62,181 nucleotides of DNA, taken from assembly GCA_024698885.1 (NCBI GenBank), contig JAILQQ010000129.1, positions 1-62,181 of the forward strand. Reading direction: 5' to 3'. Position numbers and translations under genes: made by a program. This DNA is from Lachnospiraceae bacterium. Lineage in GTDB: Bacteria; Bacillota; Clostridia; Lachnospirales; Lachnospiraceae. Positions 1 through 62,181 of the stretch are shown piece after piece (positions within the stretch are counted from its first letter, which is position 1; the number at the start of each line of letters is the position of its first letter). The notes under the pieces are model-generated. The model was not told where the DNA came from and did not search any database. It worked only from the letters and a program-made list of their open reading frames with translations.

Positions 1-137
1 TGAACTTCAGTTCATGCCGATTCGGTCAGCAAGCTGACCGAATCATTTCCTACTGCGCCGATTCGTTCGCGAATCGTGCGCTTAGGCATGAACTTCAGTT
101 CATGCCGATTCGGTCAGCGCTGCTGACCGAATCAATA
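1..137 (-). repeat. Family A triple-hairpin repeat, two tandem units
   Basis: Two head-to-tail units; the left one is cut by the window edge. The complete unit (about 54-137) holds H1 (CGATTCG..CGAATCG), the linker TGCGCTTAG, H2 (GGCATGAAC..GTTCATGCC) and H3 (GATTCGGTCAGC..GCTGACCGAATC). It ends two bases past the stop codon of the gene at 139. Read on the minus strand, as for the adjacent gene, the order is H3-H2-H1. Confidence 0.85.
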
Positions 138-138
138 C

Positions 139-810
139 CTATCTCCTCACACTGACCGTAACGCCGTCAGCGATCGGGAAGATGTTCGTCACGAGGGACG
201 GGTGATGGGTCAGCTCAAATAAATAATCCCGCATTCTCGCATGTATCGTGCGGTTTCTGCGTTCCACCGCGAAACGCGACTCGATCAGCTCACCGTCCTG
301 CAGGACATTATCGGATACCAGCACGCCGTCCGGACGAAGCAGCGTAAGCACTGAAGGCAGGAAATGAATATATTGCGCTTTGGCGGCATCCATAAAGATC
401 AGATCATAGGAGGCGCCCTCCTTTATGAGCTCTCCCATGGCCTTCAGAGCCTCTCCTTCGATGACCCGGATCCTTTCGGAAAACCCGGATGCCCGGATAT
501 TCTCCTTAAGCGGGGCAAGCCGCGGCGCGTATTTTTCAATAGTAGTAATGTTTGCTTTACTGTTTTCGTACTGAGAATACTCCGCCATAAAGATCGCGGA
601 AAAGCCCGTCGCCGCGCCGATCTCCAGGATCTCCCCCGGCTTTTTCAGTGACAGTAACAGTCTTAACAGCTCCTGCATCTCCGGCCGGATTATGGGAATG
701 CCCGCTTCTTTCTCTGTTTTTTCAAGGTCGTTCAGAAAATCCGTATGGCAGCCGTAGAATGATCGGATAAAGGCGGACGTTCTCTCCGCCCTGTCCTCTT
801 TTTCGATCAC
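139..810 (-). CDS. trmR: O-methyltransferase, TrmR/YrrM-like
   Basis: A 223-residue SAM-dependent methyltransferase of the class I O-methyltransferase family. Motif I is EIGAATGFSA (about residues 61-70), and DLIFMDAAKAQY (about 135-146) is the metal- and substrate-binding segment typical of this family. In Firmicutes the gene in this neighbourhood is TrmR, which methylates 5-hydroxyuridine at the tRNA wobble position. That role is inferred from family and context, since catechol-type methyltransferases look similar. The start is GTG, immediately after the TAG stop of the upstream gene, with GGAG five bases before it, so the two genes are translationally coupled. It is the last gene of the mtaB-to-trmR minus-strand run, and a family A repeat follows the stop directly. 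Confidence 0.75.
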   Translation of the reverse strand: MIEKEDRAERTSAFIRSFYGCHTDFLNDLEKTEKEAGIPIIRPEMQELLRLLLSLKKPGEILEIGAATGFSAIFMAEYSQYENSKANITTIEKYAPRLAPLKENIRASGFSERIRVIEGEALKAMGELIKEGASYDLIFMDAAKAQYIHFLPSVLTLLRPDGVLVSDNVLQDGELIESRFAVERRNRTIHARMRDYLFELTHHPSLVTNIFPIADGVTVSVRR

Positions 811-1350
811 CTATTCTCCCTCATCCTCGACGATCTCCGGCGAAATGATCTCTCCCTCGGAGCCGTCGCCGTTATAACCGTAGATATCGAAATTATCATC
901 CTCCGTCGAGCTGCCGAGGTCATCTAACGATTGTTCCGTCAGCTCATCCGCGTCACCCTCGCCCAGATCCTCGATCGGCTCCTCCGGCTCGATATCCTCT
1001 AAGATCATCAGCATCGTATCCGCGTTCATCGAGGTATTCAGCGTATAGCTGCCGGGCTTTAACGGATCCTTGTTCTCCGACAGCTTCGACTGCAGGAAGA
1101 AAAGCTTCCAGTCACTGGTCAGGCCCTTTTCTTCGAGCATCTGCGATATTTCAAGCATACCGTCATCGGCATTTACTGTCACAACGATATCCCGTCCGGG
1201 CGGTTCATCCATCGATTCCTCGGTGAACAGCTTAAATCCGAAATCATAGGCCTGCTTTCCCAGGCGGATGACCGCAAGCACCACGATCGTCATTAACGCG
1301 AGCCGGATGACCAGACTGGCAAAAGACAGCGCCAACTGTTTTATATTCAT
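811..1350 (-). CDS. Short YceG/MltG-like membrane protein lacking the catalytic domain
   Basis: 179 residues. One N-terminal membrane segment (about 8-32) is followed by an extracytoplasmic domain reading VVTVNADDGMLEISQMLEEKGL.. and ..DPLKPGSYTLNTSMNADTMLMIL. This matches the LysM-like N-terminal part of YceG/MltG endolytic transglycosylases. The catalytic YceG core with its conserved Glu is absent; the protein ends in an acidic Glu/Asp/Ser-rich tail of about 60 residues. It is therefore probably not an active transglycosylase, and may bind or regulate peptidoglycan enzymes. It sits 2 bases after the ylbF-like gene and abuts trmR, so it is cotranscribed. The family assignment is by motif memory only. 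Confidence 0.6.
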   Translation of the reverse strand: MNIKQLALSFASLVIRLALMTIVVLAVIRLGKQAYDFGFKLFTEESMDEPPGRDIVVTVNADDGMLEISQMLEEKGLTSDWKLFFLQSKLSENKDPLKPGSYTLNTSMNADTMLMILEDIEPEEPIEDLGEGDADELTEQSLDDLGSSTEDDNFDIYGYNGDGSEGEIISPEIVEDEGE

Positions 1351-1352
1351 AC

Positions 1353-1682
1353 TTATTCCTCTATATCGATCCTCTCTAAAATTCTCTGCAATATCTCCTG
1401 ATATAGTCTGATGAAATCCGTTTCCGCCTGCATAAAGTCAAGGACACGCACGTCCTCGCAAAGCTCATCGCATTCCCTCTCGATCAGCGCTCCCTCATGG
1501 AGCCTCTGCTCATCCGAAAGATTCTGCAGGTCAAAGGAAAGCTGGCGCAACCGTCTGATATTGTTTAAGCATTTCTCGTCATCGGAAATCCTGTCCTTTT
1601 CCTTCAGATAGGCCTGATACTCCGGCGTCAGCAAAAGCTGCTCAATAAAAGCCTCCACTGCCTGATCCAGCAAATGATTCAT
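1353..1682 (-). CDS. YlbF/YmcA family protein
   Basis: A 109-residue, almost wholly helical protein rich in Leu, Glu and Arg (LLTPEYQAYLKEKDRI.., ..LRQLSFDLQNLSDEQRL). This pattern fits the YlbF/YmcA (com_ylbF) family, whose Bacillus members form a complex that tunes RNase Y-dependent mRNA processing. In this operon it lies immediately downstream of the RNase J gene (16-base gap), which fits an RNA-turnover role but is not proof. The start ATG is preceded by a weak AGGGGAUAU-type site. No catalytic residues are expected in this family. Confidence 0.65.
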   Translation of the reverse strand: MNHLLDQAVEAFIEQLLLTPEYQAYLKEKDRISDDEKCLNNIRRLRQLSFDLQNLSDEQRLHEGALIERECDELCEDVRVLDFMQAETDFIRLYQEILQRILERIDIEE

Positions 1683-1698
1683 ATCCCCTTATTTCCCC

Positions 1699-3357
1699 TT
1701 AAACCTCTATTAATACAGTCATGACCATGGGGCGCCGCTTCATTTTCCCCCAGATGAAGCTCCCCATCTCATCGCGAATGGCTGATTTCATTTTATTCCA
1801 GTCGGCGATCCCCTTTTCGGAAAGCCGTCTTATCGTTTCGCCGGCTACCTCCAACATTTCCGTCATGATCTCATCCGACTCCCTGACATAGATAAAGCCG
1901 CGGGTGATGATCTCCGGCCCTGCCACCAGCTCGCCCGTTCCCGCGGCGACTGCCGCAAATACCATCACCATGCCGTTTTCGGCTAAGATCTGCCGGTCCC
2001 TGAGCACCACATTGCCCACGTCGCCGACGCCCAGTCCATCCACGAAAAGGCTTCCCGTCGCGGCATGACCCGATCTGTCCGCGTCGTTCTCGCTTATCTT
2101 TAAGATCTCGCCGGCCTGCAGGATAAAGATATGCTCCCGCGGGATCCCCATATCCCGCGCGATCATCGCCTGCGCCTTCAGATGCCTGTATTCCCCGTGC
2201 ACCGGGATCGCGTACTTCGGCCGCACGAGAGAATAGATCAGCTTGATCTCCTCCCGGGACGCGTGCCCCGATACATGCGCGTCCTGATAGATCACGTCCG
2301 CGCCCTGCATGACCAACTCATTGATGACCTTCGAAACAGCCTTTTCGTTGCCCGGGATCGGGTTTGAGCTGAAAATGACCGTATCGCCGGGTTTGATCTT
2401 GGCCCATTTATTCTGCTTGTTGGCGATCCGGTTAAGCGCCGCCATGGTCTCACCCTGGGAACCTGTGGTAATGATCACCAGCTTCTCGTCAGGGTAATCC
2501 CTGATCTGGTCGATATCGATCAGCGTCCCCTCCGGGATATCGAGATATCCGATCTCCTGCGCCGTTACAACGATATTCTCGATGCTGCGGCCCTGGACCG
2601 CAACCTTTCTGCCATATTTGTAAGCTGTATTGATGATCTGGCGGATCCGGTCGATATTCGAGGCAAAGGTCGCCACAAAGATACGCGTATCCTCATGATC
2701 GTCAAAGATCTCGTCGAAAGCCCGGCCGACCGTTTTCTCGGAGTGCGTATAGCCCGGCCGCTCTGCATTGGTGGAGTCGCACAGTAACGCCAACACCCCG
2801 TTTTTCCCCAGCTCCGCAAAACGCTGCAGATCGATGGGGTCCCCGAATACCGGCGTATAATCAATTTTAAAATCGCCGGTATGGACGATCACACCGGCGT
2901 CCGTATGCAGCGCGATGGCCGCGGCATCCGCTATGGAATGGTTTGTTTTGATAAATTCCGTCCGGATATCGCCGAAATCGACGAAATCACCGAAGTTCAC
3001 CACATGCCGTTTAGTCTCGTTATCGAGCATGTGCTCCTTCAGTTTCCCGTCGATCAGGGCCATTGTCAGCTTCGTGGCATAAATCGGGACATTCAGCTGT
3101 TTGATAAAGTAGGGGATCGCGCCGATATGGTCCTCATGGCCGTGGGTGATCACGAGGCCCTTCACCTTGTCCTTCTGCTCCACCAGATAGCTGACATCCG
3201 GTATCACCAGATCTATGCCCAGCATATCATCCTCGGGAAAGGCAAGGCCGCAGTCGATCACGACGATCGTATCCCGATACTCAAAAGCCGTAATGTTCAT
3301 CCCGATCTGGCCAAGTCCGCCAAGCGGGATTATTTTAATATGATTATTGTCGTTCAT
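1699..3357 (-). CDS. rnj: Ribonuclease J
   Basis: A 552-residue metallo-beta-lactamase/beta-CASP ribonuclease with 5'-to-3' exonuclease and endonuclease activity in mRNA decay and rRNA maturation. The zinc motif HGHEDH is about 70 residues in, after PLGGLGQIGMN; further ligands appear in HTGDFKID and VHGEYRH. The beta-CASP domain contains GRSIEN and TTGSQGE, and the C-terminal domain contains SDEIMTEMLE. The start is placed at the second of two adjacent ATGs (3357) because AGGAAAG then sits at a normal distance. A longer reading to 3399 would begin with residues derived from non-conserved leader sequence. The length is normal for the family. It lies downstream of the DUF1292 gene, separated by an inverted repeat. 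Confidence 0.93.
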   Translation of the reverse strand: MNDNNHIKIIPLGGLGQIGMNITAFEYRDTIVVIDCGLAFPEDDMLGIDLVIPDVSYLVEQKDKVKGLVITHGHEDHIGAIPYFIKQLNVPIYATKLTMALIDGKLKEHMLDNETKRHVVNFGDFVDFGDIRTEFIKTNHSIADAAAIALHTDAGVIVHTGDFKIDYTPVFGDPIDLQRFAELGKNGVLALLCDSTNAERPGYTHSEKTVGRAFDEIFDDHEDTRIFVATFASNIDRIRQIINTAYKYGRKVAVQGRSIENIVVTAQEIGYLDIPEGTLIDIDQIRDYPDEKLVIITTGSQGETMAALNRIANKQNKWAKIKPGDTVIFSSNPIPGNEKAVSKVINELVMQGADVIYQDAHVSGHASREEIKLIYSLVRPKYAIPVHGEYRHLKAQAMIARDMGIPREHIFILQAGEILKISENDADRSGHAATGSLFVDGLGVGDVGNVVLRDRQILAENGMVMVFAAVAAGTGELVAGPEIITRGFIYVRESDEIMTEMLEVAGETIRRLSEKGIADWNKMKSAIRDEMGSFIWGKMKRRPMVMTVLIEV

Positions 3358-3382
3358 CATCTTTCCTGATATTATACAATCT

Positions 3383-3463
3383 GATGATTGAGGCGTCAAA
3401 AGTCACATGGCACAAAGTGCCATGGTGAATTTGCCACATGACACTTTTGACGCCTCAATCATC
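3383..3463. repeat. Family B inverted repeat
   Basis: Near-perfect 81-base palindrome between the DUF1292 and RNase J genes. The outer arms are GATGATTGAGGCGTCAAAAG and its complement, and an inner stem is CATGGCA..TGCCATG. The TGA stop of the DUF1292 gene (3455-3457) is inside the right arm. The terminal GTCAAAAG/CTTTTGAC recurs in the repeats at 6067-6188 and 11176-11252. Confidence 0.8.
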
Positions 3464-3709
3464 TGTTCCGTTTTCCTCAAGCAGCTCCTCGAAGACCTTC
3501 AGAACTGCCGCGAGCTCGTTTTCATCCTCTACGATCTCGTAAACGCTTTCCGTATCCTGCTCCTGTGCTGTATCCTTTAAGATCAGGACCTCCGCGTCCT
3601 CATCCTCGGATTCCGAAACTAACAGATAATTCCTTGCGTTGATCCTCGTCTGCTCCAGGACATAAAATGCCGTCACACCGTCTTCTGTTTCAAATTCCAG
3701 TCTGTTCAT
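3455..3709 (-). CDS. DUF1292 protein (YrzB-like)
   Basis: An 84-residue acidic protein ([30 protein letters not shown].. ..[14 protein letters not shown]) with the beta-rich pattern of the DUF1292/YrzB family. The function is unknown. Its position after ireB and ruvX is the usual one in Firmicutes. It overlaps ruvX by 20 bases, which implies coupled translation. The last codons and the TGA stop lie within the family B palindrome, so the mRNA 3' end of this gene is part of a stem. Confidence 0.85.
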
Positions 3710-4124
3710 CGCGTTTCAAATAATCGATATAGCCCTGCAGGATCAGCATGGCTGCTATCTCATCCACATACTTTTTTTTATCTTTGACGCCCGTTTCTTC
3801 CATCGTCTGGTTGGCGGCCACCGTCGTCAGTCTTTCATCCCATAAAATAACAGGCAGTCCTGTTCTTCTTTCCACATTACTGCCAAACTCTCTGACCCGC
3901 TCGCATCGTTCTCCCTGGGTATTATTCATATTTTTGGGAAAACCAAGCACTATTTTTTCTATTTCGTATTCTCTGATCAGCTCCTCAAGCCTGGCATAGG
4001 TACGCCTGAGCTTGTCCTCTCTTTCCCGCCTGATGATCTCAACCCCCTGGGCCGTGAGCATCAGCGGGTCGGAAACGGCTACACCGACCGTTTTGGAACC
4101 GTAATCCAGACCCATGATCCGCAT
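3690..4124 (-). CDS. ruvX: Putative Holliday junction resolvase / pre-16S rRNA nuclease
   Basis: A 144-residue YqgF/RuvX protein with an RNase H-like fold. It begins [16 protein letters not shown], the first catalytic Asp motif. [11 protein letters not shown] and ILWDERLTT give the second acidic motif, and [15 protein letters not shown] carries the final Asp. All expected acidic residues are present. It is adjacent to ireB (4-base gap) and overlaps the DUF1292 gene, the conserved Firmicutes trio. Whether it acts on junctions or 16S rRNA precursors cannot be told from sequence. Confidence 0.9.
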
Positions 4125-4128
4125 AGGA

Positions 4129-4392
4129 TCACTTCCAGCCGTTCTTCTTGATATAGGATTCCAAAAGCTCCTCTACCAGCTCGTCACGCTCCACCTTCAT
4201 GATCAGACTTCTCGCGTTATTATGGCTCGTGATATAAGTCGGATCTCCGGACATGATATAACCGACGATCTGATTTACGGGATTATACCCTTTTTCGGTT
4301 AATGCCTCATATACTGCCGCCAGTACGAGCTTGACCCCTGTTTCCGGTTCGCCCTGCACACTGAAATGCTGCGTGGTTCCCAGATCCTGCAT
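4129..4392 (-). CDS. ireB: IreB family regulatory phosphoprotein
   Basis: 87 residues, DUF965/IreB family: the pattern T-Q-F-S-V-Q near the N-terminus, [18 protein letters not shown], then [15 protein letters not shown]. In enterococci IreB is phosphorylated on N-terminal Thr residues by the Ser/Thr kinase IreK and regulates cell-envelope stress responses; TT at residues 6-7 here could serve. The start is supported by GGGAGGG seven bases upstream. A possible promoter with a TATACA -10 box lies in the 81-base gap upstream, overlapping the end of mtaB, so ireB-ruvX-DUF1292 may have its own transcript. Confidence 0.92.
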
Positions 4393-4473
4393 AATTATTC
4401 CCTCCCTCGATCAAAAACTAAGTTATTTTGTCCCCTACCAGACATTGTATACTAAATAGCCGCAAAACACAAG

Positions 4474-5787
4474 TCATAGTTCATCACGCGTCCACAGCAT
4501 GTAATTGTCCTCAAGGCGTTCCCCGCTGCAGAAGCCCTCCTCGATCCGGTTCGTCAGATCCCTGCATCCTTCCGCTTCGCAGGCCATTTTCACGTAATCC
4601 TCCGTAAATCCCGTAAAATACGCCTTTTCCCCGATCGTCTTTTTCTCCTCCCATAATACTGTCGCCTTCTTCCCGGCGTAAGCGTCGGAAAAACGCTTCA
4701 TGCGCCGGGCATTATCCTGCGCCAGTATTTTGCTCCTTTCCCGCTTGATCCGGTCCGTCAGCTGTCCGGACATCCGGTCCGCGGCCGTTCCCTTTCGTCT
4801 CGAATATCTGAAAATATGGGTTTCATAAAGGTCCGCCTTTTCCAAAAAGGCCCTGGTCTCCTCGAATTCCTCTTCGCTCTCCCCGGGAAACCCCACGATG
4901 ATATCCGTGGTGATGGCGGGATGCGTAAAGAAGGCGCGGATCATTTCCGTTTTATGAAAGTATTCCGCCGTATCATAATGTCTGTTCATCCGTTTCAGGA
5001 CCGTATCGCTCCCGCTCTGCAGGGACAGATGAAAATGCGGGCAGAACTTCTCGGTTTCCGACAGGAAAGAAAGAAACTCCTCCGTAATGATCCGCGGCTC
5101 GAGCGACCCGAGCCGGATCCTTTTGATCCCGGGAACCTTGGCCGCCTCTCCGATCACCTGCATCAGCGTCCGGTCAGCAAAAGCAGCGTCCGAAAGATCA
5201 AGGCCGTAGGAGCTTAAATGGATGCCGGTGAGAACGGCCTCTTTGATCCCGGCCTCCGAAAGGGCAGAAAGCTCCCTGAGGATATCCCCGGCCGGCCGGC
5301 TTTTTATGCGTCCTCTGGCAAAGGGAATGATGCAGTAGCTGCAAAACTGGTTACAGCCATCCTGTATTTTTACATACGCCCTGGTATGGTCCCGCAGGGA
5401 TCCAAGCACTTCAGGCTGCGTGAAGTTTCCTTCTTTGCCCAGATAGTCCTCCACGATCTCAACGATCCGCTCCTTGTCCCGGTTCCCGACCAAAAGATCG
5501 ATCCGCGGATCCGCTGCCGCTTTTTCCCTGTCAGTTTCTACATAACAACCGCAGGCCACTACCGTCGCGGCCGGGTTCTGCTCCTTTGCCCGGTGCAGAA
5601 GCTGCCTTGATTTATGATCCGCGATCTGCGTCACCGTGCAGGTATTGACGACATATATATCGCTCTCCTCTTCAAAGTCAACGATCGTATAACCGGCCGC
5701 CTGAAACCGGCTGATCATTTTTTCCGTCTCGTAGGCATTCACCTTGCAGCCGAGATTATGAAACGCGACGCGTAAATTCCGTACCAT
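4474..5787 (-). CDS. mtaB: tRNA ms2t6A37 methylthiotransferase
   Basis: A 437-residue radical-SAM methylthiotransferase that converts t6A37 to ms2t6A37 in tRNA. The N-terminal UPF0004 domain starts HNLGCKVNAYETE with the first cluster-binding Cys. CTVTQ and ACGCYVE supply the other two. The radical-SAM motif CSYCIIPFARGRIKSRP (about 147-163) binds the second 4Fe-4S cluster, and a C-terminal TRAM-like region follows. NLGCKVN and the FARG context favour MtaB over MiaB. It is the first gene of the minus-strand run that ends at trmR. A double family A repeat lies just upstream. Confidence 0.92.
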   Translation of the reverse strand: MVRNLRVAFHNLGCKVNAYETEKMISRFQAAGYTIVDFEEESDIYVVNTCTVTQIADHKSRQLLHRAKEQNPAATVVACGCYVETDREKAAADPRIDLLVGNRDKERIVEIVEDYLGKEGNFTQPEVLGSLRDHTRAYVKIQDGCNQFCSYCIIPFARGRIKSRPAGDILRELSALSEAGIKEAVLTGIHLSSYGLDLSDAAFADRTLMQVIGEAAKVPGIKRIRLGSLEPRIITEEFLSFLSETEKFCPHFHLSLQSGSDTVLKRMNRHYDTAEYFHKTEMIRAFFTHPAITTDIIVGFPGESEEEFEETRAFLEKADLYETHIFRYSRRKGTAADRMSGQLTDRIKRERSKILAQDNARRMKRFSDAYAGKKATVLWEEKKTIGEKAYFTGFTEDYVKMACEAEGCRDLTNRIEEGFCSGERLEDNYMLWTRDEL

Positions 5788-5800
5788 TCCAGTTCCTTCC

Positions 5801-5920
5801 TGCGCCGATCCGCTCGCGGATCGTGCGCTTAGGCATGAACCTGTTCATGCCGATCCGGTCGGCTTGCTGACCGGATCATTTCCTCATCTGCGCCGATCCG
5901 CCAGCGGATCGTGCGCTTAC
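5801..5920 (-). repeat. Family A repeat, one full and one partial unit
   Basis: The full unit has H1 CGATCCGCTCGCGGATCG, linker TGCGCTTAG, H2 GGCATGAAC..GTTCATGCC, H3 GATCCGGTCGGC..GCTGACCGGATC and the tail ATTTCC. The second unit stops after H1 and the linker. It lies in the 5' region of mtaB. The stretch from 5921 to 6007 shows nothing recognisable beyond short palindromes (GGCGCTTCGGCGC). Confidence 0.85.
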
Positions 5921-6007
5921 TTCCAGTATATCATGCCGGCGCTTCGGCGCAAACCGCCCTCCCTAATTTCGCCGAAGGAATTCATTATCTTTTGTGCTTT
6001 TTGTATA

Positions 6008-6036
6008 TTGACTTTGTCTGGTCCCCGAATTAAGAT
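6008..6036 (+). promoter_or_regulatory. Sigma-A-type promoter of the HPr-like gene
   Basis: TTGACT at 6008-6013, a 17-base spacer and TAAGAT at 6031-6036. Transcription would start near 6043 and give a leader of about 170 nt that contains the whole family B palindrome at 6067-6188. Confidence 0.55.
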
Positions 6037-6066
6037 ATTTAGGAATTGCGGTAAATTCCGCAAAAT

Positions 6067-6188
6067 ATGATGTCAGGGCCAAAAGCACTTCGTGCCTTTT
6101 CCGAATACATGATATAGCGCTTCTGAGCAAGCTCAAGCACTATATCATGTATCCGGAAAGGTGCAAAAGCACCTTTTGACCCCATCAT
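6067..6188. repeat. Family B inverted repeat, long form
   Basis: A palindrome of about 120 bases. The outer arms are ATGATG..CAAAAGC and GC..CTTTTGACCCCATCAT; the inner arms carry ACATGATATAG..CACTATATCATGT around a loop near 6123-6135. It shares CACTATATC[AG]TGTATCCG and the GTCAAAAG ends with the copy at 11176-11252. It occupies most of the presumed 5' leader of the HPr-like gene. Confidence 0.85.
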
Positions 6189-6215
6189 CCAAATATTAAG
6201 TAAGGAGGGCAATTC

Positions 6216-6446
6216 ATGAAGACAGTACAGATTTCTTTAAATTCCATCGATAAGGTAAAATCCTTTGTGAATGAAATTACGAAATTCGATTATGACTTTG
6301 ATCTGGTATCCGGCCGTTATGTTATTGACGCGAAGTCCATTATGGGTATCTTCAGCCTGGATCTGAGCAAGCCGATCGATCTGAATATTCATGCGGAAGG
6401 CAATGCGGATGATGTTCTGGCTGTTATCAAGCCTTACATGATCTAA
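6216..6446 (+). CDS. HPr-like protein lacking the active-site histidine
   Basis: 76 residues with the HPr fold signature: KSIMGIFSLDL matches the KSIMGVMSL segment around regulatory Ser46, and the end INIHAEG..-type segment (LNIHAEGNADDVLAVIKPY) matches the HPr C-terminus. The usual G-[IL]-H-A-R-P phosphorylation site near residue 15 is replaced by SLNSIDKVK, so it cannot accept phosphate from enzyme I in the usual way. Bacillus Crh is a comparable His-less HPr that works with CcpA after Ser46 phosphorylation; a similar regulatory role is inferred here. No other PTS gene is nearby. The start is supported by AAGGAGGG eight bases upstream. The gene stands alone between a palindromic leader and a strong terminator. 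Confidence 0.8.
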   Translation: MKTVQISLNSIDKVKSFVNEITKFDYDFDLVSGRYVIDAKSIMGIFSLDLSKPIDLNIHAEGNADDVLAVIKPYMI

Positions 6447-6489
6447 TATGTGTTGTCGCCCAGCCTGCGTAATGAGCAGGAAAACAAGG

Positions 6490-6540
6490 AAAAAATGACA
6501 TCTGTCACCGCTTCGTGCGGCAGCAGATGTCATTTTTTTA
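6490..6540. terminator. Bidirectional rho-independent terminator
   Basis: Stem AAAATGACATCTG..CAGATGTCATTTT with a CCGCTTCGTGCGG inner hairpin, followed by T7 on the plus strand and A-rich sequence on the other side. It terminates the HPr-like transcript and possibly the dnaB transcript arriving from the right. Confidence 0.85.
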
Positions 6541-6566
6541 AGTTTGTTTTCTTTTTTATTTCCGTC

Positions 6567-6738
6567 CGCGCCGATCCGCTCGCGGATCGTGCGCTTAGGC
6601 ATGAACCTGTTCATGCCGATCCGGTCTGCTTTGCAGACCGAATCATTTCCTCTCCGCGCCGATTTGCCTGCATATCGTGCGCTTAGGCATGAGCCTGTTC
6701 TTGCCGATTCGGTCTGCTTTGCAGACCGAATCATTTCC
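6567..6738 (-). repeat. Family A repeat, two tandem units
   Basis: Unit 1 (6567-6651) has H1 CGATCCGCTCGCGGATCG, H2 and H3 GGTCTGC..GCAGACC. Unit 2 (6656-6738) is degenerate in H1 and H2. The TGA stop of dnaB (6731-6733) is the TGA of the element's end motif, read GGAAATGATTCGG on the minus strand. Confidence 0.9.
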
Positions 6739-8068
6739 TCTTTCTCTCAAGATTCACAAATCTCGTGAATTTATTCAGCCACCCTAACTCCACGACACCG
6801 GTCGGTCCGTTTCTCTGTTTCTGGACCAGGACCTCCGTGATGCCCGGTTTTTCCGTTGTTCCCGGATTATAATACTCATCCCTGTATAAGAACATCACGA
6901 TATCCGCATCCTGCTCGATGGCACCGGATTCCCGCAGATCCGAAAGCATCGGCCTCTTATCCTCTCTTTTCTCCGCCGCCCGGGAAAGCTGGGACAGGGC
7001 GACAACAGGGATATTCAGATCCCTTGCGAGCGTCTTTAAGGACCGGGATATCTCAGAGATCTCCTGCTGTCTGGATTCCGATCTGGAATTTCCCGACATG
7101 AGCTGGAGATAATCGATGATAACAAGGCGCAGATCATTCTCAATCTTATATTTTCTGCACTTCGTCCGCAGCTCGCTGATCGATATCGACGGCGTATCAT
7201 CAAGGATCAGTGCGGAATTTCCGATCTTCACGGCGCTTTCCATGACATACTCCGTTTCATTGTCCTCGAATCTGGCATTGCTCAGCTTCTGGGAATCCAC
7301 TCCCGAATCCATGGCGATCAGACGGTTTACCAGCTGCTCCTTACTCATCTCCAGGCTGAAGACCGCTACGCAGATCCCGTTCTGAACCGCGACGTGATGG
7401 GCGATATTCAGGGCAAAAGCCGTCTTTCCCATAGCAGGCCTGGCCGCGATCAGGATCAGGTCGGAATCCTGCAGTCCGTTCAGCTGCTCGTCCAGATCGA
7501 TAAAGCCCGTCCGTATACCGGTAATCTTGTCATCGCTCATCATAATCTTCTGGAGCCTTACGATCACATTCGCGACGACCTCCCTGATCGGTACGAATTC
7601 CCCGCTGTTTTTCCGCTGCACGATATCAAAGATGCTTTTTTCCGCGTTGTCAAATATCTCATTTAACGGCTTTTTGCGTCCGTAGCAGTCCTCGGTGATC
7701 CCTTCGCTCGTGCGGATCAGGCGTCTGAGCAGCGCGCATTCCTTCACGCTTTCCGCATAGCTTTTTAAGTGGATCGTACTGATATTCAGTTCCATAATGC
7801 CCTGCACGAAAGAAAGGGACGCAATCTCCTCCGGTACGTCCTTCTCCTTCAGATGACTCTGCAGAGTGATCATATCGACCGGCCGGCCGGACTCATTCAG
7901 CTCGAGCATCGCTTCAAAAACGATCCCGTACTGTTTTTCGTAGAAATCATCTTTTTCCAGGATCTCGCCCGCCAGATCGATCGCATCCTTGTCAAGCAGC
8001 ATACAGCCGATCACAGACTGTTCCGCCGCGGAATCAAAGGGCATTTTCCTTTTAATTATCTCATCCAA
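6731..8068 (-). CDS. dnaB: Replicative DNA helicase
   Basis: A 445-residue DnaB/DnaC hexameric helicase for the replication fork. The N-terminal primase-interacting domain contains PFDSAAEQSVIGCML. The RecA-like domain follows with Walker A AARPAMGKTAFALN (about 207-220), Walker B LVIIDYLQLM, and the DnaB motif ALSQLSRAAEKREDKRP. No intein is visible. It begins one base from the end of rplI, the standard rplI-dnaB order. The final codons read ..ERKRK then TGA, and the AGGAAATGA that encodes them is the border of a family A repeat. The last two residues therefore may come from the element. Confidence 0.95.
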   Translation of the reverse strand: MDEIIKRKMPFDSAAEQSVIGCMLLDKDAIDLAGEILEKDDFYEKQYGIVFEAMLELNESGRPVDMITLQSHLKEKDVPEEIASLSFVQGIMELNISTIHLKSYAESVKECALLRRLIRTSEGITEDCYGRKKPLNEIFDNAEKSIFDIVQRKNSGEFVPIREVVANVIVRLQKIMMSDDKITGIRTGFIDLDEQLNGLQDSDLILIAARPAMGKTAFALNIAHHVAVQNGICVAVFSLEMSKEQLVNRLIAMDSGVDSQKLSNARFEDNETEYVMESAVKIGNSALILDDTPSISISELRTKCRKYKIENDLRLVIIDYLQLMSGNSRSESRQQEISEISRSLKTLARDLNIPVVALSQLSRAAEKREDKRPMLSDLRESGAIEQDADIVMFLYRDEYYNPGTTEKPGITEVLVQKQRNGPTGVVELGWLNKFTRFVNLERKRK

Positions 8069-8515
8069 TTACGCTTCCTCAACACTGACCTTTAATACAG
8101 CTGTCACCTTTGTATGAAGCTTCACCGGGACGTCATAGGTGCCGATAGCCTTGATCGGCTCTGAAATCTGAATTTTTTTCTTGTCGATATCCATACCGAA
8201 CTGGTTTTTCGCCTCTTCCGCGATCTCTTTTGAGGAGACAGAACCGAAGGTCTTTCCGTCTTTTCCGGATTTCAGCCTGACGACCACCGTCTTCCCGTTT
8301 AATTCTTCCGCGAACTTCTGTGCTTCCTCAAGGATCCGCGCCGCCACCTTTTCATCATTGGCCTTATGGAGCTTCAGATCATTCAGATTCTTCGCATTGG
8401 CTTCGATCGCCAGCTTTTTCGTAAAAAGAAAATTCTTGGCGTAGCCGTCGCTGACCTCCACAACGTCATCCTTTTTTCCTAATGTCTTCACATCCTGTAA
8501 TAAAATAACCTTCAT
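8069..8515 (-). CDS. rplI: 50S ribosomal protein L9
   Basis: 148 residues. It starts MKVILLQDVKTLGKKDDVVEV, the L9 N-terminal signature, and continues GYAKNFLFTKKLA. The connecting helix and C-terminal domain (SKEIAEEAKNQFGMDIDKKKIQ.., IKAIGTYDVPVKLH) are complete. L9 binds 23S rRNA at the base of the L1 stalk. The ATG overlaps the TGA of gdpP (ATGA), so translation is coupled. Confidence 0.96.
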   Translation of the reverse strand: MKVILLQDVKTLGKKDDVVEVSDGYAKNFLFTKKLAIEANAKNLNDLKLHKANDEKVAARILEEAQKFAEELNGKTVVVRLKSGKDGKTFGSVSSKEIAEEAKNQFGMDIDKKKIQISEPIKAIGTYDVPVKLHTKVTAVLKVSVEEA

Positions 8516-10584
8516 CAGAGCTCTCCCTCCTTTTCCATGGCCCGCAAGGTTTCCATGAGCTGTCTTTTTCCTTCCTCGATCGAGACTCCCTCGATCTGGG
8601 CGCCCGCTACCGTCATATGCCCGCCGCCGCCTAATCTTTCCATGATCAGCTGCACGTTCACTTCCTCATAGGACCGGGCCGAAATATATGTTTTATTCTG
8701 ATAATTGGATAATACGAAGCTCGCCCGCACATTGCTTATATTCAGCAGTTCGTTCGCAGCCTGCGCGGCTACGACGGTAGGGCTCTCGCTCTTTCCGTCA
8801 AAATAGGAGATCGCGTACTTGTCCTCGAACATCTCCACATGGCTGATCGCCTCATTGCGCGCCTTATAGGCTTCCATGGAATCCCGAAACAGCTTTCGCA
8901 CCCTCGTGACATCCGCGCCGTTTCGTCTCAGATAGGCCGCCGCCTCAAAGGTTCTGACCCCGGTCCGGATCATGAAATTATTCGTATCCACCATGATCCC
9001 GGCGTAGAGGCAGTCTGCCTCCACCGGCTTCAGCTTTACCCTGTCATTGATATACTGCAGGATCTCCGCCGCCATTTCGGAAGCGGAGCTTGCATAGGGT
9101 TCAATATAGGAAAGCGTGGCATTTTCGATCTTTTCCTCTCCCTGTCTGTGATGGTCGAGTACAACGATCGTCTGGCACCGGTTCATGAGCTCCGGACATT
9201 CGGTATAGCTCGGTTTGTTCACATCCACCAAAATGACCGCCGTATTCTTGTCCGCCCGCTCTAACGCCTGCATATTGTTGATGATCAGGTCTTTTTCGTC
9301 CTCCGCCTCGATCAGGCTGTCTACCATGGGACGGATCGAGGAGGAAATATCATTTATCACGATATTGGCGTTCTTGTTAAAGGTTTTTGCCGCCCGCACA
9401 ACGCCGATGGCCGCGCCTAACGCATCTATATCCGTGATCTGATGGCCCATAACGAGGATCTGGTCTGACCCCTCGATGATCTCCCGAAGCGCGTGCGCCT
9501 TCACCCGGGCCTTGACTCTGGTATATTTCTCGGTCATCATGCTCTTGCCGCCGAAATAAGTGATCTGATCGCCGTTTTTCACGATCGCCTGATCACCGCC
9601 GCGGCCAAGCGCCAGATCCATGGCGTTTCTGGCATGATCATAGTTTTCGGTATAGCTTTCCGCCCCGACACCAAAGCCGATGCTTAGCGTCAGCGCCATT
9701 TCATTTCCGATATTGACGTTTTTCGCCTCTTCCAGGATGGAGAAGCGTTTTTCCTCGAGCTGGCGCAGATCCTTCTGCTGAAGGATCACGAGGTATTTAT
9801 CCTTCTCTAACTTCTTGACGATCGCGTCATGGGCTGCCATGGATTTATTGATCTGTCTGTCCACAAGCGCCGCTAAAAGCGACCGTCTGACGTCCTCCAC
9901 CGTCTGCAGCGCCTCGTCATAATTATCAATATAGATCAGTCCTACCGCCGGTTTTGTCTGCTCAAGCTTTTCCCGCAGACGGGTCACATCCGTTTCATCA
10001 AACAAAAAGAAAGCAATCAGATAACTATCGTTATCTAATTCCTCGGTAACAGGCGAATCCCTTATCATGGTCTTAACGGAAACCTTTTTCATGGAATAGC
10101 GGAAATCCTGCCCCTCAAAGCGGAGCATCTCCTCCTTCTGACCGGCTTCCGGATCCGGTTCTTCTGCGTGATCCTTTAACGGCAGCTTATCCTTTGTCAG
10201 ATCCGGAATGACAGACGTGATCGATCTCTGAGAATTCTTTTTGACATGAAATGTATCTTCGAATGCTTTGTTGGCCCATATGAGCCTTCCGTTTTCATCA
10301 AGTAACGCGTAAGGGATCTCCAGTTCCCGTAAAAGCTGCTTCTGCACCTGCCCGTACTGCGTCGCGAAGCTGATAAAATCATTGATCACAATGGTCTTAC
10401 TGCGAACATAAAGCGTCATCGCGATCAGGATATACAGAAACGCGAATACGGACGTATAAAGCCCGGCTTTTATATTGACAAAGTACATGATGATATTAAA
10501 AATAATGATCAGTACGGAAAAACGAAGCGGCCACTGGACATAGGAGCGGATCTGCCCCTTCAGCCTGATTTTTGCCTTACCCAT
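8515..10584 (-). CDS. gdpP: Cyclic di-AMP phosphodiesterase GdpP
   Basis: 689 residues. Two N-terminal membrane segments (about 16-55) are followed by a PAS-like domain (LLDENGRLIWANKAFEDTF), a degenerate GGDEF domain (LSIGFGVGAESYTENYDHARNAMDLALGRGGDQ), and a DHH-DHHA1 phosphodiesterase domain (VMGHQITDIDALGAAIG, VDVNKP, VVLDHHRQGEE, GGGGHMTVAGAQI). DHH-type GdpP hydrolyses c-di-AMP and so influences potassium and osmotic balance. All DHH metal motifs are present. Genomic position before rplI-dnaB is the conserved Firmicutes arrangement. Confidence 0.95.
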   Translation of the reverse strand: MGKAKIRLKGQIRSYVQWPLRFSVLIIIFNIIMYFVNIKAGLYTSVFAFLYILIAMTLYVRSKTIVINDFISFATQYGQVQKQLLRELEIPYALLDENGRLIWANKAFEDTFHVKKNSQRSITSVIPDLTKDKLPLKDHAEEPDPEAGQKEEMLRFEGQDFRYSMKKVSVKTMIRDSPVTEELDNDSYLIAFFLFDETDVTRLREKLEQTKPAVGLIYIDNYDEALQTVEDVRRSLLAALVDRQINKSMAAHDAIVKKLEKDKYLVILQQKDLRQLEEKRFSILEEAKNVNIGNEMALTLSIGFGVGAESYTENYDHARNAMDLALGRGGDQAIVKNGDQITYFGGKSMMTEKYTRVKARVKAHALREIIEGSDQILVMGHQITDIDALGAAIGVVRAAKTFNKNANIVINDISSSIRPMVDSLIEAEDEKDLIINNMQALERADKNTAVILVDVNKPSYTECPELMNRCQTIVVLDHHRQGEEKIENATLSYIEPYASSASEMAAEILQYINDRVKLKPVEADCLYAGIMVDTNNFMIRTGVRTFEAAAYLRRNGADVTRVRKLFRDSMEAYKARNEAISHVEMFEDKYAISYFDGKSESPTVVAAQAANELLNISNVRASFVLSNYQNKTYISARSYEEVNVQLIMERLGGGGHMTVAGAQIEGVSIEEGKRQLMETLRAMEKEGEL

Positions 10585-10766
10585 ATTTACCCTCTCCTGT
10601 AAAACGACCCTGCATCAGAAGCCGCAACCCCCATACTCCCTCCGGAAAGCCGGATAAAACCCCGATTTCCTGAATAAAAATTATATCATTATTTGAAAAA
10701 CCGCTCAACCGCAAGACCTTGTCTCAGAATAACGGTAAAACCACTAGAAAATGTATAGGTATGATA

Positions 10767-10799
10767 AAAGCGTCCGAGCCTTACGGCTCAGACGCTTTT
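10767..10799 (-). terminator. Terminator downstream of rpsR
   Basis: A 14-base-pair stem (AAAGCGTCYGAGCC, loop GTAA) with A/T runs on both sides. Read on the minus strand it ends the rpsF-ssb-rpsR transcript before gdpP. The 10585-10872 gap otherwise contains only a family E repeat. Confidence 0.8.
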
Positions 10800-10802
10800 T
10801 TA

Positions 10803-10836
10803 CGCGATAAGGGGCTGCAATTTCCCCTATCCGATC
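10803..10836. repeat. Family E short repeat
   Basis: GCGATAAGGGG..TTTCCCCTATCCGATC. The same two blocks (GCGATAAGG and TTTCCCCTATCCGATC) recur in the longer repeat at 31833-32000. The blocks are partly complementary (GATAAGGGG/CCCCTATC) and can form a hairpin. Confidence 0.6.
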
Positions 10837-10872
10837 CATGCAGTCCGGTAAAAGACCGCGTTGCTTATCATT

Positions 10873-11148
10873 TTATTCCTGGGTATAAGGCAGCAGCGCG
10901 ATATGTCTTGCCCGCTTGATCGCAACAGTCAGCTCTCTCTGATGCTTTGCGCAGTTACCCGTGATCCTTCTCGGCAGGATCTTTCCTCTTTCGGAAATAT
11001 ACTTCCTGAGCATTGCCATATCCTTATAGTCAATACTCCTGTCCTTGCCGCAGAAAACACAGACCTTTTTTCTTCTGCGAATCCCGCCTCTCCTCTTCAT
11101 CGGAGAATCTGCTCTGTCATTGTCACCCTGCGGTCTGTTATATGCCAT
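10873..11148 (-). CDS. rpsR: 30S ribosomal protein S18
   Basis: 91 residues with the S18 core [60 protein letters not shown]. Four potential zinc ligands (C-x2-C and N-C-x2-H) mark a zinc-binding (C+) S18 form. The N-terminal extension is Arg/Asp-rich. It is last in the rpsF-ssb-rpsR operon, and a family B palindrome is inserted between ssb and this gene. Confidence 0.96.
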
Positions 11149-11175
11149 AATATTTTCTTAGCCTCCGTATTTGCT

Positions 11176-11252
11176 AATGTCTGGGTCAAAAGGTATTTCA
11201 GCACTATATCGTGTATCCGAAAATGGCACGAAGTGCTTTTGACCCGGACATT
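11176..11252. repeat. Family B inverted repeat within the rpsF-ssb-rpsR operon
   Basis: Arms AATGTC[TC]GGGTCAAAAG and the complement, interior CACTATATCGTGTATCCG and GGCACGAAGTGC. It lies in the ssb-rpsR gap, so the operon mRNA would carry this hairpin just before rpsR. It shares interior sequence with 6067-6188. Confidence 0.85.
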
Positions 11253-11276
11253 ATTTAATTAAAATGAATACCTCTG

Positions 11277-11720
11277 TTACGCGAAAGGCAGCTCCTCATC
11301 GATCCCGTCCGGCACATTCATGAAGTCATCGCTCAGATCCGCGGCAGGCGCCGTATTCGTTGCCTCAACGTATCCGCCTGCGGAGCCCTGGGAAGCGTTC
11401 TTGCTCTCCGCAAACTCCTGATCATCCACCACAACCTCTGTCGTATAGACCTTCTGGCCATCCTTATTCGTATAACTTCCGGTCTGGATCCTTCCGCTGA
11501 CAGCGATCTTGATCCCTTTTCTGAAATACTTCTCGGCAAACTCTCCGGCCTTACCAAAAGCCACGCAGTTGATAAAATCCGCCGTCTGATCCGAGTTGTT
11601 CCGGTTAAATCTCCGGTCTACCGCCAGTGTATAACGTGCGATCGCCATCTGGTTATCTCCCGAAGCATATCTGACCTCGGGGTCTCTGGTTAATCTGCCC
11701 ATCAAAATGACTTTATTCAT
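11277..11720 (-). CDS. ssb: Single-stranded DNA-binding protein
   Basis: A 147-residue SSB with one OB fold: MNKVILMGRLTRDPEVRYA.., FINCVAFGKAGEFAEKYFRKG, ISGRIQTGSYTNKDGQKVYTTEVVVD. A flexible low-complexity linker leads to the acidic tip DEELPFA, the interaction tail used by replication and repair proteins. It is cotranscribed with rpsF (17-base gap). Confidence 0.96.
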   Translation of the reverse strand: MNKVILMGRLTRDPEVRYASGDNQMAIARYTLAVDRRFNRNNSDQTADFINCVAFGKAGEFAEKYFRKGIKIAVSGRIQTGSYTNKDGQKVYTTEVVVDDQEFAESKNASQGSAGGYVEATNTAPAADLSDDFMNVPDGIDEELPFA

Positions 11721-11737
11721 AGCCTCTCTCTTTCCAA

Positions 11738-12028
11738 CTATGCCTCATTCTGTTTTACAACAAGATATCTGACGACATTTTCCATGATCCGCACGCGATT
11801 CTCGATCTCGTAAGGCGTCGTCGGCTCAGCGTCAAACTGAATGAAATAATAGAAGCCTTCCTTCATCTTCTGCACTTCGTAAGCAAAGCGCTTCTTGCCC
11901 CAGTCATCAACATTGGTGACGGTTCCGCCGAAACGGGTGATCAGTTCCTTAACCCTTTCAAGCTCGGCTGCTCTGGCTTCATCTTCCATCTTGGCATTCA
12001 GAACAACGCATAATTCATACTTGCTCAT
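11738..12028 (-). CDS. rpsF: 30S ribosomal protein S6
   Basis: 96 residues: MSKYELCVVLNAKMEDEAR.., VTNVDDWGKKRFAYEVQKMKEGFYYFIQFDAEP, NVVRYLVVK, the typical S6 pattern with the conserved WGKK-LAY strand. It is the first gene of the S6-SSB-S18 operon. AAAGGAGGT lies six to seven bases before ATG. A promoter at 12224-12252 gives a leader of roughly 190 nt that contains a degenerate family A repeat; S6:S18-binding leaders are known for this operon elsewhere, but I cannot assign one confidently here. Confidence 0.96.
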   Translation of the reverse strand: MSKYELCVVLNAKMEDEARAAELERVKELITRFGGTVTNVDDWGKKRFAYEVQKMKEGFYYFIQFDAEPTTPYEIENRVRIMENVVRYLVVKQNEA

Positions 12029-12100
12029 ACTGGTACCTCCTTTTGGATTAATAGCCCTGAACCCCTGTTCAGAGCAAGGATTCCGGTTTTACCCGGGTTC

Positions 12101-12203
12101 TGCGCCGGTCTGTCCCAGATCGCGCGCTAAAGAATGAACTTTCGTTCATCCCGATCCGGTTCGCTTGCTGCGAAAATCAGCTCTTTTCAAGCCGGATCAT
12201 CTC
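12101..12203 (-). repeat. Degenerate family A repeat in the rpsF leader
   Basis: H1 is decayed (CGCCGGTCTGTCCCAGATCG), H2 is intact as GAATGAACTTTCGTTCATCC, and H3 is expanded (GATCCGGTTCGC..GCCGGATC, with an internal CAGCTCTTTTCAA). It lies between the rpsF promoter and ATG, so it would be transcribed in the leader. Confidence 0.7.
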
Positions 12204-12223
12204 AATATGTATCACGAGTTACA

Positions 12224-12252
12224 ATATTATCACAGACAAAATCGATTTTCAA
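12224..12252 (-). promoter_or_regulatory. Sigma-A promoter of rpsF-ssb-rpsR
   Basis: On the minus strand TTGAAA (12252-12247), a 17-base spacer and TAATAT (12229-12224). Good match in spacing and sequence, and correctly placed upstream of rpsF. Confidence 0.75.
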
Positions 12253-12317
12253 GCCGTAAAATCAACAAATTGCGTTTGTGCACTATGTCGGTCCGGGGAT
12301 ATGTAACGGTCAGGCAT

Positions 12318-13040
12318 TTAAACCCGGATCGAACCGAGGATCTCTCCGATGCTCCCCTGGATCAGCAGGTCAGCCCGATGATCCATGGGCGTCGCGGATT
12401 TGTTGATCAGCACTAATTTATTCCCCCGATAATAATCGATCAGCCCTGCCGCCGGGTAAACGGCTAAGGATGTTCCGCCGATAATCAGGATATCAGCCTT
12501 GCTGATGTAACGGATCGACTTGTCCATCGTTCCCATATCAAGGCCTTCCTCGTAAAGCACGACATCCGGCTTGATGCTTCCGCCGCATTTTTCGCATTTC
12601 GGTACGCCCTCTGATTCAATAATATAATTCACGTCATAGAATGCGCCGCAGTTCTCGCAATAGTTGCGCAGAACGCTTCCGTGAAGCTCCATAACCTCCT
12701 TCGAACCCGCCGCCTGGTGGAGGCCGTCAATATTCTGCGTGACCACCGCCTTAAGCTTCCCGGCCTTTTCAAGCTCCGCTAACTTCAGATGCGCCTTATT
12801 GGGCTTTGCTGTGGTACAGAGCATTTTATCCCGGTAAAACCGGTAAAATTCCTCCGTGTTTCTCCGATAGAAAGTATGGCTCAGGATCGTCTCCGGTGGA
12901 TAATCATATTTCTGATTATACAGTCCGTCCACGCTCCGAAAATCCGGAATGCCGCTCTCGGTTGATACGCCGGCACCTCCGAAGAAAACAATATTGCTGC
13001 TTTCATCGATCCACTTCTGTAATGTTTCCAGTTCACTCAT
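12318..13040 (-). CDS. cobB: NAD-dependent deacylase, sirtuin (CobB/SIR2) family
   Basis: A 240-residue sirtuin that removes acyl groups from lysines using NAD+. It has FFGGAGVSTESGIPDFRS (NAD-binding), TQNIDGLHQAAGS with the catalytic-region Asn-Asp, the catalytic His in ELHGS, a four-Cys zinc site (CENCG..CEKCGG) and IGGTSLAVYPAAGL. All key residues are present. It is last in the run AAC(3)-DUF4910-ACP-MaoC-sirtuin; whether it belongs functionally to that set is an inference from order and orientation. Confidence 0.93.
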   Translation of the reverse strand: MSELETLQKWIDESSNIVFFGGAGVSTESGIPDFRSVDGLYNQKYDYPPETILSHTFYRRNTEEFYRFYRDKMLCTTAKPNKAHLKLAELEKAGKLKAVVTQNIDGLHQAAGSKEVMELHGSVLRNYCENCGAFYDVNYIIESEGVPKCEKCGGSIKPDVVLYEEGLDMGTMDKSIRYISKADILIIGGTSLAVYPAAGLIDYYRGNKLVLINKSATPMDHRADLLIQGSIGEILGSIRV

Positions 13041-13057
13041 TCTTACCCTCTCCTTTC

Positions 13058-13083
13058 TGCACCGATCCTTTTACGGATCATGA
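13058..13083 (-). repeat. Truncated family A unit (H1 only)
   Basis: CTGCACCGATCC..GGATCATGA, one H1 hairpin in the MaoC-sirtuin gap. The TGA stop of the MaoC gene (13078-13080) is the element-border TGA (TGATCCG on the minus strand). Confidence 0.65.
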
Positions 13084-13497
13084 TACGCCAATTTGCATTT
13101 TCCCCTTTAAAACCTTTTCTCCCTCCTGATTGCGGATAATCACCTTTACGATCAGAAGCTGAAAGGTATCGTTTTTTTCCGTAACCTCTCCCTCGACCGT
13201 CAGTATATCTCCGATATAAACCGGCTTGTTTAGCTTGATCTCCACGCTGTGGATCAGGCTTCTTTCTCCCGGCAGGTATACGCCCGCAAGCGCGGAAAGA
13301 TAGGAGGCCGTCAACATGCCGTAAACCACCCGGCCCCGGTGCCCCTGTTCCTTCGCATATTCTTCCTTATTATGAAGCGGGTTATCATCCCCGGTGATCG
13401 CAAGGAAGCGTTGCATATCCTCCTCCGTCACCTGCGCCCTGAAGCTTTCCTTCTGTCCGATCTCGATTTCTTCATATCTATAATGATTCATGACCAC
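13078..13497 (-). CDS. MaoC-like (R)-specific hydratase/dehydratase
   Basis: A 139-residue single hot-dog protein. The catalytic motif is ITGDDNPLHNKEEYA, the D-x4-H hydratase signature, with GRVVYGMLTASYLSALAG following. Such enzymes hydrate or dehydrate acyl-CoA or acyl-ACP 2-enoyl and 3-hydroxy esters. It is flanked by an acyl carrier protein gene upstream and a sirtuin gene downstream, which suggests an ACP-bound substrate. The ATG used is near ATGGTCATGAAT, so a start at the second ATG is also possible. The 3' end is formed by a truncated family A unit. Confidence 0.85.
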   Translation of the reverse strand: MVMNHYRYEEIEIGQKESFRAQVTEEDMQRFLAITGDDNPLHNKEEYAKEQGHRGRVVYGMLTASYLSALAGVYLPGERSLIHSVEIKLNKPVYIGDILTVEGEVTEKNDTFQLLIVKVIIRNQEGEKVLKGKMQIGVS

Positions 13498-13503
13498 CTT
13501 CCC

Positions 13504-13573
13504 CGCGCCGGTTCGGTCGCTTTTCCGACCGGATCATTTCCTTGTCCTCGCCGATTCGCTTGCGGATCAATTT
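13504..13573 (-). repeat. Partial family A repeats between ACP and MaoC genes
   Basis: An H3-like hairpin (CCGGTTCGGTCG..CGACCGGATC plus ATTTCC) followed by an H1-like hairpin (CGATTCGCTTGCGGATC). H2 is missing, so this is a deletion form. Confidence 0.75.
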
Positions 13574-13583
13574 CAGTTCTTTT

Positions 13584-13835
13584 TCAGCGGCTGCCTCCTA
13601 ACATCTCACGGATCAGATCCACCATCTGCCCCACGTTTTCCAGCTGATTGACCTGCTTAATGTCAAACTTCAGGGAAAACTCCTTCTCCATCGAAACGAT
13701 CAGGGAAATATGCTCCAGAGAGTCCCAGTCCTCGATATCGTCCGAATTGGTGCTGTCGGTGATCACAAGCTCTTCATCATCAAAAACATCACGGAATATC
13801 TCCGTAACCTTTTCCATAATCTCTTCTCTTTCCAT
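13584..13835 (-). CDS. Acyl carrier protein
   Basis: An 83-residue four-helix acyl carrier protein. The phosphopantetheine attachment Ser is in DIEDWDSLEHI (about residue 39). DWDSLEH rather than the GADSLD of fatty-acid synthase ACPs resembles specialised ACPs found in glycan or secondary pathways. No fab genes are near. It lies between DUF4910/AAC(3) genes and a MaoC-like hydratase, so a dedicated acyl chain shuttle is plausible. AGAGGAG lies upstream of ATG and derives partly from the border of a family A unit. Confidence 0.88.
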   Translation of the reverse strand: MEREEIMEKVTEIFRDVFDDEELVITDSTNSDDIEDWDSLEHISLIVSMEKEFSLKFDIKQVNQLENVGQMVDLIREMLGGSR

Positions 13836-13848
13836 AGACGCTCCTCTC

Positions 13849-13876
13849 TGCGCCGATCCGCCTGCGGATCATTTCC
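13849..13876 (-). repeat. Truncated family A unit upstream of the ACP gene
   Basis: TGCGCCGATCCGCCTGCGGATC plus ATTTCC: H1 fused directly to the tail. The 13877-14057 stretch further upstream has short palindromes (TGACCACCGCGGTCA; TGACTTGTTGAGTCA) and a TATAAT-like box on the minus strand near 14012 without a clear -35 box. Confidence 0.7.
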
Positions 13877-14057
13877 TCTGTTCCTTTATAAAATCACATA
13901 AGTTATTTTTGACTTGTTGAGTCATGGGTTCGTTTTTATCATTTGACCACCGCGGTCATTTCCAACATGCCATCTTATTTGCATGTTGCTCGAAGCCAGT
14001 GCTCCTAAAATTATTATATCATGTTTTAATGTTTTTCGTATTTCCCGAAACATCTGA

Positions 14058-15350
14058 TTATTCCTGTATTTTTTCAACCAATCCGCAGGATAACAGTTTA
14101 TCTATAACGCCTGTTATTATGCTTACCGGCTGATCTATGATGTTGCTGATCTCGATCAGATCATTGGTCCCGTCGGCGTATGCGAGGATATCTTTTAACG
14201 CCAGCGTCTCCTGATAGGTTTCCTTACTGCTCATCGTCGGAACCAGTCCTCTTTTGCCTAACTGCGGCTCGCAGAGGCAGGTGACGCGGTAAACCGCGTT
14301 CTTTTCGATCGCCTCAATGCACTGTGTCATCACATCGTAGCTTCCGGCCAGTCCTTCCGGACTAATCAGGTTCAGATCATCCGCCGAAGTATGATATTCC
14401 GGGTAAAGATGATATTTGCTGCGGCAGAAGCATACTAACGGGATATCCACGCCCGGCGCCTGGTACTGTCTTTCGTCAGAACCTCTTTTTATATAGGGAT
14501 ATTCGGCAAAATCCGGCTTCTGATAGCGAAGAACGTTCGTCAGCACCTTATCCGCGTAGGTATCCCCGTATCGGGAATGCACGATCGAATAATCTCTGTC
14601 ATCGCCAACGCAGGTCAGATTAAATCCCGCGACCACGTTTTCCTGAAGCTCCTTCAGATGGCGGCTGAGATAGGTGATGGCACCGATCGTCTCCGGCGCC
14701 AGAACGAGCCGGTAACTGTACCGTCTCTTTTTCATGGCCGCAATATACCGGGCCAGCCATATGATCAGCGCCTGTCCGGAGCATTCGTTATTGCCCATGG
14801 AGGGATGGCAGACATAACTTGAGAAAAATATTTCCTGCCTGGTCTCTCCCGGAAAATACATTTCCCCGTAGGTCATGGAACCATCCTGCAGCGTCGAACG
14901 GATCACGGCGTGATATGTCCCCTCCTTTAAGGACATAAGCTGCCGATGAGGCAGGCAGAAGCCCCAGCGTTCCTTGTAGTAGGAGGTAACATAGGGGATC
15001 ACCTCGGGCTGGTCCTTCAGCGAATAGAGATGCGGCTTCAGCTCCTCAAGGCTTAAAAAGGCATCAACCGGCGTCGAATAGCCCACAACATGGAGATTGT
15101 TCTCCTTAAAATCGATGATCCGCTCTCCCTGCTCGTTCTCCAGAAAGGCTTCTTCAATATTCCATTCCTTCGGGACTGTCCAGTCAAAGGCCGGCGTTCC
15201 GGTCGGAACCTCGGAGAGCTTGATGTCAGGCATGTATTTCATTAAGACCGCAAAGGTTTCCCGTACACCGTTCCCGGTGATACTGCGGCAGATCGGAAAG
15301 ATCTCCTTAGCCAGAGCATACATTTCCTTTCCTTCTTCAAGGCATTTCAT
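14058..15350 (-). CDS. DUF4910 aminopeptidase-like protein
   Basis: 430 residues. The central region SSYVCHPSMGNNECSGQALIIWLARY resembles the metal-binding stretch of M28-type aminopeptidases, and HTSADDLNLISPEGL and RGSDERQYQAPGVDIPL carry further candidate ligands. The C-terminal 70 residues look like a winged helix (LIEISNIIDQPVSIITGVIDKLLSCGLVEK). This is the pattern of DUF4910/DUF2172 proteins, often found in surface-glycan loci; enzymatic role unproven. The start ATG overlaps the stop of the AAC(3)-like gene (ATGA), so the two are translationally coupled. Confidence 0.75.
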   Translation of the reverse strand: MKCLEEGKEMYALAKEIFPICRSITGNGVRETFAVLMKYMPDIKLSEVPTGTPAFDWTVPKEWNIEEAFLENEQGERIIDFKENNLHVVGYSTPVDAFLSLEELKPHLYSLKDQPEVIPYVTSYYKERWGFCLPHRQLMSLKEGTYHAVIRSTLQDGSMTYGEMYFPGETRQEIFFSSYVCHPSMGNNECSGQALIIWLARYIAAMKKRRYSYRLVLAPETIGAITYLSRHLKELQENVVAGFNLTCVGDDRDYSIVHSRYGDTYADKVLTNVLRYQKPDFAEYPYIKRGSDERQYQAPGVDIPLVCFCRSKYHLYPEYHTSADDLNLISPEGLAGSYDVMTQCIEAIEKNAVYRVTCLCEPQLGKRGLVPTMSSKETYQETLALKDILAYADGTNDLIEISNIIDQPVSIITGVIDKLLSCGLVEKIQE

Positions 15351-16135
15351 GCTTCATCCTCCTGTCCGATATAAGAACAGAGCTTGCGGCTTCTGTTATG
15401 CAGAACATCCTCCGCAATGATCGGATAAGCTCCTTTAAGATCAATGATCTTATACTCGATCCCGTTCACCTGAAACACCTCCATCACGCCGGCCTTCAGA
15501 AAATCAGGCTCATACGGATAGATTCGGTTCTCCACATTCATGGAGAGCTCCCTCACGTTCATGGAGTAGGTTCTCTCGCTCGTTACGCCGTTTTCATCCG
15601 TGTAGGGCGCGGTAAAGTCCTTTAAATAGCGATAGGGGACCGGGCCGTTGTTTTCCTCCACATAATGAACAAATACAAAGGAATGCTGCAGATCCTTGTC
15701 AATAAACAGATTTTGAAAATGATGGTTCATGAAATAGGTAAAGGGCGAATCCGCGCCAAAGGAGCTCTTATTCTCGATAGCACAGAGCTCCTCTGCCCCC
15801 TTTCCCCATACCGCAAAGGAATAGATCGGATGCTTCGTTCTTCTGAAATCGCCGCGGGAAAGCGCTATCTTCCCCAGAGAGCCCGTTTTGCAGGGCGTTT
15901 TATAATGGTCATAGGCCGTTCCCTTGCAAAAAGCCCAGTTAAACGTGGGAAAAACAAGCGTTCCCCCGGGGCCGAGGCATTCTATCATCCCGTCGATCAG
16001 AATATTCAGATCCGTTTCGTCTCCCTGCTCGATCAGGCCATATAACAGCTGCTTCACATCGGAGGTAACGAACAGATTTTCTCCGGCAGAAAGCCGAAGC
16101 TCCCCGGCTAACTGTCGTAAAGGCACATAACTCAT
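15347..16135 (-). CDS. AAC(3)-like N-acyltransferase
   Basis: 262 residues of the aminoglycoside N3-acetyltransferase (antibiotic_NAT) fold: MIECLGPGGTLVFPTFNW, the TGSLGKIALSRGDFRRTKHPIYSFAVWGKGAE block with the RTxHP-x-S signature, and SPFTYF. Members of this fold in glycan loci acylate amino sugars rather than antibiotics. Because it is fused by overlap to a DUF4910 gene and followed by an ACP gene, acylation of a sugar from an ACP- or CoA-bound donor is the likelier role. It should not be read as evidence for drug resistance. Confidence 0.75.
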   Translation of the reverse strand: MSYVPLRQLAGELRLSAGENLFVTSDVKQLLYGLIEQGDETDLNILIDGMIECLGPGGTLVFPTFNWAFCKGTAYDHYKTPCKTGSLGKIALSRGDFRRTKHPIYSFAVWGKGAEELCAIENKSSFGADSPFTYFMNHHFQNLFIDKDLQHSFVFVHYVEENNGPVPYRYLKDFTAPYTDENGVTSERTYSMNVRELSMNVENRIYPYEPDFLKAGVMEVFQVNGIEYKIIDLKGAYPIIAEDVLHNRSRKLCSYIGQEDEA

Positions 16136-16151
16136 AAGTAAAAGCTTCTCC

Positions 16152-16185
16152 TAAAAAACGCCGGCGTTCCAGGGAGCGCCGGCGT
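16152..16185 (-). terminator. Terminator of the trigger-factor-like gene
   Basis: On the minus strand ACGCCGGCG..CGCCGGCGT followed by six T. A strong GC stem 14 bases after the stop codon at 16199, separating this gene from the AAC(3) operon. Confidence 0.9.
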
Positions 16186-16198
16186 ACCTCTGACTGTT

Positions 16199-17407
16199 TT
16201 ATTCTACCGTAACATACTTCTTTAGCTGTTCTACGGCTTTATCCTCCAAAAGCGTTGAAAGCAGATACGGCAGGCCCTGTTCCTCGACCATGGAATCAAA
16301 ATTATCATCATTCCCATACTGCTCGGTCAGATGATCCCGATAATCCTGCTCGGTCAGCGAAATACCCTCCGACTCGAGAATATACTGCCAAACCAACTGC
16401 TCCTTCAGGCTTTCCTTGACGTTTTCATCCAGGTCCTCCTGATACTCTTCATCCGTCATGCCCGTATATTCATTGAAATCAGCAAATCCGTTGCCGTAAT
16501 AGGACATATAAAGCTGATTCATCTGCTCGAAGCTTTCCTGATCCATATAGGCCCTTAAGCTCTTTGCCTGCTTCAGGTAGGACGGGTACTTCTTCACTTC
16601 GCTTTCCTCAAGGATCTCATCCTTTAAGGCCTTCTCCAGATTTTCATCATAATGGGTATCCTTGAGATACTGCTTATATTCCTCGACTGTTTTTGCGTTC
16701 TCGGACAGGTATTCCTCCACGAAAGCATCATCAAATTCAGGCAGCTCGTAAATGCCGTGGATGTCAACCGCAAACTCTGCATCCTTTCCCTGCAGCTCCT
16801 CGGACTGGTAATCCTCCGGGAAGGTCACCTGAACGGTCACACTGTCACCGGGGTGGGAACCGATCAGCTGCTGCTCAAAATCATCGATAAAGCTGCCGGA
16901 GCCGATCGTCAGGTCATAGCCCGATCCGTTCGAATTGCCGCCCTCGAATTCCTCGCCGTCGATCGTTCCGACGTAATCAATATTAACGGTATCCCCGTCC
17001 TTCACTTCAAGCGCTGTATCCTCGTTAAGCTCCTTGTGGGACTCAAGCTGCGAATCAATATCCTTCTGCACGTCTTCATCGCTGTACTCAACATCCGCCT
17101 TCGCTATCTTAAGCGCTTTATAGTCCGGTACAGTCACATAATCCGCGGCCGTTACCCCTTCGATAAAACCGTTTTCCGCGAGTCCTGCGCTGTAATCGTC
17201 GTTTGGCTTTACCTTCGTGATGGACCTGTAGAGACCTCTGAATAAAAAGAAGCAGGCCAAGACCACGATCACCGCGCCGATACAGTACCAGATCGCCCGG
17301 GTGAGGTTCTTCTTCCTTTTTTCACTGTCGTATTTTTTCTGCCGTTCTACCCTCTTCTGCTTGCTGGCGCTCATGCCCGCCGAAGTGGTGTTTTCTTCCT
17401 TGCTCAT
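16199..17407 (-). CDS. Membrane-anchored trigger-factor-like peptidyl-prolyl isomerase
   Basis: 402 residues. A basic cytoplasmic N-terminus (about 1-36) and one membrane segment (about 38-58) anchor an extracytoplasmic part. That part has an FKBP-type domain (VKDGDTVNIDYVGTIDGEEFEGG..LTIGSGSFIDDFEQQLIGSHPGDSVTVQVTFPEDY) followed by a helical region like the C-terminal chaperone domain of trigger factor. The ribosome-binding N-domain of true trigger factor is missing. It probably folds secreted proteins at the membrane, comparable in job to PrsA. Good substrates in this window would be the giant surface proteins. It has its own terminator and lies downstream of an O-antigen-ligase-like gene. 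Confidence 0.82.
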   Translation of the reverse strand: MSKEENTTSAGMSASKQKRVERQKKYDSEKRKKNLTRAIWYCIGAVIVVLACFFLFRGLYRSITKVKPNDDYSAGLAENGFIEGVTAADYVTVPDYKALKIAKADVEYSDEDVQKDIDSQLESHKELNEDTALEVKDGDTVNIDYVGTIDGEEFEGGNSNGSGYDLTIGSGSFIDDFEQQLIGSHPGDSVTVQVTFPEDYQSEELQGKDAEFAVDIHGIYELPEFDDAFVEEYLSENAKTVEEYKQYLKDTHYDENLEKALKDEILEESEVKKYPSYLKQAKSLRAYMDQESFEQMNQLYMSYYGNGFADFNEYTGMTDEEYQEDLDENVKESLKEQLVWQYILESEGISLTEQDYRDHLTEQYGNDDNFDSMVEEQGLPYLLSTLLEDKAVEQLKKYVTVE

Positions 17408-17455
17408 GACTTAACAAAACCTCCTGAAAAAAAAATCGCCAAGAGTTATTTTATC

Positions 17456-19129
17456 TCATTCCAGCGCTTTGCACAAGCCCATAATAGCGAAAATAAAAGG
17501 GGTGCAAAGAATCTGCTGGTAACAGAAAAAATTATGGCAGACATAGGCTGCGATCGCGGCAGCCCCTGCCATGGAAATGGCGGAAATATGCTTTTTCATG
17601 ATAAAATCACGAAAAGCGCTGAAAAAGACAGCTACGTAGGAAATAAGGCCGAGAATCCCCAGATTGAACAGCGTATTGAACCACTCATTATGGGCATTCG
17701 GCAGAACCTCTCCGCCCCATTTCTCCATCATCTCGGCGGAATGATACTCATAGGCGTATTCCGCATAGCAGTCGGGACCGATCCCGAAAAGCTTTGCCGT
17801 CAGCGGAAAATCGCGAAACATCTGTACCGTCATACGCCAGGTAAAGCCCCGGCCGCTTCCCCAGCTGTCATTAAAGATCAGATATGGCGAAGCATCTCTC
17901 CCGAAAACATAGATTTCATTGCGGGAAAGCACTAAAACCGCGGTGACAAACGCAGTCATGACACCGCAGATCACAAGCAGAAGCGTACGGATGATCCTGA
18001 TCCGTCTCATAAAAATGCCGTAGGAGGCGGATACCAGGGAAAACACCACATACAGAAGGGCATACAATATTGTAATGACTAACATAGCCACACTCTGGGA
18101 AAAGAAGCGGGAGATCGATTCCGGCATGACCGCCGCCTCCGGAAAAACAAACTGCAGCAATCCGACAAGACGGAAGCTTAAAAGGATGATCAGGATCAGC
18201 TGTAAAAACCGCGCGAAATAATTGTTCCGGTCAAGGGCAAAAACAAAAAGCGTTAAAAGCGCGGCAAACAAAGCAATATAGGCACTGTCCGAATTCTGCG
18301 TGACAAGCGACATCGAGCCGATGACGATATAAAAGGTATAAAAAGCCCGGTAGCGGCTTCTTTTTTCGTATATGAACATGGCAAGCGCCACCGGCAGAAG
18401 CGTGCTCAAAAAGCTCGAATACCAGGTGGACTGCCCCAAAGTCGATAAAAAGATCAATTTATAATATGGCGTGATATTACGGTAGAAGCCCAGGGGATCT
18501 ATGGAGAAACGGTTTAACAGCGCGAGCAGATACGCGATCAGCGATCCCGTATATACCGCAGCCATGATGATCCTTCGAAAAGAGGGCTCCGTAAGCTTTG
18601 CCGCCATAAAGTAGATACAGCAGAAAAGAAGCTGGCTGATCAGCCCCATGCGCCATCCCGGCGCACCGAGCAAAGGCGGATTGATGGTTCCCTTGTAGCC
18701 AACGGCGCCGGTATGATAGGGGCTCATGAAATATGAAATGATACAGACAAGCATATAAGCCAGAACAGCCTTGTCTATATTCGTGATGCGCGAAAGCTGC
18801 TCGATCAGCTTTACCGGATCAGTATCCCGCTTTGCCAGCCGTATGGTTATGAGAATGATCAGCAGAACAGCCGTCAGCAGTACAGCGGGAACAGTCGTAT
18901 AAAAGAAGAAATCGTATTTAAAAACGCCGATATCGTAGTATTTATCGTGATAAACCAGAGGGAGAAATAAAAAAAGGATAACAAAGTATAAAGCAGATAC
19001 AACAGAAAGCAAAAGCCTGATGCTTCCCGTCAGGGATCTGTCAGGCTTTGTAAAGTGCCGGCCGTTTTGTTTTTCCTTAGTTTTTGGGATTCCGTCTGAA
19101 CGGGATCGTTTTTCCATCGCCATGATCAT
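17456..19129 (-). CDS. O-antigen ligase/Wzy-like polytopic membrane protein
   Basis: 557 residues with roughly 12 hydrophobic segments. The region ..LPNAHNEWFNTLFNLGILGLISYVAVF near the C-terminus is the Wzy_C (O-antigen ligase/polymerase) signature, with the conserved H in AHNEW, and it follows a large external loop. Such proteins join or polymerise lipid-linked glycans outside the membrane. A soluble, Lys/Arg-rich N-terminus of about 30 residues comes first. It overlaps plsY by 53 bases, a long overlap; the first in-frame alternative Met at residue 4 would shorten it only slightly. Confidence 0.78.
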   Translation of the reverse strand: MIMAMEKRSRSDGIPKTKEKQNGRHFTKPDRSLTGSIRLLLSVVSALYFVILFLFLPLVYHDKYYDIGVFKYDFFFYTTVPAVLLTAVLLIILITIRLAKRDTDPVKLIEQLSRITNIDKAVLAYMLVCIISYFMSPYHTGAVGYKGTINPPLLGAPGWRMGLISQLLFCCIYFMAAKLTEPSFRRIIMAAVYTGSLIAYLLALLNRFSIDPLGFYRNITPYYKLIFLSTLGQSTWYSSFLSTLLPVALAMFIYEKRSRYRAFYTFYIVIGSMSLVTQNSDSAYIALFAALLTLFVFALDRNNYFARFLQLILIILLSFRLVGLLQFVFPEAAVMPESISRFFSQSVAMLVITILYALLYVVFSLVSASYGIFMRRIRIIRTLLLVICGVMTAFVTAVLVLSRNEIYVFGRDASPYLIFNDSWGSGRGFTWRMTVQMFRDFPLTAKLFGIGPDCYAEYAYEYHSAEMMEKWGGEVLPNAHNEWFNTLFNLGILGLISYVAVFFSAFRDFIMKKHISAISMAGAAAIAAYVCHNFFCYQQILCTPFIFAIMGLCKALE

Positions 19130-19832
19130 CGTCTACGCCAAGCCGTTCGGCTTCTCTCTTCCTGTTCCACAGGAAGCTGAAGCGCAGCTCCTTTCCCTGT
19201 GCGATTCTTTTCAGATTTTCGTAATGTCTGTATAGAATAGCCGCTGTAGCAGCTAAGTACACCATAGAAACCGGCGTCTGATAGATCACGCTGTAGGATA
19301 CAGGGAACGCAATGGAAGCAAAAATAGGAGCAAAACAAATATAGTCTGAGATCAGTACGATCGCCGTCACAATGATCAGCAGCACCACAAAAAAGCGGAA
19401 ATCGATGGCTAAGACCGATCCGCCGAGGGAGGCAAAGCCCTTTCCCCCTTTAAAACCCATATAAAACGGGAAAATATTCCCGATGACCACCGCATCGGCA
19501 CAGATAAAGGCAGCAAGCAGCTGTCCGGGATATAAAAACATGACAAACCGGATAATGAGAAATGCCTTCAGCACGTCAAGCAGAGCCACGAACACACCGA
19601 TCTTTTTTCCCATGGTGATCATCAGATTAGAGGCACCGGCATTTCCGGATCCGTAATCTCTGATATCAAAGCCTTTCAGCTTTCCGAGAAAAAAGGACAG
19701 GTTAATACAGCCCACGCCATATCCCAACACTATGCAGACAATGATCATACCAATAAAGCTGTTCAATACCATTTCCTCCTGCATCGATCTAAACATACAG
19801 GAAACGAATCTCTTTCGTTCGTTATAATACAT
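19077..19832 (-). CDS. plsY: Acyl-phosphate:glycerol-3-phosphate acyltransferase PlsY
   Basis: About 230-250 residues with five or more membrane segments. The PlsY motifs are visible: RDYGSGNAGASNLM (motif 1, phosphate binding), GNIFPFYMGFKGGKGFASLGG (motif 2), and RHYENLKRIAQGKE (motif 3). It makes lysophosphatidic acid from acyl-phosphate. The start is uncertain: the first ATG gives 251 residues, but a TTG at about 19766 has AGGAGG eight bases upstream and starts right before the first membrane segment. The C-terminal tail is Arg-rich and overlaps the next gene. Confidence 0.85.
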   Translation of the reverse strand: MYYNERKRFVSCMFRSMQEEMVLNSFIGMIIVCIVLGYGVGCINLSFFLGKLKGFDIRDYGSGNAGASNLMITMGKKIGVFVALLDVLKAFLIIRFVMFLYPGQLLAAFICADAVVIGNIFPFYMGFKGGKGFASLGGSVLAIDFRFFVVLLIIVTAIVLISDYICFAPIFASIAFPVSYSVIYQTPVSMVYLAATAAILYRHYENLKRIAQGKELRFSFLWNRKREAERLGVDDDHGDGKTIPFRRNPKN

Positions 19833-20301
19833 ATTCCATGGAAACTTTATACGGCTTCAGTCCCATGGCCTCATAAAAGTGCATCGCACCCGGATTGCAG
19901 GACCAGACATTCAGCGTCACGTTGTAACAGTCGATCTCCCTTGCGTATGCGCAGACATACTCATAGAGCTTTTTCCCGACATGCCGGCCCCTTGCCGTCT
20001 CGTCCACGCAAAGATCGTCAATATACAGGGTTTTCCGTTCCACCATAATACTGTCGTTATGATAATACTCGATCATGCAGAAGCAGTAGCCCGACACGGT
20101 ATCGTTTCCGTCTTCTATCAAAACGAAGATCGGCCGGGAATCGTCGTGAATGATCTCCGAAAGCTCTTCATCCGAATATTTCCTGCAGCCATGCTTAAAC
20201 AGATCGCTGCGGCCGTCCGCGTGGACATTGCATACCTGATGAAGCAGCCGTCCGATATCAAAAATATCCTTTTCCTGCGCGCGCCTGATCATATACGCCA
20301 T
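19822..20301 (-). CDS. GNAT family N-acetyltransferase
   Basis: 159 residues, complete GNAT domain: IRRAQEKDIFDIGRLL (beta1-alpha1), LYIDDLCVDETARGRHVGKKLYEYVCAYA with the acetyl-CoA loop R-G-x-x-V-G-K, and a C-terminal NPGAMHFYEAMGLKP, typical of RimI-like or amine acetyltransferases. The substrate cannot be named. It overlaps plsY by 11 bases, so the two are coupled. Confidence 0.85.
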   Translation of the reverse strand: MAYMIRRAQEKDIFDIGRLLHQVCNVHADGRSDLFKHGCRKYSDEELSEIIHDDSRPIFVLIEDGNDTVSGYCFCMIEYYHNDSIMVERKTLYIDDLCVDETARGRHVGKKLYEYVCAYAREIDCYNVTLNVWSCNPGAMHFYEAMGLKPYKVSMEYVL

Positions 20302-20307
20302 CCTCCT

Positions 20308-20368
20308 GCGCCTATCCGGAGTTCATCTTCGTCCGGACTTCGCCGATTCGTTTACGAATCATTTCCTT
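20308..20368 (-). repeat. Partial family A repeat
   Basis: A TCCGGA..TCCGGA hairpin followed by CGATTCG..CGAATC and the ATTTCC tail. It lies directly upstream of the GNAT gene. The 20369-20734 gap also holds the hairpin at 20449-20484, a CCCCGTTT/AAACGGGG hairpin near 20567-20587 and the repeat at 20603-20705. Confidence 0.65.
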
Positions 20369-20448
20369 GTCTTTGAAAAAGCATAAATATACATATATGA
20401 TTATACTCCAATTCCCTCCTTCTGAAAAGATGGAGAACACAAACCACG

Positions 20449-20484
20449 CCACAATTTAACGATTTCCATCGTTAGATTGTGGCG
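20449..20484. terminator. Strong hairpin between gdhA and the GNAT gene
   Basis: GCCACAATYTAACGAT arms with a 4-base loop; TTTTC follows on the plus strand, and GTGGTTTGTG on the minus strand. Its position suits termination of gdhA transcription, although the T-run on that strand is weak. Confidence 0.5.
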
Positions 20485-20602
20485 TTTTCAAAATGGAGGA
20501 AGTACATTTATCAAAATTGTGAATGATTCCTTATGATTTTTCCCTTCTATCTATTATTACGAAGAGACCCCGTTTAAAAACGGGGCCTCCGAAAAAAATT
20601 TT

Positions 20603-20705
20603 CTGTTCATGCCGATTCTGCGCCGATTCGCTTGCGAATCGTGCGCTTAGGAATGAACTTCAGTTCATTCCGATTCGGTCTGCCCGGCAGACCGAATCAT
20701 TTCCT
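20603..20705 (-). repeat. Family A repeat downstream of gdhA
   Basis: Remnant GTTCATGCCGATT, then a full unit with H1 CGATTCGCTTGCGAATCG, H2 GGAATGAAC..GTTCATTCC, H3 GATTCGGTCTGC..GCAGACCGAATC and ATTTCC. A further GC hairpin (GGCCGG..CCGGCC) lies between it and the gdhA stop. Confidence 0.9.
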
Positions 20706-20734
20706 CTCCGGCCGGTCTTCCGGCCAGATCTTTT

Positions 20735-23742
<3,008 letters not shown>

Positions 23743-23760
23743 TTTTTCATCCTCCTCTCC

Positions 23761-23845
23761 TGCGCCGGTCTGCTTCACAGATCGCGCACTCAGGCATGAA
23801 CCTGTTCATGCCGATCCGGGCTGCCTGTCAGGCCGGATCATTTCC
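23761..23845 (-). repeat. Family A repeat upstream of nhaC
   Basis: H1 CGGTCTGCTTCACAGATCG, linker CGCACTCAG, H2 GGCATGAAC..GTTCATGCC, H3 GATCCGGGCTGCCTGTCAGGCCGGATC, tail ATTTCC. A TATAAT box (minus strand, 23877-23872) lies just upstream, so the element would be in the nhaC leader. Confidence 0.85.
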
Positions 23846-23891
23846 GATTTCTGCGCTGACTATTATACCCCACTCCCTCTGCAATTTCCAC

Positions 23892-23924
23892 AAAAAAATG
23901 CCGGGGAGGCATTCCCTCCCCGGC
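23892..23924 (-). terminator. Terminator after the 1560-residue surface protein gene
   Basis: On the minus strand GCCGGGGAGG..CCTCCCCGGC followed by A and seven T. The strongest terminator in this region, positioned beyond the family C repeat. Confidence 0.9.
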
Positions 23925-23957
23925 CGCGCCGATCTGCTTGCGAATCAAATTATTTCC
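23925..23957 (-). repeat. Family A remnant (H1 and tail)
   Basis: GCGCCGATCTGCTTGCGAATCAAATTATTTCC, a decayed H1 plus tail. It abuts the family C repeat and the terminator stem. Confidence 0.5.
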
Positions 23958-24150
23958 ACCTGTGCGGTTGCCGTGTATGATCATATCTGCATGCTGCTTG
24001 CAGCAAGGCAGATATGATCATACACGAGCAACCCACCCCAAAATGAGCAAAACGATTTGCGAAGCAAATCTTTAAGCACGCGAAGCGGGCGGTTTTGCGA
24101 ATGTCTGTGGTGGGTTGGATTGCCTTGGCAATCCAACCTCACAGGTGGAA
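23954..24150. repeat. Family C multi-hairpin element with terminal inverted repeats
   Basis: A 197-base element bounded by TTCCACCTGTG and CACAGGTGGAA. Inside are a perfect 18-base stem GTGTATGATCATATCTGC (23973-23990/24008-24025), a GATTTGC/GCAAATC hairpin and GGTTGGATTGCC/GGCAATCCAACC (24113-24138). It has no open reading frame. It lies 7 bases after the stop of the surface protein gene, followed by a T-run. It looks like a MITE-type insertion; no second copy is in this window. Confidence 0.75.
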
Positions 24151-24157
24151 TTTTTTT

Positions 24158-27100
24158 TTAGTTCGTGGCTGCTGTCTTCGTCACCGGAACCGTGCCCTTT
24201 GTCTTGATGCCGCTCTCATTGGCGTACCAGTTCTTGTTCACCTGGAAGTTACGCCGCATCACGCCGAAGCCGCCGTCCTTTTTATTACTGTCATTGAAGT
24301 ACAGATAGGCCGACTGACCGTTTGCCAGCTTATGCTTTGTAAAGCCGCCCTGCAGAACGCCCTTCTTATTGACATAGAAAATATCCTTGGCGATCCCGCT
24401 CGTGTTCTTCAGATTGTCGTCGGACAGATACTCGGTTTTTCCGCTGGCTAAACCCGTATTCTTATCTCCGTAGAGCCAGGTGAGCTTTGCCATTTCCCCA
24501 ACACTCATACCGGCGTTTCCGGTCATGTTGATATCCTGCGGCTGATAGAAATAGTACCAGTTTCCGTCTATCTGCCTGAAGCCGGTAAGGGCCTTGTACT
24601 TCTTGAAATAAAAACGCTTGCCGTTGATTGTATTCCAGCCGTTTACGGCCTGTCCGTTTTTATTGAAATAGTACTCGCAATTGTCATCCCAGTCTTTTGC
24701 CCGCATCGAGCCGTAGCCGAATTCGGGACTGCCGAGGCTTGCGTCATTTTCAAAGAAATAGTAGTTGTTGCCGATCTTCGTAAGATCCGACAGGGTAAGC
24801 AGACCGTCCTTTACCGGTGAAACAAGGAGCTTCCCTTTCTTATTGCAGTAGAACTTTCTCCCCAGCTCATCCTTGATCCAGCCTGTCTTCCGATAACCCG
24901 TTTTCTTATCGAAGTACTGCCAGCAGACCTCTGCCGTCGGGTCATTGTTCTTCGTATAAAGCGGTACCTGCTGCCAGCCCGTGCAGAGCTCGGTGGTGGA
25001 CGCGCCGTTTACTGTCGTCTCTCTGATATAGTAGTAGTTATTGCCGGTCTTAAACCAGCCGGACTTATAAGCTTTTTCCTGCCCGGACGTTTCTCCGGTC
25101 TTCGGATCCTTTATCACCTTGGCCTTGCGGACCACGATCACGCAGGTCGCCTTCAGCTTTGTATTATCCTTGGCCGTTGCGGTGATCACAACACGGCCTT
25201 CCTTTTTCGGCGTGATCTTGCCGTTCGCGTCTACGGCACAGATCTTTTTGTTGCTCGACTTCCAGGCGATCTTCGTATTCTGTGCGCCCTCGGGATAAAC
25301 GATCACATCGAAGGTCTTGCTGGTAAGAGCGTAATCCGTCAGGTCAAGCACCAGGGAGCTTGTCTCCGCTCCGTCACAGGCCAGAGCGATCTTTTCAAGC
25401 TTCACCGCCTTCGGCGTGATCTTGTAGCCGTACCACTGGTTCTTGACGATATGGTCCTTCCAGCCGTTCGTATTGGAGAAGTAGAAGATCTTCACCTTCT
25501 TATTGAAGGAAGGATGACGGTTCGTCGTGGTGGACGTATTCGTCGTAGTGGTAAGGGGCGCGATACTCGTCGGTTCATCTCCGGTAAATACGATCTGCGT
25601 CAGGTTCGTATCCGTCTGGAACGCGCCGTCACCGATCGTATTCACATAGACAGGCAGGGTCAGCGTACCCTTTAAGGCCTTACAATTGTAAAACGCGTAA
25701 TTACCGATCTTTGTCAAAGATCCCGGCAGCGTGATCGAAGTAATGGCGCTGCAGCCATAGAAGGCATTATCACCGATCTCCGTGATCCCGGAGCCTTCCG
25801 CAAAGGAAATAGTCTTGATCTGGGAGGCAAAATCAGCCCAGGGTGCCAGATTCGACAGATTGCTCTTCAAAGGCTCATTGAAGGAAGGGATCCTGCCGGC
25901 GCCGCTTAAGGTCAGCTTGAAGTTCCCCTTCGTGCCGGTCAGCGCGTAATGAACGCCTGTTGCCTGACCGTTTGCATCTGTCAGGTCACCCTCTAAGTTT
26001 ACCTTGCTGATGCTGTTTGCGGAAATCGTGATCTCGTTGGACCAGGGACTTTCCGAATATTTCTCAAAATCGATGGGGATCGCCCGTACCTTGACCTTCT
26101 TGAAGCCGGTTCTTGCGATATCGTTTTCCAGATTATAGGAGATATCCTCCGTATACATGGTAACCGACTTACTGTCATTATAAAGCTTGATCTCATATTC
26201 CTTCGCGTTATCGATGGCAGCCCAGAAGATCACTGTCTTGATCTCCCCGTTATTGACGATAACGGGCTTGTCCAGATTCCTGTTACTGAAGAGATAGCTG
26301 TAAGGGCCGGCGCTCCAGGAGGCCTTTGTATAATACTCGGTCACCTTGACGGAATAACTGCCGTCTCTTGTCAGATACTGTCTGGCATCGTCATAGGAGT
26401 AGAAGCCTTCCGCATCCACCTTATTGGCCATATTGACCAGGTTCAGCTTAAATACATCCTTCGTGACGGTCTGTCCGCCGCTCTTGTATTTTACCGTACC
26501 GACCACGGTATATTCGCCGCCCAGATCATTTACCTTGAACCGGACCGCGCCGCTCTTCATATCCCAGACCAGATCTTCGATCTGCTTCTCTGCCGAATAG
26601 GCTTCGCTGACGCCGGCATCACTGTTGGCAAAGCCGGAGCTCGTACCGGCCACCGCGATGACCTCTACGGTAAAGGTATTGCTTCTGCGCTTGCTGTCCT
26701 TGGCAGCCTTATTTAAGAATTCCGTAAAGTCATACTGCCCTTCCACGGTCTGGTCGTCAATCTTAACGACCCCGTTTTCGCGCAGCTTTACACCGTAGGA
26801 GGCCGCTCTCTCATCCTTGTTCCACTTAATGACTTTCCCGGACCATACCGGTACCGGCGTGGCTAACTTCTGGGAAAGCTCCTCGGAGGCTTCACTGAAC
26901 AAACTGTAGGCCATCTGAGTGATATCCGCACTCCTTGCCATGACCTTGAAATAATAGCCCTGGATCTGATTGCCCGTCAGGCCGCTGTTTTTATCGAGGA
27001 CCGTGGCTTCCGTCGTATTGCCGCCGTCAACCATAACGGTATTCTTCAGTACTTCCTTTTCGCCTTCCTTTTTATAAAGCTGGACAATATAACCGGCCGC

Positions 27101-28840
27101 GGAGGGAACCGCTCCCCATTCCGCGATCCCGTCATAACCGTCCGCACCGGCCTTGATATTCCACTTAAGGGATGCCTTTTCAGGCGTCGCTAAGGAATTC
27201 GCGGGAACCGTCAGCGCATCGCTGCTGTTGGTCTCTCCGGCTGTTCCCTTCGCATAGGTCACTAACTTGCTTTCATTGGTCAGAACATTAAAGATAAAGC
27301 CGCCGCTGCCGTTTTCCGCAACGATCCTGCTCAGGTCGATCTTGTATACAAACGGCTTGACAACCGTCGTATCGAATTCGGAGCGGGTAATAAACTTTGC
27401 TAACTCCGGATCCTTCAGCTGCTTTTTATATACAACGCTGTAATTTCCCTTTTTATTGCTCTGCAGCTGAATATAATAATTTTCATAGTTCTGTTTGTTC
27501 TGGGAAGCAGCCTTCGAATCCTTGCCGTAAGGCAGCGTGAAGTACGCTACGGCCTTTCCTTCGGAGGTATCCCATTTGATAAAGGAGGAATCCTTGACAA
27601 TGATCTCCTTCCATATCGCCGTAACCGTTGTATTTTCCTTGATCTCAACGGCTTCTCCCACGGCACCCTTGTCCCATTTATCAAATTCCTTTCCTTCGGG
27701 CGCTGTAAACGTACATGCCGGCAGGGTATATTTCTCCCCGGCTTTGACCGTTTCGTTCACCATGGTTCCTTCGCCGCCGTTTGCCGCGAATTTAACGATA
27801 AATTCGGTCTGCTTTGCTTCCCATACAGCGGTCACTTTCGTATCGGCTTCCACCGTGATCGTATTTCCGGGATTTGTTTCGATCCCGCTTACTTTCCAGC
27901 ATTTGAATACCTTGTCCTTCGGCTCGGTAAAACCGTTCTGCGGCAGCTTATAGGTCGCGCCCTTTGCGACCTCTTCGCTTGCCATGGAGCCGGTGCCGCC
28001 GGCCGGGTCAAAGCTTACCGTCCAGGTATTCTTTTCCTCCCAGGAAGCTTTTACGGTCATGTCACTGCTTACGGTGATCTCCGCGCCGGGCTGCGTGGTG
28101 ACGGAACCGATCATCCAGCCGGCAAATTTTTTTCCGGTTGGAGGCAAAAAGCCGTTGTCCGGCAGCTTGTATTTTTCTCCTGAGGCAACCGTCTTTTTTT
28201 CCATGGAGCCGGTACCGCCGTTTGCTTCAAAGGTTATCGTGTACTGGCCGTTTGCCGCAGGATCCGTCGGTTCTGCCGTGCCATCCTTGTTTTTTTCAGC
28301 CTCGTCCCCGCTTTTTTCCGTCTTTTCGGGATCGGCAGTGCCCTCCCCTGTCTTTTCAGGCTCGGGAGTTCCGGTTTCCCCTGATTTCTTATCCGGATCA
28401 GGCGTCGTCGGCTCGGTTCCTTCCGGTGCAGGGTCCTTTTCGCCTTCCGAAGGAGCAGGCGTCGGGGTTTCGCCCGGCGTTTCGGATGACTCTGCTTTAT
28501 CCTTCCAGAGCGCCTTAAAGGTCAGATTCCCGGTAACAGTACCCTCATACGGCTTTCCGGCTTCTGCGTTTCCGATCTTTTCTCCGGAAGGGGAAGCTTC
28601 CGTGGTCTCCCATACCTCCCACTTATCAAACTCCTTATTTTCGGGAGCGGTAAAGGAACAGGCCGGAAGCGTAAATGCGGTCGGATCCGTTACCGTTTCG
28701 GTTTTCTTTGTCTCCGTACCGTCATTGGCTTCAAAGGTAATTGATAAGGGTTCGTCCGCACGCAAAATAAGCACATTATTCTCCGTTATGAATAATGCGC
28801 ATACCAGTGCCATGACGATCCATCGTTTGATCTTATTCAA
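24158..28840 (-). CDS. Giant surface protein: InlB-type repeats, BspA-type LRR, Big-2 and cell-wall-binding repeats
   Basis: 1560 residues, starting at TTG with GGGAGGT upstream. Signal peptide about 1-29. Four InlB B-repeat (Listeria-Bacteroides) modules lie at about 33-112 and 200-412, each ending in a W-[EKD]-type strand such as VTAVWEAK. A Pro/Thr/Glu/Asp-rich linker lies at about 120-195. Fibronectin-like beta modules span about 415-1000, BspA-type LRRs (EIGDNAFYGCSAITSITLP) about 1017-1090, and a Big-2 domain (KIAWKSSNKKICAVDANGKI) about 1147-1240. C-terminal cell-wall-binding repeats (GWFKTGNNYYYI, GYRKTGWIKDELG, FRQIDGNWYYF) run from about 1253 to the end. No LPXTG motif is seen, so attachment should be non-covalent. 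Likely a host- or glycan-binding adhesin; the ligand is unknown. Confidence 0.88.
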   Translation of the reverse strand: MNKIKRWIVMALVCALFITENNVLILRADEPLSITFEANDGTETKKTETVTDPTAFTLPACSFTAPENKEFDKWEVWETTEASPSGEKIGNAEAGKPYEGTVTGNLTFKALWKDKAESSETPGETPTPAPSEGEKDPAPEGTEPTTPDPDKKSGETGTPEPEKTGEGTADPEKTEKSGDEAEKNKDGTAEPTDPAANGQYTITFEANGGTGSMEKKTVASGEKYKLPDNGFLPPTGKKFAGWMIGSVTTQPGAEITVSSDMTVKASWEEKNTWTVSFDPAGGTGSMASEEVAKGATYKLPQNGFTEPKDKVFKCWKVSGIETNPGNTITVEADTKVTAVWEAKQTEFIVKFAANGGEGTMVNETVKAGEKYTLPACTFTAPEGKEFDKWDKGAVGEAVEIKENTTVTAIWKEIIVKDSSFIKWDTSEGKAVAYFTLPYGKDSKAASQNKQNYENYYIQLQSNKKGNYSVVYKKQLKDPELAKFITRSEFDTTVVKPFVYKIDLSRIVAENGSGGFIFNVLTNESKLVTYAKGTAGETNSSDALTVPANSLATPEKASLKWNIKAGADGYDGIAEWGAVPSAAGYIVQLYKKEGEKEVLKNTVMVDGGNTTEATVLDKNSGLTGNQIQGYYFKVMARSADITQMAYSLFSEASEELSQKLATPVPVWSGKVIKWNKDERAASYGVKLRENGVVKIDDQTVEGQYDFTEFLNKAAKDSKRRSNTFTVEVIAVAGTSSGFANSDAGVSEAYSAEKQIEDLVWDMKSGAVRFKVNDLGGEYTVVGTVKYKSGGQTVTKDVFKLNLVNMANKVDAEGFYSYDDARQYLTRDGSYSVKVTEYYTKASWSAGPYSYLFSNRNLDKPVIVNNGEIKTVIFWAAIDNAKEYEIKLYNDSKSVTMYTEDISYNLENDIARTGFKKVKVRAIPIDFEKYSESPWSNEITISANSISKVNLEGDLTDANGQATGVHYALTGTKGNFKLTLSGAGRIPSFNEPLKSNLSNLAPWADFASQIKTISFAEGSGITEIGDNAFYGCSAITSITLPGSLTKIGNYAFYNCKALKGTLTLPVYVNTIGDGAFQTDTNLTQIVFTGDEPTSIAPLTTTTNTSTTTNRHPSFNKKVKIFYFSNTNGWKDHIVKNQWYGYKITPKAVKLEKIALACDGAETSSLVLDLTDYALTSKTFDVIVYPEGAQNTKIAWKSSNKKICAVDANGKITPKKEGRVVITATAKDNTKLKATCVIVVRKAKVIKDPKTGETSGQEKAYKSGWFKTGNNYYYIRETTVNGASTTELCTGWQQVPLYTKNNDPTAEVCWQYFDKKTGYRKTGWIKDELGRKFYCNKKGKLLVSPVKDGLLTLSDLTKIGNNYYFFENDASLGSPEFGYGSMRAKDWDDNCEYYFNKNGQAVNGWNTINGKRFYFKKYKALTGFRQIDGNWYYFYQPQDINMTGNAGMSVGEMAKLTWLYGDKNTGLASGKTEYLSDDNLKNTSGIAKDIFYVNKKGVLQGGFTKHKLANGQSAYLYFNDSNKKDGGFGVMRRNFQVNKNWYANESGIKTKGTVPVTKTAATN

Positions 28841-28871
28841 TTTGCTACCTCCCTTATACTACATAAAATAT

Positions 28872-28916
28872 GCCAAAAAACCGCCGGAATGACCCCTCAA
28901 CCATTCCTGCCGTCAG
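28872..28916 (-). promoter_or_regulatory. Attenuator-like hairpin in the surface protein leader
   Basis: On the minus strand an imperfect stem with core GGAATG..CATTCC and flanking CG pairs, followed by GGCGGTTTTTTGG. It lies between the promoter (28955-28982) and the start codon, so it could terminate transcription early. The stem is imperfect and the role is an inference. Confidence 0.4.
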
Positions 28917-28954
28917 CATACTTCATGTATTAATTATTTTATACTCCTGTTAAC

Positions 28955-28982
28955 ATAATACATGAATCCGAAAATAAATCAA
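28955..28982 (-). promoter_or_regulatory. Promoter of the 1560-residue surface protein gene
   Basis: TTGATT (28982-28977), 16-base spacer and TATTAT (28960-28955) on the minus strand. It gives a leader of about 110 nt. Confidence 0.55.
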
Positions 28983-29039
28983 GTAGAAAATTACAAAATT
29001 GTTACGTTTTTAAGCCATTTCGGTATTTTGTTATTGTAA

Positions 29040-29078
29040 ACCACCATATATAGATTTATGACAACTACATATGGTGGT
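29040..29078. promoter_or_regulatory. Inverted repeat upstream of the MerR-type gene
   Basis: ACCACCATAT (29040-29049) and ATATGGTGGT (29069-29078), ten perfect base pairs with a 19-base gap. It sits in the AT-rich divergent region between the surface protein gene and the MerR-type gene. It could be an operator for that regulator. A TATAAT box follows at 29123-29128. Confidence 0.45.
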
Positions 29079-29153
29079 ATTCCGAAATGTTCTATTGTAA
29101 TTAAAACAAGGATTTGTTACTCTATAATAAGTAGAAAAAGGGGAGGCGCTCTT

Positions 29154-29927
29154 ATGCATGAAACAGAAAGCGGGCTGTTTACCATCCGGCAGGCTGCCCG
29201 TTTTTGCGGCGTAAGCCGTACCACGCTGCAGAATCTTGAACTGTCCGGTTATCTGAAGCCCTGCCGGGTGGATCAAAGGACCGGGTACCGGTATTATGAC
29301 TGCAACGATATCGAAAAGATCAGACAATATTATATGCTGCAGGAGCTGGGCCTTAAGAAAGCGGATATCATGGCCTATACAGACGGAACGCTTTCGGACG
29401 ATGCCCTTCTGTCCCGCCTGAAGGACAGGCAGCAGTTACTGAACCGCTGTATCGAAGAGCTTTCGATGCGCGAAGGGACCGGACAGTCGTATTCGTTCTC
29501 ATTTCTGCGGCTTCCGTCACTTCACGTTTATACCGAAACGGGGGTCTGTGAGGATCTTTCGGATGCCTCCCGTTTTCTCTATAACGCAAGGCATCATGCG
29601 GTAGAGCGCGGACTGCAGCTTTGCTATGAAGAGCCGGCCTTTATGATCATGCACGAGGATCCCAGACATCGTACGGCCTGCGTCTGCCTGTCCGGCACGA
29701 TCCCGGAAAACGACCCGGATATTCAGTATTTCCCGGCCTGCGACGCCTTTTCGCTCCTTTACTTCGGCGATCTGAGCGATATCGCGCCGGCGACGGTGGC
29801 GTTTCGGGACGAGATCATCAAGCGGCAGATCCGGCCGGCAGGACTTGTCCGGATCATCGGTCCCGTGGCACCGGAAAACGCTTCCTCAAATACACCCGTA
29901 CATCGTTTCGCGATACCGATAGAATGA
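29154..29927 (+). CDS. MerR-family transcriptional regulator with C-terminal effector domain
   Basis: 257 residues. The N-terminal winged helix-turn-helix reads LFTIRQAARFCGVSRTTLQNLE..GYLKPCRVDQRTGYRYYD, with the MerR signature Y-R-Y-Y/Y-D and a following dimerisation helix (about 60-100, LQELGLKKADIMAYTDG). The remaining 150 residues resemble a GyrI-like ligand-binding domain (VYTETGVCED.., ..YFGDLSDIAPATVAFRDEI). No metal-binding Cys cluster is seen, so a small organic effector is more likely. The ATG at 29154 is chosen for its GGGGAGG site seven bases upstream; an in-frame extension to 29058 crosses the promoter and is rejected. Confidence 0.85.
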   Translation: MHETESGLFTIRQAARFCGVSRTTLQNLELSGYLKPCRVDQRTGYRYYDCNDIEKIRQYYMLQELGLKKADIMAYTDGTLSDDALLSRLKDRQQLLNRCIEELSMREGTGQSYSFSFLRLPSLHVYTETGVCEDLSDASRFLYNARHHAVERGLQLCYEEPAFMIMHEDPRHRTACVCLSGTIPENDPDIQYFPACDAFSLLYFGDLSDIAPATVAFRDEIIKRQIRPAGLVRIIGPVAPENASSNTPVHRFAIPIE

Positions 29928-29931
29928 AGGG

Positions 29932-29960
29932 TTGATTGCGGGAACGATATGTTTTATAAT
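29932..29960 (+). promoter_or_regulatory. Sigma-A promoter of the PH-domain gene
   Basis: TTGATT (29932-29937), 17-base spacer, TATAAT (29955-29960). Consensus -10 box and correct spacing, 32 bases before the ATG, and beginning just after the MerR stop codon. Confidence 0.8.
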
Positions 29961-29991
29961 GATTTAAGCACTGCAAAGAGAGGTAAGATAT

Positions 29992-30414
29992 ATGTCAAAT
30001 ATTCAAACGGAAAAGCAGAATTATGTATGGTCTGACCGGCGCCGTACCATCTTCGGTCTGCCCTGGAGCTTTACCAAATATATGCTGACGCCGGAACGGC
30101 TCTTTATCGAGGACGGTCTGATCCGTTCCACGGAAAACGAGGTAAGGCTGTATCGTATCATGGACGTCCAGCTCGTCAGGACGCTGCGGCAGAAGATCTT
30201 CGGTCTCGGCACGATACGGGTATCCTCCTCGGATAAGACCCTGAAGAATTTTGAGATCCGTAATATCAAGGATTCCAAGAATGTGAAGGAGCTGCTGTCG
30301 GAGCTCGTGGAGAAGCAGCGAAACGAAAAGCGTGTTGTGAACAGAGAGGTCATGGGCGGTCCCGAGGACGGCGACTACGATGGCTTTGATGACGATGGAG
30401 ACGGAATATTCTAA
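29992..30414 (+). CDS. Bacterial PH-domain (DUF304-like) protein
   Basis: 140 residues. RRRTIFGLPWSFTKYMLTPERLFIEDGLIRSTENEVRLYRIMDVQLVRTLRQKIFGLGTIRVSSSD matches the bPH_2 (formerly DUF304) domain seen in YdbS/YdbT-like proteins. Unlike those it has no membrane segment. The end is acidic, DGDYDGFDDDGDGIF. The function is unknown. It is followed after 31 bases by an MFS transporter gene in the same direction. Confidence 0.8.
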   Translation: MSNIQTEKQNYVWSDRRRTIFGLPWSFTKYMLTPERLFIEDGLIRSTENEVRLYRIMDVQLVRTLRQKIFGLGTIRVSSSDKTLKNFEIRNIKDSKNVKELLSELVEKQRNEKRVVNREVMGGPEDGDYDGFDDDGDGIF

Positions 30415-30445
30415 AATATTATATAAGGAAAGGATATAATCAAAA

Positions 30446-31777
30446 ATGAGCGAGAGTTCTACCAAATCCGGCGGATGGCGCACGAATAAATGGGTTCGCG
30501 CCGCCATTCCCGCCCTGCTATTGCATTGCAGTATCGGTACCGTTTACTGCTGGTCCATCTTCAGTCAGGAAATTGCCGACTATATCGGCTTCTCCAAGGG
30601 AGCGACGGAGTGGGCCTTTTCCTTTGCCATCTTCTTCCTTGGCATGTCGGCGGCGTTCCTCGGCAATATTGTTGAGAAGGATATCCATAAATCCTCTCTG
30701 ATCGCCACGATCTGCTTTGCGGCCGGTATGGCATTAACGGGCTTCTTTATTTACTACGGGGGAAATCATCCCCACAGTCCGTTAGCGCTCATAGGTATTT
30801 ATTTAAGCTACGGCTTTATCATGGGAATTGGTCTCGGTACCGGTTATCTGTCTCCGGTAAAGACCCTGATGCTCTGGTTCAGCGACAGAAAGGGTCTGGC
30901 CACGGGCTTAGCCGTTGCGGGCTTTGGCGCGGCAAAGGCCATCGCGAGCCCGATCATGCAGGCAATGCTTGAAAATCTCGGGGACGGCGGCATCTATAAG
31001 ATGTTTTTGATCTTAGCCTGTGTATATTTTGTCATGATGTTTGTCGGCCATCTTCTTCTTGCCAAGCCTGCCGACTGGCACGAGCCGCAGAATAAGGGTG
31101 AAAAGCCGAGCATTATGGCTACACTGAAGACCAAGCCCATTACAAATTATATCGGGATCTGGGTAATGTTCTATATCAATATCACCTGCGGTCTGGCACT
31201 GATCAGCCAGGAAAAGATGATCGTAAAATGCATCGGCCTTGCGGCCTACGTCGGGATCATCTCCACGATCTCCGCCATCTTCAACGCAGGCGGCCGTCTC
31301 GGCTTCTCTGCCTGGGCGGATACGATGAAGGACCGGAATACGATCTATAAGATGATCTTTATTCTTTCGATCGTGTTTACGGCGCTCGTTATGCTGACAG
31401 GCGGCATCAAAAACGGCGAAGGCCACGGACTGCTGATCTTCCTGGTACTGGCGCTTATCTTTATCGTCAATGCCGGTTACGGCGGCGGCTTCTCCAACGT
31501 ACCGACCCTGCTTTCTGATCATTACGGCATGGGAAGTATTTCCGCGATCCACGGCATCACGCTTTCGGCCTGGGCCTTTGCGGGTCTGACCGGTAACCAG
31601 GTCGCCACCTATATCGTGAACCACAGCGGTGAGTTCATCGAGAAGGCAGCTGCCGACGGGCATGTGGAACGGGTAAATCCCACAGGCTATCAGAACGTAC
31701 TGTACTTCACGCTGATCCTCTATGTGATCGCGTTGGTGCTCTGCCTCGTGCTGGTCAAGCCGACGGAGAAGAAATAA
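30446..31777 (+). CDS. OFA-type MFS transporter (oxalate:formate antiporter-like)
   Basis: 443 residues with 12 membrane segments. The N-terminus WVRAAIPALLLHCSIGTVYCWSIFS and GIGLGTGYLSPVKTLMLWFSDRKGLATGLAVAGFGAAKAIASPI are OFA-family signatures. These carriers exchange organic anions such as oxalate/formate; the actual substrate is not deducible. The start ATG has AAGGAAAGG upstream. The gene ends with a strong terminator at 31802-31832. Confidence 0.88.
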   Translation: MSESSTKSGGWRTNKWVRAAIPALLLHCSIGTVYCWSIFSQEIADYIGFSKGATEWAFSFAIFFLGMSAAFLGNIVEKDIHKSSLIATICFAAGMALTGFFIYYGGNHPHSPLALIGIYLSYGFIMGIGLGTGYLSPVKTLMLWFSDRKGLATGLAVAGFGAAKAIASPIMQAMLENLGDGGIYKMFLILACVYFVMMFVGHLLLAKPADWHEPQNKGEKPSIMATLKTKPITNYIGIWVMFYINITCGLALISQEKMIVKCIGLAAYVGIISTISAIFNAGGRLGFSAWADTMKDRNTIYKMIFILSIVFTALVMLTGGIKNGEGHGLLIFLVLALIFIVNAGYGGGFSNVPTLLSDHYGMGSISAIHGITLSAWAFAGLTGNQVATYIVNHSGEFIEKAAADGHVERVNPTGYQNVLYFTLILYVIALVLCLVLVKPTEKK

Positions 31778-31801
31778 TTCAGATATTGTTCAGATATGAA
31801 T

Positions 31802-31832
31802 GCCTGGCGGATCAGCTCCGCCAGGCATTTTT
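31802..31832 (+). terminator. Terminator of the OFA transporter gene
   Basis: GCCTGGCGGA, loop TCAGC, TCCGCCAGGC, then ATTTTT. Confidence 0.92.
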
Positions 31833-32000
31833 GCGCGATAAGGCTGTCAAGTGGATGCCGGGACGGCCCTCATGCGGGCGCCGTGCTTGCACGAGCGCTC
31901 GTTTGAGGGCAGGCACGGGCGTCCATTTGACGGTCAATGCGACAATCGGATAGCGGATGTATTTTCCCCTATCCGATCGCGATAAAGCTGTCAAGTGGGC
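31833..32000. repeat. Family E repeat flanked by direct repeats
   Basis: A 21-base direct repeat, CGCGATAAGGCTGTCAAGTGG at about 31835 and a copy with one mismatch at about 31979, brackets roughly 125 bases. Inside are ATCGGATAG/CTATCCGAT inverted arms and TTTCCCCTATCCGATC shared with 10803-10836. It has no coding potential and ends next to the stop of the following minus-strand gene. Confidence 0.65.
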
Positions 32001-32004
32001 GCGC

Positions 32005-33879
32005 TTACTTAGGCGCCACCCCGATGATATGCTCTTCGTCAAGCTCTATGCAGGAGAGCCCCTGCGAAAACTCCTCCCAGGGTTCATTTTTCTTAAAGAT
32101 ATAGATCACATCCGGCCGTACCTTTCCCTGCTTTAACGCCGCTTTCCACTGGGCGATGTTCAGGTCCACCAGCTCGTTCATGTCTCTGGCAAAGTAGAAA
32201 TTATTCTGCCACATGCCATGAAAATATCCGTAGTAGGCTGTATCCATCAATATATCATTATCATTATAGAGAAATACAAAACCGGTTTTTTGGTCTATAT
32301 CCGGCACGGGAGGGTCGATCAGGATCAGCCTGTTTTCCTCTTCGTCCCGGCTTTTGGCATAGGTCTCATGCTTGCCTTCGATCATACCCGAAATATCGTA
32401 GAGCTGCAGCGCCAGTGCCAGAACCGCTATCGTATAATATGGCGCCATTTTGGTAAAGCCCGCATTACTTTTATACTCAAATCCAGATAAATCTGGATTT
32501 GAGTGCGCCGGATTTTGGCCGCCTACGGCGGCATCTTCCTTACAAAATCCCTGCGCATCCGCCGGAGGCATTATACTCAGCGGAACGAATACATTGCATT
32601 TATTTGTTCCGCTGAGTATAAACAGTCGGTAGCTTCCGGCGCAGCCAAGCAGCAGAAGCAGATAAACATCCGTCCAGATAAAGCGGCCGTTCGAACGGAA
32701 TATCCCTAAGAAGCTGCGTACAAAGTCCGGATAGGGCACGCCGAAAAGCTTGTTCCCGCCAAGCGTCACGATGGGAAAGGTCGAAAGCATCAGGATCACC
32801 AGAAATAACGCCGCGGAAACGATTAATGCCGGATGCTCCTTGAAAAGCTGTCTGGGAGCAAGCCTTCCGGTCAGACAGAGCAGTAAAAAGAGCAGGGCCG
32901 TAAAGATCAGAAGAAACAGCGCCCCGCCGCCGAGATATCCGAAGCCCTCATACTGAAAACCGTTATAGGTCGGCAGAGCCCCGTAAAGCCTGCCGTCTTC
33001 CAGCGGATTCACAAAGGTGTTCAGATTGCTCGTAAAGGTGCCGAGACCATCCCCCACGGCGCTTGTCCCGCCGTAAAAGCCGCCGAGAATCCAAAGAGAC
33101 AGTAACGCCGTCAGGCAAAAGGAAAAAAGAGAAACGATCCCCCGGCAAAGAATCCGCAAAGCAGAAGCGCCCGTATCCCTGCTTCGGGCTTTGAGCACGC
33201 TGTCTGCAAGGCTGCCAAGAAGGATCAGGCCGCACATCGGCAGAAAATAGGAATGGATGCTGACGCAGAGAAAGCCCGTTATCCCCCAGAGAAGCGCTTT
33301 TTTCCCGTCGGAAAGCTCCTCTGCGTAAAACCAGAGACAAAGGGACAAAAGAAGGATCCACTGGGCCGCTAACGCCGTATGGTAAAACATGCGCTGGATA
33401 ATCGGATAACTGATCACAAAGAATTCCGCATAAAGCAAAGACACCCCCGCATGCCTCGTAAAACGGTACAGTAAGAGCGCCGCAAAGCCGCCCGTCAGCA
33501 TAAAGGACAGCAGACCGGCCCATCCGAAATACTGAAACTTCACCGGCAGGAACCAGGCAAACAGCTTAAAGATCACCGCAAGAAGCGGAATGGAATCCGT
33601 ATAGATCACGGAGACGGCATTAGGATAGGAAAGCGTCTCGATCAGCCCGACGGGAAACTGCCACCGGCTCATCCGGTAATGGCAGAAGCCGATATAATGC
33701 TGCTTCAGATCGATATCGCCGGAAAAGATCCAGTCGTCGTAGCAGGGATCCAGTATTCTCCATCCGTAGATCAGCAGGAAATTCACGGCGCCAAGAAGCA
33801 GTCCGCAGAGGAAAAGCCGGCGGCGCATGACGCTCTCTGCGCGGTACGATTGTTCTTTATCCGACAACAATAAGCTCAT
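32005..33879 (-). CDS. Polytopic membrane protein with an in-frame repeat insertion
   Basis: 624 residues with about 12 hydrophobic segments; motifs such as WRILDPCYDDWIFSGDI near the N-terminus and the overall shape resemble GT-C-like or YfhO-like membrane proteins, without a confident family. Residues of roughly 420-470 (FVPLSIMPPADAQGFCKEDA..) are translated from the multi-hairpin element at 32471-32621; they are hydrophilic and interrupt two membrane segments. It overlaps thiI by 23 bases. A start at 33828 (MRRRLFLCGLLL) would avoid the overlap and begin right before the first membrane segment; neither ribosome site is strong. Confidence 0.7.
   Translation of the reverse strand: MSLLLSDKEQSYRAESVMRRRLFLCGLLLGAVNFLLIYGWRILDPCYDDWIFSGDIDLKQHYIGFCHYRMSRWQFPVGLIETLSYPNAVSVIYTDSIPLLAVIFKLFAWFLPVKFQYFGWAGLLSFMLTGGFAALLLYRFTRHAGVSLLYAEFFVISYPIIQRMFYHTALAAQWILLLSLCLWFYAEELSDGKKALLWGITGFLCVSIHSYFLPMCGLILLGSLADSVLKARSRDTGASALRILCRGIVSLFSFCLTALLSLWILGGFYGGTSAVGDGLGTFTSNLNTFVNPLEDGRLYGALPTYNGFQYEGFGYLGGGALFLLIFTALLFLLLCLTGRLAPRQLFKEHPALIVSAALFLVILMLSTFPIVTLGGNKLFGVPYPDFVRSFLGIFRSNGRFIWTDVYLLLLLGCAGSYRLFILSGTNKCNVFVPLSIMPPADAQGFCKEDAAVGGQNPAHSNPDLSGFEYKSNAGFTKMAPYYTIAVLALALQLYDISGMIEGKHETYAKSRDEEENRLILIDPPVPDIDQKTGFVFLYNDNDILMDTAYYGYFHGMWQNNFYFARDMNELVDLNIAQWKAALKQGKVRPDVIYIFKKNEPWEEFSQGLSCIELDEEHIIGVAPK
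32471..32621. repeat. Family F multi-hairpin element inside a coding sequence
   Basis: Bounded by TTATACTC and GAGTATAA. Contains ACTCAAATCCAGA/TCTGGATTTGAGT (32475-32504, loop TAAA), a GC-rich centre with GGCGG/CCGCC arms, and ATACTCAGCGGAAC/GTTCCGCTGAGTAT (32573-32619). The reading frame of the host gene stays open through all 151 bases. A short relative with the same ends is at 41011-41041. Confidence 0.85.
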
Positions 33880-35080
33880 CCGACTCCATTGCCTCTCTGT
33901 AGAGCATATCTATGTTTTTGCCGGTATCCCCTTGCGCCGGCCCTTCCGCCTTTTTATCCTGCATAAGCCGTTTCTCCGACCGGCGGATCTCGTTCACATT
34001 GGGCTTTGTCACCGGATGCTTCGCGACAAAGATCGTGCAGCAGTCCTCATAGGGCAGGATGGACGTTTCATAGGTTCCGATCTTCTCGGAGATCCGGATG
34101 ATCTCCTGCTTGTCAAAGCCGATGAGCGGCCGGTAAACAGGCATCGTGCAGACCTCGTTCGTAGCCGCGAGGGACTGCATGGTCTGGCTGGCCACCTGAC
34201 CGATGCTCTCGCCGGTAATAAGACCGAGGCACCCGCTTTGCTTCGCCAGGTCCTCCGCGATCCGCATCATATAGCGGCGCATGATGATCGTCAGCTCATC
34301 CTTCGGACATCTCTCATAGATCGCCAGCTGGATATCCGTAAAATTGATCACATGCAGATAGATCGGACCCGTATACAGCGCGATCTGCTTTGCCAGATCA
34401 ACGACCTTCTGCTTCGCGCGCTCGCTGGTATAGGGAGGTGCGTGAAAATAGACCGCGTCGAGCTTCACGCCCCGTTTGCCGATCATATAGCCCGCCACCG
34501 GTGAATCGATCCCGCCGGAGAGAAGCAGCATTCCCTTGCCGTTTGTCCCGACGGGCATCCCGCCAGGCCCTGGTATAATCTCCGAATAGATATAGATGCG
34601 TTCCCGGATCTCCACATTTAAGAGGATCTCCGGCTCATGCACATCTACGCGCATTTGCGGAAAGCGGTCGAGGATCCGGCCGCCAAGCTCCATATTGATC
34701 TCCTGGGAATCGAGCGGATAGTTCTTTCTGGCGCGTCTTGCATGGACCTTAAAACTCTTCTGCTTATCGGGATAAACCTCGTCCAGGTAGGCGATCACCT
34801 GCTCCGAAAGCCTGTCAAAGCCCTCGTCTTCCACATGCACCACCGGACAGATCCCGGTGATCCCGAAAACATGGCGCAGGTTTTCGACTGTTTCCTCAAG
34901 ATCATAGTCTGTCAGGCATTCGATATAAACCCGTCCCGAGGCCTTGCTGACCTCGAATTCTCCCTCGCCCCTCTTCAGGGCGAGACGGATCTGTCGGATC
35001 AGGGCGTCCTCAAACAATCCCCGGTTCTTTCCCTTTATGGCGATCTCCGCGTATTTGATCAAAAAAGCTGTATACTTCAT
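33857..35080 (-). CDS. thiI: tRNA 4-thiouridine synthase / thiamine sulfurtransferase ThiI
   Basis: 407 residues. Ferredoxin-like and THUMP domains (about 1-170) precede the PP-loop ATPase with MLLLSGGIDSPVAGYMIGKRGVKLDAVYFH. GESIGQVASQTMQSLAATNE and EDCCTIFVAKHPVTKP, typical of the Gram-positive form, follow. There is no C-terminal rhodanese domain, so sulfur would come from a partner cysteine desulfurase, which is encoded directly upstream (8-base gap). Acts on U8 of tRNA and in some species in thiamine thiazole synthesis. A short insertion (AEGPAQGDTG) near the C-terminus is GC-rich and unlike relatives I can recall. Confidence 0.94.
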   Translation of the reverse strand: MKYTAFLIKYAEIAIKGKNRGLFEDALIRQIRLALKRGEGEFEVSKASGRVYIECLTDYDLEETVENLRHVFGITGICPVVHVEDEGFDRLSEQVIAYLDEVYPDKQKSFKVHARRARKNYPLDSQEINMELGGRILDRFPQMRVDVHEPEILLNVEIRERIYIYSEIIPGPGGMPVGTNGKGMLLLSGGIDSPVAGYMIGKRGVKLDAVYFHAPPYTSERAKQKVVDLAKQIALYTGPIYLHVINFTDIQLAIYERCPKDELTIIMRRYMMRIAEDLAKQSGCLGLITGESIGQVASQTMQSLAATNEVCTMPVYRPLIGFDKQEIIRISEKIGTYETSILPYEDCCTIFVAKHPVTKPNVNEIRRSEKRLMQDKKAEGPAQGDTGKNIDMLYREAMESDELIVVG

Positions 35081-35088
35081 GTTTTCTC

Positions 35089-36258
35089 CTAACGTCGTAC
35101 GAAGCGGCTGAGCATCGGCAGCAGCTCCTTCAGTGCCGTAACGGTATACAAAAGCTCCTCCTTCGTCGTTTCCGTGGAAAAGCTGAAGCGCACCGTCGAT
35201 TCCAGATATGGTTTGTTAAGGCCGATGGCCTGCAGCGTTTCCGAAGCCGCCCGCTTATGGCTGGAACAGGCGGAGCCGGAGGAAACATAGATCCCCTTTT
35301 CTTCCAGCGCATGCAGCAGGACCTCTGCCCGCACCGCTTCAAAGGAAACGCTGACGATATGCGGCGCTGTTTCGGAAAGGTCGTTTTGAAGCCCGTTGAT
35401 CCGGGCGACCCCGGGAAGCTCCCGCAGAGCGCCAATCAGGTACTCCTTTAAGCCAAAAAGCCGCTCCCGTTCTTCTTCCAGTTTTTCGTGCACAATCGCC
35501 GCGGCCATTGCCATCCCCGCAATGCCCTGCACGTTCTCCGTGCCGGAGCGCAGACCCTTCTGCTGGCCGCCGCCGTAAAGGATCGGCTCGAGCCTGACGC
35601 CGTCTGCGACATATAAAAAGCCGACTCCCTTTGGTCCGTGCAGCTTATGCGCACTGGCGGAGAGCAGATCCACCTTCCATTTTTTCGGAAAGAGCCTTTC
35701 CTTCCCGTAGCCCTGTACCGCGTCTACGTGGAACAGGACAGCGGGATTTTTCTCCTTCGCTGCCCGCACAAGCTCCGGGATCCTCTGGACGGATCCGATC
35801 TCATTATTCGTATGCATAACGGAAACTAAGATCGTATCGTCTCTGACAGCCTCTTTAAGGCTTTCGGGCGAAATAACCCCGGTTTCATCGGGGGAAAGCA
35901 GTGTGATCTCATATCCTCTCTCCTCCAGGGCCTTTAAGGGCATCAGTACCGCCGGATGCTCGATCTTCGTTGAAACAATGTGCTTTCCGCGTCTTGCGTT
36001 GCTTTTCTGCAAAGCGGTGCCAAAAAGCGCCAGATTATCGGATTCCGTACCACCGGAGGTGAAAAGGATCTCCTTTTCGTCCGCTTTCAGCGTCCCGGCA
36101 ATGATCTCCCTTGCCTTCTTAACCTCCTGCTCGGCCGTCACCCCCTTATGGTGCAGGCTCGAAGGATTGCCGTACTCCCTGTCATAAAGCTCGTCCATAT
36201 AGGCCCGTACCGCGTCATAACAGCGGGTCGTCGCCGAATTATCCAGATATACTTCCAT
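35089..36258 (-). CDS. Cysteine desulfurase (NifS family), ThiI partner
   Basis: 389 residues, PLP-dependent class V fold: YLDNSATTRCYDAV at the start, SGGTESDNLALFG, DAVQGYGK, the PLP lysine in SASAHKLHGPKGVGFLY, and the catalytic Cys loop in VSSGSACSSHKRA. It releases sulfur from cysteine as a persulfide. The tight pairing with thiI suggests it feeds tRNA thiolation rather than Fe-S assembly; this follows the NifZ-ThiI pair of Bacillus. A full family A unit lies in its 5' region. Confidence 0.93.
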   Translation of the reverse strand: MEVYLDNSATTRCYDAVRAYMDELYDREYGNPSSLHHKGVTAEQEVKKAREIIAGTLKADEKEILFTSGGTESDNLALFGTALQKSNARRGKHIVSTKIEHPAVLMPLKALEERGYEITLLSPDETGVISPESLKEAVRDDTILVSVMHTNNEIGSVQRIPELVRAAKEKNPAVLFHVDAVQGYGKERLFPKKWKVDLLSASAHKLHGPKGVGFLYVADGVRLEPILYGGGQQKGLRSGTENVQGIAGMAMAAAIVHEKLEEERERLFGLKEYLIGALRELPGVARINGLQNDLSETAPHIVSVSFEAVRAEVLLHALEEKGIYVSSGSACSSHKRAASETLQAIGLNKPYLESTVRFSFSTETTKEELLYTVTALKELLPMLSRFVRR

Positions 36259-36269
36259 TTTTATCTTCG

Positions 36270-36353
36270 TGCCGATCCGCCTGCGGATCGTGCGCTTCAG
36301 AATGAACTTCAGTTCATTCCGATCCGGTCAGCAGGCTGACCGAATCAATTCCT
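36270..36353 (-). repeat. Family A repeat between rsmE and the desulfurase gene
   Basis: A complete unit: H1 CGATCCGCCTGCGGATCG, linker TGCGCTTCA, H2 GAATGAAC..GTTCATTC, H3 GATCCGGTCAGC..GCTGACCGAATC, tail AATTCC. The TGA stop of rsmE (36345-36347) lies in the H3/tail border. This copy is the closest match to the segment inside prmA. Confidence 0.9.
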
Positions 36354-37130
36354 CCCTTCCAATAAAAATACCAGCCAGGAAAGTACCGTCAGCCCGGCCG
36401 TTTCCGTCCTGAGGATCCGCTTTCCGAGGGTGATCTCCTGAAAGCCCTTTTCCACGGCAAGTCCGGTCTCCTCCTCGTCAAAGCCCCCCTCGGGACCGAT
36501 AAACACAGCTATCTTATCCCCCGGCCGGATATCCGAAAAGATCCGGCGGGTCCTGTCCATGCCGGTCTGGTCGGAGAGCTCATAGGGCAGAAGCCTGACG
36601 CCGATCTCCTGCTCCTCCGCGTACCTGAGCGCCTCCGTAAAGGAACGCACGCCGGTAACCTCAGGGATGATCCCGCGCTTTGCCTGCCCGGCCGCTGCCG
36701 CCGCGATCGCCTGATACCGTTCGATCCGTTTTCTTTCCCGTTCCGGAGAGAGCCTGACCACAGAACGCCGCATTGCCACGGGGATGATCGAAAAGACGCC
36801 AAGCTCTACTGCCTTCTGGATGATAAGTTCCATCTTGTCACCCTTGGGCAGACCCTGAAACAGATAGATCCGGCAGGGCAGCTCGATATCCGCTTCCTTG
36901 ACAAAGATCAGCGTAAGCTCCGCTTCCCGTTCTGTCTCATGGTAGGCGTTTAACAGGCAGCGAAGCTCCTTTCCGTTACCCTCTCCGTCCGAAAGCGGTG
37001 TTTTCGGGATCACGGAAATCTCTTCTCCCGGCTTCATGCGGAGTACGTTTCTGATATGATGGTAATCCTCTCCCGTCACGAGGATCTTCTTTCCTTCGAT
37101 CTGTGATTCATCGATAAATATCTGATGCAT
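36345..37130 (-). CDS. rsmE: 16S rRNA m3U1498 methyltransferase
   Basis: 261 residues, RsmE of the SPOUT class. An N-terminal PUA-like domain (YHHIRNVLRMKPGEEISVI) is followed by the trefoil-knot domain: QGLPKGDKMELIIQKAVELGV, MRRSVVRLS, FIGPEGGFDEEE and LGKRILRTETAGLTVLSWL. It methylates U1498 of 16S rRNA. A small insert (SDGEGNGKEL) sits in the PUA domain. The last residues, ..LEGRN, and the TGA are encoded by the edge of a family A repeat. The prmA gene precedes it by 13 bases, the usual Firmicutes pair. Confidence 0.94.
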   Translation of the reverse strand: MHQIFIDESQIEGKKILVTGEDYHHIRNVLRMKPGEEISVIPKTPLSDGEGNGKELRCLLNAYHETEREAELTLIFVKEADIELPCRIYLFQGLPKGDKMELIIQKAVELGVFSIIPVAMRRSVVRLSPERERKRIERYQAIAAAAAGQAKRGIIPEVTGVRSFTEALRYAEEQEIGVRLLPYELSDQTGMDRTRRIFSDIRPGDKIAVFIGPEGGFDEEETGLAVEKGFQEITLGKRILRTETAGLTVLSWLVFLLEGRN

Positions 37131-37143
37131 AACGTTGTTATAT

Positions 37144-38316
37144 TTACGCTTCCTGCGCTGTGATCCCGACCCAGCGGTCCTGTGGCAAAGCAGCGTCCTT
37201 CTCCGGCTCTGTTCCCAGATACGAGATCTCCTGTATCGTAAATCCGTTTTCCTGAAGACATTCTGTGACCGGTTCTTCCTTTTCGCCGATGATACCGGAA
37301 AGAATGCAATGTCCCCCCGGTTTTAAGGCCTTTTTGATCTTTGGTATCAGCGGGATCAGCACCTCTGCCAGGATATTCGCAAGGACCACGTCATACCGGC
37401 CATAGCCGACCAGGTCCTGCACCCTCCGGTCATCGATCAGATTGCCGAGGATCAGCTCAAAGGGCGCGGCATTTGTGCTCTTATCGTCTGTCTGCTCCCA
37501 GGATCCTTTCTCTATCTCAAGGATCTCTGTTTTGTCCGGAATGAACTGAAATGCATTCCCAGGCGCACGTTCCGCGGGCGGATCGCCGCAAACCGGCTGA
37601 TATACGCCCTTCATGGCAACGCCGTTTTTATTCAGATTCTCCCGGCAGGCGGGAACGGCCGCCGGATCAAGGTCCGTGCCGATCACGGAAGAAGCGCCGA
37701 ATTTATACGCCATCAGAGAAAGGATACCGCTGCCGGTACCGATATCGAGAACACGGTCCCCCGTCTTTAAGACCTTGCGGAGCGATTGTATGCAAAGCCT
37801 GGTCGTCTCATGCTTGCCGGTACCGAAGGCGCTGCCGGGATCGATACGGATCGTAAGCGGCGGCAGGGTCTTCCCGTCCTTCTTAAGCGCCTCTTCTTCC
37901 TCCCAGGAAGGAATAAAAAGAATATCATCAATCATGAACTGATGAAAGAACTGCTTCCAGTTATTGAGATAGTCCTGATCCGCAAGCTCCTCCTCCGTTA
38001 TCGCAAGCGTCCCGGCATCCATATAACCCGAAATATCCCGAAGCTCCTCCTTAACGGCCTGAAGCAGCGCTTCGCGCTCCTTTTCCGTATCGCCCTCTTT
38101 TCCCGAAGGAGGCTCAAGATAAAAGCGAAGATACGCAACCCCGTCATCTTCTCCGGTCTCCGGCGGGATATCCACGAACATGCCTGCCTTTTCCGCCTCG
38201 GATAACGGTATCTTATCCTCGATCTCGACGCCCTCGATCCCGAGATCGTAGAGCGCGGAAACGATCACATCCTCCGCTTCCGTTGTCGTTTCTATCGTAT
38301 ATCTTGTATATTTCAT
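37144..38316 (-). CDS. prmA: Ribosomal protein L11 methyltransferase with a repeat-derived insertion
   Basis: 390 residues, longer than the usual 310-330. The SAM site is RIDPGSAFGTGKHETTRLC..VLDIGTGSGILSLMAYKFGA, and VVLANILAEVLIPLIP is the NPP-like catalytic segment; the rest matches PrmA. Residues of about 242-290 (beginning CGDPPAERAPGNAFQFIPDK) have no place in the family. The first 18 codons of this stretch match the H1-H2 half of family A nearly base for base. The insertion falls between the SAM-binding motif and the LGNLIDD strand, so the core is retained and the enzyme may still work. Confidence 0.92.
   Translation of the reverse strand: MKYTRYTIETTTEAEDVIVSALYDLGIEGVEIEDKIPLSEAEKAGMFVDIPPETGEDDGVAYLRFYLEPPSGKEGDTEKEREALLQAVKEELRDISGYMDAGTLAITEEELADQDYLNNWKQFFHQFMIDDILFIPSWEEEEALKKDGKTLPPLTIRIDPGSAFGTGKHETTRLCIQSLRKVLKTGDRVLDIGTGSGILSLMAYKFGASSVIGTDLDPAAVPACRENLNKNGVAMKGVYQPVCGDPPAERAPGNAFQFIPDKTEILEIEKGSWEQTDDKSTNAAPFELILGNLIDDRRVQDLVGYGRYDVVLANILAEVLIPLIPKIKKALKPGGHCILSGIIGEKEEPVTECLQENGFTIQEISYLGTEPEKDAALPQDRWVGITAQEA
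37536..37590. repeat. Family A segment translated inside prmA
   Basis: On the coding strand it reads TGCGGCGATCCGCC, then GTGCGCCTGGGAATG and CAGTTCATTCCGG. Compare the copy at 36270-36320 (GTGCCGATCCGCCTGCGG, GTGCGCTTCAGAATGAAC, TTCAGTTCATTCCG). H2 remains nearly palindromic. The gene reads the H1-to-H3 strand, the opposite orientation to the copies that form gene ends. Confidence 0.85.
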
Positions 38317-38330
38317 GCTTCACCGCCTGT

Positions 38331-38463
38331 CTGCGCCGATCTGCTTTGCAGATCGTGCGCTTGGGCACGAACCTGTTCGTGCCGATCCGGTCGTTTTTCC
38401 GACCGGATCATTTCCTTGTCTGCGCCGATCTGCTTTGCAGATCGTGCGCTTAGGAATGAACTT
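38331..38463 (-). repeat. Family A repeat, one full and one partial unit
   Basis: Unit 1 has H1 CGATCTGCTTTGCAGATCG, H2 GGCACGAAC..GTTCGTGCC, H3 GATCCGGTCG..CGACCGGATC. Unit 2 has H1, the linker and half of H2, then ends. It lies between the divergent prmA and manC genes. H2 here is a third paired variant (ACG/CGT instead of ATG/CAT). Confidence 0.9.
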
Positions 38464-38529
38464 TAAACTTTATTATAACATCGTTGCGTGATTTTGTGAT
38501 AATATTATAAGGAAAAGGGGGAAAACCAT

Positions 38530-39612
38530 ATGCATAAAACAGCCTTGATCATGGCCGGAGGACGGGGGGAGCGCTTCTGGCCGCGCAGCCGTAAAAACCT
38601 GCCCAAACAGTTTCTGTCCCTGACGGACGACGGCAAAACCATGATTCAGCTCACAACGGAGCGCCTGCTGCCCATCGTCGCCATGGAGGATATCTATATC
38701 GTTACAAACAGGGATTATCTTCCCCTGATCAGAGAGCAGCTCCCGGAGCTTCCCTCCGAGAACATCATCTGCGAGCCTGTCGGCCGCAATACCGCGCCCT
38801 GCATCGCGTTGGGCGCCGCGCATATCGCCAAAAAATACGGCGATGAAGATGCTGTAATGATGGTGCTTCCATCGGACCATCTCGTAAAATACAGCTCTCT
38901 CTATCAGACGACCCTCCGGGATGCCTGTGAGGTTGCACAAAAGGGAGAGAATCTGGTGACGATCGGCATTACACCGGATTATCCCGAGACCGGCTATGGC
39001 TATATCAAGTTCGTCAACGAGATTAACGATGAAGACGGCCGTGCCTTCCGGGTCGACAGCTTTACCGAAAAACCGGATCTCGAAAAGGCCAAGGAATACC
39101 TGGCCTCCGACGATTATCTCTGGAACAGCGGCATGTTCCTCTGGAAGCTGTCAACGATCATCAGAAAATACGAAGAACTTCTTCCGGAGATCTACGACGC
39201 CATGCAAAAGATCAAAGCCGCTATCGGCACCCCGTCGCAGGAGCAGCTGATCGAAGAACTTTTTCCGAAGCTCCCTTCGATCTCCATCGACTACGGCATT
39301 ATGGAAAAGGCGGAGAATATCTATACGATCCCGGGAACCTTCGGCTGGGATGACGTCGGCTCCTGGCTCGCGCTTGAGCGCATCAAAAAGTCAAATGAAT
39401 TCGGAAATATCGTAGACGGAAATATCGTAACCATCAATACTTCGAACTGTATCATCCAGGGAACGGAAAAGCTGATCGCCACCGTGGGGCTTAAGGATCT
39501 CGTGATCGTCGATACGAAGGATGCGACGCTGATCTGTGACAGGGATCATACCGCGGATATCAAAAAGGTACTGGAGAACCTGAAGATCTGTAACCGAAAT
39601 GAATATTTATAG
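38530..39612 (+). CDS. manC: Mannose-1-phosphate guanylyltransferase
   Basis: 360 residues: nucleotidyltransferase motif IMAGGRGERFWPRSRKNLPKQFLSL at the start, VGRNTAPCIALGAAHIA, the metal Asp in MVLPSDHLV, GYIKF.., and FTEKPDLEKAKEYL plus the N-S-G-M-F-L-W motif. It makes GDP-mannose from mannose-1-phosphate and GTP for surface glycans. The isomerase domain of long bifunctional ManC is absent. AAAAGGGGG precedes ATG. A weak promoter (TTGCGT, 16 bases, TATAAG) lies at about 38484-38511. Confidence 0.93.
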   Translation: MHKTALIMAGGRGERFWPRSRKNLPKQFLSLTDDGKTMIQLTTERLLPIVAMEDIYIVTNRDYLPLIREQLPELPSENIICEPVGRNTAPCIALGAAHIAKKYGDEDAVMMVLPSDHLVKYSSLYQTTLRDACEVAQKGENLVTIGITPDYPETGYGYIKFVNEINDEDGRAFRVDSFTEKPDLEKAKEYLASDDYLWNSGMFLWKLSTIIRKYEELLPEIYDAMQKIKAAIGTPSQEQLIEELFPKLPSISIDYGIMEKAENIYTIPGTFGWDDVGSWLALERIKKSNEFGNIVDGNIVTINTSNCIIQGTEKLIATVGLKDLVIVDTKDATLICDRDHTADIKKVLENLKICNRNEYL

Positions 39613-39633
39613 AGATAAAGCCGAAGCTCCTCA

Positions 39634-39806
39634 TCGAATAAAGCCTACGGATTGCTTCGCTTCGCTCCCGCAATCCTAACGATCATTCTCAATCCCGCCC
39701 TATCGGGCTACTTGCTCATGATCGTTTAGTGTTTCAAGAAAAAAGGAGCGGATATTCGTGCAAGCACGATATCCGCTCCTTTTTTCTGAAACTGAGCTTT
39801 ATTCGA
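39634..39806. repeat. Family D structured element with terminal inverted repeats
   Basis: Bounded by TCGAATAAAGC (39634-39644) and GCTTTATTCGA (39796-39806). Inside: GGATTGC..GCAATCC, AACGATCAT..ATGATCGTT with a nested CCCG..CGGG, and the terminator at 39731-39792. The right end contains the TAA stop (39799-39801) of the DUF3048 gene. Confidence 0.7.
39731..39792. terminator. Bidirectional terminator between manC and the DUF3048 gene
   Basis: Arms GTTTCA.GAAAAAAGGAGC.. and the complement (28 or so paired bases; loop CAAG), with T6 on the plus side and A6/T6 on the minus side. It can end both converging transcripts. Confidence 0.9.
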
Positions 39807-40947
39807 GCACGATATCATCAAGGGCTGTATCCTGGATCACGCAGACAAAGGTCTTTCCGTTGTTGATCTTGATCTCATTACCCTCCATATCGTAGTAACG
39901 GATCGGAGCGGTATCGAAGTTCCCGTCCCTTGTGCTGTCCGCTTCCCGCCGCCAGGTACCGATCGAGAACTTCCCCTTTGTGCAGTACTGGATGATCCCG
40001 CCGGAATGACAGTCAAACGCCAGATAATCCTTCTGATCAAGCTGGGTCCATTTATTATACTGCATGATCACGTTATCATAGGAAAGCTGCTCCCCGGTCA
40101 GGTCGTCGATCTGCGGTCCGCCGTACTGATAGCGGTCGTACTTCCCTGTTTCCTCATTATACTCAAACCAGGGCTTGTTGATCTTATAATCCGGCTCGAT
40201 ATGCTTCGCGCTGCCGCCGCCCTCATTCGTGATCACCTCATTCAGATCGCAGAAGCGGAATTTGCCCTGAAATCCGTCATAATGGTTTTCCCGATAGCCG
40301 AGCTTTTTAATACCGGCTTCGATACCGGCCGCTGAGGTATAAACATTATGCGGCGCCTGCCGGTCTGTCGTCCGGTAAAAACAGGTATCGCCGGCTTCTC
40401 CGAGACCGTTCAGGTTATCCACATAATCCCGCGCCAGAAGGTCCACCGCGTAGGCAGCCTGACCGAAATGCATATAGATCGCATCAAATTCAAGCGCTGT
40501 ATATACAAAATATTCCCGACAGCTTCTTACCGACCCGATCTTATCCAGGTCGTCATAATTCTCAAATAACCCCATCAGGCGGGTAATGCCGCCCTCCACC
40601 ACATATTCATATACCACATCCGCGTAGGAGATCCCGCTCATGGGCTGTGCTGCTTCCAGATTGTTGAGCATGATGGCGATCGGCCTTCTGTTCCCGATCT
40701 TTTCATCCACAGGATAACCGGAGAGATAGCTCCGCATCATGCCGGGCTCCAGCTGGTTCGGATCCTCCTCCGCGTCGTCGGAGGGCGTCTCCTGCGCAGG
40801 CTCCGTCGTTACCTCCACCGTCGGAGTCTCGGGCACCTGCTCCGTATCATCCTCATCCTTATCCTTTTTGCAGCCATATATGATCCCTATACACAAAACA
40901 ACCGCAAAAAAAACAGCGATTATCTTTTTATTCAATAATCCCTTCAT
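39799..40947 (-). CDS. DUF3048 (YerB-like) lipoprotein
   Basis: 382 residues. N-terminal signal with a lipobox-like Cys (VVLCIGIIYGCKKDK, Cys about 26), an acidic Thr/Glu/Pro linker to about 68, then the DUF3048 domain: RPIAIMLNNLEAAQPMSGISYADVVYEYVVEGGITRLMGLFEN.., GSVRSCREYFVYTALEFDAIYMHFG. The C-terminal DUF3048 part contains AFDCHSGGIIQYCTKGKFSIGTWRR. The function is unknown; it is anchored on the outer face of the membrane. It has a clear promoter, and its stop codon lies in a family D arm. Confidence 0.9.
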   Translation of the reverse strand: MKGLLNKKIIAVFFAVVLCIGIIYGCKKDKDEDDTEQVPETPTVEVTTEPAQETPSDDAEEDPNQLEPGMMRSYLSGYPVDEKIGNRRPIAIMLNNLEAAQPMSGISYADVVYEYVVEGGITRLMGLFENYDDLDKIGSVRSCREYFVYTALEFDAIYMHFGQAAYAVDLLARDYVDNLNGLGEAGDTCFYRTTDRQAPHNVYTSAAGIEAGIKKLGYRENHYDGFQGKFRFCDLNEVITNEGGGSAKHIEPDYKINKPWFEYNEETGKYDRYQYGGPQIDDLTGEQLSYDNVIMQYNKWTQLDQKDYLAFDCHSGGIIQYCTKGKFSIGTWRREADSTRDGNFDTAPIRYYDMEGNEIKINNGKTFVCVIQDTALDDIVLE

Positions 40948-41010
40948 AATATCCTCACCGAAAACAGTTTTTTATTGTGCCGATCTTCCCCTTGTATCTC
41001 ACGACCGGAT

Positions 41011-41041
41011 TTATACTCCCCTCACCCAAGCGTGAGTATAT
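41011..41041. repeat. Short family F relative in the DUF3048 leader
   Basis: TTATACTC..TCAC..GTGAGTATAT, a 31-base hairpin with the same ends as the element at 32471-32621. It would be transcribed in the 5' leader of the DUF3048 gene. Confidence 0.45.
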
Positions 41042-41067
41042 GGAGGATGAACTCCAAATACCCACTA

Positions 41068-41096
41068 ATTATAGTATACTTCTCTTCATAAATCAA
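41068..41096 (-). promoter_or_regulatory. Sigma-A promoter of the DUF3048 gene
   Basis: TTGATT (41096-41091), 17-base spacer, TATAAT (41073-41068) on the minus strand. Confidence 0.8.
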
Positions 41097-41132
41097 CTAC
41101 ATTTTGTGGAAATGCAAACGATCTGCCCCGGA

Positions 41133-42656
41133 TCATTCCGGCGTAAACGCCGCCATCGGCCTGAGCTTAAACAGATTCGCCCGATGCCTTGCGTCGATCT
41201 TTTCCTTCACGGCAGGATCCTCGCAGATGCCTGTCAGAATATAGGTATCTAACGCCTCATAGGTAAAGCCCAGCGCATCCTCATCTGTTTTCCCGGAAAG
41301 GCCGTCCGAGGGAAGCTTATAAATAAACCTGGACGGGATCTGCAGATACTCGCCCAGTTTAATGATCTCCGTTACCGTCAGGTTATGCAGAGGTGAAAAG
41401 TCTCCGGCCGCATCCCCGTAAAGCGTCGAATAGCCGACGTAATTCTCCGAGCGGTTGCAGTTATTCGAAACGCGTCCGTTCATGGTCTGGGCGATGGCAT
41501 AAAGCGTCGTCATCCGGATACGCGGCGGAATATTAAGAAGCATCTGCGGCGATTCCGTGATGCCTGTCACGCTGACTAACCGTCCGTCCCTTGCCATGAC
41601 CCGTGTCTCCGTATTGATCTCCGCTCCGCCGGCTTCGGTGAAAAGTGCCGCCTCGCCGATACAATGTCTGATCCCGTCGGTCGCTTCGCCGATATTGACG
41701 ATGATATAGCTGATCCCGAGCCACTCCGCTACCGCCTTCGACACATCGAGGTCCGACTGGGTATGGTCGGGCATCAGAACGCCGAAAACCCGGTCCTGTC
41801 CGAGCGCCAGCTTGCAGAGCGTCGCCACCGTCGTGGAATCCTTCCCGCCGGAAAGACCTACCACAGCCGTACAGCCCTTACCGTTCTCAAAGAACCAGTC
41901 CTGTATGAACCGGATCAGGTCCGATGCCAGCTTTTCCGGATTAAAATGGGTTTCCAGATACTTTGCCAGATACTCGTTGCCGATGCGAAACGCCGGCTCG
42001 TTCTGCTCAGGCATTTCTTCCTTTAGCCTTTCAAACCCGCCGAGCTTCTGCGTATAGAGACCCCGCCCCTGTACATACCAGGCAACGCTCTCGGGCAGAA
42101 ACCCGGAAACATCCTGTCCCTGCAGGATCCTTTCCCGAATCTCCGAAGAGGAGACGGCATACTTGCTGCCGTAGATCACGCCGATCTGCGCGCGGTACCG
42201 GGTCTTATAATCCTCGATCACCGGCTGGATCGATTCCCAGGTATCCTCGTCCCTGAGGATCACGATGACCCCGACGACCGCGAAGATCCGCTCCGGCTCA
42301 TGCCAGGAGCTCATATCCTTCAGGCAGTCGCTCCCGACGATCCAGTATATCTCGTCTCCCGGCAGCTTCTCCCTGAGTTCCTCGACTGTATCCGCGGTAT
42401 AGGTATTTCCCTCCCTGTTTAATTCCATGGAGGAAACGGTAGCCCAGGGCGTATCCCGAAGCAGGAGCTCAAGCATCTGCAGGCGGTCCGCCTTGTCAGA
42501 GATGCTGTGCGTATCCAGCTTATACCGCGGCAGCCCCGTCGGCATAAAAATAACCTCATCGAGGGATGCCTTTTCATAAGCATCCCTCGCAATAGCCAAA
42601 TGTCCTAAATGAGGCGGATCAAAGGTCCCGCCCAAAACGCCAATTCTACGTCCCAC
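41133..42656 (-). CDS. nadD-nadE: Fused nicotinate-nucleotide adenylyltransferase / NAD synthetase
   Basis: 507 residues that join two consecutive steps of NAD synthesis. Residues 1-205 are NadD: GVLGGTFDPPHLGHLAIA with the HxGH nucleotidyltransferase motif, NTYTADTV, and AVSSSEIRERI (the SSTxxR/SSSEIR motif). Residues of about 235-507 are NH3-dependent NadE: AVVGLSGGKDSTTVA (PP-loop), NIPPRIRMTTLYAIAQ, TLYGDAAGDFSPLHNLTVTEI, and LPSDGLSGKTDEDALGFTYE. A linker of about 30 residues separates them. The start is GTG with AAAGGTAG upstream. No glutaminase domain is present, so ammonia would be the N donor. It starts 31 bases after the sugar permease gene and may share that transcript. Confidence 0.93.
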   Translation of the reverse strand: MGRRIGVLGGTFDPPHLGHLAIARDAYEKASLDEVIFMPTGLPRYKLDTHSISDKADRLQMLELLLRDTPWATVSSMELNREGNTYTADTVEELREKLPGDEIYWIVGSDCLKDMSSWHEPERIFAVVGVIVILRDEDTWESIQPVIEDYKTRYRAQIGVIYGSKYAVSSSEIRERILQGQDVSGFLPESVAWYVQGRGLYTQKLGGFERLKEEMPEQNEPAFRIGNEYLAKYLETHFNPEKLASDLIRFIQDWFFENGKGCTAVVGLSGGKDSTTVATLCKLALGQDRVFGVLMPDHTQSDLDVSKAVAEWLGISYIIVNIGEATDGIRHCIGEAALFTEAGGAEINTETRVMARDGRLVSVTGITESPQMLLNIPPRIRMTTLYAIAQTMNGRVSNNCNRSENYVGYSTLYGDAAGDFSPLHNLTVTEIIKLGEYLQIPSRFIYKLPSDGLSGKTDEDALGFTYEALDTYILTGICEDPAVKEKIDARHRANLFKLRPMAAFTPE

Positions 42657-42687
42657 TGTTCTACCTTTATCAGGAATTTCTGATTCC

Positions 42688-43863
42688 TTATGCCTTCTTT
42701 CTCTTGCTCATCAGATCAGCGGTAACGGCGCCCAGAAGTACGGCACCCTTCACGATCTTCTGAATATCCGTCGACCATCCGAACAGGGACATGCCGTTAT
42801 TCAGGATACCCATGATGAACGCACCGACAACCGCGCCGACGATCGTTCCGGCACCACCGGCCACGGCCGCGCCGCCGATGTAGCAGGATGCGATGGCATC
42901 CATCTCGAAACCGTCACCGGCCTTCGGGGTCGCGGAACCGTTACGGGCGGACAGCACGATACCGGCTATCGAGGAAAGAACGCCCATGTTCACATATACC
43001 CAGAAGAAAACCTTTTTGGTATCAATACCGGACAGGTTTGCCGCTTTTCTGTTACCGCCGAGCGCGTAGATCTGACGGCCTGCCACCGTTTTGCTGGTAA
43101 TGAATCCGTATATCGCGATCAGTACGACCATGATCAGCAGTACGAACGGAAGTCCGTTATATCTGGAAAGCTTATAGAAGAAGAACCAGATGATGAAGAG
43201 CATGGCAGCTAACTTCAGAGCGATCTGCCAGGTCGGATTAACCGCAAAACCGTATTTTTTCTTGGTTGCGTAGCTTTTGAATTCGGATATGACCAAAATA
43301 ACGGAGGCGACGATCGCAACGGCAATACTTACGAGATCCAGCGTCCCGTCGCCGAAGGGTATCTTGATGACCGGCAAAAAGCCCGCGCCGATAAAGTTAT
43401 AGGCCTGGTCAAACGGACCCTTTGTCTGTGCCTGTAAGAGCGTATAGGTAAGACCACGCCCCATTAACATCGTAGCCAGGGTAGTTACGAAAGGCGGGAT
43501 CCCGAGGTAAGCGATAAAGAATCCGGCAAAGACACCGACTAAGAAGCCTACTAACAGGGCCGCGATGATCGCGATCCACATGTTCATCTTATAGTCCATC
43601 ATGATGATACCGGCAACAGAACCGCATACCGCAACGACCGAGCCGACGCCCAGGTCGATATTACCGGTCAGAACGCAGAGCAGCATACCGATCGCCAGGA
43701 TAACAACGTATCCGTTCTGCATGATCAGGTTATTGACGTTCATCGGGGTGGTATTCGCGCTCTTTGTCAGTATCGCGAACACAAGATAAATAATGATCAG
43801 GGCAAAAAACATACCATACTGTTTCATGTCCATATTCACAACTTTTTTACTCTTCGTTTCCAT
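42688..43863 (-). CDS. gguB: Multiple-monosaccharide ABC transporter permease (GguB/MmsB-like)
   Basis: 391 residues, about 10-11 membrane segments. LLCVLTGNIDLGVGSVVAVCGSVAGI and GRQIYALGGNRKAANLSGIDTKKVFFWVYVNMGVLSSIAGIVLSARNGSATP are the sugar-permease (BPD_transp_2) signatures, and the long form with the extra middle segments fits GguB/XylH-type permeases. It overlaps the ATPase gene by 17 bases. Likely substrates are aldoses such as arabinose, xylose or galactose. Confidence 0.9.
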   Translation of the reverse strand: METKSKKVVNMDMKQYGMFFALIIIYLVFAILTKSANTTPMNVNNLIMQNGYVVILAIGMLLCVLTGNIDLGVGSVVAVCGSVAGIIMMDYKMNMWIAIIAALLVGFLVGVFAGFFIAYLGIPPFVTTLATMLMGRGLTYTLLQAQTKGPFDQAYNFIGAGFLPVIKIPFGDGTLDLVSIAVAIVASVILVISEFKSYATKKKYGFAVNPTWQIALKLAAMLFIIWFFFYKLSRYNGLPFVLLIMVVLIAIYGFITSKTVAGRQIYALGGNRKAANLSGIDTKKVFFWVYVNMGVLSSIAGIVLSARNGSATPKAGDGFEMDAIASCYIGGAAVAGGAGTIVGAVVGAFIMGILNNGMSLFGWSTDIQKIVKGAVLLGAVTADLMSKRKKA

Positions 43864-45415
43864 CTCCGTCTCCCTTCCTGTTATGAGCCATTATGCACTG
43901 CATGATCTTTTCCTGTGAAACCTCTTCCTTCGTCAGTTCTCCTGCGATCTCGCCGTCATTGATAACGTAGATCCTGTCACACGTACCGATGATCTCCGGC
44001 ATTTCAGAAGATATGACGATCACAGCCTTTCCGGCCTGTGCAAGCTCGTTGATCACGCAATAGATCTCATATTTTGCGCCTACATCAATACCTCTGGTAG
44101 GCTCGTCCATGATCAGGACATCCGGCTGGGTCATCATCCATTTGGAGACCACGACCTTCTGCTGATTACCACCGGAAAGAGATCCGACTACCTGATTGAT
44201 GGAGTTGGTTTTCACCTTGATCCGTTTTCTGTATTCTTCAGCTGCTACGATCTCATCATTGGCATTGATCACTCCATGCCGGGAGAAGAAAAACGGCCTG
44301 GCGGCGATGGTCATGTTCTCCTTTACGTCGCCGATCAGATTCAGTCCGTAGGTCTTACGGTCCTCTGAAATATAGGCCAGCTTGTTTTTCACAGCATCCT
44401 TCACCGTCTTCAGATGCACTTCCTGTCCGTTGATGAAAACCTGCCCGGAAATCTTCTGTCCGTAGCTTCTGCCGAACAGGCTCATCGCAAGCTCCGTTCT
44501 GCCGGCGCCCATCAGGCCTGCCAGGCCCACCACCTCGCCGGACCGGACCTGAAGGTTGATATTCTTGAGCATCTGGCGGTTCTCATCATCGGGATGAAAT
44601 ACATTCCAGTTCTTTACTTCAAAGATCACATTGCCGATCTCCACCCCTTCTCTGACAGGATAGCGGTTCGTCATCTCGCGGCCCACCATTGCCTTGATCA
44701 CGCGGTCTTCCGAATAATCATCCACACCCTTTACGAGTGTTTCAATGGTCTTTCCGTCACGGATGATCGTAACCGAATCAGACACATATTCGATCTCGTT
44801 CAGCTTATGGGAAATGATGATGCAGGTGATCCCCTGTCTTTTCAGTTCCAGCATGATATCCAGGAGTTTCCGGCTTTCTTCGTCATTCAGTGCGGCCGTC
44901 GGTTCGTCAAGGATCAGCAGCTCCACCTTTTTCGCCATCGCTTTTGCGATCTCGATCAGCTGCTGCTTACCCACACCCAACGTATTGACGGGAACATTGA
45001 CATTCTCATGCTCCAGTCCGACCCTCGCTAACATCTCCTGCGCGCGTCTTCTTGTTTCCGTCCAGTCGATCACGCCCTTCATGCTTGTACGCTCATTGCC
45101 GAGAAACACGTTCTCCGCCACGGACAAAAGCGGACTCAGCGCAAGCTCCTGGTGGATGATAACAATGCCCTTCGCTTCCGAATCTCTCAGGTTATGAAAG
45201 ACGCAATGCTCACCCTTGTAGACGATATCTCCTTCATAGGTACCGTGAGGGTAGACACCGGACAGAACATTCATCAAGGTTGATTTTCCGGCTCCGTTTT
45301 CACCACATAACGCGTGAATCTCCCCTTTTCTGACCTGAATATTAACGTCGTCCAGGGCCTTTACTCCGGAAAATTCTTTGGTTATGTGATTCATTTCCAA
45401 GATGTATTCCGACAT
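43847..45415 (-). CDS. gguA: Multiple-monosaccharide ABC transporter ATPase (GguA/MmsA-like)
   Basis: 522 residues with two ABC domains in one chain. Domain 1 has Walker A CGENGAGKST (about 37-46), a reduced signature NTLGVGKQQL and Walker B LLILDEPTAAL. Domain 2 has the degenerate Walker A GLMGAGRTE, signature SLSGGNQQK and Walker B LIMDEPTRGID. This asymmetry is normal for carbohydrate uptake ATPases of the RbsA/XylG class. It energises uptake through the permease encoded next. Confidence 0.93.
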   Translation of the reverse strand: MSEYILEMNHITKEFSGVKALDDVNIQVRKGEIHALCGENGAGKSTLMNVLSGVYPHGTYEGDIVYKGEHCVFHNLRDSEAKGIVIIHQELALSPLLSVAENVFLGNERTSMKGVIDWTETRRRAQEMLARVGLEHENVNVPVNTLGVGKQQLIEIAKAMAKKVELLILDEPTAALNDEESRKLLDIMLELKRQGITCIIISHKLNEIEYVSDSVTIIRDGKTIETLVKGVDDYSEDRVIKAMVGREMTNRYPVREGVEIGNVIFEVKNWNVFHPDDENRQMLKNINLQVRSGEVVGLAGLMGAGRTELAMSLFGRSYGQKISGQVFINGQEVHLKTVKDAVKNKLAYISEDRKTYGLNLIGDVKENMTIAARPFFFSRHGVINANDEIVAAEEYRKRIKVKTNSINQVVGSLSGGNQQKVVVSKWMMTQPDVLIMDEPTRGIDVGAKYEIYCVINELAQAGKAVIVISSEMPEIIGTCDRIYVINDGEIAGELTKEEVSQEKIMQCIMAHNRKGDGDGNEE

Positions 45416-45446
45416 CCTATACGCTCCTTCTTCTAAATTCTAAGAA

Positions 45447-45474
45447 AACGGGTGGCAGCTTTCTGCCGCCACCC
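45447..45474 (-). terminator. Intercistronic hairpin between binding-protein and ATPase genes
   Basis: On the minus strand GGGTGGC.GCAG, loop AAA, (C)TGCCACCC, then GTTTTC. A partial terminator here would explain more binding protein than ATPase, a common arrangement. Confidence 0.7.
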
Positions 45475-45510
45475 ATCTTTTGAAAACATGGTTTCTGATT
45501 GTAACTGAAC

Positions 45511-46668
45511 TTAGTCAGCTAACTGATCCTCTGTGTAGTAACCGCTGTCGATCAGGACTTCCTTGTAGTTGCTCTGGTCAACGGGAACGGGCTCGCAAAG
45601 GTAAGAAGGAACAACGATCTTGCCATTGTCATAGGTCGTGGTATCGTTGATCTCAGGCTCGGAACCTTCTAACACTGCCTGTACCATGGTAACGCACTTA
45701 GCAGCAAGGAGTCTGGTATCCTTCGCGATAGACATCGTCTGCTTGCCGGAGATGATGTGCTTCGTAGCCATAAGCTCTGCATCCTGACCGGTGATCATAG
45801 GCCAGTTAGCATCCGTATAGCCTGCACCTTCCAGAGCGGACATGCAGCCATAGGAAAGACCGTCGAACGCGGAAGCGATGATGTTAAGATCCTCATCTGC
45901 ATAGTATCTGGTAAGGATATCTTCACATCTCTTCATAGCCGTCTGCTGATCCCATCTTAAGGTGTTATTGTCATCAAACTCAAGCTGTCCGGACTTGCAG
46001 ATCAGAGAACCGTCATCCAGTAACGGCTGAATCTGCTCCATCAGACCTGCATACAGCATATGCGCATTGTTATCATCCGGAGAACCCATGAACAGCTCGA
46101 TGGTCTTCGGAGCATCCGGCGTAGCTTCGCAATGCTCAACAATGTACTCACCGATCTTCGTACCAACACCCTTGTTATCGAAGGTTGCATAGTAGGAAAC
46201 AGCATCGGTGTTCATCAGGAGACGGTCATAAGCGATAACCGGGATGCCGGCATCCTTAGCCTGCTGCTCTACGTTTACCAGCGCATCGGAGTCGATTGCT
46301 GCGATAACCAGGCAGTCAGCGCCTGCTGCGATCATGTTCTCGATCTGAGCAACCTGAGCCTGTACGTCATCCTCTGCGTACTGCAGGTCAACTTCATAGC
46401 CGAGCTCTTCGAGCTGGGACTTCATGTTGGCACCATCATTGATCCATCTTTCAGAAGACTGGGTCGGCATAGCAACCGCAACCTTCTTACCTGCGCCGGT
46501 AGCTTCTGCCGCAGGAGCCGCGTCATCAGCCGGAGCCTCTGCCGCCGGAGCTTCCTCCGTTGCTGCCGGAGCTTCCGCCGTAGCTGCCGGAGCAGCGCCG
46601 CCGCAGCCAACGAGGAGCGTCGCAACCATCGCTGCACTCAGTAATGCGCTAAGTAACTTCTTCTTCAT
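45511..46668 (-). CDS. chvE: Sugar-binding lipoprotein of the ChvE/XylF type
   Basis: 385 residues. Signal peptide with lipobox LLVGCGGA (Cys about 22), then an Ala/Glu/Pro linker to about 60, then a periplasmic-binding-protein type 1 domain: KVAVAMPTQSSERWINDGANMKSQLEELGYEVDLQYAEDDVQAQVAQIENMIAAGADCLVI, PVIAYDRLLMNTDAVSYYATFDN, and a two-lobe remainder. RWxxDG and AYDRL are typical of the ChvE multiple-sugar family. GGGAGG precedes ATG. It is first in the operon, after a good promoter. Confidence 0.92.
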   Translation of the reverse strand: MKKKLLSALLSAAMVATLLVGCGGAAPAATAEAPAATEEAPAAEAPADDAAPAAEATGAGKKVAVAMPTQSSERWINDGANMKSQLEELGYEVDLQYAEDDVQAQVAQIENMIAAGADCLVIAAIDSDALVNVEQQAKDAGIPVIAYDRLLMNTDAVSYYATFDNKGVGTKIGEYIVEHCEATPDAPKTIELFMGSPDDNNAHMLYAGLMEQIQPLLDDGSLICKSGQLEFDDNNTLRWDQQTAMKRCEDILTRYYADEDLNIIASAFDGLSYGCMSALEGAGYTDANWPMITGQDAELMATKHIISGKQTMSIAKDTRLLAAKCVTMVQAVLEGSEPEINDTTTYDNGKIVVPSYLCEPVPVDQSNYKEVLIDSGYYTEDQLAD

Positions 46669-46729
46669 GATTTTCCTCCCTTAAATATTGTGAATTTTTC
46701 CGGCCGTTCCTCAAAACAGCCCAATAATG

Positions 46730-46758
46730 ATTTTAAGATAATTTGTGAAGTATGTCAA
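46730..46758 (-). promoter_or_regulatory. Sigma-A promoter of the sugar ABC transporter operon
   Basis: TTGACA (46758-46753), 17-base spacer, TAAAAT (46735-46730) on the minus strand. The 267-base divergent gap is very AT-rich; a weaker plus-strand candidate (TTGTTG, TATAAA near 46828-46854) faces the GT2 gene. Confidence 0.82.
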
Positions 46759-46894
46759 TAAAATGTATAAAATTCGATAAATGAAATGTAAATAATTGAT
46801 AAATAGCAAAGCATTGCGCAACACTCTTGTTGTAAACCGGATTATGTTATAAAATAACAGAGAGTATAAATATAATGAAATAAAACATCAAACG

Positions 46895-46922
46895 AAATGA
46901 TCCGGTCGCGGATCAGCGCGGA
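46895..46922 (+). repeat. Family A remnant in opposite orientation
   Basis: GAAATGATCCGGTC joined to GCGGATCAGCGCG: the tail and outer halves of H3 and H1 with everything between deleted. It faces the plus strand, matching the direction of the adjacent gene. Confidence 0.55.
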
Positions 46923-46935
46923 TAAGGAGTCTGAG

Positions 46936-47640
46936 ATGAAGGAACAGGATATCACTTTATCGGTCATCATCCCCTGCTATAACGAAGCTAAAACCATCGA
47001 AACCGTCATTGATTCAGTCCGTAACTGCGGGGTCACGAATACGGAGATCATCGTTGTGGATGATTGTTCCAGGGACGGGTCGCGGGAGCTTTTATGCGGC
47101 CGTTTAAGGGAAAAGATCGATCAGTTGGTTCTCCAGGATCGGAACATGGGAAAGGGTGCCGCGCTTGCGGCGGGCTTTAAGCATGCTACGGGGGATGTGG
47201 TGGCGATACAGGATGCCGATCTTGAATATAACCCCAAGGAATTCACGCGTCTGATCAAGCCCTTTTTACGGGACGACGACAGACGCGCCGATGTGGTATA
47301 CGGCTCACGGTATGCCAGAGGCGAGATCTATGTGGTGGAAAGCTACTGGCACGCGTGGGGAAACAGGTTTCTGACATGGCTCTCCAATATTAAGACCAAT
47401 CTCTGGCTTACGGATATGGAGACATGCTACAAGCTGTTTAAGCGGGAAGTGATCCAGTCCATTGAAATAAAGGAGCATCGTTTCGGCTTTGAACCGGAGA
47501 TAACCGCAAAGATCGCTAAAGGGCATAAATACAGGATATTCGAGATGCCGATCTCCTATTACCCGAGAACCTACGATGCCGGGAAGAAAATAGGGATAAA
47601 GGACGGCTTCCGGGCAATCTACTGTATTTTTAAGTATTGA
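46936..47640 (+). CDS. GT2 glycosyltransferase, polyprenyl-phosphate mannose synthase-like
   Basis: 234 residues, GT-A fold family 2: LSVIIPCYNEAKTIETVIDSV, IIVVDDCSRDGSRELL, GKGAALAAGFKHATGDVVAIQDADLEY (DxD-type D-A-D). FGFEPEITAKIAK, near the C-terminus, is typical of DPM1-like transferases that make polyprenyl-phosphate sugars from a nucleotide sugar. It lacks C-terminal membrane segments. ATG at 46936 has AAGGAG upstream; an in-frame ATG at 46897 belongs to the family A remnant. The next gene is a GT-C-like membrane protein that could use the lipid-linked sugar. Confidence 0.87.
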   Translation: MKEQDITLSVIIPCYNEAKTIETVIDSVRNCGVTNTEIIVVDDCSRDGSRELLCGRLREKIDQLVLQDRNMGKGAALAAGFKHATGDVVAIQDADLEYNPKEFTRLIKPFLRDDDRRADVVYGSRYARGEIYVVESYWHAWGNRFLTWLSNIKTNLWLTDMETCYKLFKREVIQSIEIKEHRFGFEPEITAKIAKGHKYRIFEMPISYYPRTYDAGKKIGIKDGFRAIYCIFKY

Positions 47641-47669
47641 TCTAAGGCTTTAAGCCGGATGATGGTCTT

Positions 47670-49802
47670 ATGGATGGATTAAAAAAAGAGGGGACAGGGA
47701 CTTCCGATCAAAAGAGCATAATAATAAAATATCTTACGGCAGCGGCAGTTCTTGCGCTGCTGATCTTTCTGCTTGAGCTCTTTCTGTTCAATTTCAGGCA
47801 CTGGCAGTCGGTCAATAACGTGCCCTTCACCCCGGAATATATACCCAGTGACAATCTGACTGCGGAAGACGTCAATGCCTTCCGGGTAACTTCTTCCGAG
47901 GAAACGCCCTATGTTGAGATAAATGATCTTGACCTTGCCCTCGAAAACATGGCGATCGATATCACCTTTCCCGAAAAGGGCGTCACCGCCGTGGAGGCCG
48001 TAACGTATCATCTCGAGGTCACCGACGAGGGAAATGTCAACCGCTATGCACTTCCTGCGGTCGAATTCATGCATCTTGTCCCGCAGTCCCACTTCAATTA
48101 TCTGGACCTTTACGGAAAGGCAAAAAGCGTCCGGATATGCTTTGACAGTATGGAGGAGGGGGATCTCTTTCGGATCGAGTATCTGAATTTCAACTCGATC
48201 GTTCCGCTCATGATATCGAAGAAGCGGATGTTAGCTCTGTTCCTGTTTCTGTATCTGCTTTATATCTTAAGGCCCGACGGCATCCTGCACGGCCATAAGG
48301 CCTCTGAAAGGACTGCCCTGAAATATGCCTGCGTCGCTGCTCTGATCGTTGCGGAAGCGGCCGTTGTATGGTGGGGCGTGCATGCCAATCAGGCGTTTTT
48401 GGACCCGCAGACAGACGGTGAGCTTCAGTTTGCCCATCTGGCAGAAGCCCTGGCCGAGGGAAAGCCCTATCTTCTGATCGAGCCCCCCGACGCCCTGCGG
48501 AATATGGAGGATCCCTATGATTTTGTCGAACGGATGCGTCTGTGCAGCGGAGAAGAGAAGGCATTATGGGATACCGCCTATTATAACGGGCACTACTATG
48601 TATATTTCGGCGTGGCGCCGGTCATTACCTATTATCTTCCGTACTATCTTCTGACGGGAAACCATATTAGAACGGTCACGGTTGTTTTTATCAACGCACT
48701 GCTTATCCTGATCGCGGTACCGCTGTTACTCGGGGAGGGGATCCGGCGCTGGTTTAAGGATATTCCGCTTTCCGTCTACCTGATGCTTACGGCGATGACT
48801 TCGTTTGGCACCGGCCTGTTATATCTGATCATGAAGGCCGACTTCTATTCGGTCCCTCTTGCCATGGCGCTGGCGTTGTGCTACTTTGGCCTGTATTTCT
48901 GGCTGCGTTCCATAAGGGATGACCGTATCGATCCGCTCATGCTGGGGCTCGGCAGCTTCTGTATGGCCATGGAAGCCGCTGTCAGGCCGCAGTTTCTTCT
49001 CGCGTCGTTTTTAGCTATCCTCCTGTTTTTTACGCCCGTGTTCAAAAAAAGGCTTCTGTTTTCGGCAAAGGGAATGCGTGAGACGGCGGCGTTTGTTCTG
49101 CCGTATCTCTGCATCGCCGCGGCCGTCATGTATTACAATCATATCCGGTTCGGTTCGGTCTTTGATTTCGGGGCGAATTATAATCTGACCAATAATAATA
49201 TGCCCTACAGGGGCTTCCGGCTTGACAGACTGTTAAACGCTGTCGCCGGTTTCCTGTTCATGCCCTGCAGCTTTACCAACCGATTCCCTTATTTCGGGCT
49301 TTCGGCATTTGAAACGACCTATCAGGGACCGACAGGGGACGAGATCCTTCTCGGCGGGACGATCTACATTCACTTTTATCTGATCATAACCCTTTTCCCG
49401 TTTCTTTTCCGAAAGATCATCGCGAAAAAGGAGCTTTATATCTATACGCTGATCGCTCCGGTGGCTGCTGTCATCGTTATGATCGTTGACGCCAACATGG
49501 CCGGCGTTATCATGCGCTACAATGCCGATTTTTCATGGTATCTGATGCTTTCGTTTGTCATCATATTCTGCTCCGTGACAGGCAGGCTCTCATACAGTAC
49601 CGAGGCCGCTCCCTCCGGGAAAACTTCCGCACCGGAACTGTACGACGGGCTTTTAAAAGCCGTTTACTGGCTGCTTCTTATTCTGTTTGCGTTCTTTGTG
49701 ATCAGGGGATTTCTGCTTATGTTTACGGGAGACGGCAATCCGAAGCTGAATCTGAAGCTGATATGGTATACCGTCAGACATCTGGTGGAATTCTGGCACT
49801 GA
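47670..49802 (+). CDS. GT-C-like polytopic membrane protein
   Basis: 710 residues. One N-terminal membrane segment (about 22-42), then an extracytoplasmic beta-rich domain (about 45-180), then about 11 further segments. LDPQTDGELQFAHLAEALAEGKPYLL after a membrane segment, with acidic residues at the external face, resembles the first loop of GT-C/PMT-type transferases. The substrate is not known. It follows the DPM1-like gene after 29 bases, which suggests that it transfers the lipid-linked sugar made by that enzyme. Confidence 0.72.
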   Translation: MDGLKKEGTGTSDQKSIIIKYLTAAAVLALLIFLLELFLFNFRHWQSVNNVPFTPEYIPSDNLTAEDVNAFRVTSSEETPYVEINDLDLALENMAIDITFPEKGVTAVEAVTYHLEVTDEGNVNRYALPAVEFMHLVPQSHFNYLDLYGKAKSVRICFDSMEEGDLFRIEYLNFNSIVPLMISKKRMLALFLFLYLLYILRPDGILHGHKASERTALKYACVAALIVAEAAVVWWGVHANQAFLDPQTDGELQFAHLAEALAEGKPYLLIEPPDALRNMEDPYDFVERMRLCSGEEKALWDTAYYNGHYYVYFGVAPVITYYLPYYLLTGNHIRTVTVVFINALLILIAVPLLLGEGIRRWFKDIPLSVYLMLTAMTSFGTGLLYLIMKADFYSVPLAMALALCYFGLYFWLRSIRDDRIDPLMLGLGSFCMAMEAAVRPQFLLASFLAILLFFTPVFKKRLLFSAKGMRETAAFVLPYLCIAAAVMYYNHIRFGSVFDFGANYNLTNNNMPYRGFRLDRLLNAVAGFLFMPCSFTNRFPYFGLSAFETTYQGPTGDEILLGGTIYIHFYLIITLFPFLFRKIIAKKELYIYTLIAPVAAVIVMIVDANMAGVIMRYNADFSWYLMLSFVIIFCSVTGRLSYSTEAAPSGKTSAPELYDGLLKAVYWLLLILFAFFVIRGFLLMFTGDGNPKLNLKLIWYTVRHLVEFWH

Positions 49803-49819
49803 CAGAATGAAAAAAAAGT

Positions 49820-49852
49820 AACTGCCCGGTCATCCCGGGCAGTTGTTGTTTT
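49820..49852 (+). terminator. Terminator of the GT2/GT-C operon
   Basis: AACTGCCCGG, loop, CCGGGCAGTT then GTTGTTTT. Confidence 0.85.
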
Positions 49853-49957
49853 GGCGGATCATTTCCTTTCTGCGCCGATTCGCTTGCGAATCGTGCGCTT
49901 AGGAATGAACTTCAGTTCATTCCGATCCGGTCAGCAAGCTGACCGAATCATTTCCTT
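49853..49957 (-). repeat. Family A repeat downstream of the RpiB-like gene
   Basis: A GGATCATTTCC tail remnant, then a full unit with H1 CGATTCGCTTGCGAATCG, H2 GGAATGAAC..GTTCATTCC, H3 GATCCGGTCAGC..GCTGACCGAATC and ATTTCC. The TGA stop of the RpiB-like gene (49948-49950) is the border TGA of the element. Confidence 0.9.
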
Positions 49958-50586
49958 AACTCATTTACGAGCGAAGCGATCTCCGGATCTTTGCAGTCAC
50001 GGCTAAAATACTCGTCAAAGTGCGGACCGCAAAGGGCTCCCTTTACAAGCTCGCGGTCAAGCTTCGGCAGGATCTCCTTCAGATCCTTTAAGGTAACGGC
50101 CCGGACTTCATCGAGAATCTTCTTGTTGCGTTTCTCCGGAACCGCTCTCTCCTTCGGATAGCCGCCGCCTGAGGGCTCGCAGAACAGCTTCTCGAAAATA
50201 TACTCAAGATTCAGGTCACCGCCCCAGCCGTAGCCCTTGGCAAAGGGGATCGCGATCGCGTTGCCGTCATTGATCTGCGCGAAGGTATAAGCGTCTAACG
50301 CGTCCTCCACATGACCGCAGATCACGCCCGGGAAGGAATTCAGCGCTAACATGGCGCCTTCGCCGGTACCGCAGCCGGTGATCACGTAATCCGCCGCTTT
50401 GGCGTTCAGCAAAACGGCGGCAAGGATCCCGTTCTGTACATAGGTCAGCTGCGCGTCGTCCTCGGCGGAATACATCCCATAATTTACGACCTCATGGCCC
50501 ATGGGCTCCACTACCTTCTTTAAGGCCGCTTCGATCACCGAATTCTTTGCGGCCTGACTGTTTTCATTGATTAATGCTATTTTCAT
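49948..50586 (-). CDS. RpiB/LacA/LacB-type sugar-phosphate isomerase
   Basis: 212 residues. MKIALINENSQAAKNSVIEAALKK, HEVVNYGMYS and ADYVITGCGTGEGAMLALNSFPGVICGH follow the RpiB/LacAB pattern; the position of the catalytic Cys is taken by the GCGTGEG loop. Some long relatives isomerise other sugar phosphates, so the substrate is open. A C-terminal extension of about 60 residues is longer than in classic RpiB. It starts 11 bases after araA with GAGGAG upstream of ATG 50586; a GTG at 50601 overlapping the araA stop is less likely. The last codons, AGG AAA TGA, are part of a family A border. Confidence 0.82.
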   Translation of the reverse strand: MKIALINENSQAAKNSVIEAALKKVVEPMGHEVVNYGMYSAEDDAQLTYVQNGILAAVLLNAKAADYVITGCGTGEGAMLALNSFPGVICGHVEDALDAYTFAQINDGNAIAIPFAKGYGWGGDLNLEYIFEKLFCEPSGGGYPKERAVPEKRNKKILDEVRAVTLKDLKEILPKLDRELVKGALCGPHFDEYFSRDCKDPEIASLVNELRK

Positions 50587-50597
50587 TCTCTTTCTCC

Positions 50598-52037
50598 TCA
50601 CTTCATAAAGAACTTCTGCAGATCTGTCTCCGTCGTATCATCACCGATCGTGATCAGCTCCGTATTGGTCAGACGGGCAAACATCGCAATATCAGCTCTG
50701 GTCAGGGCCGTGGAGACCACTGAGTGATGCGCGCCGCCCGCATAGCACCAGGCTGCGGTGCCGATCTCGAAATTAGGCTTATGCCGGTACATGATCCGGG
50801 CTACCGGCAGCTTCGGCATGGGCTTAGGCTGCTTCACCAGCTCGATATCCGCACAGATGATCCTGAAATGCGTTCCCATATCCACAAGCGTCACCTGGAT
50901 CCCGTCGCCGGTTACGCCGTCAAAGACGAGACGAGCAGGATCCTCCTTGCCTCCGATACCGAGAGGATGCACCTGGATCTCCGGCTTCGTTGCCGCAAAC
51001 GCCGGCGGAACCTCTAACATATGGGACGCAAGCTCTAATTCCTCTCCATCGGTCAGGTCATAGGTATAATCCTCGATAAAGCCGGTGGCGCCTTCCTTTC
51101 CCTCTGCCATCTTCATCAAGATCGCGCTCATGGCACTGATCTTGTAATCGCCCTCCGGTCCGAAGCCGATGCCCTGTGTCATCAGATCCTGTACCGCGAT
51201 ACCGGGCAGCTGCTTCAAGCCGTGCAGATCCTGGAAGGTATCGATAAATGCGCCGATCCCGTTCTTTTCAAAAAACTTCTTCAGGCCGACCTCATATCTG
51301 GCCTGCTCCCTTACCGCGTCAACCTGATCGGTCGCCATCGTATATTTGCTCTTATATTCCTCCATCATCGCGTCGGTCTCGCTGTCCGATACGCTGTTGA
51401 TGCAGTCTACGAGATCTCCGACGCCGTAATAATTGGCTTCCCATCCGTAGCGGATCTGGCTCTCGACCCTGTCGCCGTCCGTGACCGCTACTTCGCGCAT
51501 GTTGTTACCGAACATCGCGATCTTCAGATTCTTTGAAAAAGCGATGGCCTTCGCCACGCCGGCAAAGTCCCTGAGCTTCTTCACGACTTTGTCATTTTTG
51601 TAGAAACCGGCCACGACTTCATGAGGGATCCCCATCCGCGCGAGGATAAAGCCGTACTCTCTGTCTCCGTGAGCCGCCTGGTTCAGATTCATGAAATCCA
51701 TATCGATCGTGTCATAGGGCAGCTTCTCGTTCGCCTGCGTATGCAGATGCAGAAGGGGCTTTCTTAATTCCTGCAGACCCTTGATCCACATCTTCGCCGG
51801 GGAAAACGTGTGCATCCAGGTGATCACGCCGACGCAGTCGTCATCCGCGGAAGCCTTGCGGCAGTTTTCGATGCAGGCCTTCGTATCCACCACTGTCGGC
51901 ATCAGTACCACCTCGGTGATGTCCTTAAGCTTTTCATTTAAAAACCGGACCATTTCCTCACAGTCCTTTGCAACCTGTTTCAGGCACTCTTCTCCGTACA
52001 GATCCTGACTGCCGGGGATAAAATACAATTTCTCCAT
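50598..52037 (-). CDS. araA: L-arabinose isomerase
   Basis: 479 residues. KLYFIPGSQDLYGEE at the start, CVGVITWMHTFSPAKMWIKGL, LHTQANEKLPYDTIDMDFMNLNQAAHGDREYGFI, GFGPEGDYK, and TAAWCYAGGAHHSVVS near the end are all AraA motifs. It converts L-arabinose to L-ribulose. Start 52037 is fixed by AAGGAGAAGG upstream and by the family N-terminus; an extension to 52184 would overlap the next gene. No araB or araD is in the window. The ChvE-type transporter 4 kb away could import the substrate. Confidence 0.95.
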   Translation of the reverse strand: MEKLYFIPGSQDLYGEECLKQVAKDCEEMVRFLNEKLKDITEVVLMPTVVDTKACIENCRKASADDDCVGVITWMHTFSPAKMWIKGLQELRKPLLHLHTQANEKLPYDTIDMDFMNLNQAAHGDREYGFILARMGIPHEVVAGFYKNDKVVKKLRDFAGVAKAIAFSKNLKIAMFGNNMREVAVTDGDRVESQIRYGWEANYYGVGDLVDCINSVSDSETDAMMEEYKSKYTMATDQVDAVREQARYEVGLKKFFEKNGIGAFIDTFQDLHGLKQLPGIAVQDLMTQGIGFGPEGDYKISAMSAILMKMAEGKEGATGFIEDYTYDLTDGEELELASHMLEVPPAFAATKPEIQVHPLGIGGKEDPARLVFDGVTGDGIQVTLVDMGTHFRIICADIELVKQPKPMPKLPVARIMYRHKPNFEIGTAAWCYAGGAHHSVVSTALTRADIAMFARLTNTELITIGDDTTETDLQKFFMK

Positions 52038-52107
52038 TTTTCCTTCTCCTTTTTTATCATGAGGTACAATCATACTGATACCATGATACCAGTAATCAGA
52101 GGCAGAT

Positions 52108-54513
52108 TCAATCTGTTCTCTGGAAATCTCCGATGACGTCTCCGAAGGTACCTCCTTTTCCTCCGTCGAAATATGCCCGGGCATTTCTCAGGAAGATATT
52201 CTTCTCCTGAATGGCATTTTCCCGGATCTTACGGACATTCTCTTTCCGTTCTTTGCCAAGGACAGTCCAGGGGCTGCGTTTTTCCTCGTAGGTGGCGCAG
52301 GCCTGGATCAGATCCGTATAATTCTCTTCGATCCCGGCAACCGTTTCATTGAAATCCTCCTCATCCTCCGGGATCGTTTCCTTCAGTTTTCGGTCGATCT
52401 CAAAATAATGTAACCTGACTTGCTGCATGAGCTCCGATGTCTTCGGCGGATTCGATCTCACCGAGAAGTTCTGATCCTTTAATGTCCGGGCAGCCTTTGC
52501 GGACTCTTCTGACCTGCGCTCATGGGTCGTCCGGCGTTCCAGCTTTTCAATGGTTTCCGAGACCGGCACGGGCTCTTCCGCCGTCAGCGGCTTGTAGGCA
52601 GGCACTTCGTCCCATTTGATCTCAAGCGAATCCTTTTCCAGCTTTTCCAGAAGATGGATCACGCCATAATCCGCTTCATTGATCCCATTCATGATCGTGT
52701 TGACGGCATTGCCCATCCGGTTTCCCACAAGAGTTTCCGCGGCGGCTCCGCCCCTTGCGTCAAATACCGTCCCCGGACGGCGTTCCGCTGCCTGTATGCA
52801 CGTGATAGCTTTCAAAGCATTTTGTATATAGCGGTCATTCGCGTCCTCCGGATCAAACAGCTCCGGAACCTGGATTATCATCCTCATGAAAGCGTTCATG
52901 ACCTGGATCGAACAGAGATCATCCTGTATATTATCCTTATGCTTCGTTATCTCCTCCGGTGCGGCAAACTCATAAAAAAACGGATATTTATGGTCGATAT
53001 AGGTAATCTGCTCCGCTACCAACTGCTTATACACCTTAAGACCCGCCAGATTCTGCTGTTTGACCTGTTTGATCTCCTCAGGCGTGGCATTTTCCTTTGG
53101 CGTGGCATAGATATCCGTAAGCATCTGCACCAGCTTATCATGTGACAGATTACGTATACCCCTCAGGGCCTCTAACATTCTGGTTGTCGTCCTGCCGAGA
53201 GATTCGTTCATCTGAAGATCCGTGCCGGCAATCTGCGGGAACGGGTCTGTGATCTTTTGATGAAGCTCCGCGTTTTTCTTTTTCTCTTCATAATCCTTAC
53301 TGTCCTTACTGACCTTACCCTCCTCAATATCCTGGCTGTCCTTCTCGATCGTTCTGAAAAATTCATAGTGCGGATTCGACGTATCCTCGTAATCCGCCGA
53401 TTTTGCGAATTCACCGTCACGAGATACCACGCCCCGATAGATATCTTCGTATTTCTTATGCTCCTTTTCCACCTCGCTGTCGTCCTTCAGATCGATATTG
53501 ATCGGCAATGGCTTCCAGGATTTTCCGTTGATTTCATGTGTCGCAAGCTCGGTCCGCATCCATAAAAGCCGGGTAAGCCGCTGTTTTTCCGGGGGATCCG
53601 TCGGGCTCCATTGTCTGGAGACCTCTGAATTATAATGTGTGCGATAATACGGATCCGTGACGATCATTTTTGTGATCCGGTAATAGGAAACCACTAACAG
53701 CGCGTTTTTCTTCTGGATCTTAAAGGAATCCTTCACCGTCTGCGGAACAGCGTTGAAAAAGGCCGGATGCTTCCGCTCAAGCGTAAGCAGGCCTTCCACT
53801 CTGGCGTTTAAGGATTCAAAGCTTTGCGCATTCCCGGCTATAGCCTCCTCGTTTGAAAGATCGTAAACAGACAGATCCAGCTGCAGGAATTCTTCTAAGA
53901 GCTTAAGCAGAAGCTCCTCTTTTGCTGTCTTATCCCCCGCATACTTCTCTAAAAGGGCTTTGTCATGATTCGGCTCTCCGATCATCAGCTTGGAAAGCAT
54001 AATGGTATCCTCTTCCTTCAGCCGGATATCCATATCCTTAGATGTCTTTCTCAGAAGACGGAGCTCCCGTTCCCGTTCCGTGATATTGGCCCCTTCGATC
54101 TGCCGGGCATTTTCCGCCTTGCGGTACAACCTGGATTTTTTATTTTCGGCCTTTTTTGCCCTTTTGTTTTCAGAGATCTTCTGTTCCTGATAACGCTCCG
54201 CATATTCTGTTTTTTGGGGATTGACAGCCACTTGTTCCCATTGTCCCGGCACTTTATGGTAAGTCACATACTCATCATAAAGGGTCCTCTCCGGGATCTT
54301 TAATTCCGGAAGGCTCTTTATCTCGATCTGTCTGACCCGTTCATACCGGTCCCGCTGCTGCGTCACCGGTACATTGACGACGGGTATCGGGGCGGTGACG
54401 GATCGAAGGGTCTCCGCATCCCTTTCGGGCTGCCCGGTCAGAATAGTATTCTTCTCTGTGGTAAATGTCTGCTGCTTCTGCGTCGCACCGTCCTGTAAAT
54501 TGCCTCTGCACAT
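52108..54513 (-). CDS. 801-residue protein of unknown function
   Basis: I do not recognise a family. The protein has no signal peptide and no membrane segment. It is highly charged and helical, with Lys/Arg/Glu-rich coiled-coil-like stretches (about 100-170: ENKRAKKAENKKSRLYRK..) and a second helical part (about 440-700) with ERRPGTVFDARGGAAAETLVG. The N-terminal 70 residues look disordered (Gln/Thr-rich, PIPVVNVPVTQQRD). The gene has GGAGG before ATG and is flanked by a GNAT gene upstream (77-base gap) and araA downstream. Codon use looks like that of its neighbours. Because it is cytoplasmic in character but as large as a surface protein, an effector or scaffold is conceivable; nothing in the sequence fixes it. 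Confidence 0.6.
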   Translation of the reverse strand: MCRGNLQDGATQKQQTFTTEKNTILTGQPERDAETLRSVTAPIPVVNVPVTQQRDRYERVRQIEIKSLPELKIPERTLYDEYVTYHKVPGQWEQVAVNPQKTEYAERYQEQKISENKRAKKAENKKSRLYRKAENARQIEGANITERERELRLLRKTSKDMDIRLKEEDTIMLSKLMIGEPNHDKALLEKYAGDKTAKEELLLKLLEEFLQLDLSVYDLSNEEAIAGNAQSFESLNARVEGLLTLERKHPAFFNAVPQTVKDSFKIQKKNALLVVSYYRITKMIVTDPYYRTHYNSEVSRQWSPTDPPEKQRLTRLLWMRTELATHEINGKSWKPLPINIDLKDDSEVEKEHKKYEDIYRGVVSRDGEFAKSADYEDTSNPHYEFFRTIEKDSQDIEEGKVSKDSKDYEEKKKNAELHQKITDPFPQIAGTDLQMNESLGRTTTRMLEALRGIRNLSHDKLVQMLTDIYATPKENATPEEIKQVKQQNLAGLKVYKQLVAEQITYIDHKYPFFYEFAAPEEITKHKDNIQDDLCSIQVMNAFMRMIIQVPELFDPEDANDRYIQNALKAITCIQAAERRPGTVFDARGGAAAETLVGNRMGNAVNTIMNGINEADYGVIHLLEKLEKDSLEIKWDEVPAYKPLTAEEPVPVSETIEKLERRTTHERRSEESAKAARTLKDQNFSVRSNPPKTSELMQQVRLHYFEIDRKLKETIPEDEEDFNETVAGIEENYTDLIQACATYEEKRSPWTVLGKERKENVRKIRENAIQEKNIFLRNARAYFDGGKGGTFGDVIGDFQRTD

Positions 54514-54590
54514 ATCTGCCTCCTCGGAAACTGCTCAAAAATAACTTCTCAATTCTCCTGTCTTATTTTCCGTCTGCTTCGTTGATCTCC

Positions 54591-55424
54591 TTAAAACTCG
54601 TAAAAATGGGTAACGGAAACGCCGATCTTCTTTGCTTTCCGACCGGAGATCGCATCTGAAACCGGAAGGATCTTAGGGTTATAAACACAGTACGATATGC
54701 TCATATCGGGGTCTGCCGCCGCGGCTTCCGTTATAGCCGCAAAAGCTAAGGTCATGAAATCACTGCGGGTCGGCTTCGTGATCCGGATCGCATGCTCCAA
54801 GACCAGATCATTTCCGTGTCTTGAAAAAAGCAAGGCTGCCTCGATCTGTTTCTTTTTGTTCATCCGGACAAAGGAAAACTCGGAATCGTAGTAATCCCTA
54901 CTTTTTAATTCAACCGCATATTCCGGATATTCTTTCTTAAACTTTTCATAATCCGCCATGTACAGTGACCACTGTCCGCTCCGGACATCCTTCAACCGGA
55001 CGATTCCTTCTGCTTTTTTACGGTTTCGGTATTTTTCCGGGATATCCTTAAGCTGCATGACCAGCACCGGTTTTTCATCTTCGTCCCGATCCTCCAAAAG
55101 CTCCTGCTCCTCCAGGAAATCATGCAGTTCCGCGGTTGAGTCATTTAAGGTATAGGTTACCTCCAGACGGTCTGCCCCGATCTCCCGGAGCGTCTCTTTG
55201 ACAGAATCGAGAAGCATCGTACCGGCTCCCTGTCTGCGGAATTCTTCCCTGACAAAAAGATAAGTCAGAAGAAATTCATCCCCCATGGCACGTACGGCGG
55301 CAATGCCTGCCGGATATTCTCCCTCCTGGACTCCGAAAAACAGATCCGCTTCTTTAAACACCTGGGGCGGAAGTCCGTCTGTATATATTTTTTTCAGCTC
55401 ATCCGTTACAATAAATACATCCAT
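54591..55424 (-). CDS. GNAT-family protein with a long C-terminal domain
   Basis: 277 residues. The first 110 or so form a GNAT domain: GIAAVRAMGDEFLLTYLFVREEFRRQGAGTMLLDSVKETL, with acetyl-CoA loop R-R-Q-G-A-G. The C-terminal 150 residues are not a recognised domain and could be a degenerate second GNAT (LRITKPTR..FAAITEAAAADPDMSISYCVYNPKILPVSD). The target is unknown. It lies between the 801-residue gene and the giant surface protein, in the same direction. Confidence 0.75.
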   Translation of the reverse strand: MDVFIVTDELKKIYTDGLPPQVFKEADLFFGVQEGEYPAGIAAVRAMGDEFLLTYLFVREEFRRQGAGTMLLDSVKETLREIGADRLEVTYTLNDSTAELHDFLEEQELLEDRDEDEKPVLVMQLKDIPEKYRNRKKAEGIVRLKDVRSGQWSLYMADYEKFKKEYPEYAVELKSRDYYDSEFSFVRMNKKKQIEAALLFSRHGNDLVLEHAIRITKPTRSDFMTLAFAAITEAAAADPDMSISYCVYNPKILPVSDAISGRKAKKIGVSVTHFYEF

Positions 55425-55470
55425 CTGATATTCCTCCGCATCGTTCCTTCAGTTCTCCCCTTGGCTCCTA

Positions 55471-56184
55471 TTATTTCCATTCTCCGTCCTGCAGCGAGCC
55501 CTTATAGCTGCCCTGCTTCGCGACGATCTTGAATTTCAGGGTCTTCATGCCGGCGTAGTCGCCGATGCCGCGGATCGTTACCTTCGCGGTACCCTTTTTG
55601 ATATTGCCGGAATAGGAGGCTACCTCGAAATCCTTTCCGGGCACAAGAGCTACACCCTTTACGTACAGGATATTCTGGAAGCTGCTTGAGGGCAGCGTCA
55701 CCTTCTTGCCGGTATACTGCTGCGACGGAAGCTTACCGCTTACCTTGGCATTCCCGATGCTTTCGCTGCTCTTATAGTAGCGGAAGGAAACCGTTTTCGT
55801 TCCGGTATAATTCTTAAGGCCTGTGACAGTCACCGAGGAGAAGCCGTTCTCATCCGGCGTCTTCGGCGCGCTCACCGAATAATCTCTTGCCTCCAGCTTA
55901 TTGCCTTCCATATCAAGGATCGTTACCGTCGGCTTCTTATTCCCCTTCTTGCTCTTTACCGTATCGGAAGCTACCACTGTGAGGCCGCCTATATCCTGCT
56001 TCGTGATCGTAAAGTCAAGCTTTACGGAGGAGGAATACTTCCCGGCTCCCTTTAACGTGATATGCCCGGTGCCGGGGGCCTTGTTATTGTTGTAGCTGAT
56101 CGTATAATCCTTCCCCTTTTCGAGTACCGTATCCCCGTCCTTTACCGTTACGGCAGGCTTTACGCCGGAAGCCACATAGGGCAT
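55471..56184 (-). CDS. C-terminal fragment of the giant repeat surface protein
   Basis: 237 residues in a frame different from the large middle piece. It is entirely beta-repeat sequence of the type VKDGDTVLEKGKDYTISYNNNKAPGTGHITLKGAGKY, which matches the repeats before the break (LTLNGKTLTYGKDYEVSEILNNVNPGTATVVF). There is no ribosome site; it is the tail of one long gene. The reading frame changes by one base close to a run of five A (56218-56222 on the minus strand). No sorting signal is seen at the C-terminus. Confidence 0.75.
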   Translation of the reverse strand: MPYVASGVKPAVTVKDGDTVLEKGKDYTISYNNNKAPGTGHITLKGAGKYSSSVKLDFTITKQDIGGLTVVASDTVKSKKGNKKPTVTILDMEGNKLEARDYSVSAPKTPDENGFSSVTVTGLKNYTGTKTVSFRYYKSSESIGNAKVSGKLPSQQYTGKKVTLPSSSFQNILYVKGVALVPGKDFEVASYSGNIKKGTAKVTIRGIGDYAGMKTLKFKIVAKQGSYKGSLQDGEWK

Positions 56185-59100
56185 GCTCTTATTATAGACA
56201 TAGCTGAAGCCGTTTCCTTTTTGATCGTAAAGGTTCCCGTTATGCTGCCCACGTATCCATCCGCATTTTCTTCCACTGCGGTAAATACCACCGTAGCCGT
56301 GCCGGGATTAACGTTATTTAAGATCTCCGAAACCTCATAGTCCTTCCCGTAGGTCAGCGTCTTTCCGTTTAACGTCAGCTTATAACCGGAAGGCGCCGGG
56401 ACGATGGCCTTTCCGGTATAGGTGCAGGTCTTCGGGCTGATCGTGACCTTACCCTTTGAAAGCATGACCTTCTTATCCGCGGTCACCGTGATCGTGGCGG
56501 TCATAGATCCCGTAAAGTTCCTCGTATCCTTCGGCGTGATCGTCGCCGTATAGGTCCCCTCTTCCTTGACCTCCGCCGGTGCGTAGCTTACGGCAAAAAG
56601 GCTTGCATCTAACTTGGTCCCGCTTGCGGCAAAGCGGATCGAAGGTACCGGGGTCTGGGCCTTTTTCGTTTTCGCAACCCCCAGATCCGCCGCCACGACG
56701 TCCGTCCCCAGGACGGCCGGCGTAATGCTAAAGTGCAGCTCCTCCGGCTCCGTAGAAGCATAGTTCCCCTTAAAGCTCACCTTCACGGTGGCCGTACCGC
56801 CGTTTTTATTCCCGGAATAATCTACCTTATAATCCTTATCCAGCGTCAGCTTCTTCGTCCCGTCATAGACGTGCACCTCCGGCTTGATTTCTGCTCCGGT
56901 ATAGGTATAAGAACCGGAGATGCCGCTGACCCAGAGCTTTGTTTCTATCTTTTCTTCGCCGGTCTCTTCATTGACGATGGTCTTCTCCACCTCTTCACCG
57001 CCGATGGTGATCGTAGTCTCCTGGGTAGGATTCCCGTTTTCGTCCTTGCCGGTCTTTGTTTTTTCCTCTACGCTTGTCTTTCCGTCACCGGTATCCACAT
57101 CTTTCAGCAGGTCACCGTAATCCTCGCTCCCCTGGAGTCTAGGGATCGCCTGGGTATAGCTCTTATGGCAGCGGCTGCAGGTATAGGTCATGACGCCGTC
57201 AGAAAGCTTCGTAGGTTCCTTCGTGACCTTGCTTTCATAGTTATGGCTGTCATTCGTAGGGATCGTTTCCCCGCTCTTTATGAGCTTTCCGCATAGCCTG
57301 CAGTATACGTCTCCGGTATAGCCGGTCTCGCTGCAGTTCGCGCCCTTTGAGTTCCTTGTTTCCGTACTGCCGTGGGTACAGGGAGCTCTGGTAATACCGA
57401 TGGAAACCGTCTCCGTGACATAGTTTCCTTTATCGGCGCCCGTATAGACGGCGTTTGCATAAACCGTCTGCTCCCAGATCAGGTCTTTATCCTGATCGCT
57501 TTCGCTCCAGGCCCAGCTTGAAGGCAGGGAAACCTGGCTTACCTTCGCCACGGTCTCCGCGACGGAAACGGATCTTTCCGGCATGTTCGGGGTCGGGGAG
57601 GTCCGGCTGATCGTCACCGTCACGCCGGCAGGCTGCGTGAGCGAATAATTCCCCCGGTCCTCTCCGGCAAGCGTCGCGCCGGAAACCGTGACCGGCTTTT
57701 TCGTACCGGCGTTTGGATCTGCGATCCGGCCGGTTGCACCGTCCTTATTCAGGGAAACCTTATCGCCGGAAATGATCCCCGGCAGGTTCCAGTTCGTTAA
57801 AGAGACCGTCGTATTGCCTCCCTCATAGCTCCGGTTTATCGCCGTAGCCGTAGCGGTCACCGCTTTTTGCGTAATATACGCCGTCATGCCCGCCGGCTGC
57901 CCCGAAAGCTCGTAGTTGCCCGCTGCCGTACCGGAGAGGCGGAAGCCTTTGAATGTGGCCGTTTTTCTACCCACATTTTTATCATTAAAAACCGCAGCTG
58001 CGTTAGTGATATCTGCGCTGACATCATCCCCGCTCACCACACCGTTCACATGACCGGCGGAAGTGATCGCCGCGGTCGCATTACCGTCGTATTCCTTATC
58101 AGAAGCAGTAACACCCGTTATTGTGACAGGCTTTTTATTTACCTTCAGCGTGATGCTCGCTTCGCCGATGGTGGTCTCAGACTCATATTTTGCCGTGATC
58201 GTAGCAGTTCCCGTGCTCTTTATTGTTACCGCGCCGGTATCTTTATTGATCTCTGCAACAGTAGAAGGATCGCTTGACCATTCCCATGTCTTATTACCGA
58301 TTCCGGGATTTGCCGCTGTCCCTTTCAGGCTGATCCCCTGTGTACCATAGGTCACCTCCCGGCTGCCGCCGTTTATCGTAACCCCCGCGTCATCCTTGGC
58401 CCGGGCCGTGATGGTCACAACAACGTCATAATCATTATAATTTTTAGCACCGGTAGCGCCGATGGTGATCGCAGCGCTTGTCTGATCTGCCTGACTCGTC
58501 GTGCTGTAGGTCAGAGTATTGCCACTGACAGAAGGGGTTCCGTCAATCAGGGCCGGCGTCGTCCCGTCAACGGTTCCGGATGCGGCATAGGCAGCTCCAT
58601 CTGGCAGCGCGGGCAGCGTCAGCGTAGCGTTTGACGTCGTCCGGTCACTGCGGACATTGGCTGACGCTTCCTTCGTTCCGTTATATGTCACTTTATCGAT
58701 CCCCACGCTTACAGGTCCTGCCGCAGCCGTATCATTATGATTGCCATCGCCCACGACCTTATACCAGACCTTGTAGGTTCCGGCATTCTTTGCAGCAGGG
58801 ATGGATGTGCTCCATTTCTTATCTGCGGAAGTACTGTCCCCGTCAAATTCCGGTGCCTCCGTTACATCGCTTTCCGTCAGGGCATAGTACATGGTTCCGA
58901 AACCAGCTGTCACCGAGCCGGGATCTGCAAGCTCCAGCGCCTCACCGGTATAGCTTAAGCCGGTTTTCGGCATGGGTGCGGTAACTGCCGAAGACGGGAC
59001 ATCCGCCTTATTAACCTTCAGCTTCACCTTACAGCTCGCAGGCAGATAATTCGCACTCTCAGGTGTAAATATTACTTCATACTCCGTGGTCTCACTGCCG

Positions 59101-61028
59101 GAAACCACCGGTGCGATGGTCGTATCTTTCCACGCGAAGGTTCCTGTTACGACATTACCGTCCACAGTCGCCTTACCTCCTGAGAAGGTACTGTCTTCCA
59201 GAGTCTGCCCGTAGCTTATCGCAGACGCAGCCGGCAATTCTTCTATGACAGGAACAGACCCCTGTATCATGAATTCCTTTGTTGCGTCAATGGTATATAA
59301 CGCACCGGCCTTGCTCTTTACGATGACCTTTGCCTTACTGTTCTCCCCGGACGCATTGGTGTTATCAGAGTAGGTCACATCGTACTGATCAGCGGGAATA
59401 AGCTTGCCGGATGCGTAATATACCCTGACCTCCGGCTCTTTTGCCGTCCCGTCATAATACAGCTCATCTTCATTTAACACCTCGATGATGGGGTTCGTGA
59501 CCTGCCTGGGAACTACGCTAAAGCTGATCGCCGCTTTCGCGGGCTTGTATTTGCCGTTTCCGCTGAACCCGGCCCACAGTTTGACCGTGCCCAGACCCAC
59601 GGTGTACAGGGAGATGTCCTCGCTGTTGACTGCGTTGTTTCCGCTGTTGTTTGTGGTTTCACCCAGTTCGACCGCGTCCGCAGCGGAGGTATTGGAAAGC
59701 TGCCATTTCCACGACGTGTCACTGACCGCCGCATCGTTTATGGCGTTGATAACAATGGGGGTTTCCGGGTCATACTCGATTTTTGCACCGTTCTCAAACT
59801 CTTCGCCCTTCGTGTCCTGCTTGCCGGTGAGCTTCAGCACGGGGTCGGTCCGCACCACGGTGAACGTGGCGGTGGCGGTCGCGCCGGCGTGCGTCTCGTC
59901 CCCGTCCAGAATCACGCAGAGCTGGTGGGGTCCTTCCGCGAGGTCGCCAGGATCATACACATAAGTAAAGGAAGGGTTGTCATTTACCAAACGTCGTTCA
60001 GATTTATTGTCCAGGAAGACGGTTATATCTCCCCTCGCGCCCCTGCCGTCCGTGTTGCCGTATCCGTCCACACATCCGCGGACAGTCAAGCCGATTTCTA
60101 TAGGATCCCCGACCTTGTATTGCGGATCACACTGAATGGAGAGAGCCGAGCTGTACGGAATGGTCACATAGTCCTGGCGGGCGACCGAATAACAGTAGTC
60201 CCCCGTTCGGTACTTCACATACGCGCAGGGCTTGAAGATTTTGTTATTCATGGTGGGGTAGTATACACCGGCTGCGCATACTACATCTACACTGTCTAGC
60301 CAGCATATCGGCCTGGTACCCACGTTGATGGCATAACCCGCGACCGTAAGGATATGACTGTCTGCATCGAATGCAACATCGATCATCTTCGTGTAGTCCG
60401 GATCAGTACTGCCCTCGGATGCGGGCGTGAAATCGTACAGGTACTTATCCCCCAGGCAGACGAAATTGTAGCCTACGAAGATGTACTGCCCCAGGTGGAT
60501 GGTTTCCCCGCAGACAGTAAGGGTGTCCCCGTTCTGGCTGTAGCAGCTGACGCAATCCCCATTCGCGTCCTTCTGGCAGTTGCAATCCCAGCCGATGTCT
60601 TTGCGGGATGCGCAGGTCAGTACCCCTGGGGTGTAATTCAAATTGAAATGGTTTTCCCCAAAGCTGACAAAGTTGCCATAGCGGAAGATTTTAGTGCCTC
60701 CGGCATAGAAGATATCCTTGCCGTCGGTGATGGTCGTGTTCTGGCCGTCGATGCACACATCCCCCAAATAGACTTTCCCTTCTTTGAGTGTGAGATCCGG
60801 GCAGTCGTCCCCCACGTACCAGACATAGCCGCCGGAGACGCCGGAGGATACGGCGACGCCGTCCAGGTCAACCTTTTGGTGGATCGCCTCTCCCTCGCGG
60901 TGCAGAATGAGCTGCCCGCATACGGTGTCGAGCCGGCTGACCCCATCCAGCGAGGCGGAGCCATTGACGTTGGAGATGCGCATACCAGGGAGATCCCCGT
61001 TGCCTATTATGAATTCGGTACCAGTCAA
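56160..61028 (-). CDS. Middle part of a giant repeat surface protein
   Basis: 1622 codons. Residues of about 25-290 are Cys-rich with short repeated strands (ITDGKDIFYAGGTKIF..). Then Ig-like and MBG/YDG-type repeats follow (SYTGEALELADPGSV.., VTATATAINRSYEGGNTTVSL). A Big-2-like unit (NKTWEWSSDPSTVAEINKDTGAVTI) lies near 58200. A pair of C-x2-C modules (YCRLCGKLI, YTCSRCHKSYTQ) lies near 57160-57310. The apparent TTG start at 61028 has no ribosome site and falls in the middle of DYVAPLTGTEF, which continues the upstream piece in another frame. So this is the body of one gene with frame breaks on both sides. Confidence 0.8.
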   Translation of the reverse strand: MTGTEFIIGNGDLPGMRISNVNGSASLDGVSRLDTVCGQLILHREGEAIHQKVDLDGVAVSSGVSGGYVWYVGDDCPDLTLKEGKVYLGDVCIDGQNTTITDGKDIFYAGGTKIFRYGNFVSFGENHFNLNYTPGVLTCASRKDIGWDCNCQKDANGDCVSCYSQNGDTLTVCGETIHLGQYIFVGYNFVCLGDKYLYDFTPASEGSTDPDYTKMIDVAFDADSHILTVAGYAINVGTRPICWLDSVDVVCAAGVYYPTMNNKIFKPCAYVKYRTGDYCYSVARQDYVTIPYSSALSIQCDPQYKVGDPIEIGLTVRGCVDGYGNTDGRGARGDITVFLDNKSERRLVNDNPSFTYVYDPGDLAEGPHQLCVILDGDETHAGATATATFTVVRTDPVLKLTGKQDTKGEEFENGAKIEYDPETPIVINAINDAAVSDTSWKWQLSNTSAADAVELGETTNNSGNNAVNSEDISLYTVGLGTVKLWAGFSGNGKYKPAKAAISFSVVPRQVTNPIIEVLNEDELYYDGTAKEPEVRVYYASGKLIPADQYDVTYSDNTNASGENSKAKVIVKSKAGALYTIDATKEFMIQGSVPVIEELPAASAISYGQTLEDSTFSGGKATVDGNVVTGTFAWKDTTIAPVVSGSETTEYEVIFTPESANYLPASCKVKLKVNKADVPSSAVTAPMPKTGLSYTGEALELADPGSVTAGFGTMYYALTESDVTEAPEFDGDSTSADKKWSTSIPAAKNAGTYKVWYKVVGDGNHNDTAAAGPVSVGIDKVTYNGTKEASANVRSDRTTSNATLTLPALPDGAAYAASGTVDGTTPALIDGTPSVSGNTLTYSTTSQADQTSAAITIGATGAKNYNDYDVVVTITARAKDDAGVTINGGSREVTYGTQGISLKGTAANPGIGNKTWEWSSDPSTVAEINKDTGAVTIKSTGTATITAKYESETTIGEASITLKVNKKPVTITGVTASDKEYDGNATAAITSAGHVNGVVSGDDVSADITNAAAVFNDKNVGRKTATFKGFRLSGTAAGNYELSGQPAGMTAYITQKAVTATATAINRSYEGGNTTVSLTNWNLPGIISGDKVSLNKDGATGRIADPNAGTKKPVTVSGATLAGEDRGNYSLTQPAGVTVTISRTSPTPNMPERSVSVAETVAKVSQVSLPSSWAWSESDQDKDLIWEQTVYANAVYTGADKGNYVTETVSIGITRAPCTHGSTETRNSKGANCSETGYTGDVYCRLCGKLIKSGETIPTNDSHNYESKVTKEPTKLSDGVMTYTCSRCHKSYTQAIPRLQGSEDYGDLLKDVDTGDGKTSVEEKTKTGKDENGNPTQETTITIGGEEVEKTIVNEETGEEKIETKLWVSGISGSYTYTGAEIKPEVHVYDGTKKLTLDKDYKVDYSGNKNGGTATVKVSFKGNYASTEPEELHFSITPAVLGTDVVAADLGVAKTKKAQTPVPSIRFAASGTKLDASLFAVSYAPAEVKEEGTYTATITPKDTRNFTGSMTATITVTADKKVMLSKGKVTISPKTCTYTGKAIVPAPSGYKLTLNGKTLTYGKDYEVSEILNNVNPGTATVVFTAVEENADGYVGSITGTFTIKKETASAMSIIRACPMWLPA

Positions 61029-62181
61029 CGGGGCGACATAATCCGTACGTCGTGTGCTATAGATATGTTGGCGTAAAGCTCGTCGTCGTTACGAGGAGGA
61101 GAAATATGCGTTTCGCCGATTTCGTGCCTGTACCACAGCTTCGTGTTTCCGGCACCGGTCACATCATTGCCATCGTAGTACACGGTGGTATTGGGCTCCG
61201 TCACCACACCCGGGAGGGCGTAAGACAAGGGAATATCCATCCACAGCCTTTCATCGTCCTCGTTCAGCTTGATGACCTTAAACTCCACCCAGTCGTCGAG
61301 CTTCCCGTCATCGCCGGTGATCGCGATACGGTGCACACCCGGCTCCAATACAATGGTGTTCTCGCCGGATGTCAGTGTATTACTGTCCACCTTTGCCGTA
61401 AAGCTGACATTCGTTACCTTCGTGCCGTTCTTCTTAATCACGAGCTTAGACCGGTTAATGCTAACACCGCTTTCCGACCAGGCAAGCTCATTATCCGCGT
61501 CAAGCCAGATATTCGTCCGCCCCGGCCAGTCATACTCCACCGTATACTCCGATACGATAACATTCACCTTGAAGCTGTAGTCCTTATAGTTGGGCGCATC
61601 CTTGGCCTCCACGGTGATCACAGCCGATGTTCCCGCGGACTTCCCGCTGTTGGTGCTAAAGCTCAGCGTATTCTCCGTGCTCTCTGCCGGAAGTGTACTG
61701 ATCAGGCCGCTTGTGTCATCTTTGGTAAAATAGTATTTTGCGCCGTTCGGGAGTGCGGGAAGCGTGATCGTATACTCGCCCGCCTTGTTCCCCGGAACGT
61801 ACTTCGTGATATCCGGGATCTGTGAGGACTGATAACAGTCCCTCTTTCCTATATCAACCGTGACGCTTTCCGGAGTTGTGTCTCTGTGAAAATCATCGCC
61901 GTCAACCATATACCATACATAGTAGGTTCCCACGTTGGTGGCTTTGGGGATGGATGTGGTATAAAGGTTATCCGCGGGGGCGGTGGTTGCATTTTCGCCG
62001 AGGGCATAGTACATCGTGCCTCCGGTCGCCTCGCCTGTAACGGTCACCAGAGGCTTCTCCGTCCCATCGTAGGTGCGGTTGTTTGCGGTGACTGTTGCTG
62101 CAACAGCATTCGCCTTGCTGAGCGTTATCTTGACATTGACTGTGGAATCGGCATAGTTCGTAGAACTGATGGTCACGGGCA
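61025..62181 (-). CDS. N-terminal-side fragment of the giant repeat surface protein, cut by the window edge
   Basis: About 385 codons up to the end of the window, without a start or signal peptide, so the gene continues outside. It contains MBG/YDG-type repeats (ATVTANNRTYDGTEKPLVTVTG, GTMYYALGENATTAP) and ends ..ANISIAHDVRIMSPR at a TGA just where the middle piece begins. The frame change must lie between about 61025 and 61097. About 190 residues here (61555-62090) are similar to residues encoded at 58400-58990, so the two pieces share repeated modules. Confidence 0.75.
   Translation of the reverse strand, partial: PVTISSTNYADSTVNVKITLSKANAVAATVTANNRTYDGTEKPLVTVTGEATGGTMYYALGENATTAPADNLYTTSIPKATNVGTYYVWYMVDGDDFHRDTTPESVTVDIGKRDCYQSSQIPDITKYVPGNKAGEYTITLPALPNGAKYYFTKDDTSGLISTLPAESTENTLSFSTNSGKSAGTSAVITVEAKDAPNYKDYSFKVNVIVSEYTVEYDWPGRTNIWLDADNELAWSESGVSINRSKLVIKKNGTKVTNVSFTAKVDSNTLTSGENTIVLEPGVHRIAITGDDGKLDDWVEFKVIKLNEDDERLWMDIPLSYALPGVVTEPNTTVYYDGNDVTGAGNTKLWYRHEIGETHISPPRNDDELYANISIAHDVRIMSPR

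Follow-up and report, generated by a model that had tools for sequence, protein, structure and literature searches.

Palindromic repeats that become part of host proteins include the Rickettsia and Wolbachia palindromic elements (RPEs and WPEs), RPEs being reported as about 100-150 nt with long stem-loops. Two further groups are comparable. GTAG/CGTC intragenic REPs are small hairpin repeats that are mostly intergenic, with some lying wholly in ORFs, where grouped ones encode 20-30 aa (PMC3733652), and bacterial MITEs with ORFs (ERIC, YPAL and the 107-nt Correia element) span about 100-200 nt, have stable RNA structure and carry frames fused to genes (PMC2229807). The same account describes ERIC as co-transcribed with its neighbours, with an orientation that matters, and some MITE-like elements as devoid of terminal inverted repeats (PMC2229807). 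Several bacteria are known to carry REPs or MITEs in frame inside genes (PMC3733652, PMC2229807, PMC10969869, PMC3767692). The main text of PMC3733652 has no mention of Firmicutes or Clostrid, and the papers listed in our literature searches included no report of such elements in Clostridia, which is no proof of absence, subscription papers being mostly outside their reach.

Here, we describe family A, a dispersed repeat found in the window (the whole 62,181-nt stretch of DNA analysed) and elsewhere in its genome, G000. Like the protein-coding repeats of the RPE type, family A has in-frame copies in conserved protein genes (six genes) that are absent from the orthologues, and most of its copies lie outside genes. 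Unlike RPEs, in a comparison made by description rather than by sequence, it measures about 85-90 nt, folds into three separate hairpins, belongs to a Lachnospiraceae-related genus and has been found coding on both strands. It resembles MITEs with ORFs in size, RNA structure and open frames fused to genes (PMC2229807). Unlike MITEs, its consensus has ends, TCTGCGCCGAT and ATCATTTCCT, that do not form an inverted repeat when compared by eye; unlike REPs, its consensus has neither a GTAG nor a CGTC tag on either strand (also by eye), and its unit is a three-hairpin array. A search for a Y1 (RAYT-type) transposase (PF01797) as the mobiliser found no candidate in the genome: G000 gave 0 matches, though at 97.72% completeness the gene could be missing from the assembly, and 5 of 14 control genomes gave matches. 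Target-site duplications of 2, 3, 4, 5, 8 or 9 nt were not above shuffled pairing around 170 full copies, a test that an old or variable duplication would escape. Because the tag, the Y1 transposase, the terminal inverted repeat and the duplication all fail to appear, we do not file family A as a REP or a MITE.

At E <= 1e-3, the window holds 14 family A copies, of which 13 are on the plus strand and the only one on the minus strand is the copy in prmA. Full plus-strand copies lie at 52..140, 5799..5884, 6565..6651, 6653..6739, 20617..20705, 23759..23846, 36266..36353, 38330..38416 and 49869..49956. Some stand in tandem: the copy at 6653..6739 follows that at 6565..6651 with 88-nt spacing, and partial plus-strand copies at 5888..5919 (E 6.6e-05) and 38420..38463 adjoin those at 5799..5884 and 38330..38416, the latter upstream of prmA. 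Another partial plus-strand copy (1..51) is cut by the window start, and a diverged one lies at 12099..12205 (plus, 56.4 bits). Nearly all of the space separating rsmE from a cysteine desulfurase gene is taken up by the copy at 36266..36353, which supplies the rsmE stop codon, as the ends of some GTAG/CGTC REPs do for their neighbours (PMC3733652). The window copies share a unit of about 88 nt with three hairpins, H1 to H3, and changes on both sides affect 6 of the 32 base pairs predicted from nine of them. Family A has no match in Rfam at gathering scores. The window also carries two Clostridiales-1 RNAs (RF01699), at 39639-39801 (minus) and 23963-24141 (plus), one strong (120.3 bits) and a weaker one that only just reaches the gathering score (48.2) and has a family A copy some 120 nt away, and a 55-nt inverted pair unrelated to family A (6067-6121 and 11200-11254, 85% complementary, 5 kb apart).

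The minus-strand copy lies in prmA, the gene for ribosomal protein L11 methyltransferase (37144-38316, minus strand), which has an intact reading frame of 390 aa and whose product matches PF06325 and TIGR00406 in profile searches. An inverted-repeat search pairs the stretch 37537-37592 with three window copies at 81-82%, and a search of this stretch against the whole genome returns further family A copies, the best match having E 8.6e-11 and 85% identity across 54 nt. A profile built from nine window copies, with the prmA copy left out, recovers that copy at E 7.9e-07 and 29.6 bits across the 1.73 Mb sampled; the same profile run on the reversed sample gave no match below E 0.37. When 49 codons of the prmA insert were synonymously recoded, 757 of 1000 recodings scored at all, the highest at 20.3 bits, and none reached 29.6. 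The likeness therefore resides in the DNA and is no by-product of the protein sequence, and the independent model and the recodings bear out the initial annotation, which had read a family A repeat in frame inside prmA.

The partial copy, made of hairpins H1 and H2, occupies 37537..37590 on the minus strand and contributes 18 in-frame codons, CGDPPAERAPGNAFQFIP, as residues 243-260. It sits within a species-specific insert of about 50 codons (about 37462..37617, minus strand; residues about 234-285) between NKNGV and FELILGN. An insert of some 48 codons had been placed at 37446-37590; an insert of about that length is there, but it is shifted by some 16-27 nt. Similarly, 18 codons had been matched to H1-H2 at the start of the insert, and both the number and the hairpins hold, but the codons do not come first: about 9 precede them and about 25 follow, all without detectable repeat similarity. 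In this copy the sequence profile matches positions 2-54 of about 86 and does not recognise hairpin H3, and the covariance model spans the full copy only by allowing deletions (66 nt, 30.5 bits). In the general topology of class I methyltransferases, loops after helices are found on the side opposite the SAM pocket. When PrmA is aligned with HMMER to solved structures (1ufk from Thermus, and 3grz), the insert site falls at a short connection after the motif corresponding to NGV.

The insert is absent from all 34 other PrmA rows aligned, which come from 33 of the 36 genus genomes searched: two rows come from G021, G031 contributed a divergent homologue, no row was obtained for G023, G027 or G033, and the rows of G019, G035 and the second from G021 are cut by contig ends with the insert site included. 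It is equally absent from the 31 further loci aligned out of 67 found in GTDB genomes, two of which (L095 and L153) are the same records as G002 and G028. The alignment of relatives, suggested at the outset, thus finds the insert in none of them whether or not the genome carries family A; in the relatives examined, the usual PrmA sequence does not include the segment. Named PrmA matches in GTDB genomes are mostly from Lachnospiraceae and related MAGs, and the nearest are Lachnospiraceae MAGs, which fits the placement of the host in Clostridia. At the insert site, PrmA of G024 has a different loop of about 22 extra residues, and a distant PrmA homologue (L155) has about 10 extra residues. PrmA of G026 (L039, G026:C60) has yet another insert, roughly 30 residues long and located ahead of the SAM motif. 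A family A origin was rejected for the G024 and G026 inserts, neither of which has family A similarity. Given the different loop of G024 and the extra residues of L155 at the same site, the non-repeat part of the G000 insert may be an older loop; on the best explanation, the prmA copy is an old partial one, in a loop that was probably already long in the lineage. PrmA of G000 also has the longest end branch of the PrmA tree (0.76, against a median of 0.21 over 33 rows), which may mean that the gene or the lineage has evolved faster and leaves room for relaxed constraint on prmA.

We identified in-frame family A copies in six G000 genes: prmA, an acyltransferase, a CD1871A-family protein, two antiporter-like subunits and pyrK. 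The scan kept copies with an open frame and coding-like flanks, and candidates were then read individually; because it is heuristic, six is a lower bound. Four of the five copies outside prmA are full length, and protein alignments place the in-gene copies in gaps of the orthologues. The gene for a membrane protein with an Acyl_transf_3 domain (L069:16612-17835) holds a copy at 17283-17365 (E 2.4e-21 with the model of nine window copies, which also gives the E values of the other in-gene copies below). This copy is absent from the aligned homologues of 11 other genomes, the nearest being that of G019 (73-76% in two pieces). The G024 acyltransferase (L165, G024:C26) has long inserts of its own, one of them near the loop that holds the repeat in G000, so loops of this protein seem generally tolerant of insertion. 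A second gene, for a small membrane protein of the CD1871A family (L174:1690-2214; NF040920 at 31.7 bits, just below the cut-off of 32), has a copy at 2000-2071 (E 3.2e-15) that replaces a variable linker, giving 174 aa versus 159 in the G017 homologue, a region where the protein alignment is uncertain. A partial family A copy also lies just downstream of the CD1871A-family gene (L228:2027-2058, G000:C28, E 8.7e-06).

Two Proton_antipo_M subunits of one gene cluster carry the repeat as well. In the first (L198:3758-5140, copy 4941-5023, E 9.7e-25), the copy is a clean insertion of about 28 residues relative to five relatives; it passed the looser scan filter and not the stricter one. In the second (ndA, L198:154-2289), the copy at 2165-2248 (E 5.2e-20) lies at the N terminus, the start codon of ndA being an inferred one. 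The same locus contains three tandem 126-nt repeats that are possibly coding (L198:13608-13985). In pyrK (L276:11100-12008, copy 11422-11508, E 1e-23), PyrK matches in 29 of 30 other genomes end at or before residue 166 or start at or after residue 207, and none spans the copy; an example of a peptide spanning a junction or lying within the repeat part of PyrK is LCADLFTDRALRNELLFIPIR. Searches of 39 relatives' loci around the acyltransferase, antiporter and CD1871A genes with two profiles found no family A (best E 0.62), and none of the 14 copies in a 170-kb sample of G019 lies in frame in a gene. Several candidates were excluded from the cases: a long ORF with a weak profile match (L068:12673-12727, E 0.003-0.004), ten copies that extend across one end of a called gene, and copies just upstream of gene starts that share the open frame of the gene (one of them in G019, L254), since translation probably begins downstream of these. 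With five more genes holding in-frame copies, the likeness to Rickettsia palindromic elements first proposed from prmA becomes a genome-wide pattern.

Most family A copies lie elsewhere. In 122 stretches of G000 (1,734,973 nt, 46.7% of the genome) we counted 258 copies at E <= 1e-3, of which 171 are full length. They comprise 205 between genes, 37 at contig ends, 10 that reach 22-57 nt into one end of a called gene and 6 in frame inside genes. A covariance model gives at least 157 matches in G000 with 150 candidates scored. When the same approach was applied to 37 genomes of the genus, scoring no more than 120 candidates in each, family A was found in three only: G000 (at least 120 matches), G019 (71) and G024 (8). 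Under stricter filters and with 22 candidates scored, a survey of 196 genomes of the order has family A in G000 only among the matches listed. The three carriers form one group in the PrmA tree, built from 33 rows with G031 and G035 left out (support 95/89; 96% of 200 bootstrap trees), so a single gain in their ancestor is the simplest history. One family A copy searched with its flanks against plasmid and phage records had no match.

Orientation was scored against our own simple gene calls (1377 genes, 88% coding). Of the 145 copies that lie between co-directional genes, 138 run antisense to them (binomial p 1.1e-32), as do 112 of 118 when only long genes are considered in a 1.30-Mb sample and 8 of 9 in G019. 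Inside genes, 4 of 6 copies are sense, compared with 7 of 145 between co-directional genes (Fisher p 0.0002). In three stretches that have copies between gene pairs on both strands, the copies follow the genes in 10 of 12 cases (Fisher p 0.067), so transcription is weakly favoured over replication as the cause of the bias. Two of the three sense frames are usually open (in 120 and in 102 of 135 copies; the third is open in 2) and antisense frames are mostly closed (open in 21, 38 and 14 of 128), with 32 of 167 copies not placeable in register; translation alone of all 167 copies gives nearly the same totals (273 of 501 frames open in sense, 96 of 501 in antisense). In post hoc calculations on six cases, open frames combined with 50:50 insertion predict 74% sense copies in genes (4 of 6 seen; probability of at least 4, 0.82), and open frames combined with the intergenic orientation bias predict 13% (probability of at least 4 of 6, 0.003). 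One tentative and on balance unlikely account is that insertion is neutral to orientation, that the antisense bias arises later through selection on mRNA, and that in-gene copies, filtered for open frames, keep the 50:50 choice; if so, the element would act on RNA between genes and as a peptide donor inside them.

Could family A be shaped chiefly by an effect on mRNA, such as processing, protection or avoidance of termination, with the in-gene copies as by-products? We regard this as a serious possibility that falls somewhat short of even, and it is compatible with the best explanation given below rather than opposed to it. The antisense excess in both G000 and G019 and the base pairs changed on both sides speak for it, as does the sequence of the avoided sense orientation, in which H3 and ATTTCC are followed by a moderately T-rich flank (T at 74, 48, 46 and 58% of the first four positions). 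Sense copies thus resemble terminators more and might end transcription in operons, a possible cause of the bias. A scan flagged one copy, with H3 at 38384-38409, as terminator-like; against this, the scan of 35000-50500 returned 20 sites versus a mean of 14.1 in shuffled sequence, so that a single flag means little, and one flagged copy is too little to claim a terminator reading for family A. In the orientation usually transcribed, moreover, the flank after the copy is not T-rich. A reading centred on the protein instead, in which the encoded peptide is under selection because it provides the protein with a beneficial hydrophilic loop or linker, and the frame is maintained for this reason, strikes us as improbable. 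It would account for the choice of H2 frame, as all six in-gene copies read H2 in the HEPVHA or NELQFIP frame and not the GMNLFM frame (judged by eye), with a probability of about 0.007 if drawn from open frames, in a post hoc test on six cases. It would also suit the acyltransferase, the CD1871A protein and the L198:3758-5140 antiporter, three of the six, in which the copy falls between putative membrane helices as read by eye. The remainder of the peptide differs between the two orientations, however, and simple tolerance would also keep a hydrophilic frame. We know of no binding motif in the repeat-encoded peptides.

Two other readings question whether in-gene copies are genuine, the first of them for prmA. 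That the prmA insert is an ordinary lineage-specific loop, similar to family A by chance or through amino-acid composition, gains something from the unrelated loop of G024 at the same site and from the roughly 32 of 50 inserted codons without repeat similarity. The profile score, the recodings and the empty reversed sample contradict it, as do the clearer copies in the five other genes, and we judge it very improbable for the insert; the 18-codon part speaks against it, and it stands for the flanking codons. Even harder to credit is an origin of the in-gene copies as assembly artefacts, with repeats wrongly joined into genes. The assembly is in draft form, with 266 contigs (97.72% completeness, 4.78% contamination), and near-identical repeats can yield false joins. 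Yet all six genes keep one frame, with orthologous sequence in order on both sides of the copy (essentially on one side in ndA), and the prmA copy, diverged and partial, is unlike the product of a false join.

Taken together, these observations make it very probable that family A is a lineage-restricted dispersed repeat, located mostly between genes, which is translated in host proteins when in frame and is tolerated there. It would have multiplied in one lineage of a Lachnospiraceae-related genus, reaching hundreds of copies in this species, with a copy occasionally landing inside a gene. Such a copy would survive only with an open repeat frame and a continued gene frame, so that the element would come to be translated in the host protein, contributing some 18-29 residues, largely hydrophilic, to a loop or to a region close to one terminus. 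That the copies exist, which frames they use, that relatives lack them and that their distribution is restricted can be read directly from the sequence. We infer that proteins with repeat-encoded residues are made and work; the peptide would be tolerated rather than useful, and the element presumably is or was mobile. On our best reading, family A works like the Rickettsia palindromic elements, a kind already known elsewhere.

If confirmed, protein evolution through in-frame capture of short palindromic repeats would extend to Clostridia, beyond Rickettsia, Wolbachia and the further bacteria already known for it. Several inserts are nearly intact and therefore probably recent, and comparison of G000 with G019 and G024 offers before-and-after protein pairs between related species. 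With PrmA, PyrK and similar enzymes, one could then test directly whether such peptides are tolerated or useful, and the contrast in orientation between intergenic and intragenic copies provides a handle on the action of the element on RNA.
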